Source: Moraxellaceae bacterium
GTDB lineage: Bacteria > Pseudomonadota > Gammaproteobacteria > Pseudomonadales > Moraxellaceae
Direction: 5' to 3'
NCBI GenBank assembly: GCA_020697295.1
Contig: JAJFBF010000002.1
Span: 1 to 64,000 of the forward strand
DNA: 64,000 bases
In this document: piece after piece, positions 1 to 64,000 of the stretch
How the letters are laid out: each line of letters begins with the position of its first letter
Position numbering within the stretch: position 1 is the stretch's first letter
Made by a program: the position numbers and the translations under genes
The notes under the pieces: model-generated
The model's input: the letters and a program-made list of their open reading frames with translations, nothing else
Databases searched by the model: none
Told to the model about the DNA's origin: nothing

Positions 1-1
1 G

Positions 2-244
2 CTGGATCCGGCCGATATCGAGCACTACATCGAACTACACCGTACCGAGCTGGAACGTCACACCGGCCGCGCCATTGACCGCGACGAGTGGCGCTACGGT
101 TACAAGCTGGCGCTGCGCGACCTCCTGGTGAACCGCATGCCGCTCTACATGATGGCGCATACCTTCCGCCATTATGAATTCATGGAGCGCGCCTACCGGA
201 CGTTCCGCGAGCTGCTGGTGCTGGAAGGAGTACGCGTCTCGTGA
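2..244 (+). CDS. C-terminal fragment of unrecognised protein, possibly a phosphotransferase/kinase
   Basis: Open from the window edge to a TGA at 242-244, giving about 80 residues rich in Arg, Tyr and Leu that end RTFRELLVLEGVRVS. The stop overlaps the next gene's GTG/ATG start region, so it is the upstream member of the lipid-type operon that follows. The helical, aromatic-rich tail resembles the C-termini of aminoglycoside/choline-kinase-like phosphotransferases, but no catalytic motif lies inside the window, so this is a weak guess. Its coding status is supported by good codon use and the translationally coupled junction. Confidence 0.5.
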   Translation: MDPADIEHYIELHRTELERHTGRAIDRDEWRYGYKLALRDLLVNRMPLYMMAHTFRHYEFMERAYRTFRELLVLEGVRVS

Positions 245-2991
245 TGACTTATATCCGTACGCAGGAAGAGGCCCTGTTCCTGGCGCCCGAGCAGCTGGGC
301 GGCAAGGCTGCCAATCTGGCCTGGCTCACCCGTGAAGGCTTGCCGGTGCCGCGCTGGTGGGTGGTCAGCACCGACGCCTTCCGGGAGCTGCTCGACAGCA
401 ACGCGCTCTCGCCCTTCATCGAGGGCGAAATGCGCATCGTCAATCGTGCCGGCCTGGGCACCGATATCGAGGGTGTGGCCGCGCGCATTCGGGAACGCAT
501 CCTGGAGGCCACCCTGCCGGAGGCGCTGGAGCAGGAGATCGCCACCCTGGTGGCGGCCCATGACGGCTTTTTTGCCGTTCGCTCCTCGGTGCAGGGCGAG
601 GATGCGGAGGGCGCGTCCTTTGCCGGGCAGATGGACAGCTACCTGTTCCAGCGCGGCGTCGAGGCGATCCGCCAGAGTCTGCTGCAGGTGGCGGCATCGG
701 CATTCAATACGCGCGCCTTGCTCTACCGCAAGGCCAAGAACATTCCGCTGACCGATATCCGCACCGCCGTGATCCTGCAGGAGATGGTGGAAGGCGAGGT
801 CTCGGGCGTCATGTTTACCGCGCATCCGGTCACCGGTAGTCGTCAGCATGCGCTGATCTCCGCCGCCTGGGGTGTGGGCGAGGGCATCGTCGCCGGCATT
901 TGCAACACGGATGAATTCAGCGTCGGCCTTGCTGACGGAGTCATCGAGCGCAGTATCGCGGACAAGGACGTGGCCGTGGTGTTCGCGGCCGGGGAAGGCC
1001 GTGGCACGCAGGAAGTCGAGGTGGAGGAAGGGCGGCGCCGGATGCCGGCCCTCACCGATCCCCAGGTGCTGGCCTTGCGCGATATCGGGACGCGCATCGC
1101 CACCTTGCGCCGCTTCCCGCAAGACATCGAATGGACGCTGCGCGGCGGTCAGTTCCATGTCCTGCAGACCCGCCCCGTCACCCGCCTGCCTTCGCCCACG
1201 GCCCCGGTTGACCGGCGTGTGGTCTTCGATAACTCCAACATCCAGGAGTCCTACTGTGGCGTCACCACGCCGCTGACGTTTTCCTTTGCCAGTCGCGCCT
1301 ATGCCACCGTCTACGAGCAGACCATGCGCGTGCTGGGCGTGTCTGAACAGCAGGTCCAGGCCCACCGCGACATGCTCGACAACATGCTGGGGCTGGTGCA
1401 CGGCCGCATCTACTACAACATCAACAACTGGTATCGCGGCCTGTTGCTGCTGCCCTCCTTCCGCACCAACAAGGCCGATCTCGAGCGCATGATGGGGCTC
1501 ACCGATCCGGTCGACCTGGTCGAGGATCGTGAATTCAGCCTGGGCGAGAAGCTGGCGCGCCTGCCGCAGGTGTTGCGCGCCCTGTTCCACCTCATGCGAG
1601 GCTTCCGGCGCATGCCGGTACTGGTGCGGGAATTCCGCGCCCTGTTCGATTCGGTGTATCGCAGCGTGCCGCGTGACCAGCTGCATACGCTGACGCCGGG
1701 TCAGCTCATCGAGCAGTCGCGCTTGCTGGAGCGCGAGCTGATGAAGCGTTGGACCAGCCCCATCATCAATGATTTTTACGTGATGATGATGAACGGCCGC
1801 GTGCATCGCGCCCTTGTGGCCGCCGGCTTCGAGCAGCCGGCCGTGCTGCAGAACAACCTGCTCTCCGGCGAGGAGGGTATCGAGAGCACCGAGCCGACCA
1901 AGTTCCTGCTGCGCCTTTGTGCCTATGTGCGCACGCAGCCGGCGCTGCGCACGCTCGTCGAGCAGGCGGACAACGCCACCTTGCTGGCGCGCGTGCAGGT
2001 GCAGGATCCGGTCTTTCACGCGCAATGCCAGGACTATATCGAGCGCTATGGCGACCGCACCATCGGCGAACTCAAGCTGGAGTCGGTGACGCTGCGCCAG
2101 GATACGTCTTTCCTCTTTGCCATCCTCAAGAACTACCTGACGCGCGACGACCTGACGCCCGAGTCGCTGGCGGCCAAGGAGGCGCAGTTCCGCGCCCAGG
2201 CCGAAGCCGATGCCTTTGGCGCCATCCGGCAGAAGCAGGGGCTGCTGGCGCTGCGCCGGTTCCACAAGGATATCGCCCGGCTGCGCGACGCCATTCGCAA
2301 TCGCGAGAACATGCGCCTGGCGCGCACCCGTCTCTTCGGCTTGTACCGGGACATCTTCCTGGAAATTGGCCGGCAGTTTGCGTTCGACGGCCTGCTGGCC
2401 GCGCCGCGCGACATTTTCTATCTCACCGTCGATGAGCTCTATGCCTGGTATGACGGGCGCGCGGTGCAGACCGACCTCAAGGCGCTGGTGACGGCGCGCC
2501 AGCATGAGTACGCGGGTTACGAGGATGCCGACCTGCCGCATCACTTCTGGGCCTGGGGCATGGTCTATCACCACAATGCCTACGCCTATCCGCATGTCGA
2601 GGTGACGCAGGAGGACGGCGACCTGCGCGGGACGGGCTGCTATCCGGGCATCGTCGAGGAAAAGGTGCGGCTGATTTTCTCTCCCGACGACGAGCTCTCG
2701 CTCAACGGACAGATCCTGTGCACGGTGCGTACCGACCCGGGCTGGGCGCCCCTGTTCCCCACGGCGGGCGGCCTGCTCGTGGAGCGCGGCTCCACACTCT
2801 CCCATTCCGCCGTGGTGGCGCGCGAACTCGGCATTCCGGCCATTGTCGGCATTCCCGGCATAACCAAACTGCTGCAGGACGGCGAGCGCGTGCGCATGGA
2901 TGGCGCCACCGGCAGCATCGAACGCCTGGACCTTCCTCCTTCAAATGATGCGGCGGCCCCGGCGGCCGGCGCGGAATCCGACGAGGTGTGA
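241..2991 (+). CDS. PEP-synthase/PPDK-like dikinase with rifampin-phosphotransferase architecture
   Basis: Predicted ATP-dependent dikinase that transfers phosphate through a swivelling histidine to an acceptor. Residues 20-320 are the PPDK N-terminal ATP-grasp region (GGKAANLAWL; FAVRSSVQGEDAEGASFAGQ at 111-130; QTRPVTRLP near its end). A long middle domain of about 500 residues follows, and the PEP-utilisers mobile domain is at the very C-terminus (GSTLSHSAVVARELGIPAI, phospho-His855). This order (ATP-grasp, middle, His) is that of rifampin phosphotransferase, not of PpsA/PpdK, whose His domain is central and followed by a PEP-binding TIM barrel absent here. The acceptor is therefore probably an alcohol bound by the middle domain (inference). 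GTG at 241 or ATG at 244 could start it; both overlap the upstream stop. It ends one base before the next gene's ATG. Confidence 0.85.
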   Translation: MMTYIRTQEEALFLAPEQLGGKAANLAWLTREGLPVPRWWVVSTDAFRELLDSNALSPFIEGEMRIVNRAGLGTDIEGVAARIRERILEATLPEALEQEIATLVAAHDGFFAVRSSVQGEDAEGASFAGQMDSYLFQRGVEAIRQSLLQVAASAFNTRALLYRKAKNIPLTDIRTAVILQEMVEGEVSGVMFTAHPVTGSRQHALISAAWGVGEGIVAGICNTDEFSVGLADGVIERSIADKDVAVVFAAGEGRGTQEVEVEEGRRRMPALTDPQVLALRDIGTRIATLRRFPQDIEWTLRGGQFHVLQTRPVTRLPSPTAPVDRRVVFDNSNIQESYCGVTTPLTFSFASRAYATVYEQTMRVLGVSEQQVQAHRDMLDNMLGLVHGRIYYNINNWYRGLLLLPSFRTNKADLERMMGLTDPVDLVEDREFSLGEKLARLPQVLRALFHLMRGFRRMPVLVREFRALFDSVYRSVPRDQLHTLTPGQLIEQSRLLERELMKRWTSPIINDFYVMMMNGRVHRALVAAGFEQPAVLQNNLLSGEEGIESTEPTKFLLRLCAYVRTQPALRTLVEQADNATLLARVQVQDPVFHAQCQDYIERYGDRTIGELKLESVTLRQDTSFLFAILKNYLTRDDLTPESLAAKEAQFRAQAEADAFGAIRQKQGLLALRRFHKDIARLRDAIRNRENMRLARTRLFGLYRDIFLEIGRQFAFDGLLAAPRDIFYLTVDELYAWYDGRAVQTDLKALVTARQHEYAGYEDADLPHHFWAWGMVYHHNAYAYPHVEVTQEDGDLRGTGCYPGIVEEKVRLIFSPDDELSLNGQILCTVRTDPGWAPLFPTAGGLLVERGSTLSHSAVVARELGIPAIVGIPGITKLLQDGERVRMDGATGSIERLDLPPSNDAAAPAAGAESDEV

Positions 2992-2992
2992 C

Positions 2993-4102
2993 ATGACCGA
3001 CCGCATGGGCCCCTGGAATCCGCAGGACCCCCTGCCCGAGGCCTTCGTGGCCTTGCCTGCGCAGGTGTATGGCAACGACTCCTTTTGGCTGGGAGAGGAT
3101 GGCGATGCCCTGCGAGAGCAATTCAGTTCCGCCAATCCCTGGTTTGCCAACGGCAAGGCCTGGCTCGGCGTCATTCCCGGGCAGGCGCGCCTGGCGGGCT
3201 TCTGTCAGGGCCAGCGCGTCGATGGCGAGTGCGCGGCCTTCTTCGGTTATTGGGAGGGCATCAACTCGGTGACGCCCCACCGGCGCCTGTTCTCCGCCAT
3301 GGAGCGATGGGCACGGGAGCAGGGCGCCACGCGTCTTTACGGCCCCATCAATTTCACCACCTTTGGCGCCAATCGCCTGCGCCTGGATGCCTTTGACCGC
3401 GGCGCCTTTCCCGGGGAGCCGTGGAACCCGCCGTATTATGCCGACCTGCTGGTGGAGCTCGGCTTGGAGCTACGCTACCGCTACTTCTCCACCTTCAATC
3501 CCACCGCCAATGTGGTGGCCTCGGTGGGGCCGGATTATCTGCGAGTGAAGCCGCGCATTGAGGCCGTCGTGGAATTGTCCGCGATGACGCCGGAATTCTG
3601 GCTGGCCAATCTCGAGGAACTCTTTCCTTTCGTGGGCGAGGTCTTCGGTGGCAACTTCGCCTATACGCCGATCTCGCGCGAGGCCTTTGGCCGTCAGTGC
3701 GGCGCGGACTTTGCGCAGCGTTTCTGCCCGCGCACCTCGGTGCTGGCGCGCGACCGCGCCGGCCGCATTGCCGGCTTCTTCCTGGTGTATCCCGATTACG
3801 GGCCCCTGCTGCGGCAGTCGGCCGGCGCCGCGCGCGTCACTGGCGAGGTCAGCTACGCGGAACACTTCGATCGCCTGCCAGCGCCGCGTCGCGCGCTGGC
3901 CCGCACCGGGGGCGTCCATCCCGATTACCGTTCGCTCGGCCTCTTTACCGCCATGGGTTGTGAACTCAGCCTGCGCGCCGAGGGCCTCTATGACGAGATG
4001 GTCGCGCCGCTGGTGCGCGAGGACAACAATTCCCGCCAGTTCGCCCTGCGTCACGGCCTGGCGCACCAGCACCACTATGGTCTATTCCAATGCCCGCTTT
4101 GA
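2993..4102 (+). CDS. GNAT-like (YghO-type) acyltransferase family protein
   Basis: 369 residues, starting at ATG 2993, one base after the dikinase stop. It matches the roughly 370-residue GNAT-fold family to which YghO belongs: the segment around residues 120-160 (GPINFTTFGANRLRLDAFD, then [16 protein letters not shown]) is the family hallmark, and the C-terminal third has a GNAT-like core (GGVHPDYRSLGLFTAMG) near residues 300-320. The acyl donor and acceptor are unknown. It sits between the dikinase and an AMP-dependent ligase and overlaps the ligase start by 13 bases, so the three are co-translated. That position suggests transfer of an activated acyl or aminoacyl group in lipid assembly (inference). 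No signal peptide or membrane segment is visible. Confidence 0.65.
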   Translation: MTDRMGPWNPQDPLPEAFVALPAQVYGNDSFWLGEDGDALREQFSSANPWFANGKAWLGVIPGQARLAGFCQGQRVDGECAAFFGYWEGINSVTPHRRLFSAMERWAREQGATRLYGPINFTTFGANRLRLDAFDRGAFPGEPWNPPYYADLLVELGLELRYRYFSTFNPTANVVASVGPDYLRVKPRIEAVVELSAMTPEFWLANLEELFPFVGEVFGGNFAYTPISREAFGRQCGADFAQRFCPRTSVLARDRAGRIAGFFLVYPDYGPLLRQSAGAARVTGEVSYAEHFDRLPAPRRALARTGGVHPDYRSLGLFTAMGCELSLRAEGLYDEMVAPLVREDNNSRQFALRHGLAHQHHYGLFQCPL

Positions 4103-5703
4103 TGAACGGCATCAATGTCTGCACGCGCATATCTGAAGCGGCCGCGCGCCATCCGGAACGTCTGGCCATTCGTGTGCCGCGGGCGGCGGATGACTATGCC
4201 AGCAGCGAGCAGCTGCGCTACGGGGAGCTCCTGGCGCAGGCCGCTGCGCGGCAGCAGGCCCTGCGCGCGATCGGGCTGCAGCCTGGCGACCGCGTACTCT
4301 TGCTGGCGCGTCCCGGACTGGGCTTGTATGGACTGATGGTGGCGCTGCTGGCGAGCGGCATCGTGCCGGTGCTGATCGACCGCGGCATGAGCCGTGCGCG
4401 CATGGTGGCGGCGCTGCGCGCCTCGGGCGCCCGCGTGGCGATCGGCGAACGCGACATCATGAAGTTCTGGTGGCTGGTGCCGGCACTTTGGCGCCTGCGC
4501 CGCTTCGCCTTCGATGGCCGCGCCTTCGGTGTCGCGACATTGGGTGGCGACGCGACCCGGCCCGGCCTGGCACTCGAGTGCGTGCCGCTGCCGCCGACGG
4601 CCCACGGTCTGATCACCTTTACTTCCGGCAGCACCGGCATACCCAAGGGCGCGAACCGCACCCATGGCAGCCTGATCGAGCAACACCTCGCCATCCGTTC
4701 ACACTGGCAGGATCGCGACGACGACATCGACATGCCCTGCTTTCCGGTACTGGTGCTGCATAACCTGTGCTGTGGCATCAGCACGGTCATGCCGGCGGTG
4801 GACCTCGCCACGCCCGGCGATCCGAAGGTGGCGCGCGTGGCGCAGCAACTGGTGGAGGAGGGCGTCACTCGCCTGAGCGCGGCGCCGGCATTCGTGGGCA
4901 AGCTGCTCCTTCATGCGCAGCAGCATGGCCTGACCTTTCCCGGCCTGCGTTCGCTCGTGGTCGGCGGCGCCACCCTGCCGCCCGGCATGGCCGAGGCCTG
5001 CCTGCAGGTCTTTCCCCGGGCGGAGTGCCGCATTGTTTACGGCTCCACCGAGGCCGAGCCGATTGCCGAGGTCAGCATGGCCGACTTTATCGCGCACGCC
5101 GGCCAGGGCCGTGGCCATTTGCTGGGGCATCCCGCGACCGTCGCGCAAGTGCGCATCGTCGATCCTGCGCACCCGCTGGAGACCGAGGCCGATGTGGACA
5201 GCGCTGGCGTAGCCATGGGTGAAAGCGGCGAGATCCTGGTGGCCGGCCCGCATGTTTTGCAGGGCTATGTCGATAATCCCGGCGCCGATCGCGAATCCAA
5301 GATTCGCCGCGCCGACGGACTGGTCTGGCACCGTACCGGCGATAGCGGCTATCTCGATACCGGGGGACGGCTGTGGCTGGAAGGCCGGCTCAAGGATGCC
5401 GTGACGGTGGCGGGCCAGCCGCGCCATACCTTTGAGATTGAAAAAACCATCGACGCATTGCCGGGTGTTGCGCGTAGCGCGTTGCTGCAGGGCGTGGAGG
5501 GCGAGCTGGTCCTGGTGCTGGCCGGCGCCGTGCCAGCGGCCGCGACGCTGGCGCCGCTGCTGCGCGCGCAGGGCTTCCCTGTGATGGGCCTCTATGCCAT
5601 CGACGCCATGCCTGTGGATGGCCGCCACAACAGCAAGATTGATCGCGCGGCGCTGCGTGACGCCCTGGCCCGCGATCGTTTGTCCGCACTGGGAGAGGTG
5701 TAA
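4090..5703 (+). CDS. AMP-dependent synthetase/ligase (ANL superfamily, OleC-like)
   Basis: 537 residues. Adenylate-forming enzyme: phosphate-binding loop TFTSGSTGIPKG at 177-188, YGSTEAEP at 317-324, the TGD core at 416-418, the hinge GRLKD at 432-436 and a late lysine in NSKIDRAALRD. Features such as RPGLGLYGLMVALLASGIVPVLIDRGM-type spacing and the FPVLVLHN segment resemble OleC/fatty-acyl-AMP-ligase-like proteins rather than acetyl-CoA synthetases. The start ATG lies inside the preceding gene (13-base overlap), and its TAA overlaps the next ATG by one base (taATG). It probably activates a long-chain acid; whether CoA, another acyl acceptor or ring closure follows cannot be read from sequence. 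It differs from true OleC operons in that no oleA, oleB or oleD gene is adjacent. Confidence 0.8.
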   Translation: MPALMNGINVCTRISEAAARHPERLAIRVPRAADDYASSEQLRYGELLAQAAARQQALRAIGLQPGDRVLLLARPGLGLYGLMVALLASGIVPVLIDRGMSRARMVAALRASGARVAIGERDIMKFWWLVPALWRLRRFAFDGRAFGVATLGGDATRPGLALECVPLPPTAHGLITFTSGSTGIPKGANRTHGSLIEQHLAIRSHWQDRDDDIDMPCFPVLVLHNLCCGISTVMPAVDLATPGDPKVARVAQQLVEEGVTRLSAAPAFVGKLLLHAQQHGLTFPGLRSLVVGGATLPPGMAEACLQVFPRAECRIVYGSTEAEPIAEVSMADFIAHAGQGRGHLLGHPATVAQVRIVDPAHPLETEADVDSAGVAMGESGEILVAGPHVLQGYVDNPGADRESKIRRADGLVWHRTGDSGYLDTGGRLWLEGRLKDAVTVAGQPRHTFEIEKTIDALPGVARSALLQGVEGELVLVLAGAVPAAATLAPLLRAQGFPVMGLYAIDAMPVDGRHNSKIDRAALRDALARDRLSALGEV

Positions 5704-6326
5704 TGCCGGCGCCAATGTTCATCATCCGCCTCAATCGCGTCGATCTGCTGACGCTCTCCGGCGTTGTCACCTCGAGCCTCGCGGTGGGCGCGATCCTACA
5801 GGGCCATTTCCATCTCGCCACCGGCCTGCTCTTCATCGCCATGCTCGGCGATGCGCTGGATGGCATGCTGGCGCGGCGCTGGGGCCTCGTGCGCAATTTC
5901 GGCCGCTATCTCGACGGCTTCATGGATCTGCTGATTTATCTCGTGACGCCGGCGCTGGCCTGGTACCTGACCGGCTTCGACGGCGCCTGGAGCGTGTTCC
6001 TGCTGGCGATGATCGGCGCCGGCTGCGTGCGCCTGGCGGTCTTCAATGACATCGGCAACCTCCAGGAGGAAAGCGGGCTGGCTTACCTCGGCATGCCCGT
6101 GTTCTGGAGTGTCTTCATGCTGGGCGGCTTCCAGTTGCTGGAGCTGTTCCTGCCCCGCCCCTGGAGCCTGGCGCTGCTCGCCGTCGTGTTGTCGCTGTTC
6201 AGTCTTGCCATGCTCTGGCACCGGCCCTTCTTCAAGTTCAAGAAGCTCTCGCACATCCTCGGCCTGACGCTCGGGGGCGCGACGCTGTTCCTGGCGCTGC
6301 ATGTGGCGGGAGTCGGTCATGCATGA
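5703..6326 (+). CDS. CDP-alcohol phosphatidyltransferase family membrane protein
   Basis: 207 residues, strongly hydrophobic with about six membrane segments. The complete family motif D-x2-DG-x2-AR-x8-G-x3-D-x3-D is present as GDALDGMLARR...GRYLDGFMD, with metal-binding Asp50, Asp53, Asp71 and Asp75. Such enzymes swap CMP of a CDP-activated lipid for an alcohol headgroup (serine, inositol, glycerol-phosphate, choline). The length and short N-terminus resemble PssA/PgsA-type enzymes, but the headgroup cannot be predicted. The start overlaps the upstream stop by one base; the next ATG, in MFII, is four codons in. The next gene is a CTP-transferase-like protein that could supply its CDP-lipid substrate. 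Confidence 0.85.
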   Translation: MPAPMFIIRLNRVDLLTLSGVVTSSLAVGAILQGHFHLATGLLFIAMLGDALDGMLARRWGLVRNFGRYLDGFMDLLIYLVTPALAWYLTGFDGAWSVFLLAMIGAGCVRLAVFNDIGNLQEESGLAYLGMPVFWSVFMLGGFQLLELFLPRPWSLALLAVVLSLFSLAMLWHRPFFKFKKLSHILGLTLGGATLFLALHVAGVGHA

Positions 6327-6855
6327 GCTGCTGCTGGTCTGGTACCTGCAGGTCCCGGTGGTCTTCGGGGGTGTGCTGCACATGCTGGTGGTGAGCCGCG
6401 GATGGCTGCCGTCGCTGGTGGTCCCGGTGCACCGCCAGCTGTTTGGCGCCAACAAGACCTGGCGCGGCTTTGTGGTGGTGCCGCTGCTGACGGCGCTGGG
6501 TGCGCTGCTGTTGGTGCCGGGCGAGCTCCTGCTGGGCGAGAACGCTCCCATCGGCGTTGCGTGGCTGCTGCCCGCCGGCCTCCTGGCGGGTCTGGGCTAC
6601 ATGCTGGGCGAATTGCCCAATTCCTTTTTCAAGCGCCGGCTCGGCATCGCGCCGGGAGCGACGCCCGACCGCGGCCGCGCCTTTTTTGTATTGCTGGACC
6701 AGCTCGACTCCGGCATCGGCGTGGCACTGGCCTATGCCCTTTTCCCGGGGCTTACGCTTTCCGCCTTCCTGTTGTTCGTGCTGACGTTTCCGCTCACGGC
6801 CCTGGGCGTGAAGCGCCTGCTTTACCTGGCCAAGCTCAAGGCCAACCCGGCCTGA
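6319..6855 (+). CDS. CDP-archaeol synthase-like protein (CarS/DUF46 family)
   Basis: 178 residues from ATG 6319, overlapping the upstream gene by 8 bases; ATG 6301 is an alternative. Four to five membrane segments. It carries signatures of the CarS/DUF46 family: GANKTWRG at 43-50, GELPNSFFKRRLGI at 97-110 and LDQLDS at 126-131. CarS in archaea is the CTP:2,3-di-O-geranylgeranyl-glycerol-1-phosphate cytidylyltransferase, related to CdsA. Bacterial homologues exist but are little studied. Placed directly behind a CDP-alcohol phosphatidyltransferase, it most likely makes the CDP-activated lipid used by that enzyme (inference). No archaeal-type prenylglycerol synthase is visible in the window, so the lipid need not be an ether lipid. 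Confidence 0.75.
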   Translation: MHELLLVWYLQVPVVFGGVLHMLVVSRGWLPSLVVPVHRQLFGANKTWRGFVVVPLLTALGALLLVPGELLLGENAPIGVAWLLPAGLLAGLGYMLGELPNSFFKRRLGIAPGATPDRGRAFFVLLDQLDSGIGVALAYALFPGLTLSAFLLFVLTFPLTALGVKRLLYLAKLKANPA

Positions 6856-6941
6856 TCGGAACGGCCACTGTCCTCGTCACCGCAACGGCTGGCGTGGCAG
6901 TGGCGCCTAGGCGGGGCGCTTGAAGTGCCGATAAAAATCGG

Positions 6942-6969
6942 CCGCCATCCGCCATCCGCCATCCGCCAT
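6942..6969. repeat. 7-bp tandem repeat, four copies
   Basis: Four perfect copies of CCGCCAT, directly next to a separate hexamer array. They lie in the 175-bp gap between the convergent CarS-like and yedI genes. Confidence 0.9.
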
Positions 6970-6970
6970 A

Positions 6971-7960
<990 letters not shown>

Positions 7961-8223
7961 GAGGGCTTCCTTTCTGGGCAAGATAAAAAACGGTGGGGCG
8001 TATTCAAGCACGCGGGGGTGGTCGGCGTCGTGCCAACAGTCAGCCGGCATGACGCCGCAACGCCCCCTTACCGCGATAAGCTTGCAGTCCTGCCCGCTAC
8101 GCTGCAGGCCGTCACGTCAGGGCAAGGTGAGGCTGACGCCGCGTCCCCGCTCAGCTACACCCAGCGAGTGGTCCTGCAGGGCTGTCGCCGCGCGCCCGGC
8201 GCCATAGCAAGGGCCGCCCGGGG

Positions 8224-9309
8224 TCATGCCGGGTGTCCGGCCTTGCGCTGCTGTTCCGCTAGCGCCCAGCGGATGTGCTCGGCCAGCACTTCATCGGCCT
8301 CCGGCAGGCGCACCGCCAGCGCCGCCACGATGGCCGCCTCGAAAGGCGCGTTGCCCAGGCCCACGGCCAGGTTACGCAGGAATACCGGATAGCGCGCGCG
8401 GCGCAGCGCCATGCCCTCGGTGGCGCGCAGGTACTGTGCCTCGCTCCAGAGGAACATCTCGAGCAGGGAAGTATCGACCATACCGGCGCGCGGGCGGAAA
8501 TCCGCCTCCTGCGAGATTTTCGCGTAGCGGTTCCATGGGCAGACCAGCTGGCAATCGTCACAACCAAAGACGCGGTTGCCCATCGGCCGGCGCAGCTCCT
8601 CCGGGATCACGCCCTCAAACTCGATGGTGAGCCAGGAAATGCATTTGCGTGAATCAAGCTGGTAGGGGCCGACAAAGGCCCCGGTCGGGCAGATGTCGAG
8701 ACAGGCGGTGCAGCTGCCGCAGTGCGCACTCACCGGCGCGTCCACCGGCAGCGGCAGGTCGGTGAACAATTCGCCCAGGAAAAAATACGAGCCGGCCTGG
8801 CGGTTGATGATGACGGTGTGCTTGCCCATCCAGCCCAGGCCCGCCTGCTCGGCAAAGGGTTTTTCCATCACCGGCGCGGAATCCACGAAGGCCCGGTAGC
8901 CAAACTCGCCGACCGCTTCGCTGATGCGGTCCGCCAGCTTCTGCAGGCGCTTGCGGATGGTCTTGTGATAGTCACGACCGAGCGCATAGCGCGAGATATA
9001 GGCCCGCGTCGGGTCCCTCAGGATCTCGGGCGCGCGGGTGTCCGCGGGCCAGTAGTCCATGCGCACCGAGATCACGCGCCGGGTGCCGGGGATCAGTGCC
9101 TCGGGCCGGGTGCGCTTTTGGGTGTCGGCCAGGAAGTCCATGCCGGCATGAAAGCCCTGCTCCAGCCATTCGTCGAGGCGGCGGGGATGCTCGCCCAGGG
9201 CAATGTCGCTGATCCCGACCTGCTGGAAGCCAAGCTCGCGCCCCCAGCCCTTGATGGCGTCCGCCAGGGCCTGGTAATCGGGTTCACTCGCCGCGGGAAT
9301 GGGCTTCAT
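8224..9309 (-). CDS. queG: Epoxyqueuosine reductase QueG
   Basis: 361 residues, the normal family length. It reduces epoxyqueuosine to queuosine in tRNA, the last step of Q biosynthesis, in the cytosol. Two ferredoxin-type 4Fe-4S motifs are clear: CGSCTACLDICPTGAF and CDDCQLVCPWN. The N-terminal region (KRTRPEALIPGTRRVISVRM, RDYHKTIRKRLQKL) is the cobalamin-binding reductase domain, and an alanine-rich helical tail follows. It diverges from nnr across 35 bp; queG next to nnr-tsaE-amiB-mutL is common gammaproteobacterial order. The 263-bp stretch between queG and yedI shows no gene. Confidence 0.96.
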   Translation of the reverse strand: MKPIPAASEPDYQALADAIKGWGRELGFQQVGISDIALGEHPRRLDEWLEQGFHAGMDFLADTQKRTRPEALIPGTRRVISVRMDYWPADTRAPEILRDPTRAYISRYALGRDYHKTIRKRLQKLADRISEAVGEFGYRAFVDSAPVMEKPFAEQAGLGWMGKHTVIINRQAGSYFFLGELFTDLPLPVDAPVSAHCGSCTACLDICPTGAFVGPYQLDSRKCISWLTIEFEGVIPEELRRPMGNRVFGCDDCQLVCPWNRYAKISQEADFRPRAGMVDTSLLEMFLWSEAQYLRATEGMALRRARYPVFLRNLAVGLGNAPFEAAIVAALAVRLPEADEVLAEHIRWALAEQQRKAGHPA

Positions 9310-9344
9310 GCTAGTTTCTGCCGGAATTTACGGGTGTCTCGGCC

Positions 9345-10804
<1,460 letters not shown>

Positions 10805-10808
<4 letters not shown>

Positions 10809-11269
10809 CGGACCTGACGCTGGCCGCCGCCGACGCCGATGCCCAGGAGGCGCTGGGACGCCGTTTCGCCGCTGCGCTCCAGGGCCACGGCGTGGTCTGG
10901 CTCGAGGGCGAGCTCGGCGCCGGCAAGACCACTTTTGCGCGTGGCATACTGCGCGGCTACGGGCATGCCGGCGCCGTGAAAAGCCCGACCTATACCCTGG
11001 TCGAGCCGTATGAGCTGCCGGGCCTCACCATCTATCACTTCGATCTCTACCGGCTGACCGATCCGGAGGAGCTTGAGCTCATGGGCATCCGCGACTATTT
11101 CCGGCCGGATTCGCTGGTGCTGGTGGAGTGGCCGGAGCGGGGCGCCCCGCTTTTGCCGCGCGCGGATGTGGTCATTACCATTCGCGCCAGCCAGAATGGC
11201 GGACGCGAGCTCGAGTTCGTGGCCCTTACCGATTACGGACACGCAGTGCTGGCCGCACTGAGAGGTTGA
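10805..11269 (+). CDS. tsaE: tRNA threonylcarbamoyladenosine biosynthesis ATPase TsaE
   Basis: 154 residues from GTG 10805, whose TG is shared with the nnr stop. It acts with TsaB, TsaC and TsaD to make the t6A37 tRNA modification. Walker A is GELGAGKTT at 35-43; SPTYTLVEPYE and the acidic YHFDLYRLTDPEELELMGI block with VEWPERG are typical. Normal length. The gene overlaps nnr and lies two bases before amiB, so it is co-transcribed with them. Confidence 0.95.
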
Positions 11270-11271
11270 GC

Positions 11272-13083
11272 GTGGCATCCTTGCCCAGACTATTCCTGCA
11301 CACCTGCTTCACGGTTCTCCTGGCCCTGTTCCCGCTGGCGGATGCCGTCGCCGCCGACATTACCGCGCTGCGCTCCTGGCGTGCGCCCGACAACACCCGT
11401 TTCGTGATCGATCTCAGCGGACCGGTGCAGTACCGGCTCAGCCCCGACAGCACCCCGGCGCGCGTGGTGGTCGACATCGACGGCGCCCGCCCGACCGGGC
11501 CGCTGGCCCTGCCGGCCGTGCAGGCGCCGCTCAAGTCCCTGCGCCTGGAACCGACGCCCCGCGGACAGCGCCTCGTGATCGAGACCACGATCGAGTTGCT
11601 GCCCAAGATCTTCCAGCTCCCGCCCAACGAGAAATACGGCCATCGTCTCGTGCTCGACCTCTTCGAAAAAACCTCGCCGCGCCTGGCGCTGCCGGAGAAG
11701 ATGCTGAACGCAAGCGGGCCTGCCGCGAGCCCGTCTCCCGCAAAGCCGGGTACGCCGACCCTGATTACCGTTCGGCCGCCGCCCCTGCCTTCCGCCGCGC
11801 TGCCGGGTGAGGGCGCGCAGCCACCGGAGAGCTCTCCGCTGGTGACAGTGGCCCCGGCGGTGCCTGCCGCTATCACGGGCGGCACGTCCGCGCCTGTGGG
11901 CACGGATGTGCCGGGCCGGACCGCCGAGGGCGATGCGGCTGCGCTGCGGCCCTCGCCGCCCGAGCTCCAGCCCGAGCCCCAGGCGCCGGAAAAATACGAC
12001 GCCCGCCGCTTCCGCAACATCATCGTGGCCATCGACGCGGGCCACGGCGGCGACGATCCGGGCGCCATCGGCCAGGACGGCACCTATGAAAAGCACATTA
12101 CGCTGGCCATTGCGCGCGAACTGCAGGCCCGGCTCGAGGCCGAGCCGGGCATCACCGCCGTGCTGACCCGCACCGGCGATTACTTCATTCCACTGCAGGA
12201 GCGCCGCCGGCTGGCGCGTTACCAGCACAAGGCCGACATCTTCGTGTCCATTCATGCCGACGCCGCCGAGAACCGGGCCGCGCGCGGCGCCTCCGTGTTC
12301 GCGCTGTCGCTGAAGGGCGCCGGCACCGCCACCTCGCGCTTCGCGCGCATGCTCGCCGAGCGTGAAAACCGCGCCGACCTGATCGGTGGCGCCTCCCTGG
12401 AAAGCGAGGACAATGTGTTGCGCAACGTGCTCGCCGACATGGTCGTGGCCGGCTCGCTGGAGCACAGCCTGCACATGGGCCGCAACATCCTCCAGGGCCT
12501 GGGGCGCATCGGGAAGCTGCATAGTCCGCGTGTGGAACAGGCCGGCTTTGCGGTGCTGAAGGAGCCCGGCATGATGTCGCTGCTGGTCGAGACCGGCTTC
12601 ATCTCCAATCCCGACGAGGAGAAGAGGCTGTCTTCGCGCCAGTACCAGCAGGAACTCGCCGCGGCGGTGGCGGCGGGTGTGCGCCGCTACTGCCTGCAGT
12701 TTCCCGCCCCCGCGACCTACTTTGCCTGGCATGTCGACCGCAGCCGTGCCGTGGCCGCGGAGCGCGCGCCGCGGCGCGCCTCCCCGTCAGCCGCTGCCGC
12801 CAATGGCACGGGTGGCGCGACTCCGGCCGCCAGGGGCGCCGTGGCCGACACGCCCGTGCCGGTGCTGGTCACCACGGCGGCCGGCCGGCCCGGTGCCGAG
12901 CGGTCGCTCGCGTCCGGCGAGCCGGAGGCGCCACGGTACCGCACGCACCGCGTCAGCCGCGGCGACAGCCTGACGCGCCTGGCCGCGCAGTACGGCGTGC
13001 CCATGGCCACCTTGCGTGACACCAACCGCCTGCGCGACGACAACCTGAAAATCGGCCAGACTCTCAAGATCCCCGTGAACTGA
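11272..13083 (+). CDS. amiB: N-acetylmuramoyl-L-alanine amidase AmiB with AMIN and LysM domains
   Basis: 603 residues from GTG 11272, two bases after tsaE. It splits septal peptidoglycan in the periplasm. A signal peptide of about 30 residues (VASLPRLFLHTCF..., ending near AVAA) is followed by an AMIN domain (about 35-140), a long Pro/Ala-rich linker, the Zn-amidase domain (IDAGHGGDDPGAIG, YEKHITL, SIHADA, LVETGFISNP supply the His/Glu ligands), another low-complexity linker and one C-terminal LysM (YRTHRVSRGDSLTRLAAQYG). An in-frame extension to 11128 would bury the signal peptide and was rejected. It is followed by mutL seven bases on, the usual amiB-mutL order. Confidence 0.95.
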   Translation: MASLPRLFLHTCFTVLLALFPLADAVAADITALRSWRAPDNTRFVIDLSGPVQYRLSPDSTPARVVVDIDGARPTGPLALPAVQAPLKSLRLEPTPRGQRLVIETTIELLPKIFQLPPNEKYGHRLVLDLFEKTSPRLALPEKMLNASGPAASPSPAKPGTPTLITVRPPPLPSAALPGEGAQPPESSPLVTVAPAVPAAITGGTSAPVGTDVPGRTAEGDAAALRPSPPELQPEPQAPEKYDARRFRNIIVAIDAGHGGDDPGAIGQDGTYEKHITLAIARELQARLEAEPGITAVLTRTGDYFIPLQERRRLARYQHKADIFVSIHADAAENRAARGASVFALSLKGAGTATSRFARMLAERENRADLIGGASLESEDNVLRNVLADMVVAGSLEHSLHMGRNILQGLGRIGKLHSPRVEQAGFAVLKEPGMMSLLVETGFISNPDEEKRLSSRQYQQELAAAVAAGVRRYCLQFPAPATYFAWHVDRSRAVAAERAPRRASPSAAAANGTGGATPAARGAVADTPVPVLVTTAAGRPGAERSLASGEPEAPRYRTHRVSRGDSLTRLAAQYGVPMATLRDTNRLRDDNLKIGQTLKIPVN

Positions 13084-13089
13084 TCGCCC

Positions 13090-14976
13090 ATGTCCCGCAT
13101 CCTTCAACTCGATCTCCGCCTTGCCAACCAGATCGCCGCCGGCGAGGTGGTCGAGCGCCCGGCGTCCGTGGTCAAGGAGCTCGTCGAGAATGCACTCGAT
13201 GCGGGCAGCACCCGCATCGACATCGACGTGGAGCAGGGGGGCGTACGCCTGATCCGCGTGCGCGACAACGGCGAGGGCATCGCCCCCGACGATCTGCCAC
13301 TGGCGCTGGCGCGTCACGCCACCAGCAAGATTCACGACCTCGAGGATCTCGAGGCGGTCGCCACCCTGGGCTTTCGCGGTGAGGCCCTGGCCTCCATCGC
13401 CTCGGTGTCCCGCCTCGTGCTCACCAGCAGCCCGGATGGCAGCGGCGTCGGCCTGGCCGTGCGTTCGGAGGGCCGCGACATGGAGGCCGTGGTGGAGGCG
13501 GCCGCGCACCCGCAGGGCACCACCGTCGAAGTCCGGGACCTGTTTTTCAATACGCCCGCGCGCCGCAAGTTCCTGAAAAGCGACCAGACCGAATTCTCGC
13601 ACCTGGAAGAAACCGTGAAGCGCCTGGCGCTCGCCCATCCCGAGGTCGGTTTTACGCTCACCCACAACGGTCGCCAGGTCCATGGCCTGCGCGCCGCGCA
13701 GGAAGAGGCCGAATGGCGCCGCCGCCTGACCTCGCTCTGCGGTGCGAGCTTCATGGAGCATGCGGTGCCCCTGCAGATAGAGAGCGGCGGCCTGCAGTTG
13801 CGCGGCTGGATCGGCCTGCCCACATTCTCGCGCTCGCAGGCCGACCTGCAGTATTTCTACGTGAACGGGCGCATGGTGCGCGATCGCGTGGTCATCCATG
13901 CCGTGCGCCAGGCCTATGCCGATGTGCTCTTCCACGGCCGCCACCCGGCCTATGTGCTGTTCTTCGAGCTCGACCCCGGCGCGGTCGACGTCAACGTGCA
14001 TCCCACCAAGCACGAGGTGCGCTTCCGCGAGCAGCGCTCCGTGCATGACTTCCTGTTTCGCAGCCTGCACCGCGTGATCGCGGAGCTGAAGCCGAAAGAC
14101 CAGGCGCCGGCCGCCACCAGCGCGCCGGATTCGCTCGCTCCCGGACTGCGCGAGCAGGGCGCGCTGTCGCTGCCCAACGCGCGCGCGGCGGACTCCGGTT
14201 GGGCCGCCGCCTTCGCGCCCGGGCTTGCGGCGGCGGCAGACAACACTGCTGCCGCCGCAAGCCGTGCCGTTGGCTTTGCCGGAAGCGCCTTCACGGGCAC
14301 CGGTGCCGGCAACGATCCCGCCGCCTTTGCGCCGGCCTTCGAGTTCCAGCGTCCCGTGCCCGGCCTGCCGGTGGAGGAGCGCCCCGGCGCCGCGCCGCCG
14401 CTCGGTTTTGCGCTCGGCCAGTTGCACGGCATCTACATCCTGGCGCAAAGCGCCGAGGGCCTCATCGTCGTCGACATGCACGCCGCCCACGAGCGCATCA
14501 CTTACGAGCGGCTCAAGAACAGCGTCGATGCCGGTACGCTGGCGGCGCAGCCCCTGCTGGTGCCGCTGTCGCTCGCGGTCAGCACGCGCGAGGCCGACCT
14601 CGCCGAAGGCGAGCAGGAGTTTTTCCGCGGCCTCGGCTTCGAGCTCGAGCGCATGGGGCCGGAAACCCTGCTGGTGCGCGCCGTGCCGGTGCTGCTCGGG
14701 CAGGCTCGTGCGGAGGCCCTGGTGCGCGACGTGCTGGCCGACCTGGCAGTGCATGGCAGTACCCGCCGCATCGAGGAAACCCGCAACGAACTGCTCGCCA
14801 CCATGGCCTGCCACGGCAGCGTCCGCGCCGGGCGCCAGCTGTCGCTGACGGAAATGAACGCCCTGCTGCGCGACATGGAGGCCACCGAGCGCTCCGGGCA
14901 GTGCAACCACGGCCGCCCCACCTGGGCCCGCCTCACCCTCAAGGATCTCGACCGCCTCTTCCTGCGCGGCCGCTAG
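13090..14976 (+). CDS. mutL: DNA mismatch repair protein MutL
   Basis: 628 residues. It couples MutS mismatch recognition to strand incision. The N-terminal GHKL ATPase shows [37 protein letters not shown] and [10 protein letters not shown]; the [12 protein letters not shown] and [13 protein letters not shown] motifs follow. A variable Ala-rich linker (about 350-430) leads to the C-terminal dimerisation domain ([36 protein letters not shown]). The CxxC-type endonuclease metal motif is not evident, fitting a MutH-dependent or nicking-deficient form (inference). Last gene of the nnr-tsaE-amiB-mutL run. Confidence 0.97.
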
Positions 14977-15241
14977 CGTGGTCGCCTTGATGCCTGTCCC
15001 GGCAGGCCGCCCGGTATTATTGGTCGGGATAAATCCCGATCGGCGGCAACAGCCATCAAGAACCTGTCCTGATTTGCAGGGTGCAGAATGCCCTGCTGAA
15101 ATGAATTCTCAGCCAAATACGAAAAAGTGCTGAGGGCGATCCCCCGGGTTCTGGATTCTTATACGCAAGACAGCGCAGAAGGCGCCGGTCGCCGTTTCAC
15201 AGGACGTGAAACGAAAATATCGCCTCAGGGAGGACGGCTGA
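14977..15241. other. Intergenic region upstream of hybrid kinase
   Basis: 265 bp without a gene. Two hairpins are visible: TCGGGAT-aa-ATCCCGA near 15022-15038, just after mutL but with no T-run, and GTTTCAC-agga-(C)GTGAAAC near 15194-15213 in the leader of the kinase. GGAGG lies eight bases upstream of the kinase ATG. A promoter is expected here but no box is convincing. Confidence 0.5.
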
Positions 15242-17035
15242 ATGGATGCAGCCTCGACAAGCGGAACGGCCAGCCTGGCCGACCTGCGCCGCGGCAGGCT
15301 CATGCTGCTGCTCATTGCGATCGCCTGGAGCCACTACGCCGCCATGGTCTGGTTGAGCCATGGCTTCAATCCCCTGCACCTCGTCAATCTCACCGCCGCG
15401 GCGCTGTGCCTGGCGATCCGTGCCTGGGTCGTCCGCGGCGGCGGGCAAGCCCGCCTCGAGTTCGCCTGTCACCTGGGCGCCGCCGTGAACCTGGCCACCA
15501 TCGTCATCCTGGCGCTGTTCACCGGGCAGGCCTCGGCGTTCATGGCCTGGTTCCTGGCGCTTATCCCGCTCACCATCGCGTTTGTCGGCAACGTGCGCAT
15601 GGCCCTGCTCTGGACCGTGCTGTCGGCGGCGGCGGTATTGCTGCTGAGCGCAAGTGAGTACTGGATTTCCATTCCGCCGCAAATCCAGCCGGGCAGCAAT
15701 TACGAAAGCCTTTGCCGCCTGGTGCTGGTGCTGCTCTGCGGTGGCATCGGCATCGTGTCGCGCGCCACCAGTGAACACCACATCCATGAACTGCAGGCAC
15801 AAAAGGCCGTCATCAGTGGCCAGGCACGCGTCCTGGGCGACGCCCTGGTCGCCGAGCAAAAAGCCAAGCGTGCCGCCGAGTCCGCCAACAGCGCCAAGTC
15901 CGGCTTCCTGGCCACCATGAGCCACGAGATCCGAACGCCGCTCAATGGCGTCATCGGTCTCAATACCCTCCTGCTCGAGACCGAGCTCGACGAGGAGCAG
16001 CGGCGGATGGTCGAGCTGGCGCGTATTTCCGGCGAATCGTTGCTGCGCCTGCTGAACGACATGCTGGATTTTTCCAAGATTGAATCGGGCCGCTTCGAAC
16101 TCGAGTCGACGGATTTCGAGCCCGGGCGCCTTTGCCAGGAAGTGCTGGACTGTCTCGGTGGCGCCGCCCGCGCAAAGGGCCTCGCCTTGCGTCTGGATCT
16201 GTCGCCGGGGGTGCCGGGCCTGTTGCGTGGCGACGCCGGCCGTATGCGCCAGGTCCTCGTCAACCTGGTCAGCAATGCCGTGAAATTCACCGCCGCGGGC
16301 GAGGTCCTGCTGCAGGTGCGCTACTGCAGTGACAGCAATGGCCTGGGCTGGCTGGGCATCGAGGTCCGCGACACCGGCATCGGCATCGCTCCGGAAGACA
16401 TGGCCCGCCTGTTCACGCCCTTTACCCAGGTCGACTCCTCCACCACGCGCAAATACGGCGGTACCGGCCTCGGCCTCACCATCAGCAAGCGCCTGTGCGA
16501 GCTCATGGGCGGCACCATTCGCGTCACCAGCACGGCCGGCCTGGGCAGCAGCTTCCGCGTCGACTTGCCCTTCGCCCCCGCCATTGCGGTCACGGCGGCG
16601 GTCCCGCGCTGCCCGGACAACACCGGCCAGCCCGAGCGGGTGTCCCTGGCGCGGCCGGTGCGCGTGCTGGTGGCCGAGGACAATCCGGTGAACCAGGTCG
16701 TGGCCGGCGCCATGCTGAAACGACTCGGCATCCAGGCCGATGTCGTCGACAACGGCCTCGATGCGGTCGCGGCCATGGAGTCCCGCAACTACGATCTCGT
16801 CCTGATGGATTGCCGCATGCCGGTCATGGATGGCTACGAGGCCTGCCGCACCATCCGCCAGCGCGAGGACGGCCGCGCACACACCCCCATCATCGCCATG
16901 ACGGCCAGCGCCATCCAGGGGGACCGGGAGCTCTGCCTGGCGGTGGGCATGGACGATTACCTTGCCAAGCCGGTCCGCCTCACCGACCTCGGCAGCATGC
17001 TGCGGCGCTGGTTGCCGGCGACGGCGGCGCTATAG
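15242..17035 (+). CDS. Hybrid sensor histidine kinase/response regulator, membrane-bound
   Basis: 597 residues with a GGAGG ribosome site. Residues 20-175 form about five or six membrane segments and no periplasmic domain, so it probably senses through the membrane. A coiled linker (180-220) leads to HisKA with phospho-His228 ([15 protein letters not shown]), then HATPase_c ([26 protein letters not shown]) and a C-terminal receiver domain ([10 protein letters not shown], phospho-Asp523 in [12 protein letters not shown] in LAKPV). No separate output regulator or Hpt gene is adjacent, so its partner is unknown. It lies between mutL and miaA, where a kinase is not part of the usual core order. 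Confidence 0.9.
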
Positions 17036-17075
17036 AATCGCGCCTCCAGCCGCTTCCAGGGGCGCCACGCCCGCC

Positions 17076-18035
17076 ATGCCTTCGCACCTGCCGCCTGCCA
17101 TCCTGCTCATGGGACCCACCGCCTCGGGCAAGACGAAGCTTGCCATCGAGCTGGTCGAGCGCGGGCCCTTCGACATCATTTCCGTCGACTCCGGCATGGT
17201 CTACCGCGGCATGGACATCGGCACCGCCAAGCCCGATGCCGCCACCCTGGCCCGCGCCCCGCACCGCCTGATCGATATCCGCGATCCGGCCTGCGCCTAT
17301 TCGGCCGCCGAGTTCCGCCAGGACGCCCTCGCCGCGATGGCCGAGAGCTCCGCGGCCGGCCGCATTCCGTTGCTGGTCGGCGGCACCATGCTCTATTTCA
17401 AGGTGCTGCTGGAGGGCCTGGCGCCCATGCCGGAGGCTGACCCCGGGCTGCGCGCCCGCCTCGAGGCCGAGGCCGCCCGCCTGGGCTGGCCGGCCCTGCA
17501 CGCCCGCCTCGCCACTGTCGATCCGGCCAGCGCCGCCCGGCTGGGGTCCAATGACGCCCAGCGCCTGCAGCGCGCCCTTGAAGTGTGGGAGTTGACCGGC
17601 AAGCCGCTGTCGCAGTGGCATGCCGAGCAGCCGCCGGTGGCGCCGCCCCCCTACCGGATGGTGCAGGTGGCGCTGATGCCCCCGGAGCGGGCCGCCCTGC
17701 ACGCGCGCATCGAGCACCGCTTCGACGAAATGCTGGAGATGGGCCTGGTCGACGAAGTGGCCCGGCTCAAGGCCCGGCCCGACCTGCATGCCGGGCTGCC
17801 GTCCCTGAAGGCGGTGGGCTATGCCCAGGTCTGGGCTTACCTGGACGGGGCCTGCGATGCCGCCGAGATGCGCCTGCGCGGGATTTACGCCACGCGCCAG
17901 CTCGCCAAGCGTCAGCACACCTGGCTACGTCGTTTTCAGCAGGCGGCCTGCTACGATGGCGCACATGAAGGACTAGCCGGACTGCTCTTGAAAAACTGGC
18001 AGGCAGACAGCACATTAGCTTCTACGCGGGGGTGA
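17076..18035 (+). CDS. miaA: tRNA dimethylallyltransferase MiaA
   Basis: 319 residues from ATG 17076. It prenylates A37 of tRNAs reading UNN codons, the first step to ms2i6A. The P-loop [15 protein letters not shown] is at the N-terminus; [37 protein letters not shown] and the C-terminal [15 protein letters not shown] are diagnostic. An in-frame extension to 16962 overlaps the kinase gene and was not used. A terminator-like hairpin separates it from hfq, though miaA and hfq are classically linked. Confidence 0.96.
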
Positions 18036-18113
18036 TTGCCCCGGCGTCCCCGGATGCACCGGCCCTGGCCGGTGGACAAACGGGTCCTTGGGACCTGCCA
18101 TCCGAGCTTCGCG

Positions 18114-18135
18114 TCGCCCGGTCGGGCGAATTTTT
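18114..18135 (+). terminator. Rho-independent terminator after miaA
   Basis: Stem TCGCCC / GGGCGA around GGTC, then A and five T's. Short but well formed; it could attenuate miaA read-through into hfq. Confidence 0.65.
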
Positions 18136-18182
18136 GCGCTTTGATTTTTTAGCCCGTTTTGGGCCCCCAATAGGAGAACATC

Positions 18183-18500
18183 ATGTCCAAAGGACAAACG
18201 TTGCAGGATCCTTTCCTGAATGCCCTGCGCAAGGAGCGCATCCCGGTGTCGATTTTCCTCGTCAACGGCATCAAGCTGCAGGGCCAGATCGAGTCCTTTG
18301 ACCAGTACGTCGTGCTGCTCAAGAACACCGTCAGCCAGATGGTCTACAAACACGCGATTTCCACGGTCGTGCCGGCCCGCAACCCGCGCGCCACGGTGCC
18401 CGGCGGCGCTCACGGCGCTGCTGCCGGCGGCTTCCAGGCCCCGGGTGGCATGCAGGATGACGATGCCTTCGAGGAAACCGATCGCCAGCCCAATTTCTGA
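18183..18500 (+). CDS. hfq: RNA chaperone Hfq
   Basis: 105 residues. Hexameric Sm-like chaperone for small RNA-mRNA pairing. The Sm1 block [18 protein letters not shown], then [17 protein letters not shown] and the Sm2 core [12 protein letters not shown] are almost invariant. The C-terminal tail is longer and Gly/Ala-rich, with an acidic end ([14 protein letters not shown]). Ribosome site AGGAGA eight bases upstream. It lies between miaA and hflX and has its own strong terminator. Confidence 0.98.
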
Positions 18501-18535
18501 GGCCAGGCTGACCGGCCGCGCCGGTTGATCGTTCT

Positions 18536-18566
18536 GCAGCGCCGCCTCCTGGCGGCGTTGCTTTTT
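18536..18566 (+). terminator. Strong Rho-independent terminator after hfq
   Basis: An 11-bp stem (GCAGCGCCGCC with GGCGGCGTTGC, one G-U pair), TCCT loop and five T's. It separates hfq from hflX. Confidence 0.85.
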
Positions 18567-18673
18567 GCGCCCCCGTCCGGCGCTGGCCGCCGGGGGCTGC
18601 GCTGGACCTGGTTCCGCCCGCGGCGGAGCCCCGGGGCAGGCTGCTCCGGCCGGCCCCCATGCGAGAGGTGGTA

Positions 18674-20068
18674 GTGGAGTTTTTCGAGCGTCACTCCGGT
18701 GGTGAAAAAGCGGTGCTGGTCCATCTCGACATGCGCGACGAGCGCCAGGAGGAGGACCTCGAGGAGTTTCGCCTGCTGGCCGACTCGGCCGGCGTCGCGA
18801 CCATGGGCATCGTGGGCGGCTCGCGCCAGCGCCCCGACCCCAAGTTCTTCGCCGGAACCGGCAAGGTCGAGGAAATCCGCGAGCTGGTGCAGGCGACCGA
18901 GGCCGAGGTCGTGCTCTTCGACCACGCCCTCACGCCCGCCCAGGAACGCAACCTCGAAAAGGCGCTCGAATGCCGCGTGCTCGATCGCACCGGCCTCATT
19001 CTCGACATCTTCGCGCAACGCGCGCGCACCTTCGAAGGCAAGCTGCAGGTGGAGCTCGCGCAGCTGCAGCACCTGGCCTCGCGCCTGGTGCGCGGCTGGA
19101 CCCATCTCGAGCGCCAGAAAGGCGGCATCGGCCTGCGCGGCCCGGGCGAAACCCAGCTCGAAACCGACCGTCGCCTGTTGCGCGCGCGCATCACCCACCT
19201 GCAGGAGCGCCTCGACAAGGTGCGCCAGGTGCGCGCCCAGGGCCGCGCCTCGCGCCAGAAGGCGGCGGTGCCCACCGTGTCGCTGGTCGGCTATACCAAC
19301 GCCGGCAAGTCCACCCTCTTCAATCGCCTGACCAGCGCCGAGGTCTACGCGGCCAACCAGCTCTTTGCCACCCTCGATCCCACCTTGCGCCGGGTGCCGC
19401 TCGAAGGCTTCGGACCGGTGGTGCTGGCCGACACCGTGGGCTTTATCCGCCACCTGCCGCACCGCCTGGTCGACGCCTTCCGCGCCACGCTTGAGGAAAC
19501 CGCCCAGGCGGACCTGCTGCTGCATGTGGTGGATTGCGCCAGCACCGAGCGCGACCGCCAGATCGCCGCGGTCGACGAGGTGCTGGGCGAGGTCGGCGCC
19601 ACCGCGCCGGTGCTGCTCGTCTACAACAAGCTTGACCTGCTGGAGGCGCGCGAGCCGCGCATCGATCGCGACGACCTCGGCCGGCCGCTGGCGGTATGGG
19701 TGTCGGCGCGCGACGGGACCGGCTTTGACCTGCTGCGGCAGGCCATTGCCGAATGCCTGGGTCCACAGCGCTTCGAGGGTGAGCTGCTGCTGCCGGCGCG
19801 CCATGGCCGCCTGCGCGCGCGCCTGTTCGAGAGCGGGGCGGTGCTGCGCGAGACTATCGACGAGGAGGGCAATGCCCGCGTCTACCTGCGCCTGCCCCGT
19901 CCCGACCTGGAGCAATTGCTGCAGCGCGAGGGACTCGGTCTTGATGAGCTGCTGCCGCCGGAAGCCCGACTCGATGCGCTGGTGCGAGTCGATGCCGATG
20001 TGCCGGACTTGATGCCCGCTTCCACCTATCCCGGTGCCGTGGCTGAGCCGCCGGCATCCACCGACTAG
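18674..20068 (+). CDS. hflX: Ribosome-associated GTPase HflX
   Basis: 464 residues from GTG 18674 (MEFFERHSGGEKAVLVHLD after conversion), chosen because GAGAGG precedes it and the N-terminus then aligns with known HflX; ATG 18659 is the alternative. It splits or rescues ribosomes under stress. The N-terminal HflX domain (GSRQRPDPKFFAGTGKVEEI), the linker GGIGLRGPGETQLETDRR, and the G domain with G1 GYTNAGKSTLFNRL, DTVGFI and NKLD are all present, as is a C-terminal extension. First gene of the hflX-hflK-hflC run; 26 bases before hflK. Confidence 0.96.
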   Translation: MEFFERHSGGEKAVLVHLDMRDERQEEDLEEFRLLADSAGVATMGIVGGSRQRPDPKFFAGTGKVEEIRELVQATEAEVVLFDHALTPAQERNLEKALECRVLDRTGLILDIFAQRARTFEGKLQVELAQLQHLASRLVRGWTHLERQKGGIGLRGPGETQLETDRRLLRARITHLQERLDKVRQVRAQGRASRQKAAVPTVSLVGYTNAGKSTLFNRLTSAEVYAANQLFATLDPTLRRVPLEGFGPVVLADTVGFIRHLPHRLVDAFRATLEETAQADLLLHVVDCASTERDRQIAAVDEVLGEVGATAPVLLVYNKLDLLEAREPRIDRDDLGRPLAVWVSARDGTGFDLLRQAIAECLGPQRFEGELLLPARHGRLRARLFESGAVLRETIDEEGNARVYLRLPRPDLEQLLQREGLGLDELLPPEARLDALVRVDADVPDLMPASTYPGAVAEPPASTD

Positions 20069-20094
20069 GGCTCCGGCCCCAGGATCCGCAGTTC

Positions 20095-21132
20095 ATGGCA
20101 TGGAACGCGTCCGGCCAGAAACCCGGCAAGCCGTCGCCGGGTCCGCGTCCTCCTCCGGGCGGCGCGGGCTCGCCCCCGCCCGGGCTCGACGAGATGCTGC
20201 GCCGCCTTGGCGATTTCCTGGGCGAGGGGCCGCGCCCCGGCCGCCTGCTCCTGCTCGCGGGGCTGGCGCTGGTCTTCGTCTATGGCAGCCTCGGCGTGCA
20301 CCAGGTGGAGGAGGGCGAGCGCAGCCTGGTGCTGCGCAACGGGCGCCTGCATCAGGTGCAGGCGCCCGGTCTGCACTGGAACCCGCCGCTGATCGACACC
20401 TGGCGCCGCGTGAACATCGAAAGATTGCGTGAGGCGACGCTCAGCGCCGAGGTCATCAGCCGTGACGGGGACCTTGTCGCCGTCACGCTGGCCCTGCGCT
20501 ACCGCGTCGCCGATCCCGAGGCCTACCTGCTCGGCTTTCTCGATGCCGAAGCGGAATTGCTGCGCGCCACCGAGGCGGCGTTGCAGCAGGGCGCGTCGCG
20601 CCTGGCGGCGGCCGAGCTCACCGGTCCGGCCCAGCGCCGGCTCGTGGCCGGACTGCAGGCGGCGTTGGCCGCCCACCTGCGGGAGCGGCGCAGCGGGCTG
20701 GCCCTGGCCGGCCTCAGCCTGGTCAGCGTGCGTCCCCCCGCCGAGATCGAGGCCGCGGTGACCGAGGTCGAGCGCGCCCGCGCCGATATCCCTTTGCAAT
20801 TGCAAAAAGCCGACGAGGTTGCGCAAAAGGCCCTCCAGCGCAGTCGCGAGGAGGCCGCCCGCCAGGTCGCCGCCGCGGAGCGGGAGAAGGCCCGCGTCGT
20901 GCTGGAGGCGCGCGCCGATGCCCTGCGCCTCGGCGCCGCGATCGAGGCCGCCCGCGTCGCGCCCGCGGCGACCCGCCAGCGCCTGTATGAAGAAACCGTC
21001 GCCGATGTGCTGGCGCGCACGCCGACCGTGATCGTGGGCGAGGCCGGCCTGGCGCGGATAGGCGTCGAGCCGGCCCGCCTGCAGGCGCCCAGCCCCTTGC
21101 CGCCGCCCCCTGCGGGAGGAGGGCGGCCATGA
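20095..21132 (+). CDS. hflK: HflK, FtsH protease modulator (SPFH protein)
   Basis: 345 residues. A Gly/Pro-rich cytoplasmic N-terminus, one membrane anchor at about 51-68 (LLLLAGLALVFVYGSLGV), then the SPFH/band-7 domain in the periplasm (VEEGERSLVLRNGRL, VEVISRDGDLVAVTLALRYRV-type core) and a coiled coil rich in Ala/Glu/Arg (about 220-300). It forms a cage with HflC around FtsH. Its stop overlaps the hflC start (ATGA). Confidence 0.95.
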   Translation: MAWNASGQKPGKPSPGPRPPPGGAGSPPPGLDEMLRRLGDFLGEGPRPGRLLLLAGLALVFVYGSLGVHQVEEGERSLVLRNGRLHQVQAPGLHWNPPLIDTWRRVNIERLREATLSAEVISRDGDLVAVTLALRYRVADPEAYLLGFLDAEAELLRATEAALQQGASRLAAAELTGPAQRRLVAGLQAALAAHLRERRSGLALAGLSLVSVRPPAEIEAAVTEVERARADIPLQLQKADEVAQKALQRSREEAARQVAAAEREKARVVLEARADALRLGAAIEAARVAPAATRQRLYEETVADVLARTPTVIVGEAGLARIGVEPARLQAPSPLPPPPAGGGRP

Positions 21133-22034
21133 ACATGCGCCTGTTGAATGTCCTCGCCCTGGCCCTGCTGGGCATGCTGCTCGTGTTGAACAGCCGTACG
21201 GTGGTGTCGTCACCCGATCGCGGTGTCATGCTGCGCTTTGGCGAGATCACGCAGATTGGCCTGGCGCCGGGCGTTTACTGGCGCCTGCCCCTGGTCGACA
21301 CTATGCAGCGGGTCGACATGCGCACGCGCTTCAGTGACCTCGAGCGCGAGGACCATGCCGATGCGCAGGGTGACCTGCGTGGCGTCGAGGCCTGGGTGGT
21401 GTGGCGCATCCGCGACCTGCCGCGCTATTACCTGCGCACCGGCGCCGATCCGGCGCGCGCCACCGAACTTCTGCAGCCGGTGCTGCGCGAGGGGCTGCAG
21501 CGCGCTCTGGCAGCGACGACCTGGGCGGAGCAGCCGGCCGGGCCACCGGCGCCCGTGCTGCAAGGCATTGCCGCCGCCGGCAGTGCCCGGCTGCAGCGCG
21601 AACTCGGCATCGAGATTCTGTCGCTGCAGCTGCGCCGCGTGAGCCTGACGCCGCCGGTGCAGGCCACGGTCATCGAGCGCATGCGCCTGGCGCGTGAAAG
21701 CCAGGCCACCGCACTGCGCGCCGAGGCGCTGGAGCAGGCCCGGGCGGTAACCGCCGCTGCAGGGCAGGAGCAGCGTGCCGTACTGGATGCGGCCGTGCTG
21801 CAGGCCGAGCGGCTGCGCGACGAGGGCGCGCGCGAGGCGGAGGCCGTGCTGGCTGGCGTGGCGGCGCGCGATCCCGCCCTGGCGCGTTACTGGCGAGCGC
21901 TGGAAGCCTGGCGCCGGGGCTTTGGCAAGCCCGGCGACGTGCTGGTCCTGGCCGAGGACAGCGAACTCGCGGCCTTGCGCCGTAAACTTCATCTGGACAA
22001 GCCGGCGCCGCCTGCGCCGGGAGAAAAGAAATGA
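21129..22034 (+). CDS. hflC: HflC, FtsH protease modulator (SPFH protein)
   Basis: 301 residues. N-terminal membrane anchor at residues 4-22 (LLNVLALALLGMLLVLNS), SPFH domain (RGVMLRFGEITQIGLAPG; RVDMRTRFSDLEREDH) and C-terminal coiled coil. Partner of HflK. It starts by ATGA overlap with hflK and its stop overlaps the next gene's ATG in the same way, so the LrgA-like gene is translationally coupled to it. Confidence 0.95.
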   Translation: MNMRLLNVLALALLGMLLVLNSRTVVSSPDRGVMLRFGEITQIGLAPGVYWRLPLVDTMQRVDMRTRFSDLEREDHADAQGDLRGVEAWVVWRIRDLPRYYLRTGADPARATELLQPVLREGLQRALAATTWAEQPAGPPAPVLQGIAAAGSARLQRELGIEILSLQLRRVSLTPPVQATVIERMRLARESQATALRAEALEQARAVTAAAGQEQRAVLDAAVLQAERLRDEGAREAEAVLAGVAARDPALARYWRALEAWRRGFGKPGDVLVLAEDSELAALRRKLHLDKPAPPAPGEKK

Positions 22035-22378
22035 TCCGTGGTCTTCTGATCCTGCTGGCCTGCCAGCTCGCCGGTGAATTCATCGCCACTGCCCTGGGCA
22101 TTCCCGTGCCGGGCGGCGTCATCGGCATGCTGCTGCTGTTTATCGGCCTCGTCCTGCGCCATGGCGTGCCCGCCGAGCTGGAGCAGGCCAGCCAGAGCGT
22201 GCTGCGCCACCTGGCCCTGTATTTCGTTCCCGCCTCGGTGGGCATCATGACCATGGGCCCGCTGCTGGCGCAGGAAGGCCTGCGCATTGGCGTGGTCATG
22301 GTGTTGTCGACCGTCATTCCCATGCTCGCCTGCGGCTACCTGCTCGACCGCTGGCTGGCGCGCCGGGGGCTGGCATGA
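22031..22378 (+). CDS. CidA/LrgA family membrane protein
   Basis: 115 residues with four predicted membrane segments. Holin-like CidA/LrgA family: the N-terminal LACQLAGEFIATALGIPVPGG and the following GMLLLFIGLVLR are typical. These proteins act with LrgB partners in murein hydrolase control, or, as newer work suggests, as small-molecule (for example pyruvate) transporters. ATGA overlap at both ends couples it to hflC and to the LrgB-like gene. Its place inside the hflKC-hisZ-purA order is unusual. Confidence 0.88.
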   Translation: MIRGLLILLACQLAGEFIATALGIPVPGGVIGMLLLFIGLVLRHGVPAELEQASQSVLRHLALYFVPASVGIMTMGPLLAQEGLRIGVVMVLSTVIPMLACGYLLDRWLARRGLA

Positions 22379-23070
22379 GCGCCCTCCTGGACTCGCCGGT
22401 GCCCTGGCTGATCCTCACACTGGGCGCCTTCGAGGGCGGCACCTGGCTTTACCGGCGGCTCGGCGAGCCGGTGTGGGCGCCGCCCCTGCTGATGGCGCTG
22501 GCCCTCATCATCGGCGTGCTGCTCGTCACCGGCATCGATTACGCGGTGTATTTCCGCGGCAATGCCCTGCTGCACTTCCTGCTCGGGCCCGCCACGGTGG
22601 CCCTGGCCGTGCCGCTTTATCACGCCTTGCCGCGCCTGCTGGCCGCCTTCCGGCCACTGGCCGGCACCCTGCTCCTGGGTACCGTACTCGGCGCCGGGGG
22701 CGCCATGAGCCTGGCCTGGCTGTTCCAGCTCTCGCACGAGAGCATCCTGGCCTTCGCCACCCGTGCCGTGACCACCCCCATCGCCATCGGCATCGCCGAG
22801 AAGATCCACGCGCCGCTGGCCCTGGCCGCCGCCCTGGTCGGCTTTTCCGGCGTGCTGGGAGCGGCGCTGGCCGAGCCGCTGCTCAAGGGAGTCAAGAGTG
22901 ACGTCGCCCGCGGCTTTGCCCTGGGACTGGCCGCCCATGGGGTCGGCACCGCCCGCGCCTTCCAGCTGCACCCCACCGCCGGCGCCTTCGCCGCCCTGGG
23001 CATGGGCCTCAACGGACTGCTCACGGCCTTCTGGCTGCCGCCCCTGGTGCGCGCCCTGTCGGGGCCCTGA
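22375..23070 (+). CDS. LrgB family membrane protein
   Basis: 231 residues, with about six membrane segments. The LrgB/CidB family is recognisable by AVYFRGNALLHFLLGPATVALAVPLY, the TTPIAIGIAEKI block and SDVARGFALGLAAHGVGTARAF-type ending. It works with the LrgA-like protein encoded immediately upstream (four-base overlap). A terminator follows, so the pair ends the hflX transcript. Confidence 0.9.
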   Translation: MSALLDSPVPWLILTLGAFEGGTWLYRRLGEPVWAPPLLMALALIIGVLLVTGIDYAVYFRGNALLHFLLGPATVALAVPLYHALPRLLAAFRPLAGTLLLGTVLGAGGAMSLAWLFQLSHESILAFATRAVTTPIAIGIAEKIHAPLALAAALVGFSGVLGAALAEPLLKGVKSDVARGFALGLAAHGVGTARAFQLHPTAGAFAALGMGLNGLLTAFWLPPLVRALSGP

Positions 23071-23151
23071 CCGGCGGCCAGCCGGCCTTCTTCCGCCACG
23101 CCGATGACGTCAAGGCTTGGGCCGGGAGGGGCGCTGCTGTTACTATTGGCC

Positions 23152-23177
23152 AAGCCGAGATTCTTCTCGGTTTTTTT
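23152..23177 (+). terminator. Rho-independent terminator after lrgB
   Basis: CCGAGA-ttct-TCTCGG with flanking A/T pairs and seven T's. It ends directly before a possible GTG at 23178, which argues for the downstream ATG as the hisZ start. Confidence 0.85.
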
Positions 23178-23213
23178 GTGTCCCCGCCCAAGCTCGTGAG
23201 CGACAGACTTTCC

Positions 23214-24395
23214 ATGACCCGTCCCGTCGAAACCTGGCTGCTGCCTGAAGGCGTCAGTGATGTGCTGCCGGCCGAGGCGACCCGCCTCGAGGCCCTGCGC
23301 CGCCGCCTGCTTGATCATTGCGCGGCCTGGGGTTACCAGCTCGTCTTCCCGCCGCTCATGGAGTTCCTCGACTCCCTGCTCACCGGCTCGGGCCACGACC
23401 TGGACCTGATGACCTTCAAGATCACCGACCAGCTCACCGGTCGCATGATGGGCGTGCGCGCCGACATCACGCCGCAGGTGGCGCGCCTCGACGCGCACTC
23501 GCTGCCGGTGGAAGGCCCGGCCCGCTACTGCTACGCCGGCACCACCCTCAATACCCGGCCCGCCGCGCTCGCGGCCTCGCGCTGCCCGGTGCAGATCGGC
23601 GCCGAGCTCTACGGCTATGCCGGCGTCGCGGGCGATATCGAGATCCTGCGCCTGATGCTGGAAACACTCGTCCTGGCCGGTTGCCGCCAGATCCAGCTCG
23701 ACCTCGGCCACGTCGCCATCTTTCGCGGCCTGGCCCGACTGGCGGGAATCAGCGGCCGTGAAGAGTCCTTCCTGTTTGACATCTATCAGCGCAAGGCCGT
23801 GGCCGAGCTGAAAGACTTCATGGCGGCGCGGCAGCTGCCGGCCTCCACGGCGGCGCGCTTCGAAAGCCTGCTCAAGCTGGCCGGCGGTGTCGCCGTGCTG
23901 GGCCAGGCCCGCCAGCTGCTGCAGGGCCTCGCCGCCGAGATCGACGACGCCCTGGTGGCGCTCGAGACCGTGGCCACGGCGCTGCAGGCCTCGCATCCCG
24001 GGGTGGCGCTGTATTTCGACCTCACCGAGCTGCGCGGCTATCACTACCACACCGGCCTCGTGTTCGCGGCCTACACGCCCGGCCTGCGCGCCGAGCTCGC
24101 CAAGGGCGGCCGCTACGACGCCGTCGGCGAAGCCTTCGGACGCTCGCGTCCGGCCACGGGTTTCAGCGCCGACCTCAAGTCCCTGCTCGCCTGTGCCGGC
24201 GAGGAGGCCGCGCCGGCGCTGGTGTTCGCCCCGGCGGGCGATGACGCCGGCTTGCGCGCGGCCATGATGCAATTGCGGGCACAGGGCGAGCGCGTGCGCC
24301 AGGCCCTGCCGGGTGAAATCACCAGCGCGGCCGCCGCAGGCTGCTCGCGCGAGCTCAAGCGTGTCGACGGCCAGTGGGTCGTCACCAATTCCTGA
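23214..24395 (+). CDS. hisZ: ATP phosphoribosyltransferase regulatory subunit HisZ
   Basis: 393 residues from ATG 23214 (MTRPVETWLLPEGVSDVLP). GTG 23178 abuts the terminator T-run and gives an unnatural extension. It is a HisRS-like paralogue that activates short-form HisG in histidine synthesis. Class II aaRS-like motifs: LVFPPLMEFLDSLL, RADITPQVARLDAH, and the truncated C-terminus without an anticodon domain. Followed after 27 bases by purA, the conserved hisZ-purA order. Confidence 0.94.
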   Translation: MTRPVETWLLPEGVSDVLPAEATRLEALRRRLLDHCAAWGYQLVFPPLMEFLDSLLTGSGHDLDLMTFKITDQLTGRMMGVRADITPQVARLDAHSLPVEGPARYCYAGTTLNTRPAALAASRCPVQIGAELYGYAGVAGDIEILRLMLETLVLAGCRQIQLDLGHVAIFRGLARLAGISGREESFLFDIYQRKAVAELKDFMAARQLPASTAARFESLLKLAGGVAVLGQARQLLQGLAAEIDDALVALETVATALQASHPGVALYFDLTELRGYHYHTGLVFAAYTPGLRAELAKGGRYDAVGEAFGRSRPATGFSADLKSLLACAGEEAAPALVFAPAGDDAGLRAAMMQLRAQGERVRQALPGEITSAAAAGCSRELKRVDGQWVVTNS

Positions 24396-24410
24396 ATCTG
24401 TTTGCAGTAA

Positions 24411-25742
<1,332 letters not shown>

Positions 25743-25760
25743 CCGGGCGGGGGCGCGTCG

Positions 25761-26447
25761 ATGCCGGCTGCAGCCTCCCGCTTTTCCCTGCGCACCTGGT
25801 ACCGCACGCCGGTGCGGCGTGCGCTGGCGCGGCAGCTGTATTTCTCGGGCCTGGAATCACTGTGGCTGGTGCTGCTGATCGGCATTGCCGTCGGCGCCAT
25901 CATCGTCTCGCAACTGCACTTCGGCATCGGCCAGAGCGGATCGGAAACCCTGCGCCTCATGGCCGGCCTGCTGTTTGGCGAGCTGGCGCCGCTGCTCACC
26001 GCCCTGATCCTGATCGCGCGCTCGTCTTCGGCCATGGCCAGCGAACTGGCCGCCATGCGCGTTAACAACGAGATCTGGATGCTGACGCAATTCGGCATCA
26101 ACCCGGTACATTACCTGCTGCTGCCGCGCGTGACGGGCATGCTGGTCGCCAGTGTCCTGCTCGCGATCTACCTGGCGGTGGCCGCGCTGGTCGCCGGCGC
26201 CTTGCTGGTGTCGGGCCCCAACGCCCTGGGCGAGCTGGCCCGGCTGGGTGATGCGCTGTCGTTGTCGACGGTGGTTATGGGCCTGCTCAAGACCGCGCTC
26301 TTCGGCTTTGTAGTGGCGTTGATCGCCTGCCGTACCGGCATTCGCGCGGGCGGCGCCATGACCGAGATTCCGCGCGCCGCTTCGCGCGCCGTGGTGAGCA
26401 GCCTGCTCACCGTATTTGTGCTGGACGCGCTATGGGCCCTGCTGTGA
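25761..26447 (+). CDS. MlaE-type ABC transporter permease
   Basis: 228 residues, five or so membrane segments. MlaE/permease family: SGLESLWLVLLIGIAVG, the amphipathic ELAPLLTALILIARSSSAMASELAAMR block and QFGINPVHYLLLPR match the conserved core seen in MlaE (RELGPVVAALLFAGRAGSA...). It would carry lipids across the inner membrane with an MCE partner. Its GTGA overlap with the next gene couples it to the degenerate ATPase-like protein. There is no mlaB or mlaC beside it. Confidence 0.88.
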   Translation: MPAAASRFSLRTWYRTPVRRALARQLYFSGLESLWLVLLIGIAVGAIIVSQLHFGIGQSGSETLRLMAGLLFGELAPLLTALILIARSSSAMASELAAMRVNNEIWMLTQFGINPVHYLLLPRVTGMLVASVLLAIYLAVAALVAGALLVSGPNALGELARLGDALSLSTVVMGLLKTALFGFVVALIACRTGIRAGGAMTEIPRAASRAVVSSLLTVFVLDALWALL

Positions 26448-26968
26448 GTACATTGCCCCCGCCGGGCCACTGGGCCCTCGGCGCCGATACCCAGGCGCAT
26501 GCCGAGCGGCTGGTCGCCCAGGCGCAGCGCGAAGGCTTGCGTACGGGCTGGCTGGCAAGCGAGGCCGGCTTCCTGAGCAACCTCAATATCATCGAGAATC
26601 TGCGCCTGCTGCATGACTGGTACAGCGACGACGGCGCCGCCTTCGAGGTCGCACTGTCGAAGGCGGTGGCGCAACTGCCAGTGCCGGCCACGGACTGGCT
26701 GCAGGCGCGGCCCTCGCAGCTGGGCGCCGCCACCTTGCTGCAGGCGCGCTGCCTGCGCCTGCTGCTGCTGCGCCCCGACTTCGTGGTGCTGCATCCGGCC
26801 TGCCTGGCCCAGGCGGGGCCGGGGCTTGCCGACCAGCTTGTCGCCGGACTGGCCGGGGCCCGTCTGCTTTTGCTTGCCGAGCCGATGCCTGATTGGCCAG
26901 CATGGCCGCCTGCCCGCCCCACCGGTCCCGCTGCTTCCAGCGCTGCCGACGAGGACACTGTTGTATGA
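26444..26968 (+). CDS. Degenerate MlaF/ABC ATPase-like protein lacking nucleotide-binding motifs
   Basis: 174 residues from GTG 26444 (GTGA overlap with the permease); ATG 26432 is also in frame. It occupies the ATPase position of an Mla operon and the pattern aligns with MlaF: GFLSNLNIIENLRLLHDW fits the Q-loop region, RPSQLGAATLLQARCLRLLLLRPDF fits signature plus Walker B flanks. However, Walker A is absent altogether, LSGGM reads LGAAT, and the Walker B-Glu reads FVVLHPA. It therefore cannot bind and hydrolyse ATP in the usual way. It ends by ATGA overlap with the MCE gene, and the frame is intact, so it is maintained rather than decayed. Confidence 0.6.
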   Translation: MSTLPPPGHWALGADTQAHAERLVAQAQREGLRTGWLASEAGFLSNLNIIENLRLLHDWYSDDGAAFEVALSKAVAQLPVPATDWLQARPSQLGAATLLQARCLRLLLLRPDFVVLHPACLAQAGPGLADQLVAGLAGARLLLLAEPMPDWPAWPPARPTGPAASSAADEDTVV

Positions 26969-27960
26969 GCCAGTCTGTCGACATCGATCCGCGCTTCCAG
27001 CGCCTTGGCCTCAAGCTCGGCCTCTTCGTGGGCGCCGGCGTGCTGCTTTGCCTGGCCATCCTGCTCGCCATGGCGGTGCGTCAGGGTTATTTCTCGCCCA
27101 AGACGCCGGTGTCTTTCCAGGCGGCGAGCGGCACCGACCTGAGCCCGGGCATGGCGGTAAAGTTGTCCGGCTTCAAGATCGGCGAGGTCAGCGCGGTCGA
27201 GCTGAACCAGCTGGCGCGCGTGGACGTGGAGATGCAGATCGAGAATCGCTACCTGCAATGGATCAAGGGCGATTCCGTGGCCACGCTGGCCCGCGAAGGC
27301 ATGATCGGCGACAGCTTCATCAGCATCTCGAGCGGCAACCCCGCCATGCCGGCGCTGACTCCCGAGGATCGCCTGCGCTTCGTGGCCGGCAGCAGCCTCG
27401 GTGACATCGCGCTCGATGTGCGTAATCGCGTGGTGCCGGTGATCGACGAGCTGCATGCCTTCCTGCAGTACACCAATGATCCCAAGGGCGATGTGCGGGC
27501 GACTTTCCGCGAGATGCACGCCCTGACGCTGCAGTTGCAGCAAACCCGCAAGGAGGTCGATGCTGCCCTGGTCGCGGTCAATCACCTGGCGGCAACGGAA
27601 GCGCCGGCGACCCTGGCCCAGACCCGCGGGGCGCTGGCGCGCGCCGAGGCCAGCCTGGCGGAGCTCGAGAAGGCCATTCCGGCCCTGTCGGCCCAGGCCG
27701 GACGCTCGCTGAGCGCGCTCGACCAGGCGACAGGCGCCGCTGCCGCCACCGCGCTGCGCGCCGGCAAGCTCATGGATGACGCCGCTCCCCGGCTCGACAG
27801 CAGCCTGGCCGAGGCCGAGCTCCTGCTGCGCGACAGCCGCGCGGCCCTCTCGGCCGCGCGCACCCGCTGGCCCTTCAAGGGACCGGACGTGGCGCCGGCC
27901 CTGCAACAGGCCCCTGTGCCTGCCGCTGCGCCGGCCACGCCCCTGCAGGCGGAGCAATAA
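26965..27960 (+). CDS. MlaD family MCE-domain protein
   Basis: 331 residues from ATG 26965. One N-terminal membrane anchor (about 18-38), then one MCE domain (about 48-125: GTDLSPGMAVKLSGFKIGEV...; EGMIGDSFISISSG). The C-terminal half is a long helical, Ala-rich region (140-310) likely forming a tube or coiled bundle as in longer MCE proteins, ending in a Pro/Ala tail. It should bind the MlaE-like permease and carry lipids in the periplasm. Much longer than E. coli MlaD (183 residues). Confidence 0.88.
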   Translation: MSQSVDIDPRFQRLGLKLGLFVGAGVLLCLAILLAMAVRQGYFSPKTPVSFQAASGTDLSPGMAVKLSGFKIGEVSAVELNQLARVDVEMQIENRYLQWIKGDSVATLAREGMIGDSFISISSGNPAMPALTPEDRLRFVAGSSLGDIALDVRNRVVPVIDELHAFLQYTNDPKGDVRATFREMHALTLQLQQTRKEVDAALVAVNHLAATEAPATLAQTRGALARAEASLAELEKAIPALSAQAGRSLSALDQATGAAAATALRAGKLMDDAAPRLDSSLAEAELLLRDSRAALSAARTRWPFKGPDVAPALQQAPVPAAAPATPLQAEQ

Positions 27961-28211
27961 GGATTTCCCGGGGAAGCGCCTGACGGCCGGCCGTGGTTCT
28001 CCCTGCACCGGCCCACTCTGATGGGGGCGATCTGTCGGGTCGCTGGCCCATCATTCCCGTTCCCGTTCCCGTTCCCGTTCCCGTTCCCGTTCCCGTTCCC
28101 GTTCCCGTTCCATGCCCCAAGCTTTGGGCTCAGGCTCAAGCCCGGGTTGGCGGATCCTTGCGGTCAAGCCTCCGGGGGGCCACCGCCCGCGCCACCGGGA
28201 GGCTGAAAATG
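27961..28211. other. Intergenic stretch with tandem repeat, MlaD/pilin convergent junction
   Basis: The gap between the convergent MCE and pilin genes carries no gene. It holds the TTCCCG array at 28054-28111 and, beyond it, the pilin terminator. Confidence 0.6.
28054..28111. repeat. 6-bp tandem repeat, nine and two-thirds copies
   Basis: Nine perfect copies of TTCCCG plus TTCC. It is unrelated in sequence to the arrays near 6971 and 42456 but sits in a similar place, at a convergent gene junction. Confidence 0.95.
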
Positions 28212-28236
28212 AAAAAGGCCCGCAATTGCGGGCCTT
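28212..28236 (-). terminator. Rho-independent terminator of the pilin gene
   Basis: Perfect palindrome AAGGCCCGCAA/TTGCGGGCCTT. On the minus strand it is followed by five T's, and it lies 28 bases after the pilin stop. Confidence 0.85.
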
Positions 28237-28263
28237 GGTGGCCGCCTGCGGCCAGGCTGTCGC

Positions 28264-28713
28264 TCAGCGGCAGTTGGCGGGCCGGAAGCGCCGGTCGATG
28301 GTGGTGGGCCCCTGGCTGGTACAGGTCCAGACCATGGAGCCGGGCCTGGTGTTGAGGTCGGGCTTCAGGATCAGGCTCTTGCCGGCGATGGCCGCATCGG
28401 CGTTGAAGGTGATGGTGATCACGCCCGAGCCGCCCACGGCGATTTCCAGGGTGTTGTTGCCGGTCACGCTGGTGGGCATGGCCAGGCCATAGCTTGGATT
28501 GGCCACAGGGCCGGAGCCGAGGAAGCGGCCAATGCTGAAGCGGGCTTCTTCCACGGCGGTTTTGGTGCCCCCGGAAAGAAACAGGCCTTCCGCGACTTTT
28601 GCGCGGACCGTGTAGTCCTGGTAGGCCGGAATGGCCACGGCGGCCAGGATGCCGATGATCGCCACGACGATCATCAATTCAATGAGGGTAAAACCCCGGT
28701 TAGTTATTTTCAC
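28264..28713 (-). CDS. pilA: Type IV pilin (PilA-like major pilin)
   Basis: 149 residues from GTG 28713, with AAGGTG ribosome site. The class IIIa prepilin leader is six residues plus Gly (VKITNRG), cut before Phe8; the mature N-terminus [20 protein letters not shown] has the conserved Glu5 and hydrophobic spine. The C-terminal end has two Cys (TWTC-like, ANC) likely forming the D-loop disulfide. A long in-frame upstream extension is not translated in known pilins. It is transcribed alone, with a sigma-54-like promoter upstream and a terminator downstream; no pilB/C/D genes are near. Confidence 0.92.
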
Positions 28714-28769
28714 ATTCGCACCTTGCGGCCTGATCCCTGTGGGCAAAAAATAGTCTGCCCAGAGCAATA

Positions 28770-28785
28770 AGCAATAAGCGGGCCA
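28770..28785 (-). promoter_or_regulatory. Sigma-54 (-24/-12) promoter of pilin
   Basis: On the minus strand TGGCCC-GCTTA-TTGCT, five of six bases at the -24 element and a perfect -12 with the required 10-bp GG-GC spacing. It lies about 57 bases upstream of the pilin GTG. RpoN control of pilA is well known in Pseudomonas. Confidence 0.6.
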
Positions 28786-29073
28786 TTGCCATATTTGTGA
28801 CGGAAGGCCCATTCTGCGTGGACTCAGCGGATGCTTTCCGGGGATGAACGGTAAAGGCTGTGTCAAAAAACGACAATTCTGTCAGTGGGGGGGCCGCACG
28901 TGGTACCCCTTTTCGTTGTACTTCTTTGCAGGAAGGCAAGCGGCGCCAGGGGAATGGGGCGGCGCCGGCATGCCGGTCGCGTGTCGGGTCCACAGGCTGC
29001 GGCGGTCACGGGAACCGGGGATGCGGGCTGGAAGAGGGAAGGGCGCGGCAGTGCCGCGCCCTTCCGGGTGACG
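28786..29073. other. Gap between pilin promoter and SDR gene
   Basis: Together with the pilin leader this makes a gene-free stretch of 360 bp (28714-29073). Near its right edge is a long palindrome (GGAAGGGCGCGGCA/TGCCGCGCCCTTCC, about 29038-29064) just past the SDR stop, likely part of its transcript end although no T-run follows. Confidence 0.5.
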
Positions 29074-29913
29074 TCAGGCGCCGAGGAGTTTCTTGCGGCG
29101 CGAACGGGCGCCGGCCACCAGCAATGTCTGGTAAGCCGTGGGCAGGGTGCGCTGCAGCAGGTCGATGACGTAGGCGTCCTTGCCGATCAGCAGGCGCCGC
29201 TTGTTCTTCATGATGGCGTCAACCACGGCCAGGGCGGCGTCCTCCGCCGTGGTGGTGAAGGCCTTCTCGAAGTCGCGCGTGGACTTCACGTCGACCATGC
29301 CCGGCGTCTCGGTGACGCGGGCATTGCGGGCGATGTTGGTCTTGATGCCGCCCGGGTGCACGCAGGTCACGCCGATATTGCTGCCCTCGATTTCCATTTC
29401 CTCGCGCAGGGCCTCGGTAAAGCCCTTCACCGCGAACTTGGCGGCGTTGTAGGCCGACTGCGTCGGCACGGCGATCAGGCCGAACACGGAAGAGACGTTG
29501 ACCACGGCGCCTTCGCCGGCGGTCTTGATATGGGGCAGGAAGGCCTTGGTGCCGTAGACCACACCCCAGAAGTTGACGCCCATCAGCCACTCGAAGTCGG
29601 AGTACTGCATGTCCTCGACGGTGGCGCCAAGGGCGACGCCGGCATTGTTGAAGATGATGTTGACGAGGCCGTGGTCGGCGACGACCTCATCGGCCCAGGC
29701 ATACATCTGCTCGCGGCTGGCCACGTCGACCTTGCGCGTGGTGACCTTGACGCCGTGCTGCAGGCACTTGGCGGCGGTGTCGGCCAGGCCGGTCTCGTTC
29801 ACGTCGGACAGGGCCAGGTGGCAGCCCTTGCTGGCCATCAGGATGGCGGTGGCGCGGCCGATGCCGGAGCCGGCGCCGGTGATGGCGGCGACCTTGTCTT
29901 TGAGCGTCTTCAT
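29074..29913 (-). CDS. Short-chain dehydrogenase/reductase
   Basis: 279 residues, classical SDR. The NAD(P)-binding TGAGSGIG motif is at 13-19, NNAG at 89-92, the catalytic Ser at about 141-142 and YxxxK at Tyr155/Lys159. Substrate unknown; the C-terminal basic tail (GARSRRKKLLGA) is like those of lipid- or steroid-acting SDRs in this bacterial group (inference). It diverges from a TetR gene across a REP-containing 227-bp gap, so that regulator may control it. Confidence 0.9.
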   Translation of the reverse strand: MKTLKDKVAAITGAGSGIGRATAILMASKGCHLALSDVNETGLADTAAKCLQHGVKVTTRKVDVASREQMYAWADEVVADHGLVNIIFNNAGVALGATVEDMQYSDFEWLMGVNFWGVVYGTKAFLPHIKTAGEGAVVNVSSVFGLIAVPTQSAYNAAKFAVKGFTEALREEMEIEGSNIGVTCVHPGGIKTNIARNARVTETPGMVDVKSTRDFEKAFTTTAEDAALAVVDAIMKNKRRLLIGKDAYVIDLLQRTLPTAYQTLLVAGARSRRKKLLGA

Positions 29914-29948
29914 GTTCTGGTGTCCTGCACTGTCGTGTCGTGTCGTGG

Positions 29949-30006
29949 TAGGTCGGACTTCAGTCCGACACCCTCACCCGGCCGTCGGACTGAAGCCCGA
30001 CCTGCA
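29949..30006. repeat. REP-like inverted pair (BIME-like)
   Basis: TAGGTCGGACTTCAGTCCGAC (29949-29969) faces GTCGGACTGAAGCCCGACCTGCA (29984-30006). Same family as the elements near 54120, 60577, 61571 and 63829. A short TGTCG x3 run precedes it. Confidence 0.8.
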
Positions 30007-30140
30007 AGGGGTGTTGCCGGCGCGAAACCCTTGGCCCCGGAGGGTGGCGTGGGGCATGATGCGGGTATCTGGCAACAAGCGTTGTCACATTATGAGTGCC
30101 AGTCGCCGCTGTCAATGGCGCGGCTTGCCCGGGAATAGTC

Positions 30141-30806
30141 ATGTCAGGCCAGAATCCACCTGTCCCCGATGAAAGCCCTCCCGTCCTGCGCCGCTATGGC
30201 GGCCGGGGCGGGGAGGAGCGCCGGGCCGAGCGCCGCGAGCGCCTGCTCGAGGCCGGCCTCGCCGTGTTTGGCCAGGCCGGCTATCACGGCGCCACCGTCC
30301 GGCAGATCTGTGCCGGGGCGGCCCTGACCGAGCGCTATTTCTACGAGTCCTTCGCCAACCGCGAAGACCTACTGTGTGCCGTCTATGAGCGTCACATGGC
30401 TGTGCAGCAGGAGCGCATTGCGCGAGCCGTGCTGGCGGCTCCGCGCGAGCCGCTGGCCATGATCGAGGCGGGGTTGCGCGCCTTCCTCGAGCTCGCGCGC
30501 GAGAGCCCCGCCGGCGCGAGGGTGCAGTTTGTCGAGGTGCTGGGCATCAGCCCGCGCGTGGACCGGCTCTACCGCAATGCCATCGAGAACTTCGCGCAAC
30601 TGCTGCGCGGCTGGAACACCGAGCTGCAGCAGGAGGACGCGGCGTACCCGGGCGACGCCGATACGCTGGCCGTGGGCCTGGTGGGTGCCGCAGTCGGGAT
30701 TGCCAGTCGCTGGCTGCTCTCGGGCTTTGCGCAGCCGCTGGAAGTGATGCTGCACACCATGCTCACCATCTTCCGGGGCGTCTGGCAGCAGACGCAGCCC
30801 CGCTGA
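30141..30806 (+). CDS. TetR family transcriptional regulator
   Basis: 221 residues from ATG 30141. The N-terminal HTH is clear (RLLEAGLAVFGQAGYHGATVRQICAGAALTERYFYESFANREDLL, about residues 33-77); the C-terminal ligand domain is not diagnostic. It diverges from the SDR gene. The sequence ACAAGCGTTGT near 30075 in the shared gap is a possible half-symmetric operator. Confidence 0.9.
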   Translation: MSGQNPPVPDESPPVLRRYGGRGGEERRAERRERLLEAGLAVFGQAGYHGATVRQICAGAALTERYFYESFANREDLLCAVYERHMAVQQERIARAVLAAPREPLAMIEAGLRAFLELARESPAGARVQFVEVLGISPRVDRLYRNAIENFAQLLRGWNTELQQEDAAYPGDADTLAVGLVGAAVGIASRWLLSGFAQPLEVMLHTMLTIFRGVWQQTQPR

Positions 30807-30914
30807 CCGTTCGCGCGTTGCGGCCGGGGTGGCGATCGCCACTCAGAAGTTATCCCGGCAAGTCGGGACTTATCCCGGCGGGCAAACCACAGGGCTCCCC
30901 GCGGGAGCAGGCAT

Positions 30915-31613
30915 TTAGCGTGGCACGTACACGTGGTTCATGCGGCGCTGGATGATGGCGGCCTTGCGCTTCAGGGCGCGGGTGTTGCGGTTCTTGTCGT
31001 AGAAGCGCGGATTGGGAATCATCGCCGCCATTTTGGCCGCCTGGGCCGGCCCGATGCTGCGCGCCGGTACGCCGTAGTAGTGTCGCGCCGCCGCCTCCGC
31101 GCCAAAGACACCGTCGCCCCATTCGATCACATTCAGGTAGATCTCGAAGATACGGCGCTTGCTCATCATGTTTTCCATCATCACCGTGATGATGGCTTCC
31201 TCGGCCTTGCGCCAGGGCGTGCGCTTGCCGGAAAGGAAGAGGTTCTTGGCGAGCTGCTGCGAGATCGTCGACCCGCCGGCCACTACCTTTCCTTTCTTGA
31301 GGTTCTTTTCCCAGGCGGTCTGGATGCCCTCCCAGTCAAAGCCGTCATGCTGCAGGAACTTGGCATCCTCGCTCGCCATCACCGCGCGCTTGAGCGCGGG
31401 CGAGATCTTTGCGTAGGGCACCCATTTGTGGTGCAGCTCGGCGTCGGGATCCTTGTCCTGCATGACCTCCAGGCGCGCCTCCATGAAGGCGGAGCGCGAG
31501 GGGTTGTGGTCGATCCACCAGGCGATATGGGCGAGCAGCCAGAGGTGGTAGGCCAGCACGATGCCGGCAATGAGCAGCACGAGGCGCCACAGGAAGCGAC
31601 GGGTCAGGACCAT
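30915..31613 (-). CDS. mtgA: Monofunctional peptidoglycan glycosyltransferase MtgA
   Basis: 232 residues. N-terminal membrane anchor (about 8-30), then the GT51 domain: catalytic Glu in SEDAKFLQHDGFDWEGI, GGSTISQQLAKNLFLS, and KRRIFEIYLNVIEWGDGVFGAEAAA. It polymerises lipid II without a transpeptidase domain. Transcribed alone, divergent from the EamA gene. Confidence 0.96.
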   Translation of the reverse strand: MVLTRRFLWRLVLLIAGIVLAYHLWLLAHIAWWIDHNPSRSAFMEARLEVMQDKDPDAELHHKWVPYAKISPALKRAVMASEDAKFLQHDGFDWEGIQTAWEKNLKKGKVVAGGSTISQQLAKNLFLSGKRTPWRKAEEAIITVMMENMMSKRRIFEIYLNVIEWGDGVFGAEAAARHYYGVPARSIGPAQAAKMAAMIPNPRFYDKNRNTRALKRKAAIIQRRMNHVYVPR

Positions 31614-31796
31614 GGCAGGGACGCAGCGTACGGACAGGGGCGCGTATTCAAGCCTTTTTTCCGATTTCCCGAAACCCCGGCGCCGGCGTTGTCCGGCCCG
31701 GGAGGCCAGGATTGCCTGTCATTCCAGCCCGGCCGGCTCTCGCATTCGAACGCCAAAGCTTTAACAATGCGCCGCTCCCCTTCCCTGGAACCTGCC

Positions 31797-32663
31797 ATGT
31801 CGTCCCTGCCCGGCCCCTCCCGTTCAGGCTATGCCTTTGCTGCTGGCGTTGTCTGCATCTGGGCGGGCTTCGTCCTGCTCGGCCGCGTTGCCGGCACCAG
31901 CGCCCTCAACGGCAACGATGTGGTGGCGCTGCGCTTCGGAGTGGCTGCCACCCTCCTGCTGCCGGTCTGGTGGTTCAAGTGGCGGGTGCCCGTTTTCACC
32001 TGGCGCATGGCCATGCTCATGCTCTCTGGCGGCATGACCTATACCCTGGCGGCGTACTGGAGCTTCCACTTTGCCCCGGCCGCCCATGGCGCCTTGCTGC
32101 TCTCGGGCATGCTGCCCTTCTTTGTGGCAATGGTGAGCTGGGGGCTGCTGGGCGAGTCGCCGCCTGCGCGCCTGCATCACGCCCTGATCTGCATTGCCGG
32201 CGGCATCGGCCTGCTGGCCGTGCACAGCCTGGGCGGCCTGGCCCAAAGCTGGCCGGGCGACCTGATGATGCTGTTCGCCTCCTTGTCCTGGGCCGTCTAT
32301 ACCGTGCTGGTGCGGCGCTGGGGCTACGCGCCTGTCGAGACCACCATTGGCGTGACCTTGTTGTCGGCCTTCGTCTTCCTGCCGGTCTACCTGCTCTTCT
32401 TGCCCAAGGGCATTGCCCAGGTGCCCCTCGGCTCCGTGCTGCTGCAGGGCTTCTACCAGGGCGTGCTCGTGGCCATCGTCGCCATGCTGCTCTACATGCA
32501 GGCCATGGTCCGGCTCGGGCCCATGCGCCTTGGCGCGATCATGGCGACAGTTCCCGCCATCGCCGGCATCGGTGCCACGCTCGTGCTGGGCGAGCCCTTC
32601 TCGCTCTGGCTCGTGGGCGGACTCATTCTCACGAGCGTGGGCGCCTGGCTGGGCACTCGCTAG
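31797..32663 (+). CDS. EamA/RhaT family (DMT) transporter
   Basis: 288 residues with about ten membrane segments in two EamA repeats (about 10-140 and 155-285). ATG 31797 is chosen; ATG 31767 adds ten residues. Signature features include GxVCIWAGFVLLGRV at the start and a C-terminal repeat ending LGEPFSLWLVGGLILTSVG. It exports unknown metabolites. Followed by a clear terminator. Confidence 0.88.
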   Translation: MSSLPGPSRSGYAFAAGVVCIWAGFVLLGRVAGTSALNGNDVVALRFGVAATLLLPVWWFKWRVPVFTWRMAMLMLSGGMTYTLAAYWSFHFAPAAHGALLLSGMLPFFVAMVSWGLLGESPPARLHHALICIAGGIGLLAVHSLGGLAQSWPGDLMMLFASLSWAVYTVLVRRWGYAPVETTIGVTLLSAFVFLPVYLLFLPKGIAQVPLGSVLLQGFYQGVLVAIVAMLLYMQAMVRLGPMRLGAIMATVPAIAGIGATLVLGEPFSLWLVGGLILTSVGAWLGTR

Positions 32664-32734
32664 CGGGTGTCACTCCCGCTGCGCTGCCGGTGCCCGCGGG
32701 CGCAGCTTTTCTGCGCGACTGAATTCGACGCCAT

Positions 32735-32763
32735 GAAAAAGGAGCCCGAAGGCTCCTTTTTTG
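32735..32763 (+). terminator. Rho-independent terminator after EamA gene
   Basis: AAAAAGGAGCC-cgaa-GGCTCC and six or more T's. A run of A's on the left arm lets it also act in the opposite direction, for the converging orphan gene. Confidence 0.88.
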
Positions 32764-32912
32764 TCAGCGGGCACCGGCGGCGCAAGGCGGGCCCGGCGTT
32801 CTCTTGATCTGCCGGAAGGCCGGCCAGCGCACTTCAGGTGCTGCGGGCCGCAGCTTCAGTCGCACTGGCGGGCAGCCGCGAGGGAGCGGCCAGCCTCCAG
32901 GCCGGGCTGGGT

Positions 32913-33923
32913 TCAGCCCTCGAGCAGGCCCTTCACTTCCTTGGAGCCATAGAACGCCTTGAGGTGGGCGTGCACGCGCGCCTCGATCTGGCCGGAGCTG
33001 ATGAGCTCGGCAAGCAGCGGCTCCAGGAAGCGCTGCACCTCGACCGGCAGGCGCTGGCGGTCGAGGCCGATGCTTTCCAGCACGCTGAGCGCGGGCTTGC
33101 TGCCGTTGTCGGCAAACCACGCCTCGACCAGTTCGTGCAGCAGGCCGTGCGCGTAGCCGGTCTGGCGGAAATGGTTCCACAGGCGGTTGCCGATCTCGAC
33201 GACTTCGCGCACCTGCTTTTCATTGACGTGCTTCGTGGCCACGTCGAGGTGCACGGTATGCACGCGCTGCCAGATCTTCTTGGAGTGCGCCTTGAGCTTG
33301 TGCGACTCCAGGGCCTGCTTCACCAGGCGCTCGGTCATTTCCATGGTGGCGCGGGTGTTCTGGTGCACGTAGTTCTTGAGCGCGCCCTCGACCATGCTGT
33401 CGGTGCCCATGCGCTCCATCATGCCCTTGCCGACCTTCATGAGTGAGCTCATGCCCGGCACTTTCTTGGCGATATTGCTGTTCTCGGCGACGTAATTCTT
33501 GACGCCGTTGAAGACGATGTCCGAGATGAGGTGGGTGATCTCGTGGTTCTGCATGATGGCGCGGACAATGCCATTGCGGACGTCCTCGAGCTCGATCAGG
33601 CGCTCGGCGATGTAATCGTAGTCCTTGGCGTCGAGGATGGCGTCGACACGGGTCTCGGCATTGAGCGGGCTTTGCAGGGCGGCGGTGGCGACACTGCCGA
33701 TCTGTTCCAGCAACTCTGCGCTGGGTGTCAGGTCGAACACATTGCGCAGCAGGAAATCACGCACCAGCACCGGCGAGGCCAGCGCGGTCACGGGCCGGGC
33801 CGCCAGCCAGTCGCAGGCCTGGGCGGTTTCTTCCGCGACCAGGGCGGCAAGGGGCTTGCCCGACAGCTGGTGCATGACGTGGCGGGTGTGGGCTTCCAGC
33901 AGGGACTTGGCGGTGGCGTGCAT
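32913..33923 (-). CDS. Unrecognised helical protein, paralogue of the 37099-38265 gene
   Basis: 336 residues, no signal peptide or membrane segment, strongly alpha-helical. It aligns with the gene at 37099-38265 from the first residues (AKSLLEAHTRHVMHQLSGKPLAALVAEE versus AKRLLDAHVEYVMSQLQGPALTALLARE) and again near the C-terminus (IGNRLWNHFRQTG... GSKPALSVLESIGL versus IGYEAWRHVRGTP... GSTPLRELIDEMGV). I do not recognise the family. Both paralogues flank a hydrolase and an orphan gene, pointing to a shared local function. Coding is convincing from codon use and paralogy. Confidence 0.75.
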   Translation of the reverse strand: MHATAKSLLEAHTRHVMHQLSGKPLAALVAEETAQACDWLAARPVTALASPVLVRDFLLRNVFDLTPSAELLEQIGSVATAALQSPLNAETRVDAILDAKDYDYIAERLIELEDVRNGIVRAIMQNHEITHLISDIVFNGVKNYVAENSNIAKKVPGMSSLMKVGKGMMERMGTDSMVEGALKNYVHQNTRATMEMTERLVKQALESHKLKAHSKKIWQRVHTVHLDVATKHVNEKQVREVVEIGNRLWNHFRQTGYAHGLLHELVEAWFADNGSKPALSVLESIGLDRQRLPVEVQRFLEPLLAELISSGQIEARVHAHLKAFYGSKEVKGLLEG

Positions 33924-34214
33924 GGTGTTCTCCTGTGCGTTCGGGCGGTCGCTTTGCTATTGGAGTTATGGCGACCGCCGGCCGTGTATCGGCCGGTGGA
34001 AAGGGGCGAGCATAATGGAAGCCATGGGTCCTGGGGACGTATTTATGTGAACTCCATCAGCCGCCGCCCCCCGGTCCGGGGGTATGCTCATCGAGGTAGT
34101 CATCGGCGCGGAAGTCCGCTTGTACCCGGGCCGCTTGTCCGCGCCAGGATCGGGGGCGATCCTTGACCGCCTTATTGCCTTTGTTTCAGCCCCCCGCGGG
34201 GCACACTGCCGGGA
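33924..34214. other. Divergent intergenic region
   Basis: 291 bp between divergent orphan genes; must hold both promoters. AGGAGAACACC is the ribosome site for the minus-strand gene. No repeat or motif stands out. Confidence 0.4.
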
Positions 34215-34799
34215 ATGCCTATGAGTGACCTTATGCAAAGCGAGCACCTGGTCTGGGACTTGGGGAAACTCAATGACCACGACCGTGCCACGCGCTTCAT
34301 CATGCGCTTCCAGCAGTCCTTGTGCGTGTACTCGCCGCCGGTGGAGCAGCTCTACACCAACTACGAAATCATTGTGCCGGACGAGGATGGCCGCAAACTC
34401 ATCATCCTGCCCAATCCCCACGCGTTCCACGACACCTTCAGCCATATCAACGAGGATGCGATTGCGCAGACCAGCCTTTTCATCGCCCCGGATGCCGAAG
34501 GCAAGCTGCAGCTGCAGGTGCCGCTCAGCAATGGCGGCCGGCGCTCCATGCCGCTGGGCGTAGGTCTCAATTTCATTCAGACCAAGCTGGGTCCCGACGT
34601 GCCCTTCCTGCCGGTCCTGACCAAGGGCGATCTGCGTGAATTCAAGCAGGAGATGCCCATTCTGCACTTGCACCGCATCGTGTTGAGCAAGGTGACCCGG
34701 CACTCCGAACTGGAGATCCGCACTATCCGCAAATCCATCCAGAACAAGCTGGTGCAGCACTTCGGCTTTGCCGCCGTGGGCAAGGCCATGCTGAGCTGA
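34215..34799 (+). CDS. Conserved-looking hypothetical protein
   Basis: 194 residues; ATG 34215 or ATG 34221. Cytoplasmic, with an acidic N-terminal half (VYSPPVEQLYTNYEIIVPDEDGRKLIIL) and a C-terminal basic helix. No family recognised and no catalytic motif seen. It is between the two paralogous helical protein genes, and a shared bidirectional terminator follows it. Confidence 0.65.
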   Translation: MPMSDLMQSEHLVWDLGKLNDHDRATRFIMRFQQSLCVYSPPVEQLYTNYEIIVPDEDGRKLIILPNPHAFHDTFSHINEDAIAQTSLFIAPDAEGKLQLQVPLSNGGRRSMPLGVGLNFIQTKLGPDVPFLPVLTKGDLREFKQEMPILHLHRIVLSKVTRHSELEIRTIRKSIQNKLVQHFGFAAVGKAMLS

Positions 34800-34810
34800 G
34801 CCTGGCAAGT

Positions 34811-34840
34811 TAAAAAAAGCGGCCTTGGCCGCTTTTTTTA
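34811..34840. terminator. Bidirectional terminator
   Basis: Perfect palindrome with seven A's, GCGGCC, TT, GGCCGC and seven T's, between convergent genes. It should work on both strands. Confidence 0.92.
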
Positions 34841-34864
34841 TGCGCCGGCGGGCGCGCGCCCGCC

Positions 34865-36175
34865 TCAGCCGGATTTTTTCTTGCTGCCGCCACTGCCGAC
34901 CTTGCCTTTTTTGCCTGCAGGGGCGGGCTGTTCCGGCGCAGCCTTGGCCGCAGGAGGGCGGGTCAGGGAGCGGGGCTTGGGCGTGGCTGTGGCCGGGGTT
35001 TTCATTGCAGGCTTCGCCGGCGCCTTGCCCGGAGCCTTGGTGGCCGGCTTTGACGGGGCCTTGGCCGGAATGGTGGCCGCCGGCGCTTTCACGGGAGGCT
35101 TGGCGGGGGCTTTCGGGGCCGCCGGCTTCGCCGGGGCAAGGTTCGCCGGCGCCTTGCTCTTGCCGCCGGACTTCGCCGGGGGGCGGGAGGGCCGGGCCGC
35201 GGCAGAATCCGCCTGCGGCGCCGGCGCTGCGCTGGCCACCGCCATCGATGTCCCGACCGGAGTGGCGGCGTGCTTGCGACGGCCGGCGCCTCGGATGAAG
35301 TTGGCCATGCGGACCAGATCCTCTCGAGCCTCGGGCAGGAGCGGCGCGAAGATCGGCCAGACATGCATGAGGTCAGGGCGCGAGAGCAGGGTCACCGGCA
35401 CACCCGCCGCCAGCGCCCGGGCTTCCACGGCATAGGCGTCGTCGCGCAGGCACTCGTGGTCACAGACCGTGATGAACAGCGGCGGCAGGCCCGTGTAATC
35501 ACCGAGGGCGGGGGAGGCATAGGGATGCGCGGCGTCCAGCGGAGTCTGCGCATAGACGTTGCGGCCCACCTCCAGCATGTTGGCGCCGAGCATGAAGTCG
35601 GTGGCGTCGTTGCCGCGGATGCTGGCCGAAGTCACGTGCAGGTCGGCATAGGGCGAGATCAGCACGGCGCAGCGCGGCAGGGGCCGGCCCTTGTCGCGCA
35701 GGGCGAGCAGGGTGCCCAGGCTGAGGCCGCCGCCGGCGGAATCCCCGGCAATCGTGATCTGGTCGCCGCGCCAGCCCTGCTTCAGCAGCCATTCGTAGCT
35801 GGCGACGGCATCCTCGATGGCGGCGGGGAAGGGGTGTTCCGGCGCCAGGCGGTAGGCCGGCAGCAGGACCTCGGCATTGAGCTCGCGCGCGAGGCGGCTG
35901 CACATATTGAAGTAGGTGCGGGTCTTGCCGCAGACATAACCGCCGCCGTGCAGGTAAAGAATGACCTGCTCCGGCGCCGCCACGAGCAGGCGGTCGCCGC
36001 GCACGCCACCGTCCTGCCAGGCCTCCGTGCGCACCCCCGGCGGCAGCAGCACCGGCATCGGAGAATGGTTCATGCTGCGGCGCAGGTGCCGGACCAGGCT
36101 GGCAGGGTCCTTGGGGTTGTGGCGGATGTACATACGCGAGAACAGCTTCATGCTGTGGGCGATCAGGCTGGGCAT
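34865..36175 (-). CDS. HSL-family alpha/beta hydrolase with a histone-H1-like tail
   Basis: 436 residues. The first 300 are a complete hormone-sensitive-lipase type esterase: oxyanion HGGG at 76-79, nucleophile Ser146 in GDSAG, Asp239 and His271. LPAYRLAPEHPFPAAIEDA is typical of the family. Residues 300-436 are a low-complexity tail of Lys, Pro and Ala (repeats like KAPAKP, PAKAPSKPATKAP) ending KKGKVGSGGSKKKSG, resembling histone H1-like or phasin PhaF/PhaI C-termini. Such tails bind DNA or polyanions. The tail is in frame and codon-consistent. Substrate unknown; lactone or short ester hydrolysis is usual for the core. Confidence 0.85.
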   Translation of the reverse strand: MPSLIAHSMKLFSRMYIRHNPKDPASLVRHLRRSMNHSPMPVLLPPGVRTEAWQDGGVRGDRLLVAAPEQVILYLHGGGYVCGKTRTYFNMCSRLARELNAEVLLPAYRLAPEHPFPAAIEDAVASYEWLLKQGWRGDQITIAGDSAGGGLSLGTLLALRDKGRPLPRCAVLISPYADLHVTSASIRGNDATDFMLGANMLEVGRNVYAQTPLDAAHPYASPALGDYTGLPPLFITVCDHECLRDDAYAVEARALAAGVPVTLLSRPDLMHVWPIFAPLLPEAREDLVRMANFIRGAGRRKHAATPVGTSMAVASAAPAPQADSAAARPSRPPAKSGGKSKAPANLAPAKPAAPKAPAKPPVKAPAATIPAKAPSKPATKAPGKAPAKPAMKTPATATPKPRSLTRPPAAKAAPEQPAPAGKKGKVGSGGSKKKSG

Positions 36176-36525
36176 GGCAAAGGCATCAAACGATAGAAGG
36201 AAAGAGGCCGACCATACCTGCTAAGCCTGAGGCCCGCCATGGCCGGTTGCGCCGGAAAACTGTGCGCAGGGGCCATGCTGACGGTGACAGTCGAGTAGGG
36301 CTGCACTAATCTGCCGCGATTGCCTGTCGCGGGCTCCGGCGGCGACAACCCCGGGTTGCCGCCGGGGATGGGCGAGTCGAGCCGCAGGCCGCCGGGACCT
36401 TCTTCCGTAGGTGACGGTCGGCGGCGCCTGGACCCGGGCCGCCGTCCTTGCCAATGCGACGGACGAGGGGGTTCGGGCAGCGCCCGCGAGAGGCGTGACG
36501 ATAAGCCAGATGAAAAGGAGTCGAC
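36176..36525. other. Divergent intergenic region
   Basis: 350 bp between the hydrolase and the SRPBCC gene, very GC-rich, with several imperfect GC hairpins. No gene or clear promoter seen; AAAAGGAG is the ribosome site of the SRPBCC gene. Confidence 0.4.
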
Positions 36526-36975
36526 ATGACCCTGCTGTGCCAGAGCATCGAGATCGCGGCCCCGCCGACGGCCGTGTATGACTATGTGACCCGTCCCCTG
36601 CGCTGGAAGGAGTGGCACCATTCCTCCCTGGCGGTGCAGGAGGTGACGGACGAGTCGCTGGTCGCGGGGCGGCGCTTCGAGGAAGACGTGGCGGCCGCCG
36701 GTCGCCAGCGCCACCTGCGCTGGATGGTGGAGGAAAGCCGGCCGGGCCAGCGCTGGCGCGCCTCGGCCTATATGGACGATGGCAGTACGGTCCGCCTGAC
36801 CTATGAGTTCGAGGCGGCGGGGACGGGAACCCGGTTCACCCGCACTCTGGAGTACGTGCTGGCGCCGTTCGTCCTGCGCTGGATTAACGACCTCTTTCTG
36901 TGGAAGCGGGTAGAGCGGGAATCGCAGGCGGCGCTGGCGAATTTGCAGGCGCGTTTCCCGGCAGGCACGGCCTGA
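36526..36975 (+). CDS. SRPBCC family (polyketide cyclase/START-like) protein
   Basis: 149 residues. The fold signature is visible at the N-terminus (IEIAAPPTAVYDYVTRPLRWKEWH) and the C-terminal helix (LFLWKRVERESQAALANLQARF). It binds small hydrophobic ligands; specific role unknown. Good ribosome site AAGGAG seven bases before ATG. Convergent with the 37099-38265 gene. Confidence 0.85.
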   Translation: MTLLCQSIEIAAPPTAVYDYVTRPLRWKEWHHSSLAVQEVTDESLVAGRRFEEDVAAAGRQRHLRWMVEESRPGQRWRASAYMDDGSTVRLTYEFEAAGTGTRFTRTLEYVLAPFVLRWINDLFLWKRVERESQAALANLQARFPAGTA

Positions 36976-37098
36976 CGGCGTTGCCGCACGCGCCTCGTCC
37001 CCGGGTGAGTCATCCGCGCGGACAGCCGCCGCCCTTTGCCCGGACGGGCTGGGGCAGGGGGCGCTTGCGGGCTGCGTTCCAGCGTTGTCCGCCGGGTC

Positions 37099-38265
37099 TC
37101 AGGACTTGGCGGGGGCGGCCGGCTTCAGCGGCTTGCGGACGGCCTTGGCGCCGGTCACTTTCGGGGCGGCTTCAGGATCAGTCTTTGGCGCGGCTTTAGA
37201 GGTGGCGCGGGGCTTGGCGGGCCTGGCGGCGGGGGCCTCGTCGCCCACGATGGCGGCCACGGCAGCGGACGCATAGAAGCCCGCCAGGTGGCGCCGCACC
37301 AGCGGCTCCAGCAAGTGCTTCTGGTGCAGCGCGCCCAGCACATGCGGCGCGAAGCGGGTGGCCTCGCGCAGGGCGATCTCGCGGCTCACGCCCATCTCGT
37401 CGATAAGCTCGCGCAGCGGGGTACTGCCGTACTTGTCGAAGAAGGCGTCGATGCCCGCCTCGATCATGGCGCTATAAAGCGGCGTGCCGCGGACATGGCG
37501 CCAGGCTTCGTAGCCGATCACGAAGAACTCCTCGATGTCGAGGCTGGACACGCCTTCCTGGAAGTCGGCGATGCGCTTGTCCTTGACGATGTCCCAGGCT
37601 TCGAGCGCGAGAGAGCGCACCTGCTCCTGGTCAAACAGGCCGAGCAGGAACTCCTCGCTGCCTTGCAGCAGGTCGCGCAGGCTCTTCTGCAGGTAGGTGC
37701 GCAGGCTTTCCTCGAGGGTTTCCTCGATCGCGGGCAGGGCGTTGCGCAGCAGGCCGCTGCCGAGCGCGCTGGCCTGGCGCAGGCCGGGCAGGCTGCGCAC
37801 GCGCGCGCCGCCATGGTGCAGGTAGCCGCGGATGCCTTCGACGACGATGTCGGTGGCTAGCGCGGAGTAAACCGGATTGGCGATGGCCTCGTGCACGATC
37901 CACTCATGCAGTTCGCGCATCTCCAGGCCCTTGTCGAGGAACTCCTCGAAGAGCCCGTCGGGCAGCAGGTCGTTGAGCGTGGTGTTGCCATGCACCGGAT
38001 GCGCGTAGAGCGCGCGGGCGATGTCGCCCACCAGTTCCGGAATGGCGCCCGACAATTCGATCTCGACAGCGTAGCTGAGCACGGTGGCCTTGATCATCGC
38101 GGGCGTGACGGCCTCGTCGAGCGTGATGCGGCTGGCGTCGGCGAACAGTTCATCCACCTCGCGCGCCAGCAGCGCCGTCAGCGCGGGACCCTGCAGCTGG
38201 CTCATCACATATTCCACGTGGGCGTCGAGCAGGCGCTTGGCCTGCGGGTGCATCCGGCTCGCCAT
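37099..38265 (-). CDS. Unrecognised helical protein with basic tail, paralogue of the 32913-33923 gene
   Basis: 388 residues with AGGAGG nine bases upstream of ATG 38265. Helical, soluble, no known family. Residues 1-340 align with the 336-residue paralogue; the additional C-terminal 50 residues are Lys/Pro/Ala-rich (SKAAPKTDPEAAPKVTGAK), again like the tail of the hydrolase between them. Transcribed on the minus strand and divergent from the LuxR-type regulator across 323 bp. Confidence 0.75.
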   Translation of the reverse strand: MASRMHPQAKRLLDAHVEYVMSQLQGPALTALLAREVDELFADASRITLDEAVTPAMIKATVLSYAVEIELSGAIPELVGDIARALYAHPVHGNTTLNDLLPDGLFEEFLDKGLEMRELHEWIVHEAIANPVYSALATDIVVEGIRGYLHHGGARVRSLPGLRQASALGSGLLRNALPAIEETLEESLRTYLQKSLRDLLQGSEEFLLGLFDQEQVRSLALEAWDIVKDKRIADFQEGVSSLDIEEFFVIGYEAWRHVRGTPLYSAMIEAGIDAFFDKYGSTPLRELIDEMGVSREIALREATRFAPHVLGALHQKHLLEPLVRRHLAGFYASAAVAAIVGDEAPAARPAKPRATSKAAPKTDPEAAPKVTGAKAVRKPLKPAAPAKS

Positions 38266-38588
38266 CTCGGCACTCCTCCTAGTGGGAGCTCATCCTAGCA
38301 GTTTGAAGGCCGAAAACCAGAAGCCCCTCCCGGGGAGGGGGCGTTGGGCGGAATCCTGTGTAGGCTAATGCTGACAACGCGACGGCGAAAGCCGGCGGTC
38401 AGGTGCGGCGCGGGCCACGCGGCGCGGGTTTGGGCCCACGCGATGGAGCTAGCTCGCGTGGCGGAGTAGTCATCCGCAGGAATTAAGAGGATTGGATGTA
38501 GGACAATTGCCGTTGCCGCCGCGAAGGCGTGTGCCTAGAATTCACTTCGATCCGGGATGGATCGGTACAACAATCGAGATAGAGGCTT
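38266..38588. other. Divergent intergenic region upstream of CsgD/VpsT-like regulator
   Basis: 323 bp without a gene. CCCCTCCCGGGGAGGGGG near 38325-38342 is a strong hairpin. The LuxR-type gene has only a weak ribosome site. Confidence 0.4.
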
Positions 38589-39263
38589 ATGGACGAGCAT
38601 TTCCTTACGGCGGGCGTCATGTCTGCCAATCGCCCGCTGGGCTGGATGGGGAGCACTCCCCAGGCACCGGCGCACCTGGTTCGCCTTTTCGCGCGACACG
38701 GCTTCACTTTCGTTCCCCTCTCCCGGCATGACACGGCGGCGACCCGCGGTTACTCGCTGGTGCTGATCGACTGCGCCGGCCTGGGCGTCGAGGCGGTGCA
38801 GGAGTATCTGGACTTCATGCATGCCGCACATCCGGACCTGCGACAGGCGCTGGTCTGGGTGGAGTCGGGCAGCAACTTCGAGCATCTGATCCGCTGGCCG
38901 AGCGTGAAGGGCATCTTCCCGTCCGACTGCAACGAATCGCAGTTGCTCAAGGGCGTGCAGAGCATCCTGGCCGGCCACAACTGGCTGCCGCGACGCCTGC
39001 TTGAGCAGTGCCTCGAGAAGCAGCGGGGCAAGTTGCCGCAGTCGCGCTCGATGATTCCGCAGACGCTGACCGAGCGTGAGCGGCAAATCCTGCAGCATGT
39101 CGGCGAAGCTTCGACCAATGCGCAAATCGCCTATGACCTGTGCATCAGTGAGCACACCGTCAAGACGCATCTCTACAACATCTTCCGCAAGATCCAGGTA
39201 CGCAACCGTACCGAAGCCAGCAACTGGGTTCGGCAACACCTGCAACAGGAAAGCGTGCTGTAG
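38589..39263 (+). CDS. CsgD/VpsT-like LuxR family regulator
   Basis: 224 residues. C-terminal HTH at about 160-215 (LTERERQILQHVGEASTNAQIAYDL, then SEHTVKTHLYNIFRKIQVRNRTEA) is the CsgD/VpsT type, including the HLYN[IL]F[RK]KI stretch. The N-terminal half is an atypical receiver domain without the phospho-Asp pocket. At 132-135 it has WLPR where VpsT has its c-di-GMP-binding W[F/L/M][T/S]R motif; the Thr/Ser is Pro here, but Trp and Arg are kept. It probably controls matrix or biofilm genes (inference), and it is followed by a CsgC/CsgH-like gene. Confidence 0.85.
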   Translation: MDEHFLTAGVMSANRPLGWMGSTPQAPAHLVRLFARHGFTFVPLSRHDTAATRGYSLVLIDCAGLGVEAVQEYLDFMHAAHPDLRQALVWVESGSNFEHLIRWPSVKGIFPSDCNESQLLKGVQSILAGHNWLPRRLLEQCLEKQRGKLPQSRSMIPQTLTERERQILQHVGEASTNAQIAYDLCISEHTVKTHLYNIFRKIQVRNRTEASNWVRQHLQQESVL

Positions 39264-39487
39264 GCGACTGCGGCTGTCCTCGCGCCGCCTTCGCATCCGC
39301 TCGCCGGGGCTGAGTTCCCGGGATCGCCGCCTTGTCAGGCCTCCTGTCGGGAGCGCCGGCGCATGGCGGGTCGGTCCCGGGTGCGGTTTTTCCGGACGGC
39401 CCTTGCAGCGCGCGTGAGCGACCTTGCTGCCCGCTAACGGCAGCCTTTTCTGATTGCTCTGTTTCCTGTTTCCTAGCGAGGTCAGTC

Positions 39488-39805
39488 ATGACTATTACTG
39501 CCCGCAATGCCGCCGTGAATGCGGTGTTGCATATCCGGCGCGAGCAATCCGCCGTGACGGTGAATCCCTGGGTCTGGGCCGGCGATGGCCAGAATTTCGA
39601 GATGCGCATCAAGGCCCTGCAAAGCGGCCCCTCCGGCGTGTCCGCCCTGCGGCAGAGCCAGCGCATCGAGATCAAGGGCGTGCAGCCTTTTTGTGGCGGC
39701 GAGATGCGTAATGGCCTGCGCCTCGGCGACCGTGTCGACTATGAGCTTGAGCTCTGGCAGAACGGCGCCATGGTGTTGAGCCGCAAGGAAAGCATCCGCG
39801 CCTGA
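39488..39805 (+). CDS. CsgC/CsgH-like curli-assembly-type protein without signal peptide
   Basis: 105 residues from ATG 39488 with GAGGT five bases upstream. The core pattern V-x2-NP-x-V ... RIKALQSGPSGVSALRQSQRIEI ... LGDRVDYELELWQNGAMVLSRKE parallels E. coli CsgC (RVQILSLREGSSGQSQTKQE..., VKIVVTVSDGQSLHLSQQW), the curli amyloid inhibitor family. Those proteins are periplasmic, yet neither this start nor an in-frame extension to 39332 gives a secretion signal. No csgA, csgB, csgE, csgF or csgG is in the window. The family call rests on a short motif match. Confidence 0.5.
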   Translation: MTITARNAAVNAVLHIRREQSAVTVNPWVWAGDGQNFEMRIKALQSGPSGVSALRQSQRIEIKGVQPFCGGEMRNGLRLGDRVDYELELWQNGAMVLSRKESIRA

Positions 39806-39856
39806 GTTGGTTCAGGCGGCAGGAAAGTCTTCTCGTCTCCTTCGCAAGTCGCAGCC

Positions 39857-39890
39857 ATAAAAAAAGGCCGGTAACTCCGGCCTTTTTTTA
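39857..39890. terminator. Bidirectional terminator
   Basis: AAAAAAAGGCCGG-taact-CCGGCC and seven T's, between the CsgC-like gene and the convergent dienelactone hydrolase. Confidence 0.9.
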
Positions 39891-39947
39891 TGCGGTGAGG
39901 ACGGACGCTGGCCGTCGCGCCAACGGTCCTGGCACGGAGCCGGACGG

Positions 39948-40772
39948 TCAGTAGCCCTTCATGCTCCGGCGGCGGTCTTCAAAAAGGCGCTGGAAGAATT
40001 TCTGCATCTCCTGCCAGGATTCCTTGTCGGCGCGGGGGTTGTAGGCCACGTCGAGCGTGTTTTCCCTCGCGAGGCGGTCGGCATCGGTGCTGCTGAAGCC
40101 GTGGCGCGCGCCCGGATAGTTGATGAAGCGGTAGTCCACGCCGGCGGCCTTCATTTCCGCCTTGAAGGCCGCAATGTCGGTGGCGGGAATAAAGCTGTCG
40201 TCGGCGCCGTTCAGGACCAGCACGCGTGCCTTGACCTTGCCTTTCTGTGCCGGGGTCGCGGTGGCCAGGATGCCATGGAAGCTGACCACGCCCGCGAGGT
40301 CCATGCCCTGGCGAGCCATGTCGAGCACGATCTTGCCGCCAAAACAGTAGCCGATGGCCGCCACCTTGGCGGCATCGACTTCGGCCTGCGCCTTCAGCAG
40401 GTCGAGGCCGGCCTGGGCGCGGGCCTGCGATACCCTGGCGTCATTGGCGGCGCTCTGCATCAGCGCCTTGGCTTCATGCGCGTGCTGCGTGTGCTGGCCG
40501 TCACCGTACATGTCGATGGCAAGGGCGGCGTAGCCGAGCTGGGCGAGTTCGCGGGCGCGGCGGCGGGCGTAGTCATTGAGACCCCACCATTCATGCACGA
40601 CGACAATGCCGGGGCGCTTGCCTTTCAGGCTGTCGTCAAACGCGTAATAGCCAACCAGGCGGGTGCCATCGGCTGACTCGTAGGGAATTTCCCGGGTCTG
40701 GATTTCCGCGAAGGCGGGCAGGGACAGGCCGAGGGCCAGGCCCATCAGGCAGGTACGCAACCAGGCGCGCAT
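39948..40772 (-). CDS. Secreted dienelactone hydrolase family protein
   Basis: 274 residues. Signal peptide of 22 residues ending AFA before Glu23. Triad: Cys143 in GYCFGG, Asp191/192, His224, with HEWWG at 60-64 as in dienelactone hydrolases. Cys nucleophile and EWWG loop fit the DLH family better than serine esterases. Natural substrate in the periplasm unknown. Convergent with the CsgC-like gene; the orphan gene 40875-41258 lies upstream, same strand. Confidence 0.9.
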   Translation of the reverse strand: MRAWLRTCLMGLALGLSLPAFAEIQTREIPYESADGTRLVGYYAFDDSLKGKRPGIVVVHEWWGLNDYARRRARELAQLGYAALAIDMYGDGQHTQHAHEAKALMQSAANDARVSQARAQAGLDLLKAQAEVDAAKVAAIGYCFGGKIVLDMARQGMDLAGVVSFHGILATATPAQKGKVKARVLVLNGADDSFIPATDIAAFKAEMKAAGVDYRFINYPGARHGFSSTDADRLARENTLDVAYNPRADKESWQEMQKFFQRLFEDRRRSMKGY

Positions 40773-40874
40773 GGTGATCTCCTTTCGATGCAGGCAGGGC
40801 CTGTCACCATAACCGGCTTTGCCGGTTCCGGGAAATGCGACGACGGTGACACAGGCGCATGGCGGCAGCGGCGT

Positions 40875-41258
40875 TCAGCGCAGGCTGGTGAGGTGCCGGT
40901 CGAGCCCGGCCGGGGCGACGGGCGCCGCTTCTGCCGGAGGGAGGGCCACGGCCACGGGAGGCGTGGGCGGGACCACCGAAACCGCCGGCGCGGGCGCGGG
41001 CGCCGGGCGCAGCAGCGCGACTTTCGCCGTGCCCTGGGCCAGGTAGTCGCCCAGCAGGCCGCGCAGGCGCCTGGCAATGTCCCGCACTTCCTCGTCTTGC
41101 ATGTGTCCGGCGATATCGAGCACGGCCCGCGCGTACTCCGCATTGTGCTGCAGCCAGACCAGGTCGATGACGCGACCGGCGCGCTTCATGGCCACGAACA
41201 GGCGTGACTGCAGCGCAAAGGTCGTGCGGTTCAGGCTGGTCGACATGGCTTCCGACAT
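40875..41258 (-). CDS. Hypothetical protein with proline-rich tail
   Basis: 127 residues from ATG 41258, ribosome site AAGGAGG. Helical N-terminal 80 residues (LQSRLFVAMKRAGRVIDLVWLQHN...), then a Pro/Ala/Val-rich tail. No family recognised. A little like phasin-type helical proteins, but unsupported. It starts 101 bases upstream of the hydrolase and might be co-transcribed. Confidence 0.6.
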   Translation of the reverse strand: MSEAMSTSLNRTTFALQSRLFVAMKRAGRVIDLVWLQHNAEYARAVLDIAGHMQDEEVRDIARRLRGLLGDYLAQGTAKVALLRPAPAPAPAVSVVPPTPPVAVALPPAEAAPVAPAGLDRHLTSLR

Positions 41259-41288
41259 TTGAGCCTCCTTGTTCCCTGTCCCTCGCAA

Positions 41289-42455
41289 AGGAAGGCACCT
41301 TGGTTGATGGCTACCGGTAATTTGCGAAATTCATGCCATTCAGCGTCTGCACCGCCTGCGACCCGGCAGGACAGGGCGGCGCCAGCCGTTTGGGCTGGTG
41401 GCCGCCCTCACGCGGGCGAGAATTGCTGCGAATTTTGCAGGGAATGGGGCGCGCGGCGGCAGGAGTGGCTCCCGGGAGGGGGCAGGGCCCTGTCCCCCGG
41501 CTTGCGCCAGGACAGTGCCGGCGCCGCGCGGATGCACCGATTGTGACGCGGGCGGACGTGGCTCCGTGTGCCGCCGGGTGGCCGTCGGCATAAGAAGGAG
41601 GGGCGGGTGAAACGAGGGGGTGGTGAGGGGGCCTGCCGGGGCAGGTTCCAGGCAAGGCAGGGAAGGGGAAATGACGCATCGAGGGGAAAGCCAGGTGAGG
41701 CGGAAGCAGGGGGCGGTAGGGAAGGGGAAATGACGCGCCAATCAGGGCGCATAAAAAAGGGGGAACGATAATCCGTTCCCCCTGTGGGCCAACTCGCTTT
41801 TCTTCCTGCGCTCGTGGCCCGAGCTACTCGCTTCTGCTTTTTTTGCGCTCAGCAGCTGAGCAGTGACCGCAGGATGCTGAGCGTGGAGCTGGTGCCCGTG
41901 CCGGGGCCTGTGGTGGAGGCGGTTGAAGTCGCCAAGGAACTGGGGCGAAAACTCAAACCCGTTTTTGTTTTCGGCCGACTGCCAGCGGGGCATTGCAAGC
42001 CCGGTTCGCACGAAATTGTGTGCAGCTCGACAGGGGGAGTAAAAAAACGGGGAGCGCCAATCCAGATGGAGCTCCCGTACAGGGGGCCGGAAACGAGGGT
42101 GGCGTGTACCACCTGCCGAAGTGCCGCCGCGCTGTTGCGCAGGGCCGGGGTTCCGGTTGCCGTCCGTGGGAAGAAATTTCTTTTCAGCAAAAAGAAATTA
42201 TTGTTTGGATGAAAATTGTTAGATCGAGTTCTTAGGTCCGTGGGGAATATCAACGGCCCCTGATGGAATGAGAGGATACTAGCCTAGGCTGATGAGATTA
42301 CATTGTGGCGCTTTCGTTTGCGTTTTATGGCAGCAATTTTTCTGGTGCGGATGGAAAGAAGCGGATGTGGGTGAGGTTTTTGCGAGCCTCAATCGAGGCG
42401 GTAGAGACAATTGTGCGAAATTTACAGGTGCGCAGAACGGCCCGTAGCGGTTCAT
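41289..42455. other. Long stretch without a convincing gene
   Basis: About 1.2 kb. Open frames exist (for example 41784-42212 plus, 41849-42253 minus) but none has a ribosome site, domain or typical codon use. The right part (about 42160-42440) is visibly more AT-rich than the rest of the window, which may mark old foreign DNA or a decayed gene. It contains a minus-strand terminator at 41755-41780 and an A/T-rich hairpin AATTTCTTTT/AAAAGAAATT (42175-42199). Confidence 0.5.
41755..41780 (-). terminator. Minus-strand Rho-independent terminator with no known gene
   Basis: Stem AGGGGGAACG/CGTTCCCCCT, followed on the minus strand by six T's. It implies a transcript coming leftward from the gene-free stretch. 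Confidence 0.7.
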
Positions 42456-42540
42456 CATTGAGCATTGAGCATTGAGCATTGAGCATTGAGCATTGAGCAT
42501 TGAGCATTGAGCATTGAGCATTGAGCGGAGCGGAGCGGAG
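42456..42540. repeat. 7-bp tandem repeat (10 copies) followed by 5-bp repeat (3 copies)
   Basis: Ten perfect copies of CATTGAG (42456-42525) then three of CGGAG (42526-42540). On the minus strand one frame would read a repeating LNAQCSM, which is a product of the repeat, not a gene. It resembles the heptameric STRR repeats known from cyanobacteria. Confidence 0.95.
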
Positions 42541-42583
42541 CACTGGCGGCTACGCTGCCCTGTAGGCAGCGTAGCCGCCAGTG
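42541..42583. repeat. Perfect 19-bp inverted repeat
   Basis: CACTGGCGGCTACGCTGCC, five-base loop CTGTA, then its exact complement. It lies eight bases past the thiolase stop and directly adjoins the tandem repeats. No T-run follows on the minus strand; weakly T-rich TCCCCTTTTC on plus. Confidence 0.95.
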
Positions 42584-42591
42584 TCCCCTTT

Positions 42592-43917
42592 TCAGGCGGT
42601 CACGAAAGCCGGGTTCTCAAGTAGCAGGGCGGCGCCAAGACCGCCACCGGCGCAGGTGGACACCACCGCATAACGCTGGTTGATGGCCTGCAGGCGCTGC
42701 GCGGCGGTCAGCAGCAGCCGTACGCCGGTGGCGGCAAAGGGATTGCCGAGGGAGAGCGATCCGCCCCAGGTATTGAGCTTGTCGAGCGGGATGTCGCCAT
42801 GGGGCAGGCCGGCCCCGAAGCGTTCGCGCACGAAATCGGCGGAGGCCATGCACTGGCGGTTGATCAGCACCTGCGTGGCAAAGGCCTCATGGATTTCCCA
42901 GACGTCGATGTCGGCAAACGCCAGGCCGTTGCGTGCCAGCAGGCGCGGAATCGACATGGCCGGCCCGAGCAGCATCTCCTCGTGCAGGCTGTCGACGCCG
43001 GTGAGCTGGTAGTCGCGCACAATGGCCTGCTGGTGCAGGCCCTTCTGTTGCGCGTAACCGCGACTGGTAAGCAGTACGGCGCCGGCGCCGTCGGAAAAGC
43101 GCGAAGCATTGCCGGGGGTGATGATGCCGCGCTCGCGGTCGAACACGGGCTTCAGGCGGGCCAGCGTTGTGGCAGTAGCGTCTGCGCGCGCCGTGTTGTC
43201 GCCTGGCGTGTGCGTCTGGCCGGCGATGGTGACCGGTACGATCTGGTTGGCATAGCGGCCGGCAGCGGTGGCGGCAATCGCGCGCGCATGGCTGTCGGCG
43301 GCAAAGGCGTCGCTGTCCTCGCGCGTGGCGCCGAACTTGCGCGCCATCGCCTCGCAGGCCTCGCCCATGGTGAGGCCGGTGGTGAAGTCGGAGCTGCTCG
43401 GCAGGTCGAGCTTGAGGTCGTTGACGCCGAGCAGGCCGAGGGCGGCCAGGCGCTCGCCGGAGCTGCGCGCTTGCCGGATCTTCATGAGTGCGCGGCGGAT
43501 GCCGCGGCCCAGGCGCACCGGCACGTCCGAGAAATTCTCGGTGCCGCCGGCAATGCCCGCCTCGAGGCGGCCGAGCAGGATCTGGTCGCAGATATTGATC
43601 AGTCCGACATTGGGCGAGATGCCCGCCATCGCCACCGTGTACGCCGGAATCCGGCTCGGCAGGCCGGCGGCGAGCATACATTCGCGCGCGACATTGGTGG
43701 TGTTGGTTTCGTGCAGCACCGTGCCCATCACCACGAGGCCGAGGTCGGCGGCATTGAAGGTGACCTTGTGCATGAGGCCGGCGATGGCCTGGGCGCCGAG
43801 TTCATAGCTCCACAGCGGCGAGTACAGGCCGGCGCTTTCGAGAAAGGCGGTGCGCGCGCCTTCGACGAGAACGGGCAGGCGGTCGGCGGGGGTCTGGGCA
43901 AGGGTCATGGCATCCAT
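42592..43917 (-). CDS. Thiolase-family protein with the catalytic cysteine replaced by glycine
   Basis: 441 residues, FadI/TFP-beta-like thiolase fold. Alignment with FadI puts Gly99 (YTVAMAGISPN) where the acyl-accepting Cys stands (SVSRACATS), and Asn392 (GNPFAATG) where the GHP His stands. His343 (EIHEAFA) and the second Cys422 (STCAGGGLGAA) are kept. It therefore probably cannot do normal thiolysis, or uses altered chemistry. The frame is intact and it is followed, same strand, by MaoC-like gene upstream at 43991, so the pair are co-transcribed. Beta-oxidation or polyketide-like condensation is the family context. Confidence 0.85.
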   Translation of the reverse strand: MDAMTLAQTPADRLPVLVEGARTAFLESAGLYSPLWSYELGAQAIAGLMHKVTFNAADLGLVVMGTVLHETNTTNVARECMLAAGLPSRIPAYTVAMAGISPNVGLINICDQILLGRLEAGIAGGTENFSDVPVRLGRGIRRALMKIRQARSSGERLAALGLLGVNDLKLDLPSSSDFTTGLTMGEACEAMARKFGATREDSDAFAADSHARAIAATAAGRYANQIVPVTIAGQTHTPGDNTARADATATTLARLKPVFDRERGIITPGNASRFSDGAGAVLLTSRGYAQQKGLHQQAIVRDYQLTGVDSLHEEMLLGPAMSIPRLLARNGLAFADIDVWEIHEAFATQVLINRQCMASADFVRERFGAGLPHGDIPLDKLNTWGGSLSLGNPFAATGVRLLLTAAQRLQAINQRYAVVSTCAGGGLGAALLLENPAFVTA

Positions 43918-43990
43918 CCTGTGAGGCGCGAATCGGGCAGGGCCGGAGGCAGCTCATGCGTGAGCGGCTCCGGCCGACAAGGGGCGTGTT

Positions 43991-44863
43991 TCAGCGCGGG
44001 CGGAAGCTGCCGACCTGGTAGAGCTGGCCGGCGGCATCGACCAGGCGCAGGGCATGGCGGCCGTCGGCGTCGGGCCGGGTGGCGATCTGGATCAGCACTT
44101 CCGGGCTCGGCAGCGGCATCGGCTTCACGAATTTCACGTCAATGTCGGCAATGTCGTGGCCGGCATTCCGGATGGCCTCGAAGACCTGCGCGAAGGCGCC
44201 GTAGCCATGCATGATGCAGCCGCGGAAGGAGGTGCGGCGCGCGAAGGCCGGCCAGGTGTGGATGGGGTTGAAGTCACCGGTGAGATAGAAAAATTTGCGG
44301 CCCTCGTTCCAGGCGGCCTGCCAGCGGTCGAGGGTGGTGAAGTCGATTTCCTCGCGCGCCGCGGCGGCACCGTCCTTGCGCTTGGCCAGCACCACCGCGG
44401 CATAGGCGTCCAGCGTCATCGAGCAGGGCTGCTCCGCCGTGCCCACCGTGAGCGTCGAGTGGATGCGCGCGCGAAAGCCGTCGTCGCTGGCCTCGACGAG
44501 GCGGCCGGACACGACCAGGGGCGCCGTGGCGGGCAGCGGGTGGTGGAGGGCGAGGTGGATGCCCTGGTTGAGCACGCCCAGCAGGGGATAGGGCGAGCGC
44601 GCGGTGAGCGCGGAAATTACCGGCAGGGCGATCTGGCTGTTGACGAGGTGGGGCGGAATGACGTCGTCATAACGCCCCGGGCGCGCGCGCGACCACTCGG
44701 CATAGGCCTGCTGCAGCGCCAGCGAAGGCGCGTCACTGTGGCGGATGATGTCGGAGTGGTCGACGGCGGTGCGCGGCAGCAGCGAGCGGGTCGCACCGGT
44801 CAGGAAGGCGCCGATGACGCCGCCCTGCTCGAGCAGGAGGCGGGGCGAGGGGGGCGGGGACAT
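43991..44863 (-). CDS. MaoC-like hot-dog dehydratase/hydratase
   Basis: 290 residues from ATG 44863 (MSPPPSPRLLLEQG); an in-frame extension runs into the divergent regulator's control region. The MaoC motif is clear near residue 190-215 (FFYLTGDFNPIHTWPAFARRTSFRG, with Asp and His catalytic pair) followed by MHGYG. It hydrates 2-enoyl-thioesters. First gene of the MaoC-thiolase operon, divergent from the AraC regulator with a paired operator between. Confidence 0.85.
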   Translation of the reverse strand: MSPPPSPRLLLEQGGVIGAFLTGATRSLLPRTAVDHSDIIRHSDAPSLALQQAYAEWSRARPGRYDDVIPPHLVNSQIALPVISALTARSPYPLLGVLNQGIHLALHHPLPATAPLVVSGRLVEASDDGFRARIHSTLTVGTAEQPCSMTLDAYAAVVLAKRKDGAAAAREEIDFTTLDRWQAAWNEGRKFFYLTGDFNPIHTWPAFARRTSFRGCIMHGYGAFAQVFEAIRNAGHDIADIDVKFVKPMPLPSPEVLIQIATRPDADGRHALRLVDAAGQLYQVGSFRPR

Positions 44864-44936
44864 GCGGGGCTCCAGCGGCAAGGATGGTCGGGGCAGTGAC
44901 GCAGCATCCGGGATTGACCCGGCCCTGACGAGGCGG

Positions 44937-44967
44937 GATAGTGACACGGGGCATGCAGATAGTGACA
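44937..44967. promoter_or_regulatory. Direct-repeat operator of the AraC-type regulator
   Basis: GATAGTGACA occurs twice, 44937-44946 and 44958-44967, 21 bp apart, i.e. two helical turns, as is typical of AraC-family operators. It sits between the MaoC gene and the AraC regulator start. A weaker copy (GCAGTGACGCAGCATCC) lies at about 44893. Confidence 0.7.
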
Positions 44968-44990
44968 TCCCCCTCTGCCGGAGCCTGCTT

Positions 44991-46010
44991 GTGCGCTATC
45001 CCGCCACCTATTCCCGCCTGCTCGCCCGCGAGCTGCGCCTGGATCACGCCGGCGAGGCCGCCCTCCTGAGGGGGACCCGGCTTGCGCCCGATGCCCTGGG
45101 GGCCCTGGACCAACTCATCACCCCGCGCGACCAGATCATCCTCCTGGGCAATGCCCTGCGCCTGGCCGACCGGCCCGGTTTTGGCCTGGAAGTCGGTAGC
45201 CGGCTGTCGCTGGCCGCCCACGGCGCCCTCGGTCAGTTGCTGTCGGCCAGCCCGAACCTGGGGGAGGCCTGGGTGGCGCTGGAGCGCTTCCATGCCCTGC
45301 ACGTGCCCCTGGTGCGGATGTCGCGCGAGTTCGCGCAGGGGCACATGACCATTCGCCTGGAGCTGGAATGTCCGCACGATGCCGTGGGGCTGTTCCTGCT
45401 CGAGGCCATGGTGGTGACGATACAGCGCGGCATCGAGCTGATCCTGGGGCGGCGCCTGCGCGAGGCTCGGCTTGACCTTGCCTATGCGGCGCCGGCGCAT
45501 GCCGCGCTGTATGAAAAGTTCCTGCACAGTCCTGTGCGCTTCGGGGTACCCGATACAGCCTGGCATATTCCACGCGCCCTGCTGGAGCAGGCCAATCCCT
45601 TTCGCGATGCTGCGCTCTACCGGCAGGCGCTGCGCCAGTGCGAGCAAATGGCGGCGGCGCTCGAGGCCGGCGCCACCGTCGAGTGGAGCCTGCGCCTGAC
45701 GCAGCTGCTGCAGCAGCATCCGGGCAAGCTTTGGACGCTGGCGGAGATGGCGGCCCATTTGCATCTTTCGCCGCGTACTTTGATCCGCCACCTCAAGGCC
45801 GAAGGCCTCACCTATCAGCAATTGCTGGACCGGGAGCTCGCGCGCCAGGCACTGGAGCATTTCGCCTCCGCCGGGCATACGGTGGAGTCGGTCGCGCTGG
45901 CGTTGGGTTATCAGGATGCGACCGCGTTCCGGCGTGCGTTCAAGCGCTGGTTTGGAACGTCTCCCCGGGCTTATCTGGCGCAACCGCGAAGCCGCGCCTT
46001 CAGCGAGTGA
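44991..46010 (+). CDS. AraC family regulator (arabinose-binding-like domain, OruR/ArgR type)
   Basis: 339 residues from GTG 44991 (GGAG nine bases upstream); an extension to 44745 crosses into the opposing gene. N-terminal ligand domain (about 1-230) of the Arabinose_bd type; C-terminal double HTH at about 235-335: LAEMAAHLHLSPRTLIRHLKAEG and SVALALGYQDATAFRRAFKRWFG. It very likely controls the divergent MaoC-thiolase operon. Confidence 0.9.
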   Translation: MRYPATYSRLLARELRLDHAGEAALLRGTRLAPDALGALDQLITPRDQIILLGNALRLADRPGFGLEVGSRLSLAAHGALGQLLSASPNLGEAWVALERFHALHVPLVRMSREFAQGHMTIRLELECPHDAVGLFLLEAMVVTIQRGIELILGRRLREARLDLAYAAPAHAALYEKFLHSPVRFGVPDTAWHIPRALLEQANPFRDAALYRQALRQCEQMAAALEAGATVEWSLRLTQLLQQHPGKLWTLAEMAAHLHLSPRTLIRHLKAEGLTYQQLLDRELARQALEHFASAGHTVESVALALGYQDATAFRRAFKRWFGTSPRAYLAQPRSRAFSE

Positions 46011-46073
46011 CGCGCTGGGCAATCCGCGCTTGAAGCGGCGCGGCTCGATGCTGGCGCCCGGGATGGGACCCGC

Positions 46074-46553
46074 TTAGTCCGGTGTGACCAGGCTGATCGC
46101 CTCGCCCTGCCGGATAACGCCGTCATTGAGGATGGTGGCGCGCAAACCGCCCCGGTGCAGGAAGGCGCGGATAATGCGCTCCGGCGGGTTGCGCCCGGTT
46201 TGCAGGTTGCGCCCCAGAACTACGCACGGCTCGCACAGCTCCAGTCCGCGCAGGAGGACTTGTCCCACCCGGAAGGTTTGCCCGACCAGCGCATTGAGGC
46301 GAATGCCGCGCGTGACAATATTGCGCCGGGGCGCGGCCAAGGGAATCGGCAGGTCGAGCTCGGCGGCCACCGCCGCGATCGCCTCGGCCTCGATCAGCGT
46401 GATGTTGCGCTCGGGATGCCGCGTCGAGCGGCTGAAGAAACGGTCGCCGACGATGCCGCGGCCGGCTTTCACCTGCACCGCCGGCAACTCCAGCAGTTCG
46501 CCGTGGCGTTGCGTGGCCACCAGCAGCGCTTCCACGAAGGCCGGCTCAGTCAT
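46074..46553 (-). CDS. MOSC domain protein
   Basis: 159 residues. MOSC (molybdenum cofactor sulfurase C-terminal) domain alone: RGIVGDRFFSRSTRHPERNITLIEAE, then RRNIVTRGIRLNAL and the conserved Cys in LCEPC. Such small MOSC proteins bind or transfer Moco or sulfur. It overlaps the end of the lipocalin gene by eight bases, so is translated with it. There is a molybdopterin oxidoreductase 5 kb away. Confidence 0.88.
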   Translation of the reverse strand: MTEPAFVEALLVATQRHGELLELPAVQVKAGRGIVGDRFFSRSTRHPERNITLIEAEAIAAVAAELDLPIPLAAPRRNIVTRGIRLNALVGQTFRVGQVLLRGLELCEPCVVLGRNLQTGRNPPERIIRAFLHRGGLRATILNDGVIRQGEAISLVTPD

Positions 46554-47058
46554 GCGCCACGCGGATCAGCTTGCCGGTATCAAAGCCCAGCGCCGCGGCC
46601 TTTTGCACCAGCCGGTCGTAGGTGGCGCCGTCGAGCGTGGGCGTGCGCGCCAGGATCCACAAATAGGATTTGTCGGGACCGGACACGAGCGAATACCGGT
46701 AGCCCTCGTGGTCCAGGTCGAACACCACATACGAGCCGTAGAAAGGGCCGAAGAACGACACCTTCAGGTAGCCCACCTCCGGCGACTGCACGAAGCGGGC
46801 CTTGCCCTCCGCCTGCTGCCACTTCTGCTCACGGGCGGAGTAGCCGCGGTTGATGACGCGCACGCTGCCGTCCGGATTCAGGCTGTAATCCGCCGACACC
46901 CGCGTCAGCCCGCGTTCAAATGAGTGATCGAGGCGGGCGATCTCGTACCATTTGCCAAGGTAGCGCTCCAGCTCGAAATTGCGCACGGGCTGGACCTTGT
47001 CCGGGAGGGAGACACAACCGCCCAGAAGCAGCAGGGCGGCCAGCAGGAAAGGTTTCAT
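46546..47058 (-). CDS. blc: Outer-membrane lipoprotein lipocalin Blc
   Basis: 170 residues. Lipoprotein signal with lipobox LLGG before Cys15. Lipocalin motif ERYLGKWYEIARLDHSFERG, then SADYSLNPDGSVRVINRG and FFGPFYGSYVVFDLD, and the closing RTPTLDGATYDRLVQKA. Normal Blc length; binds lysophospholipid or fatty acid in the outer membrane. Confidence 0.95.
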   Translation of the reverse strand: MKPFLLAALLLLGGCVSLPDKVQPVRNFELERYLGKWYEIARLDHSFERGLTRVSADYSLNPDGSVRVINRGYSAREQKWQQAEGKARFVQSPEVGYLKVSFFGPFYGSYVVFDLDHEGYRYSLVSGPDKSYLWILARTPTLDGATYDRLVQKAAALGFDTGKLIRVAHD

Positions 47059-47256
47059 GTGGGGCTCCGGGGGCTGGCAGTGCAGCCAAGGATGGTTCCC
47101 TGCTTATGGCTGTCATTTCAATGGTTCAAGGTTGCAGAGCTGGCAGGCGGGAGGCGCCGGCCTTCCGTGCCCGGCAGCAGCACTGCAGCCTGGAGCGGGG
47201 GCGCGCGACCGGAGGCGCCGGGTGCCAAGGGCCTGCAGGGAGTGGACGGTCCCGCC

Positions 47257-47667
<411 letters not shown>

Positions 47668-47825
47668 GAACAGGGCGAGTCCTGATGGCAGCGGAGGCTG
47701 ACGGTGCGGCCGCATGTGAAGCCGGATGGGCGGGACGTTGCAACGGCCGTCCTTGTGCTGCAAATGCTAGGCCCTAATCAGTGCGCTCGCCAGCGGACCG
47801 GGCCGCCTGCGCCCTTCGCTCCGGG

Positions 47826-50639
<2,814 letters not shown>

Positions 50640-51133
50640 GGCGGGCTCCTTGCCGGCAATGAGGGACGGGCCGCCGGGGCGCCGGCGGCACGGGAGACAT
50701 GACCAGAGTCTAGGCCCCGTCCCGGGGGCGCGCGAGGAAGGTGGGGGTGGGCCGACGGCCTGCGCCTGGCGGGTGCCCGGGCGTTCCCGGCCCTCTGCTG
50801 GCGAGGGACTGGACCGGTCCGGGCTCGACGGGCGGGCGTTGGTCGGGTCGGCCGGGGCTGGCCCCGTGACCGCCGCCAGGCCTGGCGGCGTGACCGCCAG
50901 GCGCCGGGGCGGGTGGTTGATGCCCCTCCCGGGGGTATTGGCAGGACGCCCGGCTTCCCATTTACTGCCAGCGGGGGCCCCCACGGGGGCGGCCGGGCTT
51001 GCCGGCGCCGGGCCGGGGCCGTAAACAGGACGGGTTTCTTGACGCTGTCGGCGGACACGGGCCGCCAGGGGCGTATGATCAACGGTTCGGCGCAGAAGAC
51101 GCCGGGCGACACCAGCAGCAAAGGAGGGCGGCC
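50640..51133. other. Divergent intergenic region between acnA and molybdopterin oxidoreductase
   Basis: 494 bp, extremely GC-rich. Open frames here are extensions of the flanking genes and not convincing. AAAGGAGGGCGGCC is the ribosome site of the right-hand gene. No -35/-10 pair stands out. Confidence 0.4.
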
Positions 51134-53341
51134 ATGAGTGGCCCCGAACAGCATTTCCGTACCTGCCATCTCTGCGAAGCCATGTGCGGCGTGGTCATCG
51201 AGCACCAGGACGGCCAGGTCCTGACCATCAAGGGCGACAAGCAGGATCCGCTTTCACGCGGCCACGTCTGTCCCAAGGTCATGGGTCTCAAGGACCTGCA
51301 CGAGGACCCGGACCGCCTGCGCCGGCCGGTCAAGCGCGTGGGCCAGGACTGGGTGGAGATTTCCTGGGAGGAGGCCTTCGCCACCATCGAGGAAAACGTC
51401 AAGCGCATCCGCCGCGAGCACGGCGCCGGCGCGCTCGGCGTCTACGTGGGCAATCCCACGGTGCACACGCCCGCGATCGTGCTGATCCCGCCTTTCATCC
51501 ATGCCCTGGGCGCGCGTCAGCGCTTCAGCGCGACCTCGGTCGACCAGCTCCCGCACATGCTGGCCAATCTCGAGATGTTCGGCCACCAGCTCCTCTTCAC
51601 CGTGCCCGACCTCGATCGCACCGATTTCCTGCTCATGATCGGTGCCAATCCGGCCGCCTCCAACGGCAGCCTCATGACCGCCGGCGATCCCATGGGCCGC
51701 ATCAAGGGCATCCGCGAGCGCGGCGGCCGTGTCGTGCTGGTCGATCCGCGCCGCACCGAAACCGCGGAGAAGGTGGACGACCACATCTTCATCAAGCCCG
51801 GTTCCGACTTTTTCTTCCTGGCCGCGCTGGCGCAGGTGATGTTTGCCGATGCGCATATCCGCCTGCGCCACCTGGGCCCGATGGTGGAGGGCCTGGCCGA
51901 GCTGCGCGCCGCGGTGGAGCCGTTCACGCCGGAAGCCGTGGAAGACATCACCGGCATTGCCGCGAAAACCATCCGTGACCTCGCCCGAGACTTCGCAGTG
52001 GCGCAGCGCGGCATCTGCTACGGCCGCATCGGCACCTGCGTGCAGGAGTTCGGCGGTCTCGCCGGCTGGCTGCTGCATGCCATCAACATCATTTCCGGCA
52101 ACCTCGATCACGAAGGCGGCATGATGTTCAGCACGCCGCCGTTCAACGCCGTCGAGCTCGGCCCCAAGGGCGAGTTCGGCAAGCACCGCTCGCGCGTACG
52201 CGGCCTGCCGTCCTTTGGCGGCGAATTCCCCGCCAACACGCTCGCCGAGGAAATCCTGACGCCGGGCAAGGGCCAGATCCGCCTGCTCGCCACGCATGCC
52301 GGCAATCCGGTGCTGTCCACGCCCAACGGCCGCCAGATGGACGAAGCGCTGGCATCGCTGGATTTCATGTTCTCGATTGATATCTACATCAACGAGACCA
52401 CGCGCCACGCCCACATCATCCTGCCACCGACGAGCGCGCTGGAGCGCTCGCACATGGACCTCGGCCTGGCCGCGGTTTCGGTGCGCAACTTCGCGAAATG
52501 GTCGCCGGCCATGGTCGAGCCGCCCGCCGACAGCCGCCACGACTGGCAGATCCTTCTCGAGTTGTCCAATCGCCTCGGCGAAAGTGGTCGCCTTGGACGC
52601 TATGTGCGCCAGGGCGTGCAGGGCGCGGTGGAGCGCCTCGGCCTCGATGCCGGCCTCGATCTCATGATGCGTTTCGGCCCTTATGGCTCGCATGCCAAGC
52701 TCGTGCAGAAGCGCAGCAGCGCAACCCAGCGCGTGATGTCGGTGCTGCGTCCCGACCGCGAGGGCCTGAGCCTGAAGAAGCTGGCGGAAAATCCGCATGG
52801 CGTCGATTTTGGTCCGCTGGTGCAGCGCTTCCCGGCGGCGCTCTGCACCGACGACAGCAAGATCCATCTTGCCCCCGCGGTCTATCTCGAGGACGTGAAG
52901 CGCGCCAAGGAAAAGCTGCACAGCCGTCGCGCCCATCCCATGCTGCTGATCGGCCGTCGCCATGTGCGCAGCAACAATTCCTGGCTGCATAATTCGCAGC
53001 GCCTGGTGAAGGGCAAGGGGCGCTGTACCGCGCTCCTGCATCCGGACGACGCCGCCCGGCTCAAGGTGGCCGAGGGCCAGCTGGTGCGGGTGACCTCGCG
53101 CGTGGGCGCCATCGAGGTGCCTGCCGAGATCACCGACGCCATCATGCCGGGCGTGGTCAGTGTGCCGCACGGCTGGGGCCATGGCCGCGCGGGCGTGCAG
53201 CTCAAGGTGGCCGGCAAGGTCCCCGGGGTCAGCGTCAACGACATCACCGACGAGCTGCATGTCGACGCCCTGACCGGAATGCCGGTACTGAATGGTGTGC
53301 CTGTGACGGTATCGGCAGTCGCCGGGGTGGTCGCAGAATAA
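51134..53341 (+). CDS. Molybdopterin-dependent oxidoreductase with 4Fe-4S cluster
   Basis: 735 residues from ATG 51134. N-terminal 4Fe-4S motif Cys11-x2-Cys14-x3-Cys18-x27-Cys46 (CHLCEAMCG ... HVCPK), then molybdopterin oxidoreductase domain ([37 protein letters not shown]) and C-terminal molydop-binding domain ([26 protein letters not shown]). DMSO-reductase family, cytosolic type with no Tat signal. Electron partner and substrate not evident. Similar to formate-dehydrogenase-H-like or uncharacterised assimilatory forms. Confidence 0.9.
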
Positions 53342-53589
53342 CAATCTGTAAACGACACGGAGGGCCCATCCGGGAACACTCCGGCCGCGTAATCTGCTCC
53401 CCCCGACGGCTCAGGCTCGTCGGCGCCACCGGAGGTCTCTGGTGTGGGGGCGAAACCCGCCACCGATTTCACGCAGGCTCTGATGTGAGGCGTGAGCGGG
53501 CGCATACTGACTGAGAGGGCCCGGGATGGGCCTGATACGGGAATGGAACCTGCCCGGGACTGCGACGGGCCAAGAGTGAGAGTTGAAGA
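53342..53589. other. Structured leader upstream of NlpC/P60 gene
   Basis: 248 bp with several GC stems: CCGACG/CGTCGG, CCACCGG/CTGGTG and GGGCCCGGGATGGGCC. It contains CTGAGA and, 21 bp on, CTGATAC...GGAACC, faintly like a TPP element but without the conserved second helix. Possibly a cis-regulatory RNA; not assignable. Confidence 0.35.
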
Positions 53590-54114
53590 ATGCCTTATCT
53601 GTTTCTAGTGCTATTGGCCCTGCTGAGCCCCTGGGCCCAGGCCTCCCTGGACGCGGGCCCGGATGCCGGCGCCGACATGAGCGACGCCACCCCGGCCAGC
53701 CATGACGACATGGTCGTGGTGGCCCTCAGCCTGATCGGAACTCCCTACAAGTACGGTGGCGTCAGCCCTGATACCGGCTTTGATTGCAGCGGCCTGGTGC
53801 AGTACATCCTGGGCCTGTCCAGTCCCGTTACCCTGCCGCGCTCCTCGGACGAGATGTACCGCATGGGCTCCGGTCAGGGTGTGGAGCTGAGTCAGCTCAA
53901 GGCCGGCGACCTGCTCTTTTTCCGGGTGGGTGGCAAGTCGCGGCGCGTGAATCACGTGGCCGTCTACATTGGCGAGCAGCGCTTCGTGCATGCCCCGGCC
54001 ACCGGCGGCTTCGTGCGCGTGGACAAGCTCGACAGCAAGTACTGGATGCGCTGGTTTACCGGCGCCAAGCGTGTGCTGCCGGAGAATGCCGGCCGCGTCG
54101 CCAGCAACCCCTGA
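53590..54114 (+). CDS. NlpC/P60 family cell-wall peptidase
   Basis: 174 residues. Signal peptide of about 18 residues (LFLVLLALLSPWAQA). NlpC/P60 domain at about 40-165: Cys66 in FDCSGLV, His122 in NHVAVYIG, His134 in FVHAP. It cuts D-gamma-glutamyl-meso-DAP peptides in the periplasm. It is transcribed alone, after a 248-bp leader, and is followed by REP elements. Confidence 0.93.
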   Translation: MPYLFLVLLALLSPWAQASLDAGPDAGADMSDATPASHDDMVVVALSLIGTPYKYGGVSPDTGFDCSGLVQYILGLSSPVTLPRSSDEMYRMGSGQGVELSQLKAGDLLFFRVGGKSRRVNHVAVYIGEQRFVHAPATGGFVRVDKLDSKYWMRWFTGAKRVLPENAGRVASNP

Positions 54115-54119
54115 TCCCG

Positions 54120-54233
54120 CTGCAGGTCGGGCTTGAGCCGGGGGTGCCCAGCCCGACACGACCAATGCCATCCCTGTAGGTCGGGCTTTAGCCCGACATC
54201 TTCCTTCGCTGTCGGGCTAAAGCCCGACCTACA
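54120..54233. repeat. REP-like cluster, three elements
   Basis: A long variant 54120-54157 (GTCGGGCTTGAGCCGGGGG...CAGCCCGAC) and an inverted pair, 54175-54197 and 54211-54233 (core GTCGGGCTTTAGCCCGAC). They lie behind the NlpC/P60 gene and could end its transcript. Confidence 0.85.
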
Positions 54234-54342
54234 GGGCAGACGCAATTGACGGAGTCGACAGCGTCAACAGGACCGCTCCCGCCTTTCCCTCAAACACGCT
54301 GCATGCGATAAGCCTTCTCCCGCTTTCCTGCCGGAGAACTTC

Positions 54343-55128
54343 ATGGCACCGCACGAGCTGTTCCAGGCCCTGCGCCACACCGACACCATCGACATTCCCG
54401 AGGGCTGGACTCAGGGTCGCGCCAACTACGGCGGCCTCGTGGGCGCCCTGCTCTATGCGCGCATGGCCGCGCTCCTGGACACGCCACGGGTGCTGCGCTC
54501 GGCCACCGTCTCTTTCGTGGGCCCGGTGGCGACCGGGCCGGCCACGCTGACGGCGCGGGTGCTGCGCGCCGGCAAGTCCGTGTTGCAGTTGGAGGCGCAC
54601 CTGCTTCAGGAGGGCGAGGTCATGGCGGCCATGCTGGCCAGCTTCGGCGCGCCGCGCGAGTCCGTGCTCGTGGTCGAGTCGCCGCCACCGCCCGTCTTCA
54701 CTCCGCCGGAGCAGGCGCGGGCCTTGCCTTATCTGCCGGGTGTCACGCCCGCCTTCACGCAGCACTTCGATTTCCGCTGGGCCCATGGCGACTTCCCCTT
54801 CACCGGCTCGGCCCTGCCCGAGATCGGCGGCTGGATGCGTCTCAAGGATGCAGCGCCCGTGCTCGACTACGCCGATCTGTTCCTGCTTATTGATGCCTGG
54901 CCGCCCGCCGTGCTGCCCATCGTCAAGGGTGTCGCGCCGGGGAGTTCCATGAGCTGGACCCTGGAGCCCATCCAGTTGTCGCCCGGCAAGACCGGCGCGA
55001 ACTGGTGGCAGTACCTGGCCACCACCGACTACTTTCATGATGGCTATGGCCACTGCGGCGCGAGAATATGGGATGACGAAGGACGCCTGGTCGCGATCAG
55101 CCGCCAGACCGTGGTTGTCTTTGCCTGA
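54343..55128 (+). CDS. Acyl-CoA thioesterase, double hot-dog (TesB-like)
   Basis: 261 residues. Thioesterase fold with a WTQGRANYGGLVGALLYARMA segment (binding of the acyl-CoA) and a second hot-dog half whose end reads WWQYLATTDYFHDGYGHCGARIWDDEGRLVAISRQTVVV. Hydrolyses acyl-CoA to free acid; chain length unknown. Transcribed alone, 115 bases before hrpB. Confidence 0.85.
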   Translation: MAPHELFQALRHTDTIDIPEGWTQGRANYGGLVGALLYARMAALLDTPRVLRSATVSFVGPVATGPATLTARVLRAGKSVLQLEAHLLQEGEVMAAMLASFGAPRESVLVVESPPPPVFTPPEQARALPYLPGVTPAFTQHFDFRWAHGDFPFTGSALPEIGGWMRLKDAAPVLDYADLFLLIDAWPPAVLPIVKGVAPGSSMSWTLEPIQLSPGKTGANWWQYLATTDYFHDGYGHCGARIWDDEGRLVAISRQTVVVFA

Positions 55129-55242
55129 GCGTGGCAGGCTTCTGTCCGGGCGCCAACCGGCGGCGCCCGGTGTAACCGCCGCCTTCCCTGGCGCCGCGCG
55201 AGCTTTGTGCTTGCCCGCCGCCGCAACGAGTGACGTCCTGCC

Positions 55243-57714
55243 ATGACCCTGCCCATCGACGCCCTCCTGCCCGAGCTGATGGCAAGCCTCGTCCGCACGC
55301 CGGCGCTCGTGTTGCAGGCGCCGCCCGGCACCGGCAAGACCACGCGGGTGCCCTTGGCGCTGTTGCAGGCGCCCTTTCTGGGCGCCCGCCGGATCGTGAT
55401 GCTGGAGCCACGCCGTCTCGCCGCGCGCTCGGCGGCGCGCTACATGGCGTCACTGCTGGGCGAGGAGGTGGGCCATACCGTCGGCTATCGCACCCGCCTC
55501 GACACAAAGGTGAGTGCCGCCACGCGCATCGAGGTCGTCACCGAGGGCATCCTCACCCGCCTGCTGCAGGACGACGCCACGCTCGAGGATTACGGCGTGG
55601 TGATCTTCGATGAATTCCACGAACGCTCGCTGCAGGCCGACCTTGGCCTTGCGCTCACGCGCGAGTGCCAGCAGGTGCTGCGCGAGGATTTGCGCTTGGT
55701 GGTGATGTCGGCAACGCTCGATGCGGCGGGCATGGCGCGCGTGCTCGGTGACGTACCGGTACTGTCCTGCATCGGGCGCACTTTTCCGGTGGAGGTGCGT
55801 TATGCGCCTCCCGGTCGGCAGCCGCTCCCCGAGCATCTGGCCGCGGTGATCCGCGATGCGGTGAAAAACGAGACCGGCTCGTTGCTGGTGTTCCTGCCCG
55901 GCGAGGGCGAGATCCGCCGCCTTGTCGATGCGCTCACTCCCACGTTGCCCGGGCACGTCGTGCTGGCGCCGCTGTACGGCCAGCTCTCCGGCGATGCGCA
56001 GGATTTCGCCATCAGCCCGGCGCCGGAGGGCCAGCGCAAGATCGTGCTCGCCACCTCGATTGCCGAAACCAGTCTCACCATCGAGGGCATTCGCGTGGTG
56101 ATCGACGCCGGCCTGGTGCGCGTGCCGCGCTACGATCCCAATAGCGCCATGACGCGCCTGGTCACGCAGCGCGTTTCGGCGGCCAATACCGAGCAGCGTC
56201 GAGGTCGCGCAGGCCGACTGTGTCCCGGCGTCTGCATCCGGCTCTGGAGCGAGGATGAGCAGTCCCGCCTCATGCCGTTCGCCGCGCCGGAAATCCTGCA
56301 GGCCGATCTCACCGGCACCGTGCTGGAGCTCGCGCACTGGGGCGTGAACGACGCGACCGCGCTGGCCTGGCTCGACCAGCCCCCGGCCGCTAACTGGGCG
56401 CAGGCGCGCGAGCTGCTGCAGCAACTCGAGGCGCTCGATGCCAGCGGCCACGTCACCGCCCATGGCCGGAAAATGCTCAAGCTGGGCCTGCCGCCACGCC
56501 TGGGGCATATGGTGGTGCGCGGGCGCGAGTTGGGGCTGGGCAAGCTCGCTGCGGAACTGGCCGCGCTGCTCGCCGAGCGCGACCTGCTGCCGCATGCGCA
56601 CGGCGCCGACATTCACGACCGCCTCGCCTTGCTGCGCGGCGAGCAGGAGTTTAACGGCGTCGACCGCGGCCGCCTGCGCCTGGTGCGCGAGGGTGCGCGC
56701 CGGCTCGAGGAGCGCAAGGCGCCATCCCGTGAAGAGGCCAGCGATGACGCCGGCTGCCTGCTGGCGTTGGCCTATCCCGATCATATCGGCCAGCGCCGCA
56801 GCGGCAGCGACGCCCGCTACTTGCTGAGCAACGGCAGTGGCGCCTTTCTTGCGCCCGAGGATCGCCTCGCGCGCGAACCCTGGGTGGTGGCCGCGGAGCT
56901 CGATGGCAAGGCGCGCGAGGCCAGGATCTTTCTCGCAGCGCCGGTGTCGCTGGCGGCGCTGGAGTCCGTGCTCGGCGCCGTCATCGAAGCAGCCGAGTTC
57001 GTAAGCTGGGACAACGCTGCGCAGGCGGTACAGGCCCGGCGGCAGCGGCGCCTGGGCGCGCTGGTGCTGGAGGACAAACCCTTGGCGAGCGCCGATCCGG
57101 AAAAAATGAAAGCCGTTTTCTGCACGGCCTTGCGCCAGGCCGGCACCGTGGCGCTGCCGTGGACACCGGAGCTGCGGCAGTGGCAGGCGCGCGTGCAATT
57201 GCTGCATGGCATCGAGCCCGAGACCTGGCCGGACGTCAGTGATGCATCACTGCTGGCGACGCTGGAAACGTGGGCTGGACCTTGGCTCGATGGCGTCACC
57301 CGCTTCAGCCATCTGGGAAAATTCAATTTGCGGGACGCGCTCACCGGGCAGCTCGACTGGACGCTGCAGCAGCGCCTCGACAAGGAATTGCCCACCCGTT
57401 TGAGCGTGCCCACCGGCTCCGCCATCGCCATCGACTACACCACCGACCACGACCCCGTGCTCTCGGTAAAATTGCAGGAAATGTTCGGCCTCACCGAGAC
57501 GCCGCGCCTGGCCGGCGGCCGCATCCCGCTCACCATCCACCTGCTGTCGCCGGCACAGCGCCCGGTGGCCGTCACCCAGGACCTCGCCAGTTTCTGGAAA
57601 AACGCCTATGCCGAGGTGCGCAGGGATTTGCGCGGCCGCTACCCGCGCCATCCCTGGCCGGAAGACCCGCTGACGGCCGTCGCCCAGCGCGGCGTAAAAA
57701 AGCGCGAGAGCTGA
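55243..57714 (+). CDS. hrpB: ATP-dependent helicase HrpB
   Basis: 823 residues. DExH RNA/DNA helicase: Walker A PPGTGKTTRVPLALL, motif II FDEFHERSLQADL, motif III SATLD, motif VI EQRRGRAGRLCPGVCIRLW. HA2 domain and the long C-terminal HrpB domain complete it (PTRLSVPTGSAIAIDY). Function in gammaproteobacteria is not settled. Normal length. Confidence 0.96.
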   Translation: MTLPIDALLPELMASLVRTPALVLQAPPGTGKTTRVPLALLQAPFLGARRIVMLEPRRLAARSAARYMASLLGEEVGHTVGYRTRLDTKVSAATRIEVVTEGILTRLLQDDATLEDYGVVIFDEFHERSLQADLGLALTRECQQVLREDLRLVVMSATLDAAGMARVLGDVPVLSCIGRTFPVEVRYAPPGRQPLPEHLAAVIRDAVKNETGSLLVFLPGEGEIRRLVDALTPTLPGHVVLAPLYGQLSGDAQDFAISPAPEGQRKIVLATSIAETSLTIEGIRVVIDAGLVRVPRYDPNSAMTRLVTQRVSAANTEQRRGRAGRLCPGVCIRLWSEDEQSRLMPFAAPEILQADLTGTVLELAHWGVNDATALAWLDQPPAANWAQARELLQQLEALDASGHVTAHGRKMLKLGLPPRLGHMVVRGRELGLGKLAAELAALLAERDLLPHAHGADIHDRLALLRGEQEFNGVDRGRLRLVREGARRLEERKAPSREEASDDAGCLLALAYPDHIGQRRSGSDARYLLSNGSGAFLAPEDRLAREPWVVAAELDGKAREARIFLAAPVSLAALESVLGAVIEAAEFVSWDNAAQAVQARRQRRLGALVLEDKPLASADPEKMKAVFCTALRQAGTVALPWTPELRQWQARVQLLHGIEPETWPDVSDASLLATLETWAGPWLDGVTRFSHLGKFNLRDALTGQLDWTLQQRLDKELPTRLSVPTGSAIAIDYTTDHDPVLSVKLQEMFGLTETPRLAGGRIPLTIHLLSPAQRPVAVTQDLASFWKNAYAEVRRDLRGRYPRHPWPEDPLTAVAQRGVKKRES

Positions 57715-57877
57715 AGCCTTCGCTTTGGTGCTCGCTGCACGTGCAGCCAGCAAGGGCTTTGGTGTGCAGGCACGGCTCCAGGGGGCCGGCCGTCCCGAAA
57801 GGTGAATGCCGGGCGTCTGGCCGCGGCGGCGTGGCAGTGGCAGAGTCGAGACATCAGCCAACAAGGAGAAAATCTCG

Positions 57878-58768
57878 ATGACGGCATTCCAGATCAAACC
57901 CGTGGGCTTTGCGGTGGCGGGCGATACCCTGTGCGCCGACCTCTACCTGCCCACGGGCGTGCAGTCGCCGCCAGTCGTAGTCATGGCGCACGGCTTTGGC
58001 GGTGAGCGCCGCTTTCGCCTGCCGGCCTTTGCCGAGTATTTCGCCAATAGCGGCCTGGCCGTGCTGTTGTTCGACTATCGCGGCTTTGGCGACAGCCAGG
58101 GCCAGCCGCGCGGCTTTGTCGATCCCGAACGGCATCTCGAGGATTACGCCGGCGCTGTCGCGTGTGCGCGCTCGCTGCCGGAAGTCGACGGCAAGCGCTT
58201 GGCGCTCTGGGGGACCTCGTTCAGCGGCGGACATTCGCTGGTGACCGCGGCGCGCGACGCCGGCATCAAGGCCGTGGTGGCGCAGGTGCCGCATGTGGAC
58301 GGGCTGGTCAGCGCGATGGGCTATCCGCCGCGGTTGCTGCCGAAGGCTTCCTGGCTGGCGGCGCGTGACGTACTCGCCGCTGTGCGTGGAGAGGAGCCCG
58401 TGCGCATGCCCATCGTCGCCCGCGCCGGCGCCTGCTGTCTGGCCGGTCCCGACTGCTATGATGGTTACCTCGGCATGATCCCCGCCGGCAGTGACTGGCA
58501 GCGCGACGTGCCGGCACGCATCCTGTTCACCATCATGACTTATCGTCCCGTCACCGAAGCCGCCCGCATCAAGGCGCCGGTGCTGATGGTGGCTTCGCCC
58601 ACCGATTCCCTGATTCCCTTTTCCGCTACGCAGAAGACCGCCGCGAAGATTCCCGACTGCCGCCTCGAGCTGATCAAGGGGGGGCACTTCGATCCCTATG
58701 TCGGCGCAGGCTTTGAGCATGTCGTGAAGCTGGAGTGTGACTTCCTGAAGGAAAAGCTCGGCGCCTGA
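57878..58768 (+). CDS. Alpha/beta hydrolase
   Basis: 296 residues from ATG 57878 (AAGGAG ribosome site); an extension to 57806 was rejected. Cytoplasmic hydrolase with AHGFGGERRFRLPAFAEYF, LFDYRGFGDSQGQPRG and nucleophile Ser114 in WGTSFSGGHS, Asp in SPTDSLIPF and His in KGGHFDPYVG. Matches acetyl-xylan-esterase/X-Pro-type alpha/beta hydrolases. Substrate not known. Confidence 0.88.
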   Translation: MTAFQIKPVGFAVAGDTLCADLYLPTGVQSPPVVVMAHGFGGERRFRLPAFAEYFANSGLAVLLFDYRGFGDSQGQPRGFVDPERHLEDYAGAVACARSLPEVDGKRLALWGTSFSGGHSLVTAARDAGIKAVVAQVPHVDGLVSAMGYPPRLLPKASWLAARDVLAAVRGEEPVRMPIVARAGACCLAGPDCYDGYLGMIPAGSDWQRDVPARILFTIMTYRPVTEAARIKAPVLMVASPTDSLIPFSATQKTAAKIPDCRLELIKGGHFDPYVGAGFEHVVKLECDFLKEKLGA

Positions 58769-58860
58769 GGGCGGGGCCCTGCTTCCAGAGGACAGGTGAG
58801 GGCGATTTTGGTGGGGAGTCCGCCACCCCCTCTTCTTGAATTGCAAATAGAAGACCGCCC

Positions 58861-58892
58861 ATAAAAAAGCCCGGCGATTGCCGGGCTTTTTT
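58861..58892. terminator. Bidirectional terminator
   Basis: AAAAAAGCCCGGC-gatt-GCCGGGC and six T's, between the hydrolase and the convergent symporter. Confidence 0.92.
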
Positions 58893-58908
58893 ACGCCTGC
58901 GCAGGCGC

Positions 58909-60402
58909 TCAGTCCGCGTCCGGCTGCGGTTGGCCAACCACGCCTGCCAGGGTGGTGGGCTTGCCCAGGAAGCCGCCGACCACCATGCCGAGGGTGCTGG
59001 CGATCAGGCCGATCAGGTGCGGCTCGATGATGCCAGCCTTGATGTAGTCAACAACCGGCGCCCAGGTAATGCTGCCATTGTCGACGCCCAGCGCGGCCAG
59101 CTCCAGCAGGATCCACGTGCCCAGGCCGAGGGCGATGGACAGTGTCACCCCCAGGTTGTTGGCGCGCTTCCAGAACAGGCCCGCGGCCAGCGGCACGAAG
59201 GCGCCGGCCAGGGTAATGCGATAGGCGTTCTCGACCATGCCGTGGATGCTTTCGGCGGTGGAGGTGGCGTACAGCGTGACCAGGATGCCGAAGACCAGCA
59301 CAGTGCCACGGGTGATCCACAGCAGCTGGCTGTCGCTCATGCCCTTGATGCTGTGCTTGATGATGTTCTCGGAGAAGGTCACGGAAGGCGCGAGCAGGGT
59401 GCCGGAGGCCGTGGACATGATCACGGAGAGCAGGGCCCCGAAGAAGATCACCTGCGCCAGCGGCGACATGTGGTTCATCACCAGCATCGGCAGGATGAGC
59501 TGGGTGTCCTGTGCCTTCGCGGCCTCCACCATGACCGGATCGATGATGGTGGCGGAGTAGGCGATGAAGAGAGGGACCGCGGCGAAGAAGAAATAGCCGA
59601 TGCCGCCCAGCGTGGTGCCCCACACCGCGATCTTTTCATTCTTGGCGGAATTGACGCGCTGGAACACGTCCTGCTGCGGGATCGAGCCCAGCATCAGCGT
59701 CACCAGCGCGGCAATCCAGCCCAGGATGTCGAGCAGGTCCATGGAGGGCAGGAAGGCGAACTTGCCCTCGGCCTGCGCCTTGCTTACCACCACGCCGACG
59801 CCACCGGCCATGTCACCGGCCACCCAGGCGATGTAGACCAGGCCCAGGATGATGAGGATCATCTGCACGAAGGTGGTGACCGCCACCGACCACATGCCGC
59901 CAAACAGCGTGTAGAAGATCACGACCGAGGCGCCGATCACGGTGCCCATGGCGACGCTGATCTCGCCTTGCGACAGCACGTTGAACACGAGGCCCAGCGC
60001 CGTCATCTGCGCGCCCACCCAGCCCAGGTAGGACAGCACGATGCACATCGACAGCACGAGTTCCGTGCGGTGGCTGTAGCGCGCACGGAAGAAGTCGCCC
60101 AGGGTCATCAGGTTCATGCGGTACAGCGGACGCGCAAACACCAGGCCGAACAGGATCAGGCAGAGCGAGGCGCCGAGCGGATCCGAGATCAGGCCGCGGA
60201 AGCCCTCGTCCAGGAAGGTCGCGGAGATGCCGAGCACGGTTTCGGCGCCAAACCAGGTGGCGAAGACCATGGCCAGCACCATCACCATGGGCAGGTTGCG
60301 GCCGGCGACAACGTAGTCGCGGGCATTGTGGACCTTGGTGGCGGCGGCAAGGCCGATCAACAGGGAAACCGCCAGGTAGGCGGCAACGAACCAGAGCAGC
60401 AT
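58909..60402 (-). CDS. Sodium:solute symporter family transporter
   Basis: 497 residues, about 13 membrane segments. SSS family: ARDYVVAGRNLPMVMVLAMVFATWFGAETVLGIS at the N-terminus and the FTRARYSHR-like / GSIPQQDVFQRVNSAKNEK segments are typical. Likely takes up a small organic acid, amino acid or pantothenate-like compound with Na+. The short acidic tail (PQPDAD) is normal. Solute unknown. Confidence 0.9.
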   Translation of the reverse strand: MLLWFVAAYLAVSLLIGLAAATKVHNARDYVVAGRNLPMVMVLAMVFATWFGAETVLGISATFLDEGFRGLISDPLGASLCLILFGLVFARPLYRMNLMTLGDFFRARYSHRTELVLSMCIVLSYLGWVGAQMTALGLVFNVLSQGEISVAMGTVIGASVVIFYTLFGGMWSVAVTTFVQMILIILGLVYIAWVAGDMAGGVGVVVSKAQAEGKFAFLPSMDLLDILGWIAALVTLMLGSIPQQDVFQRVNSAKNEKIAVWGTTLGGIGYFFFAAVPLFIAYSATIIDPVMVEAAKAQDTQLILPMLVMNHMSPLAQVIFFGALLSVIMSTASGTLLAPSVTFSENIIKHSIKGMSDSQLLWITRGTVLVFGILVTLYATSTAESIHGMVENAYRITLAGAFVPLAAGLFWKRANNLGVTLSIALGLGTWILLELAALGVDNGSITWAPVVDYIKAGIIEPHLIGLIASTLGMVVGGFLGKPTTLAGVVGQPQPDAD

Positions 60403-60540
60403 GGAGGGAGACTCCTGTCGGGGACGGGGCAGGTCAGGCCGGATTGTAAGAGCCAGCTACGGAACGTGTCATTCTTGTTAATGGTGCGCGACGAGGCAAT
60501 GTGTGGCCGATCAGTCGCGGAAGGCCGGCACGCCGGCATG

Positions 60541-60566
60541 AAAAAGCCCGGCGCGAGGCCGGGCTT
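60541..60566 (-). terminator. Rho-independent terminator after fpr
   Basis: AAGCCCGGC/GCCGGGCTT stem with five-base loop; five T's on the minus strand. It lies about 45 bases past the fpr stop, after a REP-like element. Confidence 0.85.
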
Positions 60567-60576
60567 GTCCAGTACT

Positions 60577-60604
60577 TGCAGGTCGGGCTTCAGCCGGGGG
60601 CGGG
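60577..60604. repeat. REP-like element (half)
   Basis: TTGCAGGTCGGGCTTCAGCC with GGGGGCGGGA, a one-armed copy of the same REP family, in the fpr 3' end. Confidence 0.7.
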
Positions 60605-60612
60605 AGCGGGGC

Positions 60613-61386
60613 TTACTTCTCGACGAAGGCGCGTTCGATCACGTAGTCGCCGGGCTTGTTGCTGGTGCCTTCCACAAAGCCGCGCTTTTCCAGGATCGCC
60701 ACCAGGTCCTTCAGCATCGCCGGGCTGCCGCAGATCATGATGCGGTCGTGCTCGGGATTGAACTCGGGCAGGCCGATGTCGGTGAAGAACTTGCCGGACT
60801 CGATGAGGTCGGTCAGGCGGCCCTGGTTGCGGTAGGGCTCGCGGGTCACGGTCGGGTAGTAGATCAGCTTTTCCTTGACCAGGTCGCCGAAGAACTCGTT
60901 GGCCGGCAGTTCCTTGGTGATGTAGTCCTCGTAGCCGAGCTCGGAGACGATGCGCACGCCATGGGTCAGCACGACCTTGTCGAAGGCCTCGTAGAACTCG
61001 GGGTCGCGGATCACGCTCAGGAAGGGGGCGAGGCCGGTGCCGGTGGAGAGCATGTAGAGATTCTTGCCGGGCTTCAGGTTGTCCATGACCAGCGAGCCGG
61101 TGGGCTTGCGGCTGACCATGAGGGTGTCGCCCACCTGCAGGTGCTGCAGGCGCGAGGTGAGGGGGCCGTCCGGCACCTTGATGGAGTAGAACTCCAGGTG
61201 CTCCTCGTAGTGCGCGCTGACGATGGAATAGGCGCGCATCAGCGGCTTGCCGTTGACCTCCAGGCCGATCATCACGAACTGGCCGGTCTTGAAGCGCAGG
61301 CCGGGGTCGCGGGTCGTGGTGAAGCTGAACAGCGTGTCGTTCCAGTGGTGGACGCTGAGCACTTTTTCCTGGGCAAAGGCGGACAT
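60613..61386 (-). CDS. fpr: Ferredoxin/flavodoxin-NADP+ reductase Fpr
   Basis: 257 residues from ATG 61386 (MSAFAQEKVLSVHHWN). FAD domain with RAYSIVSAH (RxYS) and NADP domain with LSTGTGLAPFLSVIRD and MICGSPAMLKDL; the C-terminus ends ERAFVEK, the bacterial subclass I ending. It supplies electrons between NADPH and ferredoxin. An in-frame extension to 61536 has no ribosome site. The upstream region carries possible operators. Confidence 0.95.
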   Translation of the reverse strand: MSAFAQEKVLSVHHWNDTLFSFTTTRDPGLRFKTGQFVMIGLEVNGKPLMRAYSIVSAHYEEHLEFYSIKVPDGPLTSRLQHLQVGDTLMVSRKPTGSLVMDNLKPGKNLYMLSTGTGLAPFLSVIRDPEFYEAFDKVVLTHGVRIVSELGYEDYITKELPANEFFGDLVKEKLIYYPTVTREPYRNQGRLTDLIESGKFFTDIGLPEFNPEHDRIMICGSPAMLKDLVAILEKRGFVEGTSNKPGDYVIERAFVEK

Positions 61387-61467
61387 GGCTACTTCTCGCA
61401 AGGTCAATCGGGGGCGGTGGCGCCGGGCGGCCACCGGCATTCCGGGAGCGCTTTGTACCAAGGCATG

Positions 61468-61520
61468 CTTATCAGGACAAATGCATATTGCTGATAGTTT
61501 GACCCGAATCAGCTGATAAG
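61468..61520. promoter_or_regulatory. Inverted repeats upstream of fpr
   Basis: CTTATCAG (61468-61475) and CTGATAAG (61513-61520) form an exact inverted pair 37 bp apart, with an additional CTGATAG at 61491-61497. Possible regulator binding site for fpr. Confidence 0.45.
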
Positions 61521-61570
61521 CCTTCGAGCCGACCAAGCCTGGCGCGACACGCCTCTCCGGGGGACCGAAC

Positions 61571-61676
61571 CTGTAGGTCGGGCTTCAGCCGGGGGCGCCT
61601 AGCCCGACAGGCCCCTTCAATCTGGCGCAGTCAGCGGTCGGGCTGGGCGCCCCCCGGCTGAAGTCCGACCAGCAAG
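61571..61676. repeat. REP-like inverted pair, long variant
   Basis: CTGTAGGTCGGGCTTCAGCC...AGCCCGAC (61571-61608) faces GTCGGGCTGGGCGC...AAGTCCGAC (61637-61676). Same family as at 54120, with an inserted GGGGGCGCCT-type block. Confidence 0.85.
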
Positions 61677-61679
61677 GAG

Positions 61680-62300
61680 CTACAGGGCGGGAGCCGGCGC
61701 CGCCACGCCCTGCTCCAGCAGGCCGGTGATCATGTCCACCAGGCACTCGACCACGGCCTCGGGATTCACCCCGCCACCCTCCTGGCTCATCAGGCGCATG
61801 AGCGTGAACAGGGTGCTGTTGTAGGCGATGAAGAGGCGTACCGGCAGGTCGCGGATGGGGTATTCGAGCTGGTGCTGCAGGAAGTAAAGCCGGCTGCGCT
61901 CGAGGATATGGCCCTGCAGGGTATCGGCGACATGGTCCACCGGCAGGCGGTGCCAGTTGCGCGCCAGCTCCAGGTAGAGTCCCTCGTTGCTGCGCATGAA
62001 GGCCAGCGTGAGCTGGATGGCCGAGCGCACCATGTCACGCAGGGACATGCTGGCGGCGGTATCGGCCTGCAGGTCGAGCAGGCGCGCCAGATCGGTCACG
62101 AGCTTGTCCAGGAGCGCGGTGATAAGCGCGTCCTTGCCGTCAAAGTATTGGTAAAGTGAGCCCACACTTACGCCGGCAGCCTCGGCAATGGCGGGCGTGG
62201 TCGTGCCATCCAGGCCGCGCTGGGCAATCACCTTCGAGGTGGCCTCGATCAGGGCGTCGACCAGTTGCCGGGAGCGGGCCTGCTGGGGCTTCTTGCGCAT
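61680..62300 (-). CDS. TetR family transcriptional regulator
   Basis: 206 residues. HTH near residues 12-58: ALIEATSKVIAQRGLDGTTTPAIAEAAGVSVGSLYQYFDGKDAL. C-terminal ligand domain not diagnostic. It diverges from the DUF2236/MpaB-type gene; a near-perfect operator with three half-sites lies between them. Autoregulation and control of that gene are likely. Confidence 0.93.
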   Translation of the reverse strand: MRKKPQQARSRQLVDALIEATSKVIAQRGLDGTTTPAIAEAAGVSVGSLYQYFDGKDALITALLDKLVTDLARLLDLQADTAASMSLRDMVRSAIQLTLAFMRSNEGLYLELARNWHRLPVDHVADTLQGHILERSRLYFLQHQLEYPIRDLPVRLFIAYNSTLFTLMRLMSQEGGGVNPEAVVECLVDMITGLLEQGVAAPAPAL

Positions 62301-62316
62301 GACGGGCTATCCTCAA

Positions 62317-62349
62317 AATGCGAATTGAATGCGAATACATATTCGCATT
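62317..62349. promoter_or_regulatory. TetR operator: 22-bp perfect palindrome plus a direct half-site
   Basis: AATGCGAAT-ACAT-ATTCGCATT at 62328-62349, and another AATGCGAAT at 62317-62325, in the 84-bp gap between the TetR gene and the oxygenase gene. Confidence 0.85.
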
Positions 62350-62384
62350 AAGGTCGAGGCTAATCCAGACAGAAGGGGAAGGTG

Positions 62385-63785
62385 ATGAAGCAGACCGCCA
62401 GCGCCGCAGCGGCCACCGGAGCCGATCCGGCCGCCACGATCCCCCGGCGCGCCCTGCACTACATGAACCGGCCCATGAAGGTGCCGCCCTGGATGCGCCT
62501 GGCGCTGGGACGTGATCCCTCGCCCTCCAAGGCCGAGTGGGCGGACATGGTGGCGGCGCTCATGCAGGGCGACCCCGCCATGGACAAGTGCGTGACCTGG
62601 ATGTTCGAGCATGGCGCCCGCGAGGGCCGAGATCTTTTCTACCGCGCCCTCGCCAATGGCATCGACAGCATTCCCGATGCGCCCGCGCCCCTGCGTGACT
62701 TCTTCAACGAGATCGAGCGCGTGCCGGACTGGGTGGACTGGGAGCTGCTCGATGAAGGCGTGCGCTTCCACCATCGCATCGGCCTGGCCGGCCCCTATAT
62801 CCTGCGCGACCTTGCGCTCATGGGGGGCTACCTGCTCTCCGGCTTCAACCAGGCGCTGGTGCTCACCGGCGCGCTCAACAAGGGCGCCGGCCAGCGCATC
62901 GCCGAGACCGGCAAGTGGTGGATGGACTGCACCGAGGAAAACGGCCTGCGCCGCTTCGGTCCGGGCTTTCGCTCCAGCGTGGAAGTGCGCCTGATCCACG
63001 CCATGGTGCGCCGCCACCTGCCCGCGCGTCCGGAGTGGGACGTGGCCGAGTACGGCCTGCCGGTGAACCAGATCGACATGGTGGCCACCTATCTCGCCTT
63101 TGGTCCCATCATGCTGCTGGGCGTGCGCGCGATGGGGATTCCGGTCACGCGCCGCGACTCGCGCGCCGTGATGCATCTGTGGAAGTACGTGGCCTGGCTC
63201 ATGGGCGTGGAAGAAAAATGGCTGTGCGACGACGAGCGCCAGGGCCTGGTGCGCCTCTACCACACCTTTGTCACGCAAAGTCCGCCGGACTGGACCAGCC
63301 GCGAGTTGGGACATGCCCTGTCGGAGGAGCCGCTGACGCGGCAAATTCCCTGGCTCAAGGATTTTCCCAAGGTGCACGAGTGGCGCCTGAAGTTGCAGTA
63401 CCAGATGCATCTCAGCACCACCAGTCTCTTCCTCAGCAAGAAGCAGCGCCGGCAGCTCGGCCTGCCGGAAAAAATCTATCCCTGGTTCCCGCTGCTCACT
63501 GCGGCGCCGCGCTTTGTCTGGTATAGCAGCCAGAGCCTGTTTCCCGGCTCGCGCCGGCGCCTGGAAAAGCTCGGGCGCTTTCTGCAGGTGAATTCGCTCA
63601 CCGAGATGTACGGCATCAAGCCGGATTTCGCGCGCCATGCCCATGGCGTGAAGCCGGCGCCTGGCGTACCGACGGCAACGCCTGCGGCGGGTTCCGCGGC
63701 GGGCGCACACGCCACCGGTGCGGCCAGTACGGGCGGCGCGGCTGGCGCGGGGCCCGCAGCAGGCGGCTGCCCGGTGGCGCACTAA
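62385..63785 (+). CDS. DUF2236/MpaB-type oxygenase family protein
   Basis: 466 residues from ATG 62385 (GTG 62382 is alternative), ribosome site GAAGG. The family of DUF2236/MpaB/latex-clearing-like haem proteins: RDLALMGGYLLSGFNQALVLTGAL, WWMDCTEENGLRRFGPGF and EVRLIHAMVRRHLPARPEWD (with the invariant Arg and His) are recognisable. The C-terminal 45 residues are a low-complexity Ala/Gly tail ending GGCPVAH, unusual for the family. Regulated by the divergent TetR protein. Confidence 0.85.
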   Translation: MKQTASAAAATGADPAATIPRRALHYMNRPMKVPPWMRLALGRDPSPSKAEWADMVAALMQGDPAMDKCVTWMFEHGAREGRDLFYRALANGIDSIPDAPAPLRDFFNEIERVPDWVDWELLDEGVRFHHRIGLAGPYILRDLALMGGYLLSGFNQALVLTGALNKGAGQRIAETGKWWMDCTEENGLRRFGPGFRSSVEVRLIHAMVRRHLPARPEWDVAEYGLPVNQIDMVATYLAFGPIMLLGVRAMGIPVTRRDSRAVMHLWKYVAWLMGVEEKWLCDDERQGLVRLYHTFVTQSPPDWTSRELGHALSEEPLTRQIPWLKDFPKVHEWRLKLQYQMHLSTTSLFLSKKQRRQLGLPEKIYPWFPLLTAAPRFVWYSSQSLFPGSRRRLEKLGRFLQVNSLTEMYGIKPDFARHAHGVKPAPGVPTATPAAGSAAGAHATGAASTGGAAGAGPAAGGCPVAH

Positions 63786-63828
63786 GGTCGCGCCGCAGAT
63801 CATGCAACGGTTCGCGCTGCACGTTGAA

Positions 63829-63847
63829 CTGCAGGTCCGACCTGCAG
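63829..63847. repeat. REP remnant
   Basis: CTGCAGGTCCGACCTGCAG, a 19-bp palindrome related to the REP family, between the oxygenase gene and the last partial gene. Confidence 0.6.
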
Positions 63848-63879
63848 AGGGAACGACGGGCCGGCTTGTGGCAATACGG

Positions 63880-63897
63880 TGTGAGCGGACAACAATT
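63880..63897 (+). promoter_or_regulatory. Lac-operator-like sequence
   Basis: TGTGAGCGGACAACAATT matches 17 of 18 bases of the E. coli lacO core (TGTGAGCGGATAACAATT). It lies 53 bases upstream of the last ATG. A LacI-family site is possible, or coincidence. Confidence 0.25.
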
Positions 63898-63949
63898 ATA
63901 TCCTGCTGCGCGGGCGCGCCCTGCAGCAGCAAGCGAACGGAAGACAACG

Positions 63950-64000
63950 ATGGGCATACTCTTCAAGGAAACGCCGGCGCTCCGGCAGCTCAAGCAGTCC
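63950..64000 (+). CDS. Start of unrecognised gene (partial)
   Basis: Seventeen codons from ATG 63950 to the window end: MGILFKETPALRQLKQS. Open throughout. ACGGAAG lies seven bases upstream. Too short to assign a family. Confidence 0.4.
   Translation, partial: MGILFKETPALRQLKQS

Follow-up and report, generated by a model that had tools for sequence, protein, structure and literature searches.

A putatively mobile operon of about ten genes with a possible role in making and exporting a fatty-alcohol-derived phospholipid

The window analysed here, the first 64,000 nucleotides of contig JAJFBF010000002.1 of a Moraxellaceae bacterium (GCA_020697295.1), opens with a run of closely packed genes that resemble parts of a lipid pathway, and raises the question of what this pathway could make. 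The initial annotation had described five complete, overlapping genes, and the reading frames and junctions bear this out: all five are complete and translationally coupled (241-6855, plus strand; Table 1). The overlap between neighbouring genes is 1 to about 25 bases, according to which start is chosen; the pair at 2991/2993 is instead separated by one base. That the operon has a dedicated lipid function appears likely. Whether it is a mobile unit of about ten genes for the synthesis and export of an additional phospholipid, one chain of which derives from a fatty alcohol, is, in our judgement, evenly balanced.

Table 1. Genes of the operon in the window
Feature	Coordinates	Strand	Basis or remark
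3' end of FcrA-like reductase / APH-like kinase fusion gene (kinase-domain end)	2..244	+	cut by contig start
PPDK-type dikinase	241 (GTG; or ATG 244)..2991	+	Pfam, NF004883, His motif
GNAT-like acyltransferase	2993..4102	+	profile A1; neighbourhoods by eye
AMP-forming acyl ligase	4090 (or 4102)..5703	+	PF00501, NF006754, motifs
CDP-alcohol phosphatidyltransferase	5703..6326	+	PF01066, signature motif
CarS-like CTP:lipid-phosphate cytidylyltransferase	6301 (more likely 6319)..6855	+	PF01864, motifs

The operon is a unit of about ten genes, of which the five in the window are half. The product of the fragment at the contig start matches the end of a 932-residue reductase-kinase fusion, with 60% identity over 70 amino acids in L037, 52% in L038 and 37% in L039. 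Another contig of the same genome carries the rest of the fusion gene, together with genes for a UbiA-type transferase, an MMPL transporter, a barrel-like protein and a LolA-like protein. Residues 55-867 of this fusion copy are found on C130 and residues 858-928 on C17, and the ends of the two contigs over which the operon is split agree at just 31 of 38 bases. The block is inserted between orn and queG, which are close neighbours in E. coli. The earlier proposal of a dedicated extra lipid unit is supported, but the unit has about ten genes instead of five, and the first of them lie beyond the window edge. As had been stated, no canonical pssA, pgsA or cdsA gene flanks the operon; at other loci, the genome has further CDP-OH_P_transf genes and a CdsA-type gene.

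The family names proposed at first hold as broad Pfam families, but "RPH-like" and "OleC-like" were over-specific. The ligase scores 151.8 with PF00501, above the cut-off, and 499.1 with NF006754 (PRK09274-type fatty acid CoA ligase, cut-off 478), and has the P-loop and C-terminal Lys motifs in 8/8 sequences. The assignment to the OleC olefin beta-lactone synthetases was rejected (NF045786, 200.7 against a cut-off of 900). A ligase scan of a collection of genome contigs gave one weak match, with 27% identity. The CDP-alcohol phosphatidyltransferase (PF01066, 47.4, cut-off 22) has the signature D..DG..AR...G..LD...D in all nine sequences. Its nearest NCBIfam models, archaetidylserine synthase and PssA, are both under cut-off, and phosphatidylserine synthase PssA was dismissed as its identity (TIGR00473, 56.6 against 107). 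The CarS-like protein (PF01864, 35.5, cut-off 22) retains the motifs NKTxRG (9/9), DQxDS (9/9) and ELPNSxxKR (8/9), and is not the CDP-archaeol synthase equivalog (NF003114, 48.6 against 148). The UbiA-type protein of this genome reaches 309.7 with NF004617 (cut-off 239) and stays at 30.3 with PF01040 (cut-off 34.2); the Asp-rich motif RxxDExxDxxxD is present in 8/8. Scans of viral contigs with CarS and with UbiA found no relative.

The GNAT-like protein of the window remains under the Pfam cut-off (13.4 of 20.7); the cut-off is exceeded by a distant homologue from L087 (31.3). A single-sequence AlphaFold model was unusable (mean pLDDT 35.9). Profile A1, which matches 30 of 369 genomes of the class including this one, relates the protein distantly to GNATs in ceramide-type gene clusters, possibly of the bacterial ceramide synthase type. 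By eye, SPT-like (serine-palmitoyltransferase-like) neighbours are found in four of ten GNAT loci (12 of the 30 were fetched and 10 read). Proteobacterial ceramide and phosphosphingolipid clusters share with the operon this related GNAT family and a nearby AMP ligase; according to the part of their description available to us, a lipid kinase follows, and outer-membrane transport genes are proposed (PMC11324152). The operon differs from the clusters as described there in that no SPT-like gene was seen in it, in its CDP chemistry (CarS plus transferase) and in its transport genes.

The fusion protein is present in 9/9 clusters of the type without Psd. All nine operon fusions, including the copy from this genome, keep the four catalytic residues of HMG-CoA reductase (HMGR), Glu559, Lys691, Asp767 and His866. 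The HMG-binding residues are lost: the Ser684 position is Glu in seven and Asp in two, Lys735 is not Lys in any (one, G638, has Arg), and Leu862 is always Phe. In the control from a mevalonate operon (L139), Ser and Leu are kept, its Lys is one column off and the Glu559 column is misaligned. This pattern is shared beyond lipid clusters, since further bacterial HMGR-like proteins in the alignment likewise lack the pocket residues; HMGR-like genes from Alteromonas, Streptomyces, Sinorhizobium and Vibrio were used for comparison only. FcrA, an HMGR-related fatty acyl-CoA reductase characterised in wax-ester synthesis, has Glu at Ser684, a bulky residue at Leu862 (Trp in the example) and varied, mostly small residues at Lys735, a position printed as Lys795 in the text (PMC11948995, consulted in part, here and below). 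The operon reductase shares with FcrA the HMGR fold, the catalytic Glu/Lys/Asp/His, an acidic residue at Ser684, the loss of Lys735, a bulky residue at Leu862 and the absence of the mevalonate partner HMG-CoA synthase, which is missing from 11 of 12 cluster genomes, a count that is weaker for the three genomes less than 90% complete (G119, 74; G657, 84; G674, 87). It differs in having Phe instead of Trp at Leu862, in its fusion to an APH-like kinase and in its place among phospholipid genes; the available part of the FcrA description mentions no kinase (PMC11948995). The fusion's reductase domain has thus lost the HMG-binding residues in the manner reported for FcrA, and may reduce long-chain acyl-CoA rather than HMG-CoA. 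Its N-terminal domain has no match in Pfam; a carrier domain has been described for some FcrA proteins (PMC11948995).

The conserved-order comparison suggested at the outset came out in favour of a real unit. Strong CarS matches (E of 4.6e-32 or better) occur in 12 of 390 genomes of the order, and in seven of these, from five families, a seven-gene core has the same order (this genome included, over two contigs). Weaker matches (E 8.0e-8 to 9.1e-4) occur in 20 more; of two such loci inspected, L132 has the CarS match alone and L131 has no match. Neighbourhood searches covered the fetched stretch, which is short for L038 (11.4 kb) and L130 (4.5 kb). Distances of the core genes intercorrelate with r of 0.78-0.97 (seven genomes, best single BLAST segment per gene), whereas two core genes compared with RecA give r of 0.30 and 0.38. 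Because the core distances agree with each other, but poorly with this one marker, the data fit a transfer of the operon as a unit.

Related clusters suggest variation in the head group. Psd adjoins CarS in L040, L128 and L130, with a related core. A plasmid of the alphaproteobacterium Roseinatronobacter holds similar core genes together, with a reductase that lacks the fused APH domain, and with a betaine-lipid-type enzyme of the DUF3419 family, to which BtaA belongs; the window operon has CarS and the CDP-alcohol transferase instead of DUF3419. Transport genes adjoin the core in part of the nine loci (MMPL in six, LolA-like in four, barrel-like in four).

From these genes we infer the following reactions, their order, the export and the product. 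The FcrA-like domain would reduce a long-chain acyl-CoA to the alcohol, and the fused APH-like kinase would phosphorylate this alcohol, or an intermediate that bears it. The CarS-like enzyme could then convert the lipid phosphate to a CDP-lipid, to which the CDP-alcohol phosphatidyltransferase would add a polar head, serine-like by similarity. The AMP ligase may activate a second acid for transfer by the GNAT-like enzyme. The dikinase and the UbiA-type protein would account for additional phosphorylation and for the transfer of a prenyl or alkyl group, and we leave their position in the route unplaced. Finally, the MMPL, LolA-like and barrel-like proteins would carry the product to the outer membrane. 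We give the fatty-alcohol route an even chance. In its favour, the G684 cluster also has a thioester-reducing enzyme, a PigE-like aminotransferase with an acyl-ACP-reductase-like part. Several observations count against it: the GNAT family otherwise adjoins amine-making (sphingoid) enzymes, and the operon has no amine source; the Phe at Leu862 and the Arg of G638 depart from FcrA; and the dikinase and UbiA-type protein are left unexplained.

The dikinase is the source of two alternatives. Its domain plan is an ATP-grasp domain, an undefined middle and a swivelling His domain (PPDK_N 254.7, PEP-utilizers 79.4, both above cut-offs); a PEP/pyruvate-binding domain was not found with Pfam. The active-site His motif is present in 8/8. 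Rifamycin phosphotransferase (RPH) and PigC have the same plan, and the solved relatives are 5hv2 and 5fbs. However, the operon dikinase is far under the curated cut-offs of these enzymes and belongs to NF004883 (1497.4 bits, cut-off 1063); RPH was rejected as its identity (NF041857, 357.1 against 999). Its scores with PigC (314.6 bits) and RedH (305.4 bits) come near that with RPH, and could mean that it is a PigC/RedH-like condensing ligase, that the product is a small amphipathic natural product and not a membrane phospholipid, and that MMPL is its exporter. The G684 cluster, with its PigE-like gene and an NRPS-type gene nearby, points the same way, as does a related reductase-kinase fusion in a Streptomyces NRPS-type region. 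We nevertheless consider this unlikely, since the PigC and RedH cut-offs (1300 and 1350) are far from reached and CarS-like and CDP-alcohol transferase genes in 9/9 clusters without Psd point to a lipid head group. On a Natrinema plasmid, a PPDK pair has no evident lipid genes nearby.

The second alternative was the one proposed initially: CarS would receive its lipid phosphate from the dikinase, and the kinase of the fusion would have another task. PPDK-type enzymes such as rifamycin phosphotransferase can phosphorylate alcohols, and the dikinase is found in 8/9 clusters without Psd, in both readable Psd-type clusters and in Roseinatronobacter, where the reductase has no fused APH domain. However, the fusion is present in 9/9, and the genome sequence of G618 as a whole contains no dikinase of the operon group, while the fusion, GNAT, CDP-alcohol transferase and CarS are retained. 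The kinase that feeds CarS may therefore be the fused one; we have revised the assignment, and regard the initial version as improbable.

Could the reductase be a true HMGR, so that mevalonate is made, phosphorylated and, with the help of UbiA and CarS, built into an isoprenoid lipid of archaeal type? The match to PF00368 (389.8 bits) and the best solved relative, the archaeal-type HMGR entry 6hr7, would agree with this. Archaeal phospholipid synthesis uses a UbiA-family DGGGP synthase, CarS and archaetidylserine synthase, and the operon likewise combines UbiA-type, CarS-like and serine-type CDP-alcohol transferase genes. Yet the operon proteins are all under the archaeal NCBIfam cut-offs, and the L037 fusion is under that of TIGR00533 (HMG-CoA reductase NADPH, 298.7 against 441.8). 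With the HMG-binding residues gone, HMG-CoA synthase absent as stated, and no gene of the GGGP-synthase type noticed among the cluster genes, this reading is quite doubtful.

A new bacterial ether-lipid route would be a variant with a different use of the alcohol. Two successive phosphorylations, by the fused kinase and the dikinase in this order, would convert it to an alkyl diphosphate, and UbiA would transfer the alkyl group to an alcohol to form the ether, much as in phytol salvage but with a fatty alcohol. Interchangeable head-group modules would follow: either CarS and the transferase, to which Psd may be added, or DUF3419. Roseinatronobacter has the same types of reductase, dikinase and UbiA, next to an integral-membrane protein judged by eye to resemble a polyprenol kinase. 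The UbiA donors known to us are allylic, which counts against it, as does G618, with neither a dikinase of this group nor a UbiA gene near its cluster; we rate it a rather slim chance. It has been suggested that certain FcrA proteins may provide fatty alcohol for ether lipids (PMC11948995); if the phospholipid reading is right, the cluster would make this suggestion testable. A storage or wax-ester pathway, in which the GNAT-like enzyme esterifies the fatty alcohol before export and the phospholipid genes are mere neighbours, would suit the characterised role of FcrA, but it is very unlikely, since CarS and the CDP-alcohol transferase sit within the block and co-vary with it, and no wax-synthase gene was noticed on reading the gene lists of the clusters.

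If the phospholipid reading is correct, the operon would represent an undescribed lipid pathway that moves between bacterial families as one unit; the gene combination was not described in the open-access literature searched (bioRxiv was outside its scope). In it, a kinase and the chemistry of CDP-lipids would be linked directly to an HMGR-derived acyl-CoA reductase, with head-group modules swapped, and the generically named NCBIfam proteins NF004883, NF006754 and NF004617 would gain a function. As a minor point, protein P0001, whose motifs may indicate a dolichol-kinase-like enzyme, had no useful match in Pfam or NCBIfam.

The initial annotation had described five complete, tightly overlapping genes. 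The frame and junction reads bear this out and place the coupled genes on the plus strand, yet the unit is larger than the five. The frame that precedes them is the 3' end of a fusion gene, for which complete forms in other genomes encode a class-I HMG-CoA-reductase-like domain joined to an APH-like kinase. The remainder of this gene sits at the end of another contig, C130, of the same assembly (3.7 Mb in 145 contigs, 99.17% complete, 5.02% contamination). Upstream of it are genes for a UbiA-type protein, an MMPL transporter, a barrel-like protein (a label given by eye; the homologue at L037, a locus with a complete 932-aa fusion, has no Pfam hit) and a LolA-like protein. On C130, rsgA and orn lie immediately ahead of the operon genes, and in the window DUF808, queG, nnr and tsaE lie immediately behind them. 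The order in E. coli K-12 is rsgA, orn, three tRNA genes, yjeV, queG, nnr, tsaE. Because the flanks correspond to this order, the two contigs are most likely adjacent in the genome, and the operon block is most likely an insertion between orn and queG. An exact join is disfavored by the contig ends (window 1-43 against the end of locus L050), which share 31 of 38 bases; the tetranucleotide profiles of C130 and of C17, the contig on the window side, agree at 0.98-0.99. Both observations would be explained if the bin mixes strains.

Coordinates and gene content of the operon and of related loci
Source	Positions	Feature
Window	2-244	3' end of the fusion gene
Window	241-6855 (+)	five complete genes
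Window	6971-7035	CAGGCT hexamer repeat run, between operon end and DUF808 gene
C143, own genome (L051)	6201-7421	second HMGR-like gene, without kinase domain
Streptomyces sp. NBC_01435 plasmid (L133)	14557-17331	reductase-kinase fusion
G657 (L126)	14705-16045	cytochrome P450 adjoining CarS in cluster variant
G684 (L128)	7026-18841	UbiA, two dikinase homologues, PssA-type, CarS, Psd, PigE-like aminotransferase
G684	C1:5488331-5490961	third dikinase homologue
Roseinatronobacter plasmid, gene 1		HMGR-like reductase without kinase domain, 443 aa, spans record start
Roseinatronobacter plasmid, gene 2		UbiA-type
Roseinatronobacter plasmid, gene 3		dikinase, 33.0% identity to window dikinase
Roseinatronobacter plasmid, gene 4		DUF3419
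Roseinatronobacter plasmid, gene 5		integral-membrane protein, no useful family hit; polyprenol kinase-like by eye
Roseinatronobacter plasmid, gene 6		GNAT of the window GNAT's family (hhalign probability 98)
Roseinatronobacter plasmid, gene 7		AMP ligase

Assignment with Pfam and NCBIfam changes two of the original family labels. The dikinase is not an RPH (357.1 bits, cut-off 999) and belongs to NF004883, a model named phosphoenolpyruvate synthase (1497.4, cut-off 1063); the ligase is not an OleC (200.7, cut-off 900) and falls in NF006754 (499.1, cut-off 478). The closest models of the CDP-alcohol transferase are serine-type, with scores under their cut-offs. The GNAT-like label holds in part: the Pfam match of the window protein is under the cut-off, and that of one homologue is above it. 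A profile of the window protein finds matches in 30 of the 369 genomes searched in the class, among them own genome. In ten loci read by eye, SPT-like genes are near the homologue in four, and genes resembling epimerases and ligases are there in more than four. The protein is presumably a distant relative of bacterial ceramide synthase, employed here, we take it, in an operon without a sphingoid-base gene.

The predicted recurrence of the gene order in distant genomes was found. Among 390 genomes from the order, 32 match a CarS profile at E of 1e-3 or better, 12 of them strongly. Seven of these 12, from five families, have the order UbiA, fusion, dikinase, GNAT, ligase, CDP-transferase, CarS (own genome, over two contigs, and G028, G085, G071, G517, G623 and G638). 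G657 has six of the seven genes, with the CDP-transferase about 3.6 kb away behind the P450 and other genes; a GNAT of the window protein's family was not found there. Among the nine genomes without phosphatidylserine decarboxylase (Psd) in the cluster, MMPL accompanies the core in six, and LolA-like and barrel-like genes in four each. In 398 genomes of the phylum, neither CarS (at 1e-15) nor UbiA (at 1e-10) was matched outside own genome. Over the seven genomes, pairwise distances of the core genes correlate with each other at 0.78-0.97, and with those of RecA at only 0.38 (dikinase) and 0.30 (fusion). RecA places own genome, on average, farthest from the other six, yet each of its seven core genes has its closest counterpart in G028. 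These comparisons fit a transfer of the operon as a unit.

A 2025 paper (PMC11948995) reports HMGR homologues, FcrA, that reduce long-chain acyl-CoA to fatty alcohol rather than HMG-CoA, with catalytic residues kept and three HMG-pocket residues changed; some, its authors suggest, may feed ether-lipid synthesis. None of the nine operon fusions has lost any of the four catalytic residues in the alignment. The Ser684 position is Glu in seven and Asp in two, the Leu862 position is Phe in all nine (Trp in the published FcrA example, PMC11948995), and the Lys735 position is never Lys, and Arg in one. A comparison HMGR from a Streptomyces mevalonate operon has the Ser and Leu, and the Lys one column off. 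In the Roseinatronobacter reductase and a Streptomyces fusion, the Ser684 and Leu862 positions are Glu and Phe, and the Lys is missing. Other aligned bacterial HMGR-like proteins also lack the HMG-type residues. HMG-CoA synthase was not found in 11 of the 12 cluster genomes, in a search positive in seven of 14 control genomes. Because this enzyme is mostly absent and the residue pattern is of the FcrA type, we have moderate confidence that the reductase part is a fatty acyl-CoA reductase, which is the likelier reading. The second HMGR-like protein of own genome shares 40% identity with this part and, like the published FcrA example, carries Trp at position Leu862. The fusion of Streptomyces sp. 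NBC_01435, 43% identical to that of L037, has a GH3-type gene next to it and lies within an NRPS-type region; dikinase, UbiA and CarS matches were not found in the 32 kb.

The operon probably encodes a dedicated lipid pathway with export. CdsA-type genes score above cut-off in 11 of the 12 cluster genomes (the one in own genome is split into two pieces that lie at contig ends). Own genome also has two further CDP-OH_P_transf genes, for which score and size make PgsA- and PssA-type the probable assignments. The operon is therefore an additional pathway, and the original proposal of a dedicated extra lipid is well supported. In our preferred joint reading, to which we give about even chances, the pathway would begin from a fatty alcohol, the fused kinase would phosphorylate it and CDP activation would follow. 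This is favored because G618 retains just four core genes, namely fusion, GNAT, CDP-transferase and CarS. A search of an open-access library found no description of the gene combination.

In a sister arrangement (G119, G684, and G674, where a contig end interrupts the cluster), Psd adjoins CarS or the transferase. G119 (L040) has a CarS-like gene; in its assembly, 74% complete, a CdsA-type gene over cut-off was not found, and CarS might be its sole such enzyme, or the CdsA-type gene might be absent from the assembly. The PigE-like aminotransferase of G684 scores under cut-off (469.7 bits, cut-off 850); towards the C-terminus it is similar to acyl-ACP reductase TIGR04058 (4.9e-16, under cut-off). 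A related core is also combined with a different head-group enzyme: in Roseinatronobacter sp. S2 (Alphaproteobacteria), a plasmid carries such a core of overlapping genes together with DUF3419, which we take to be BtaA-type.
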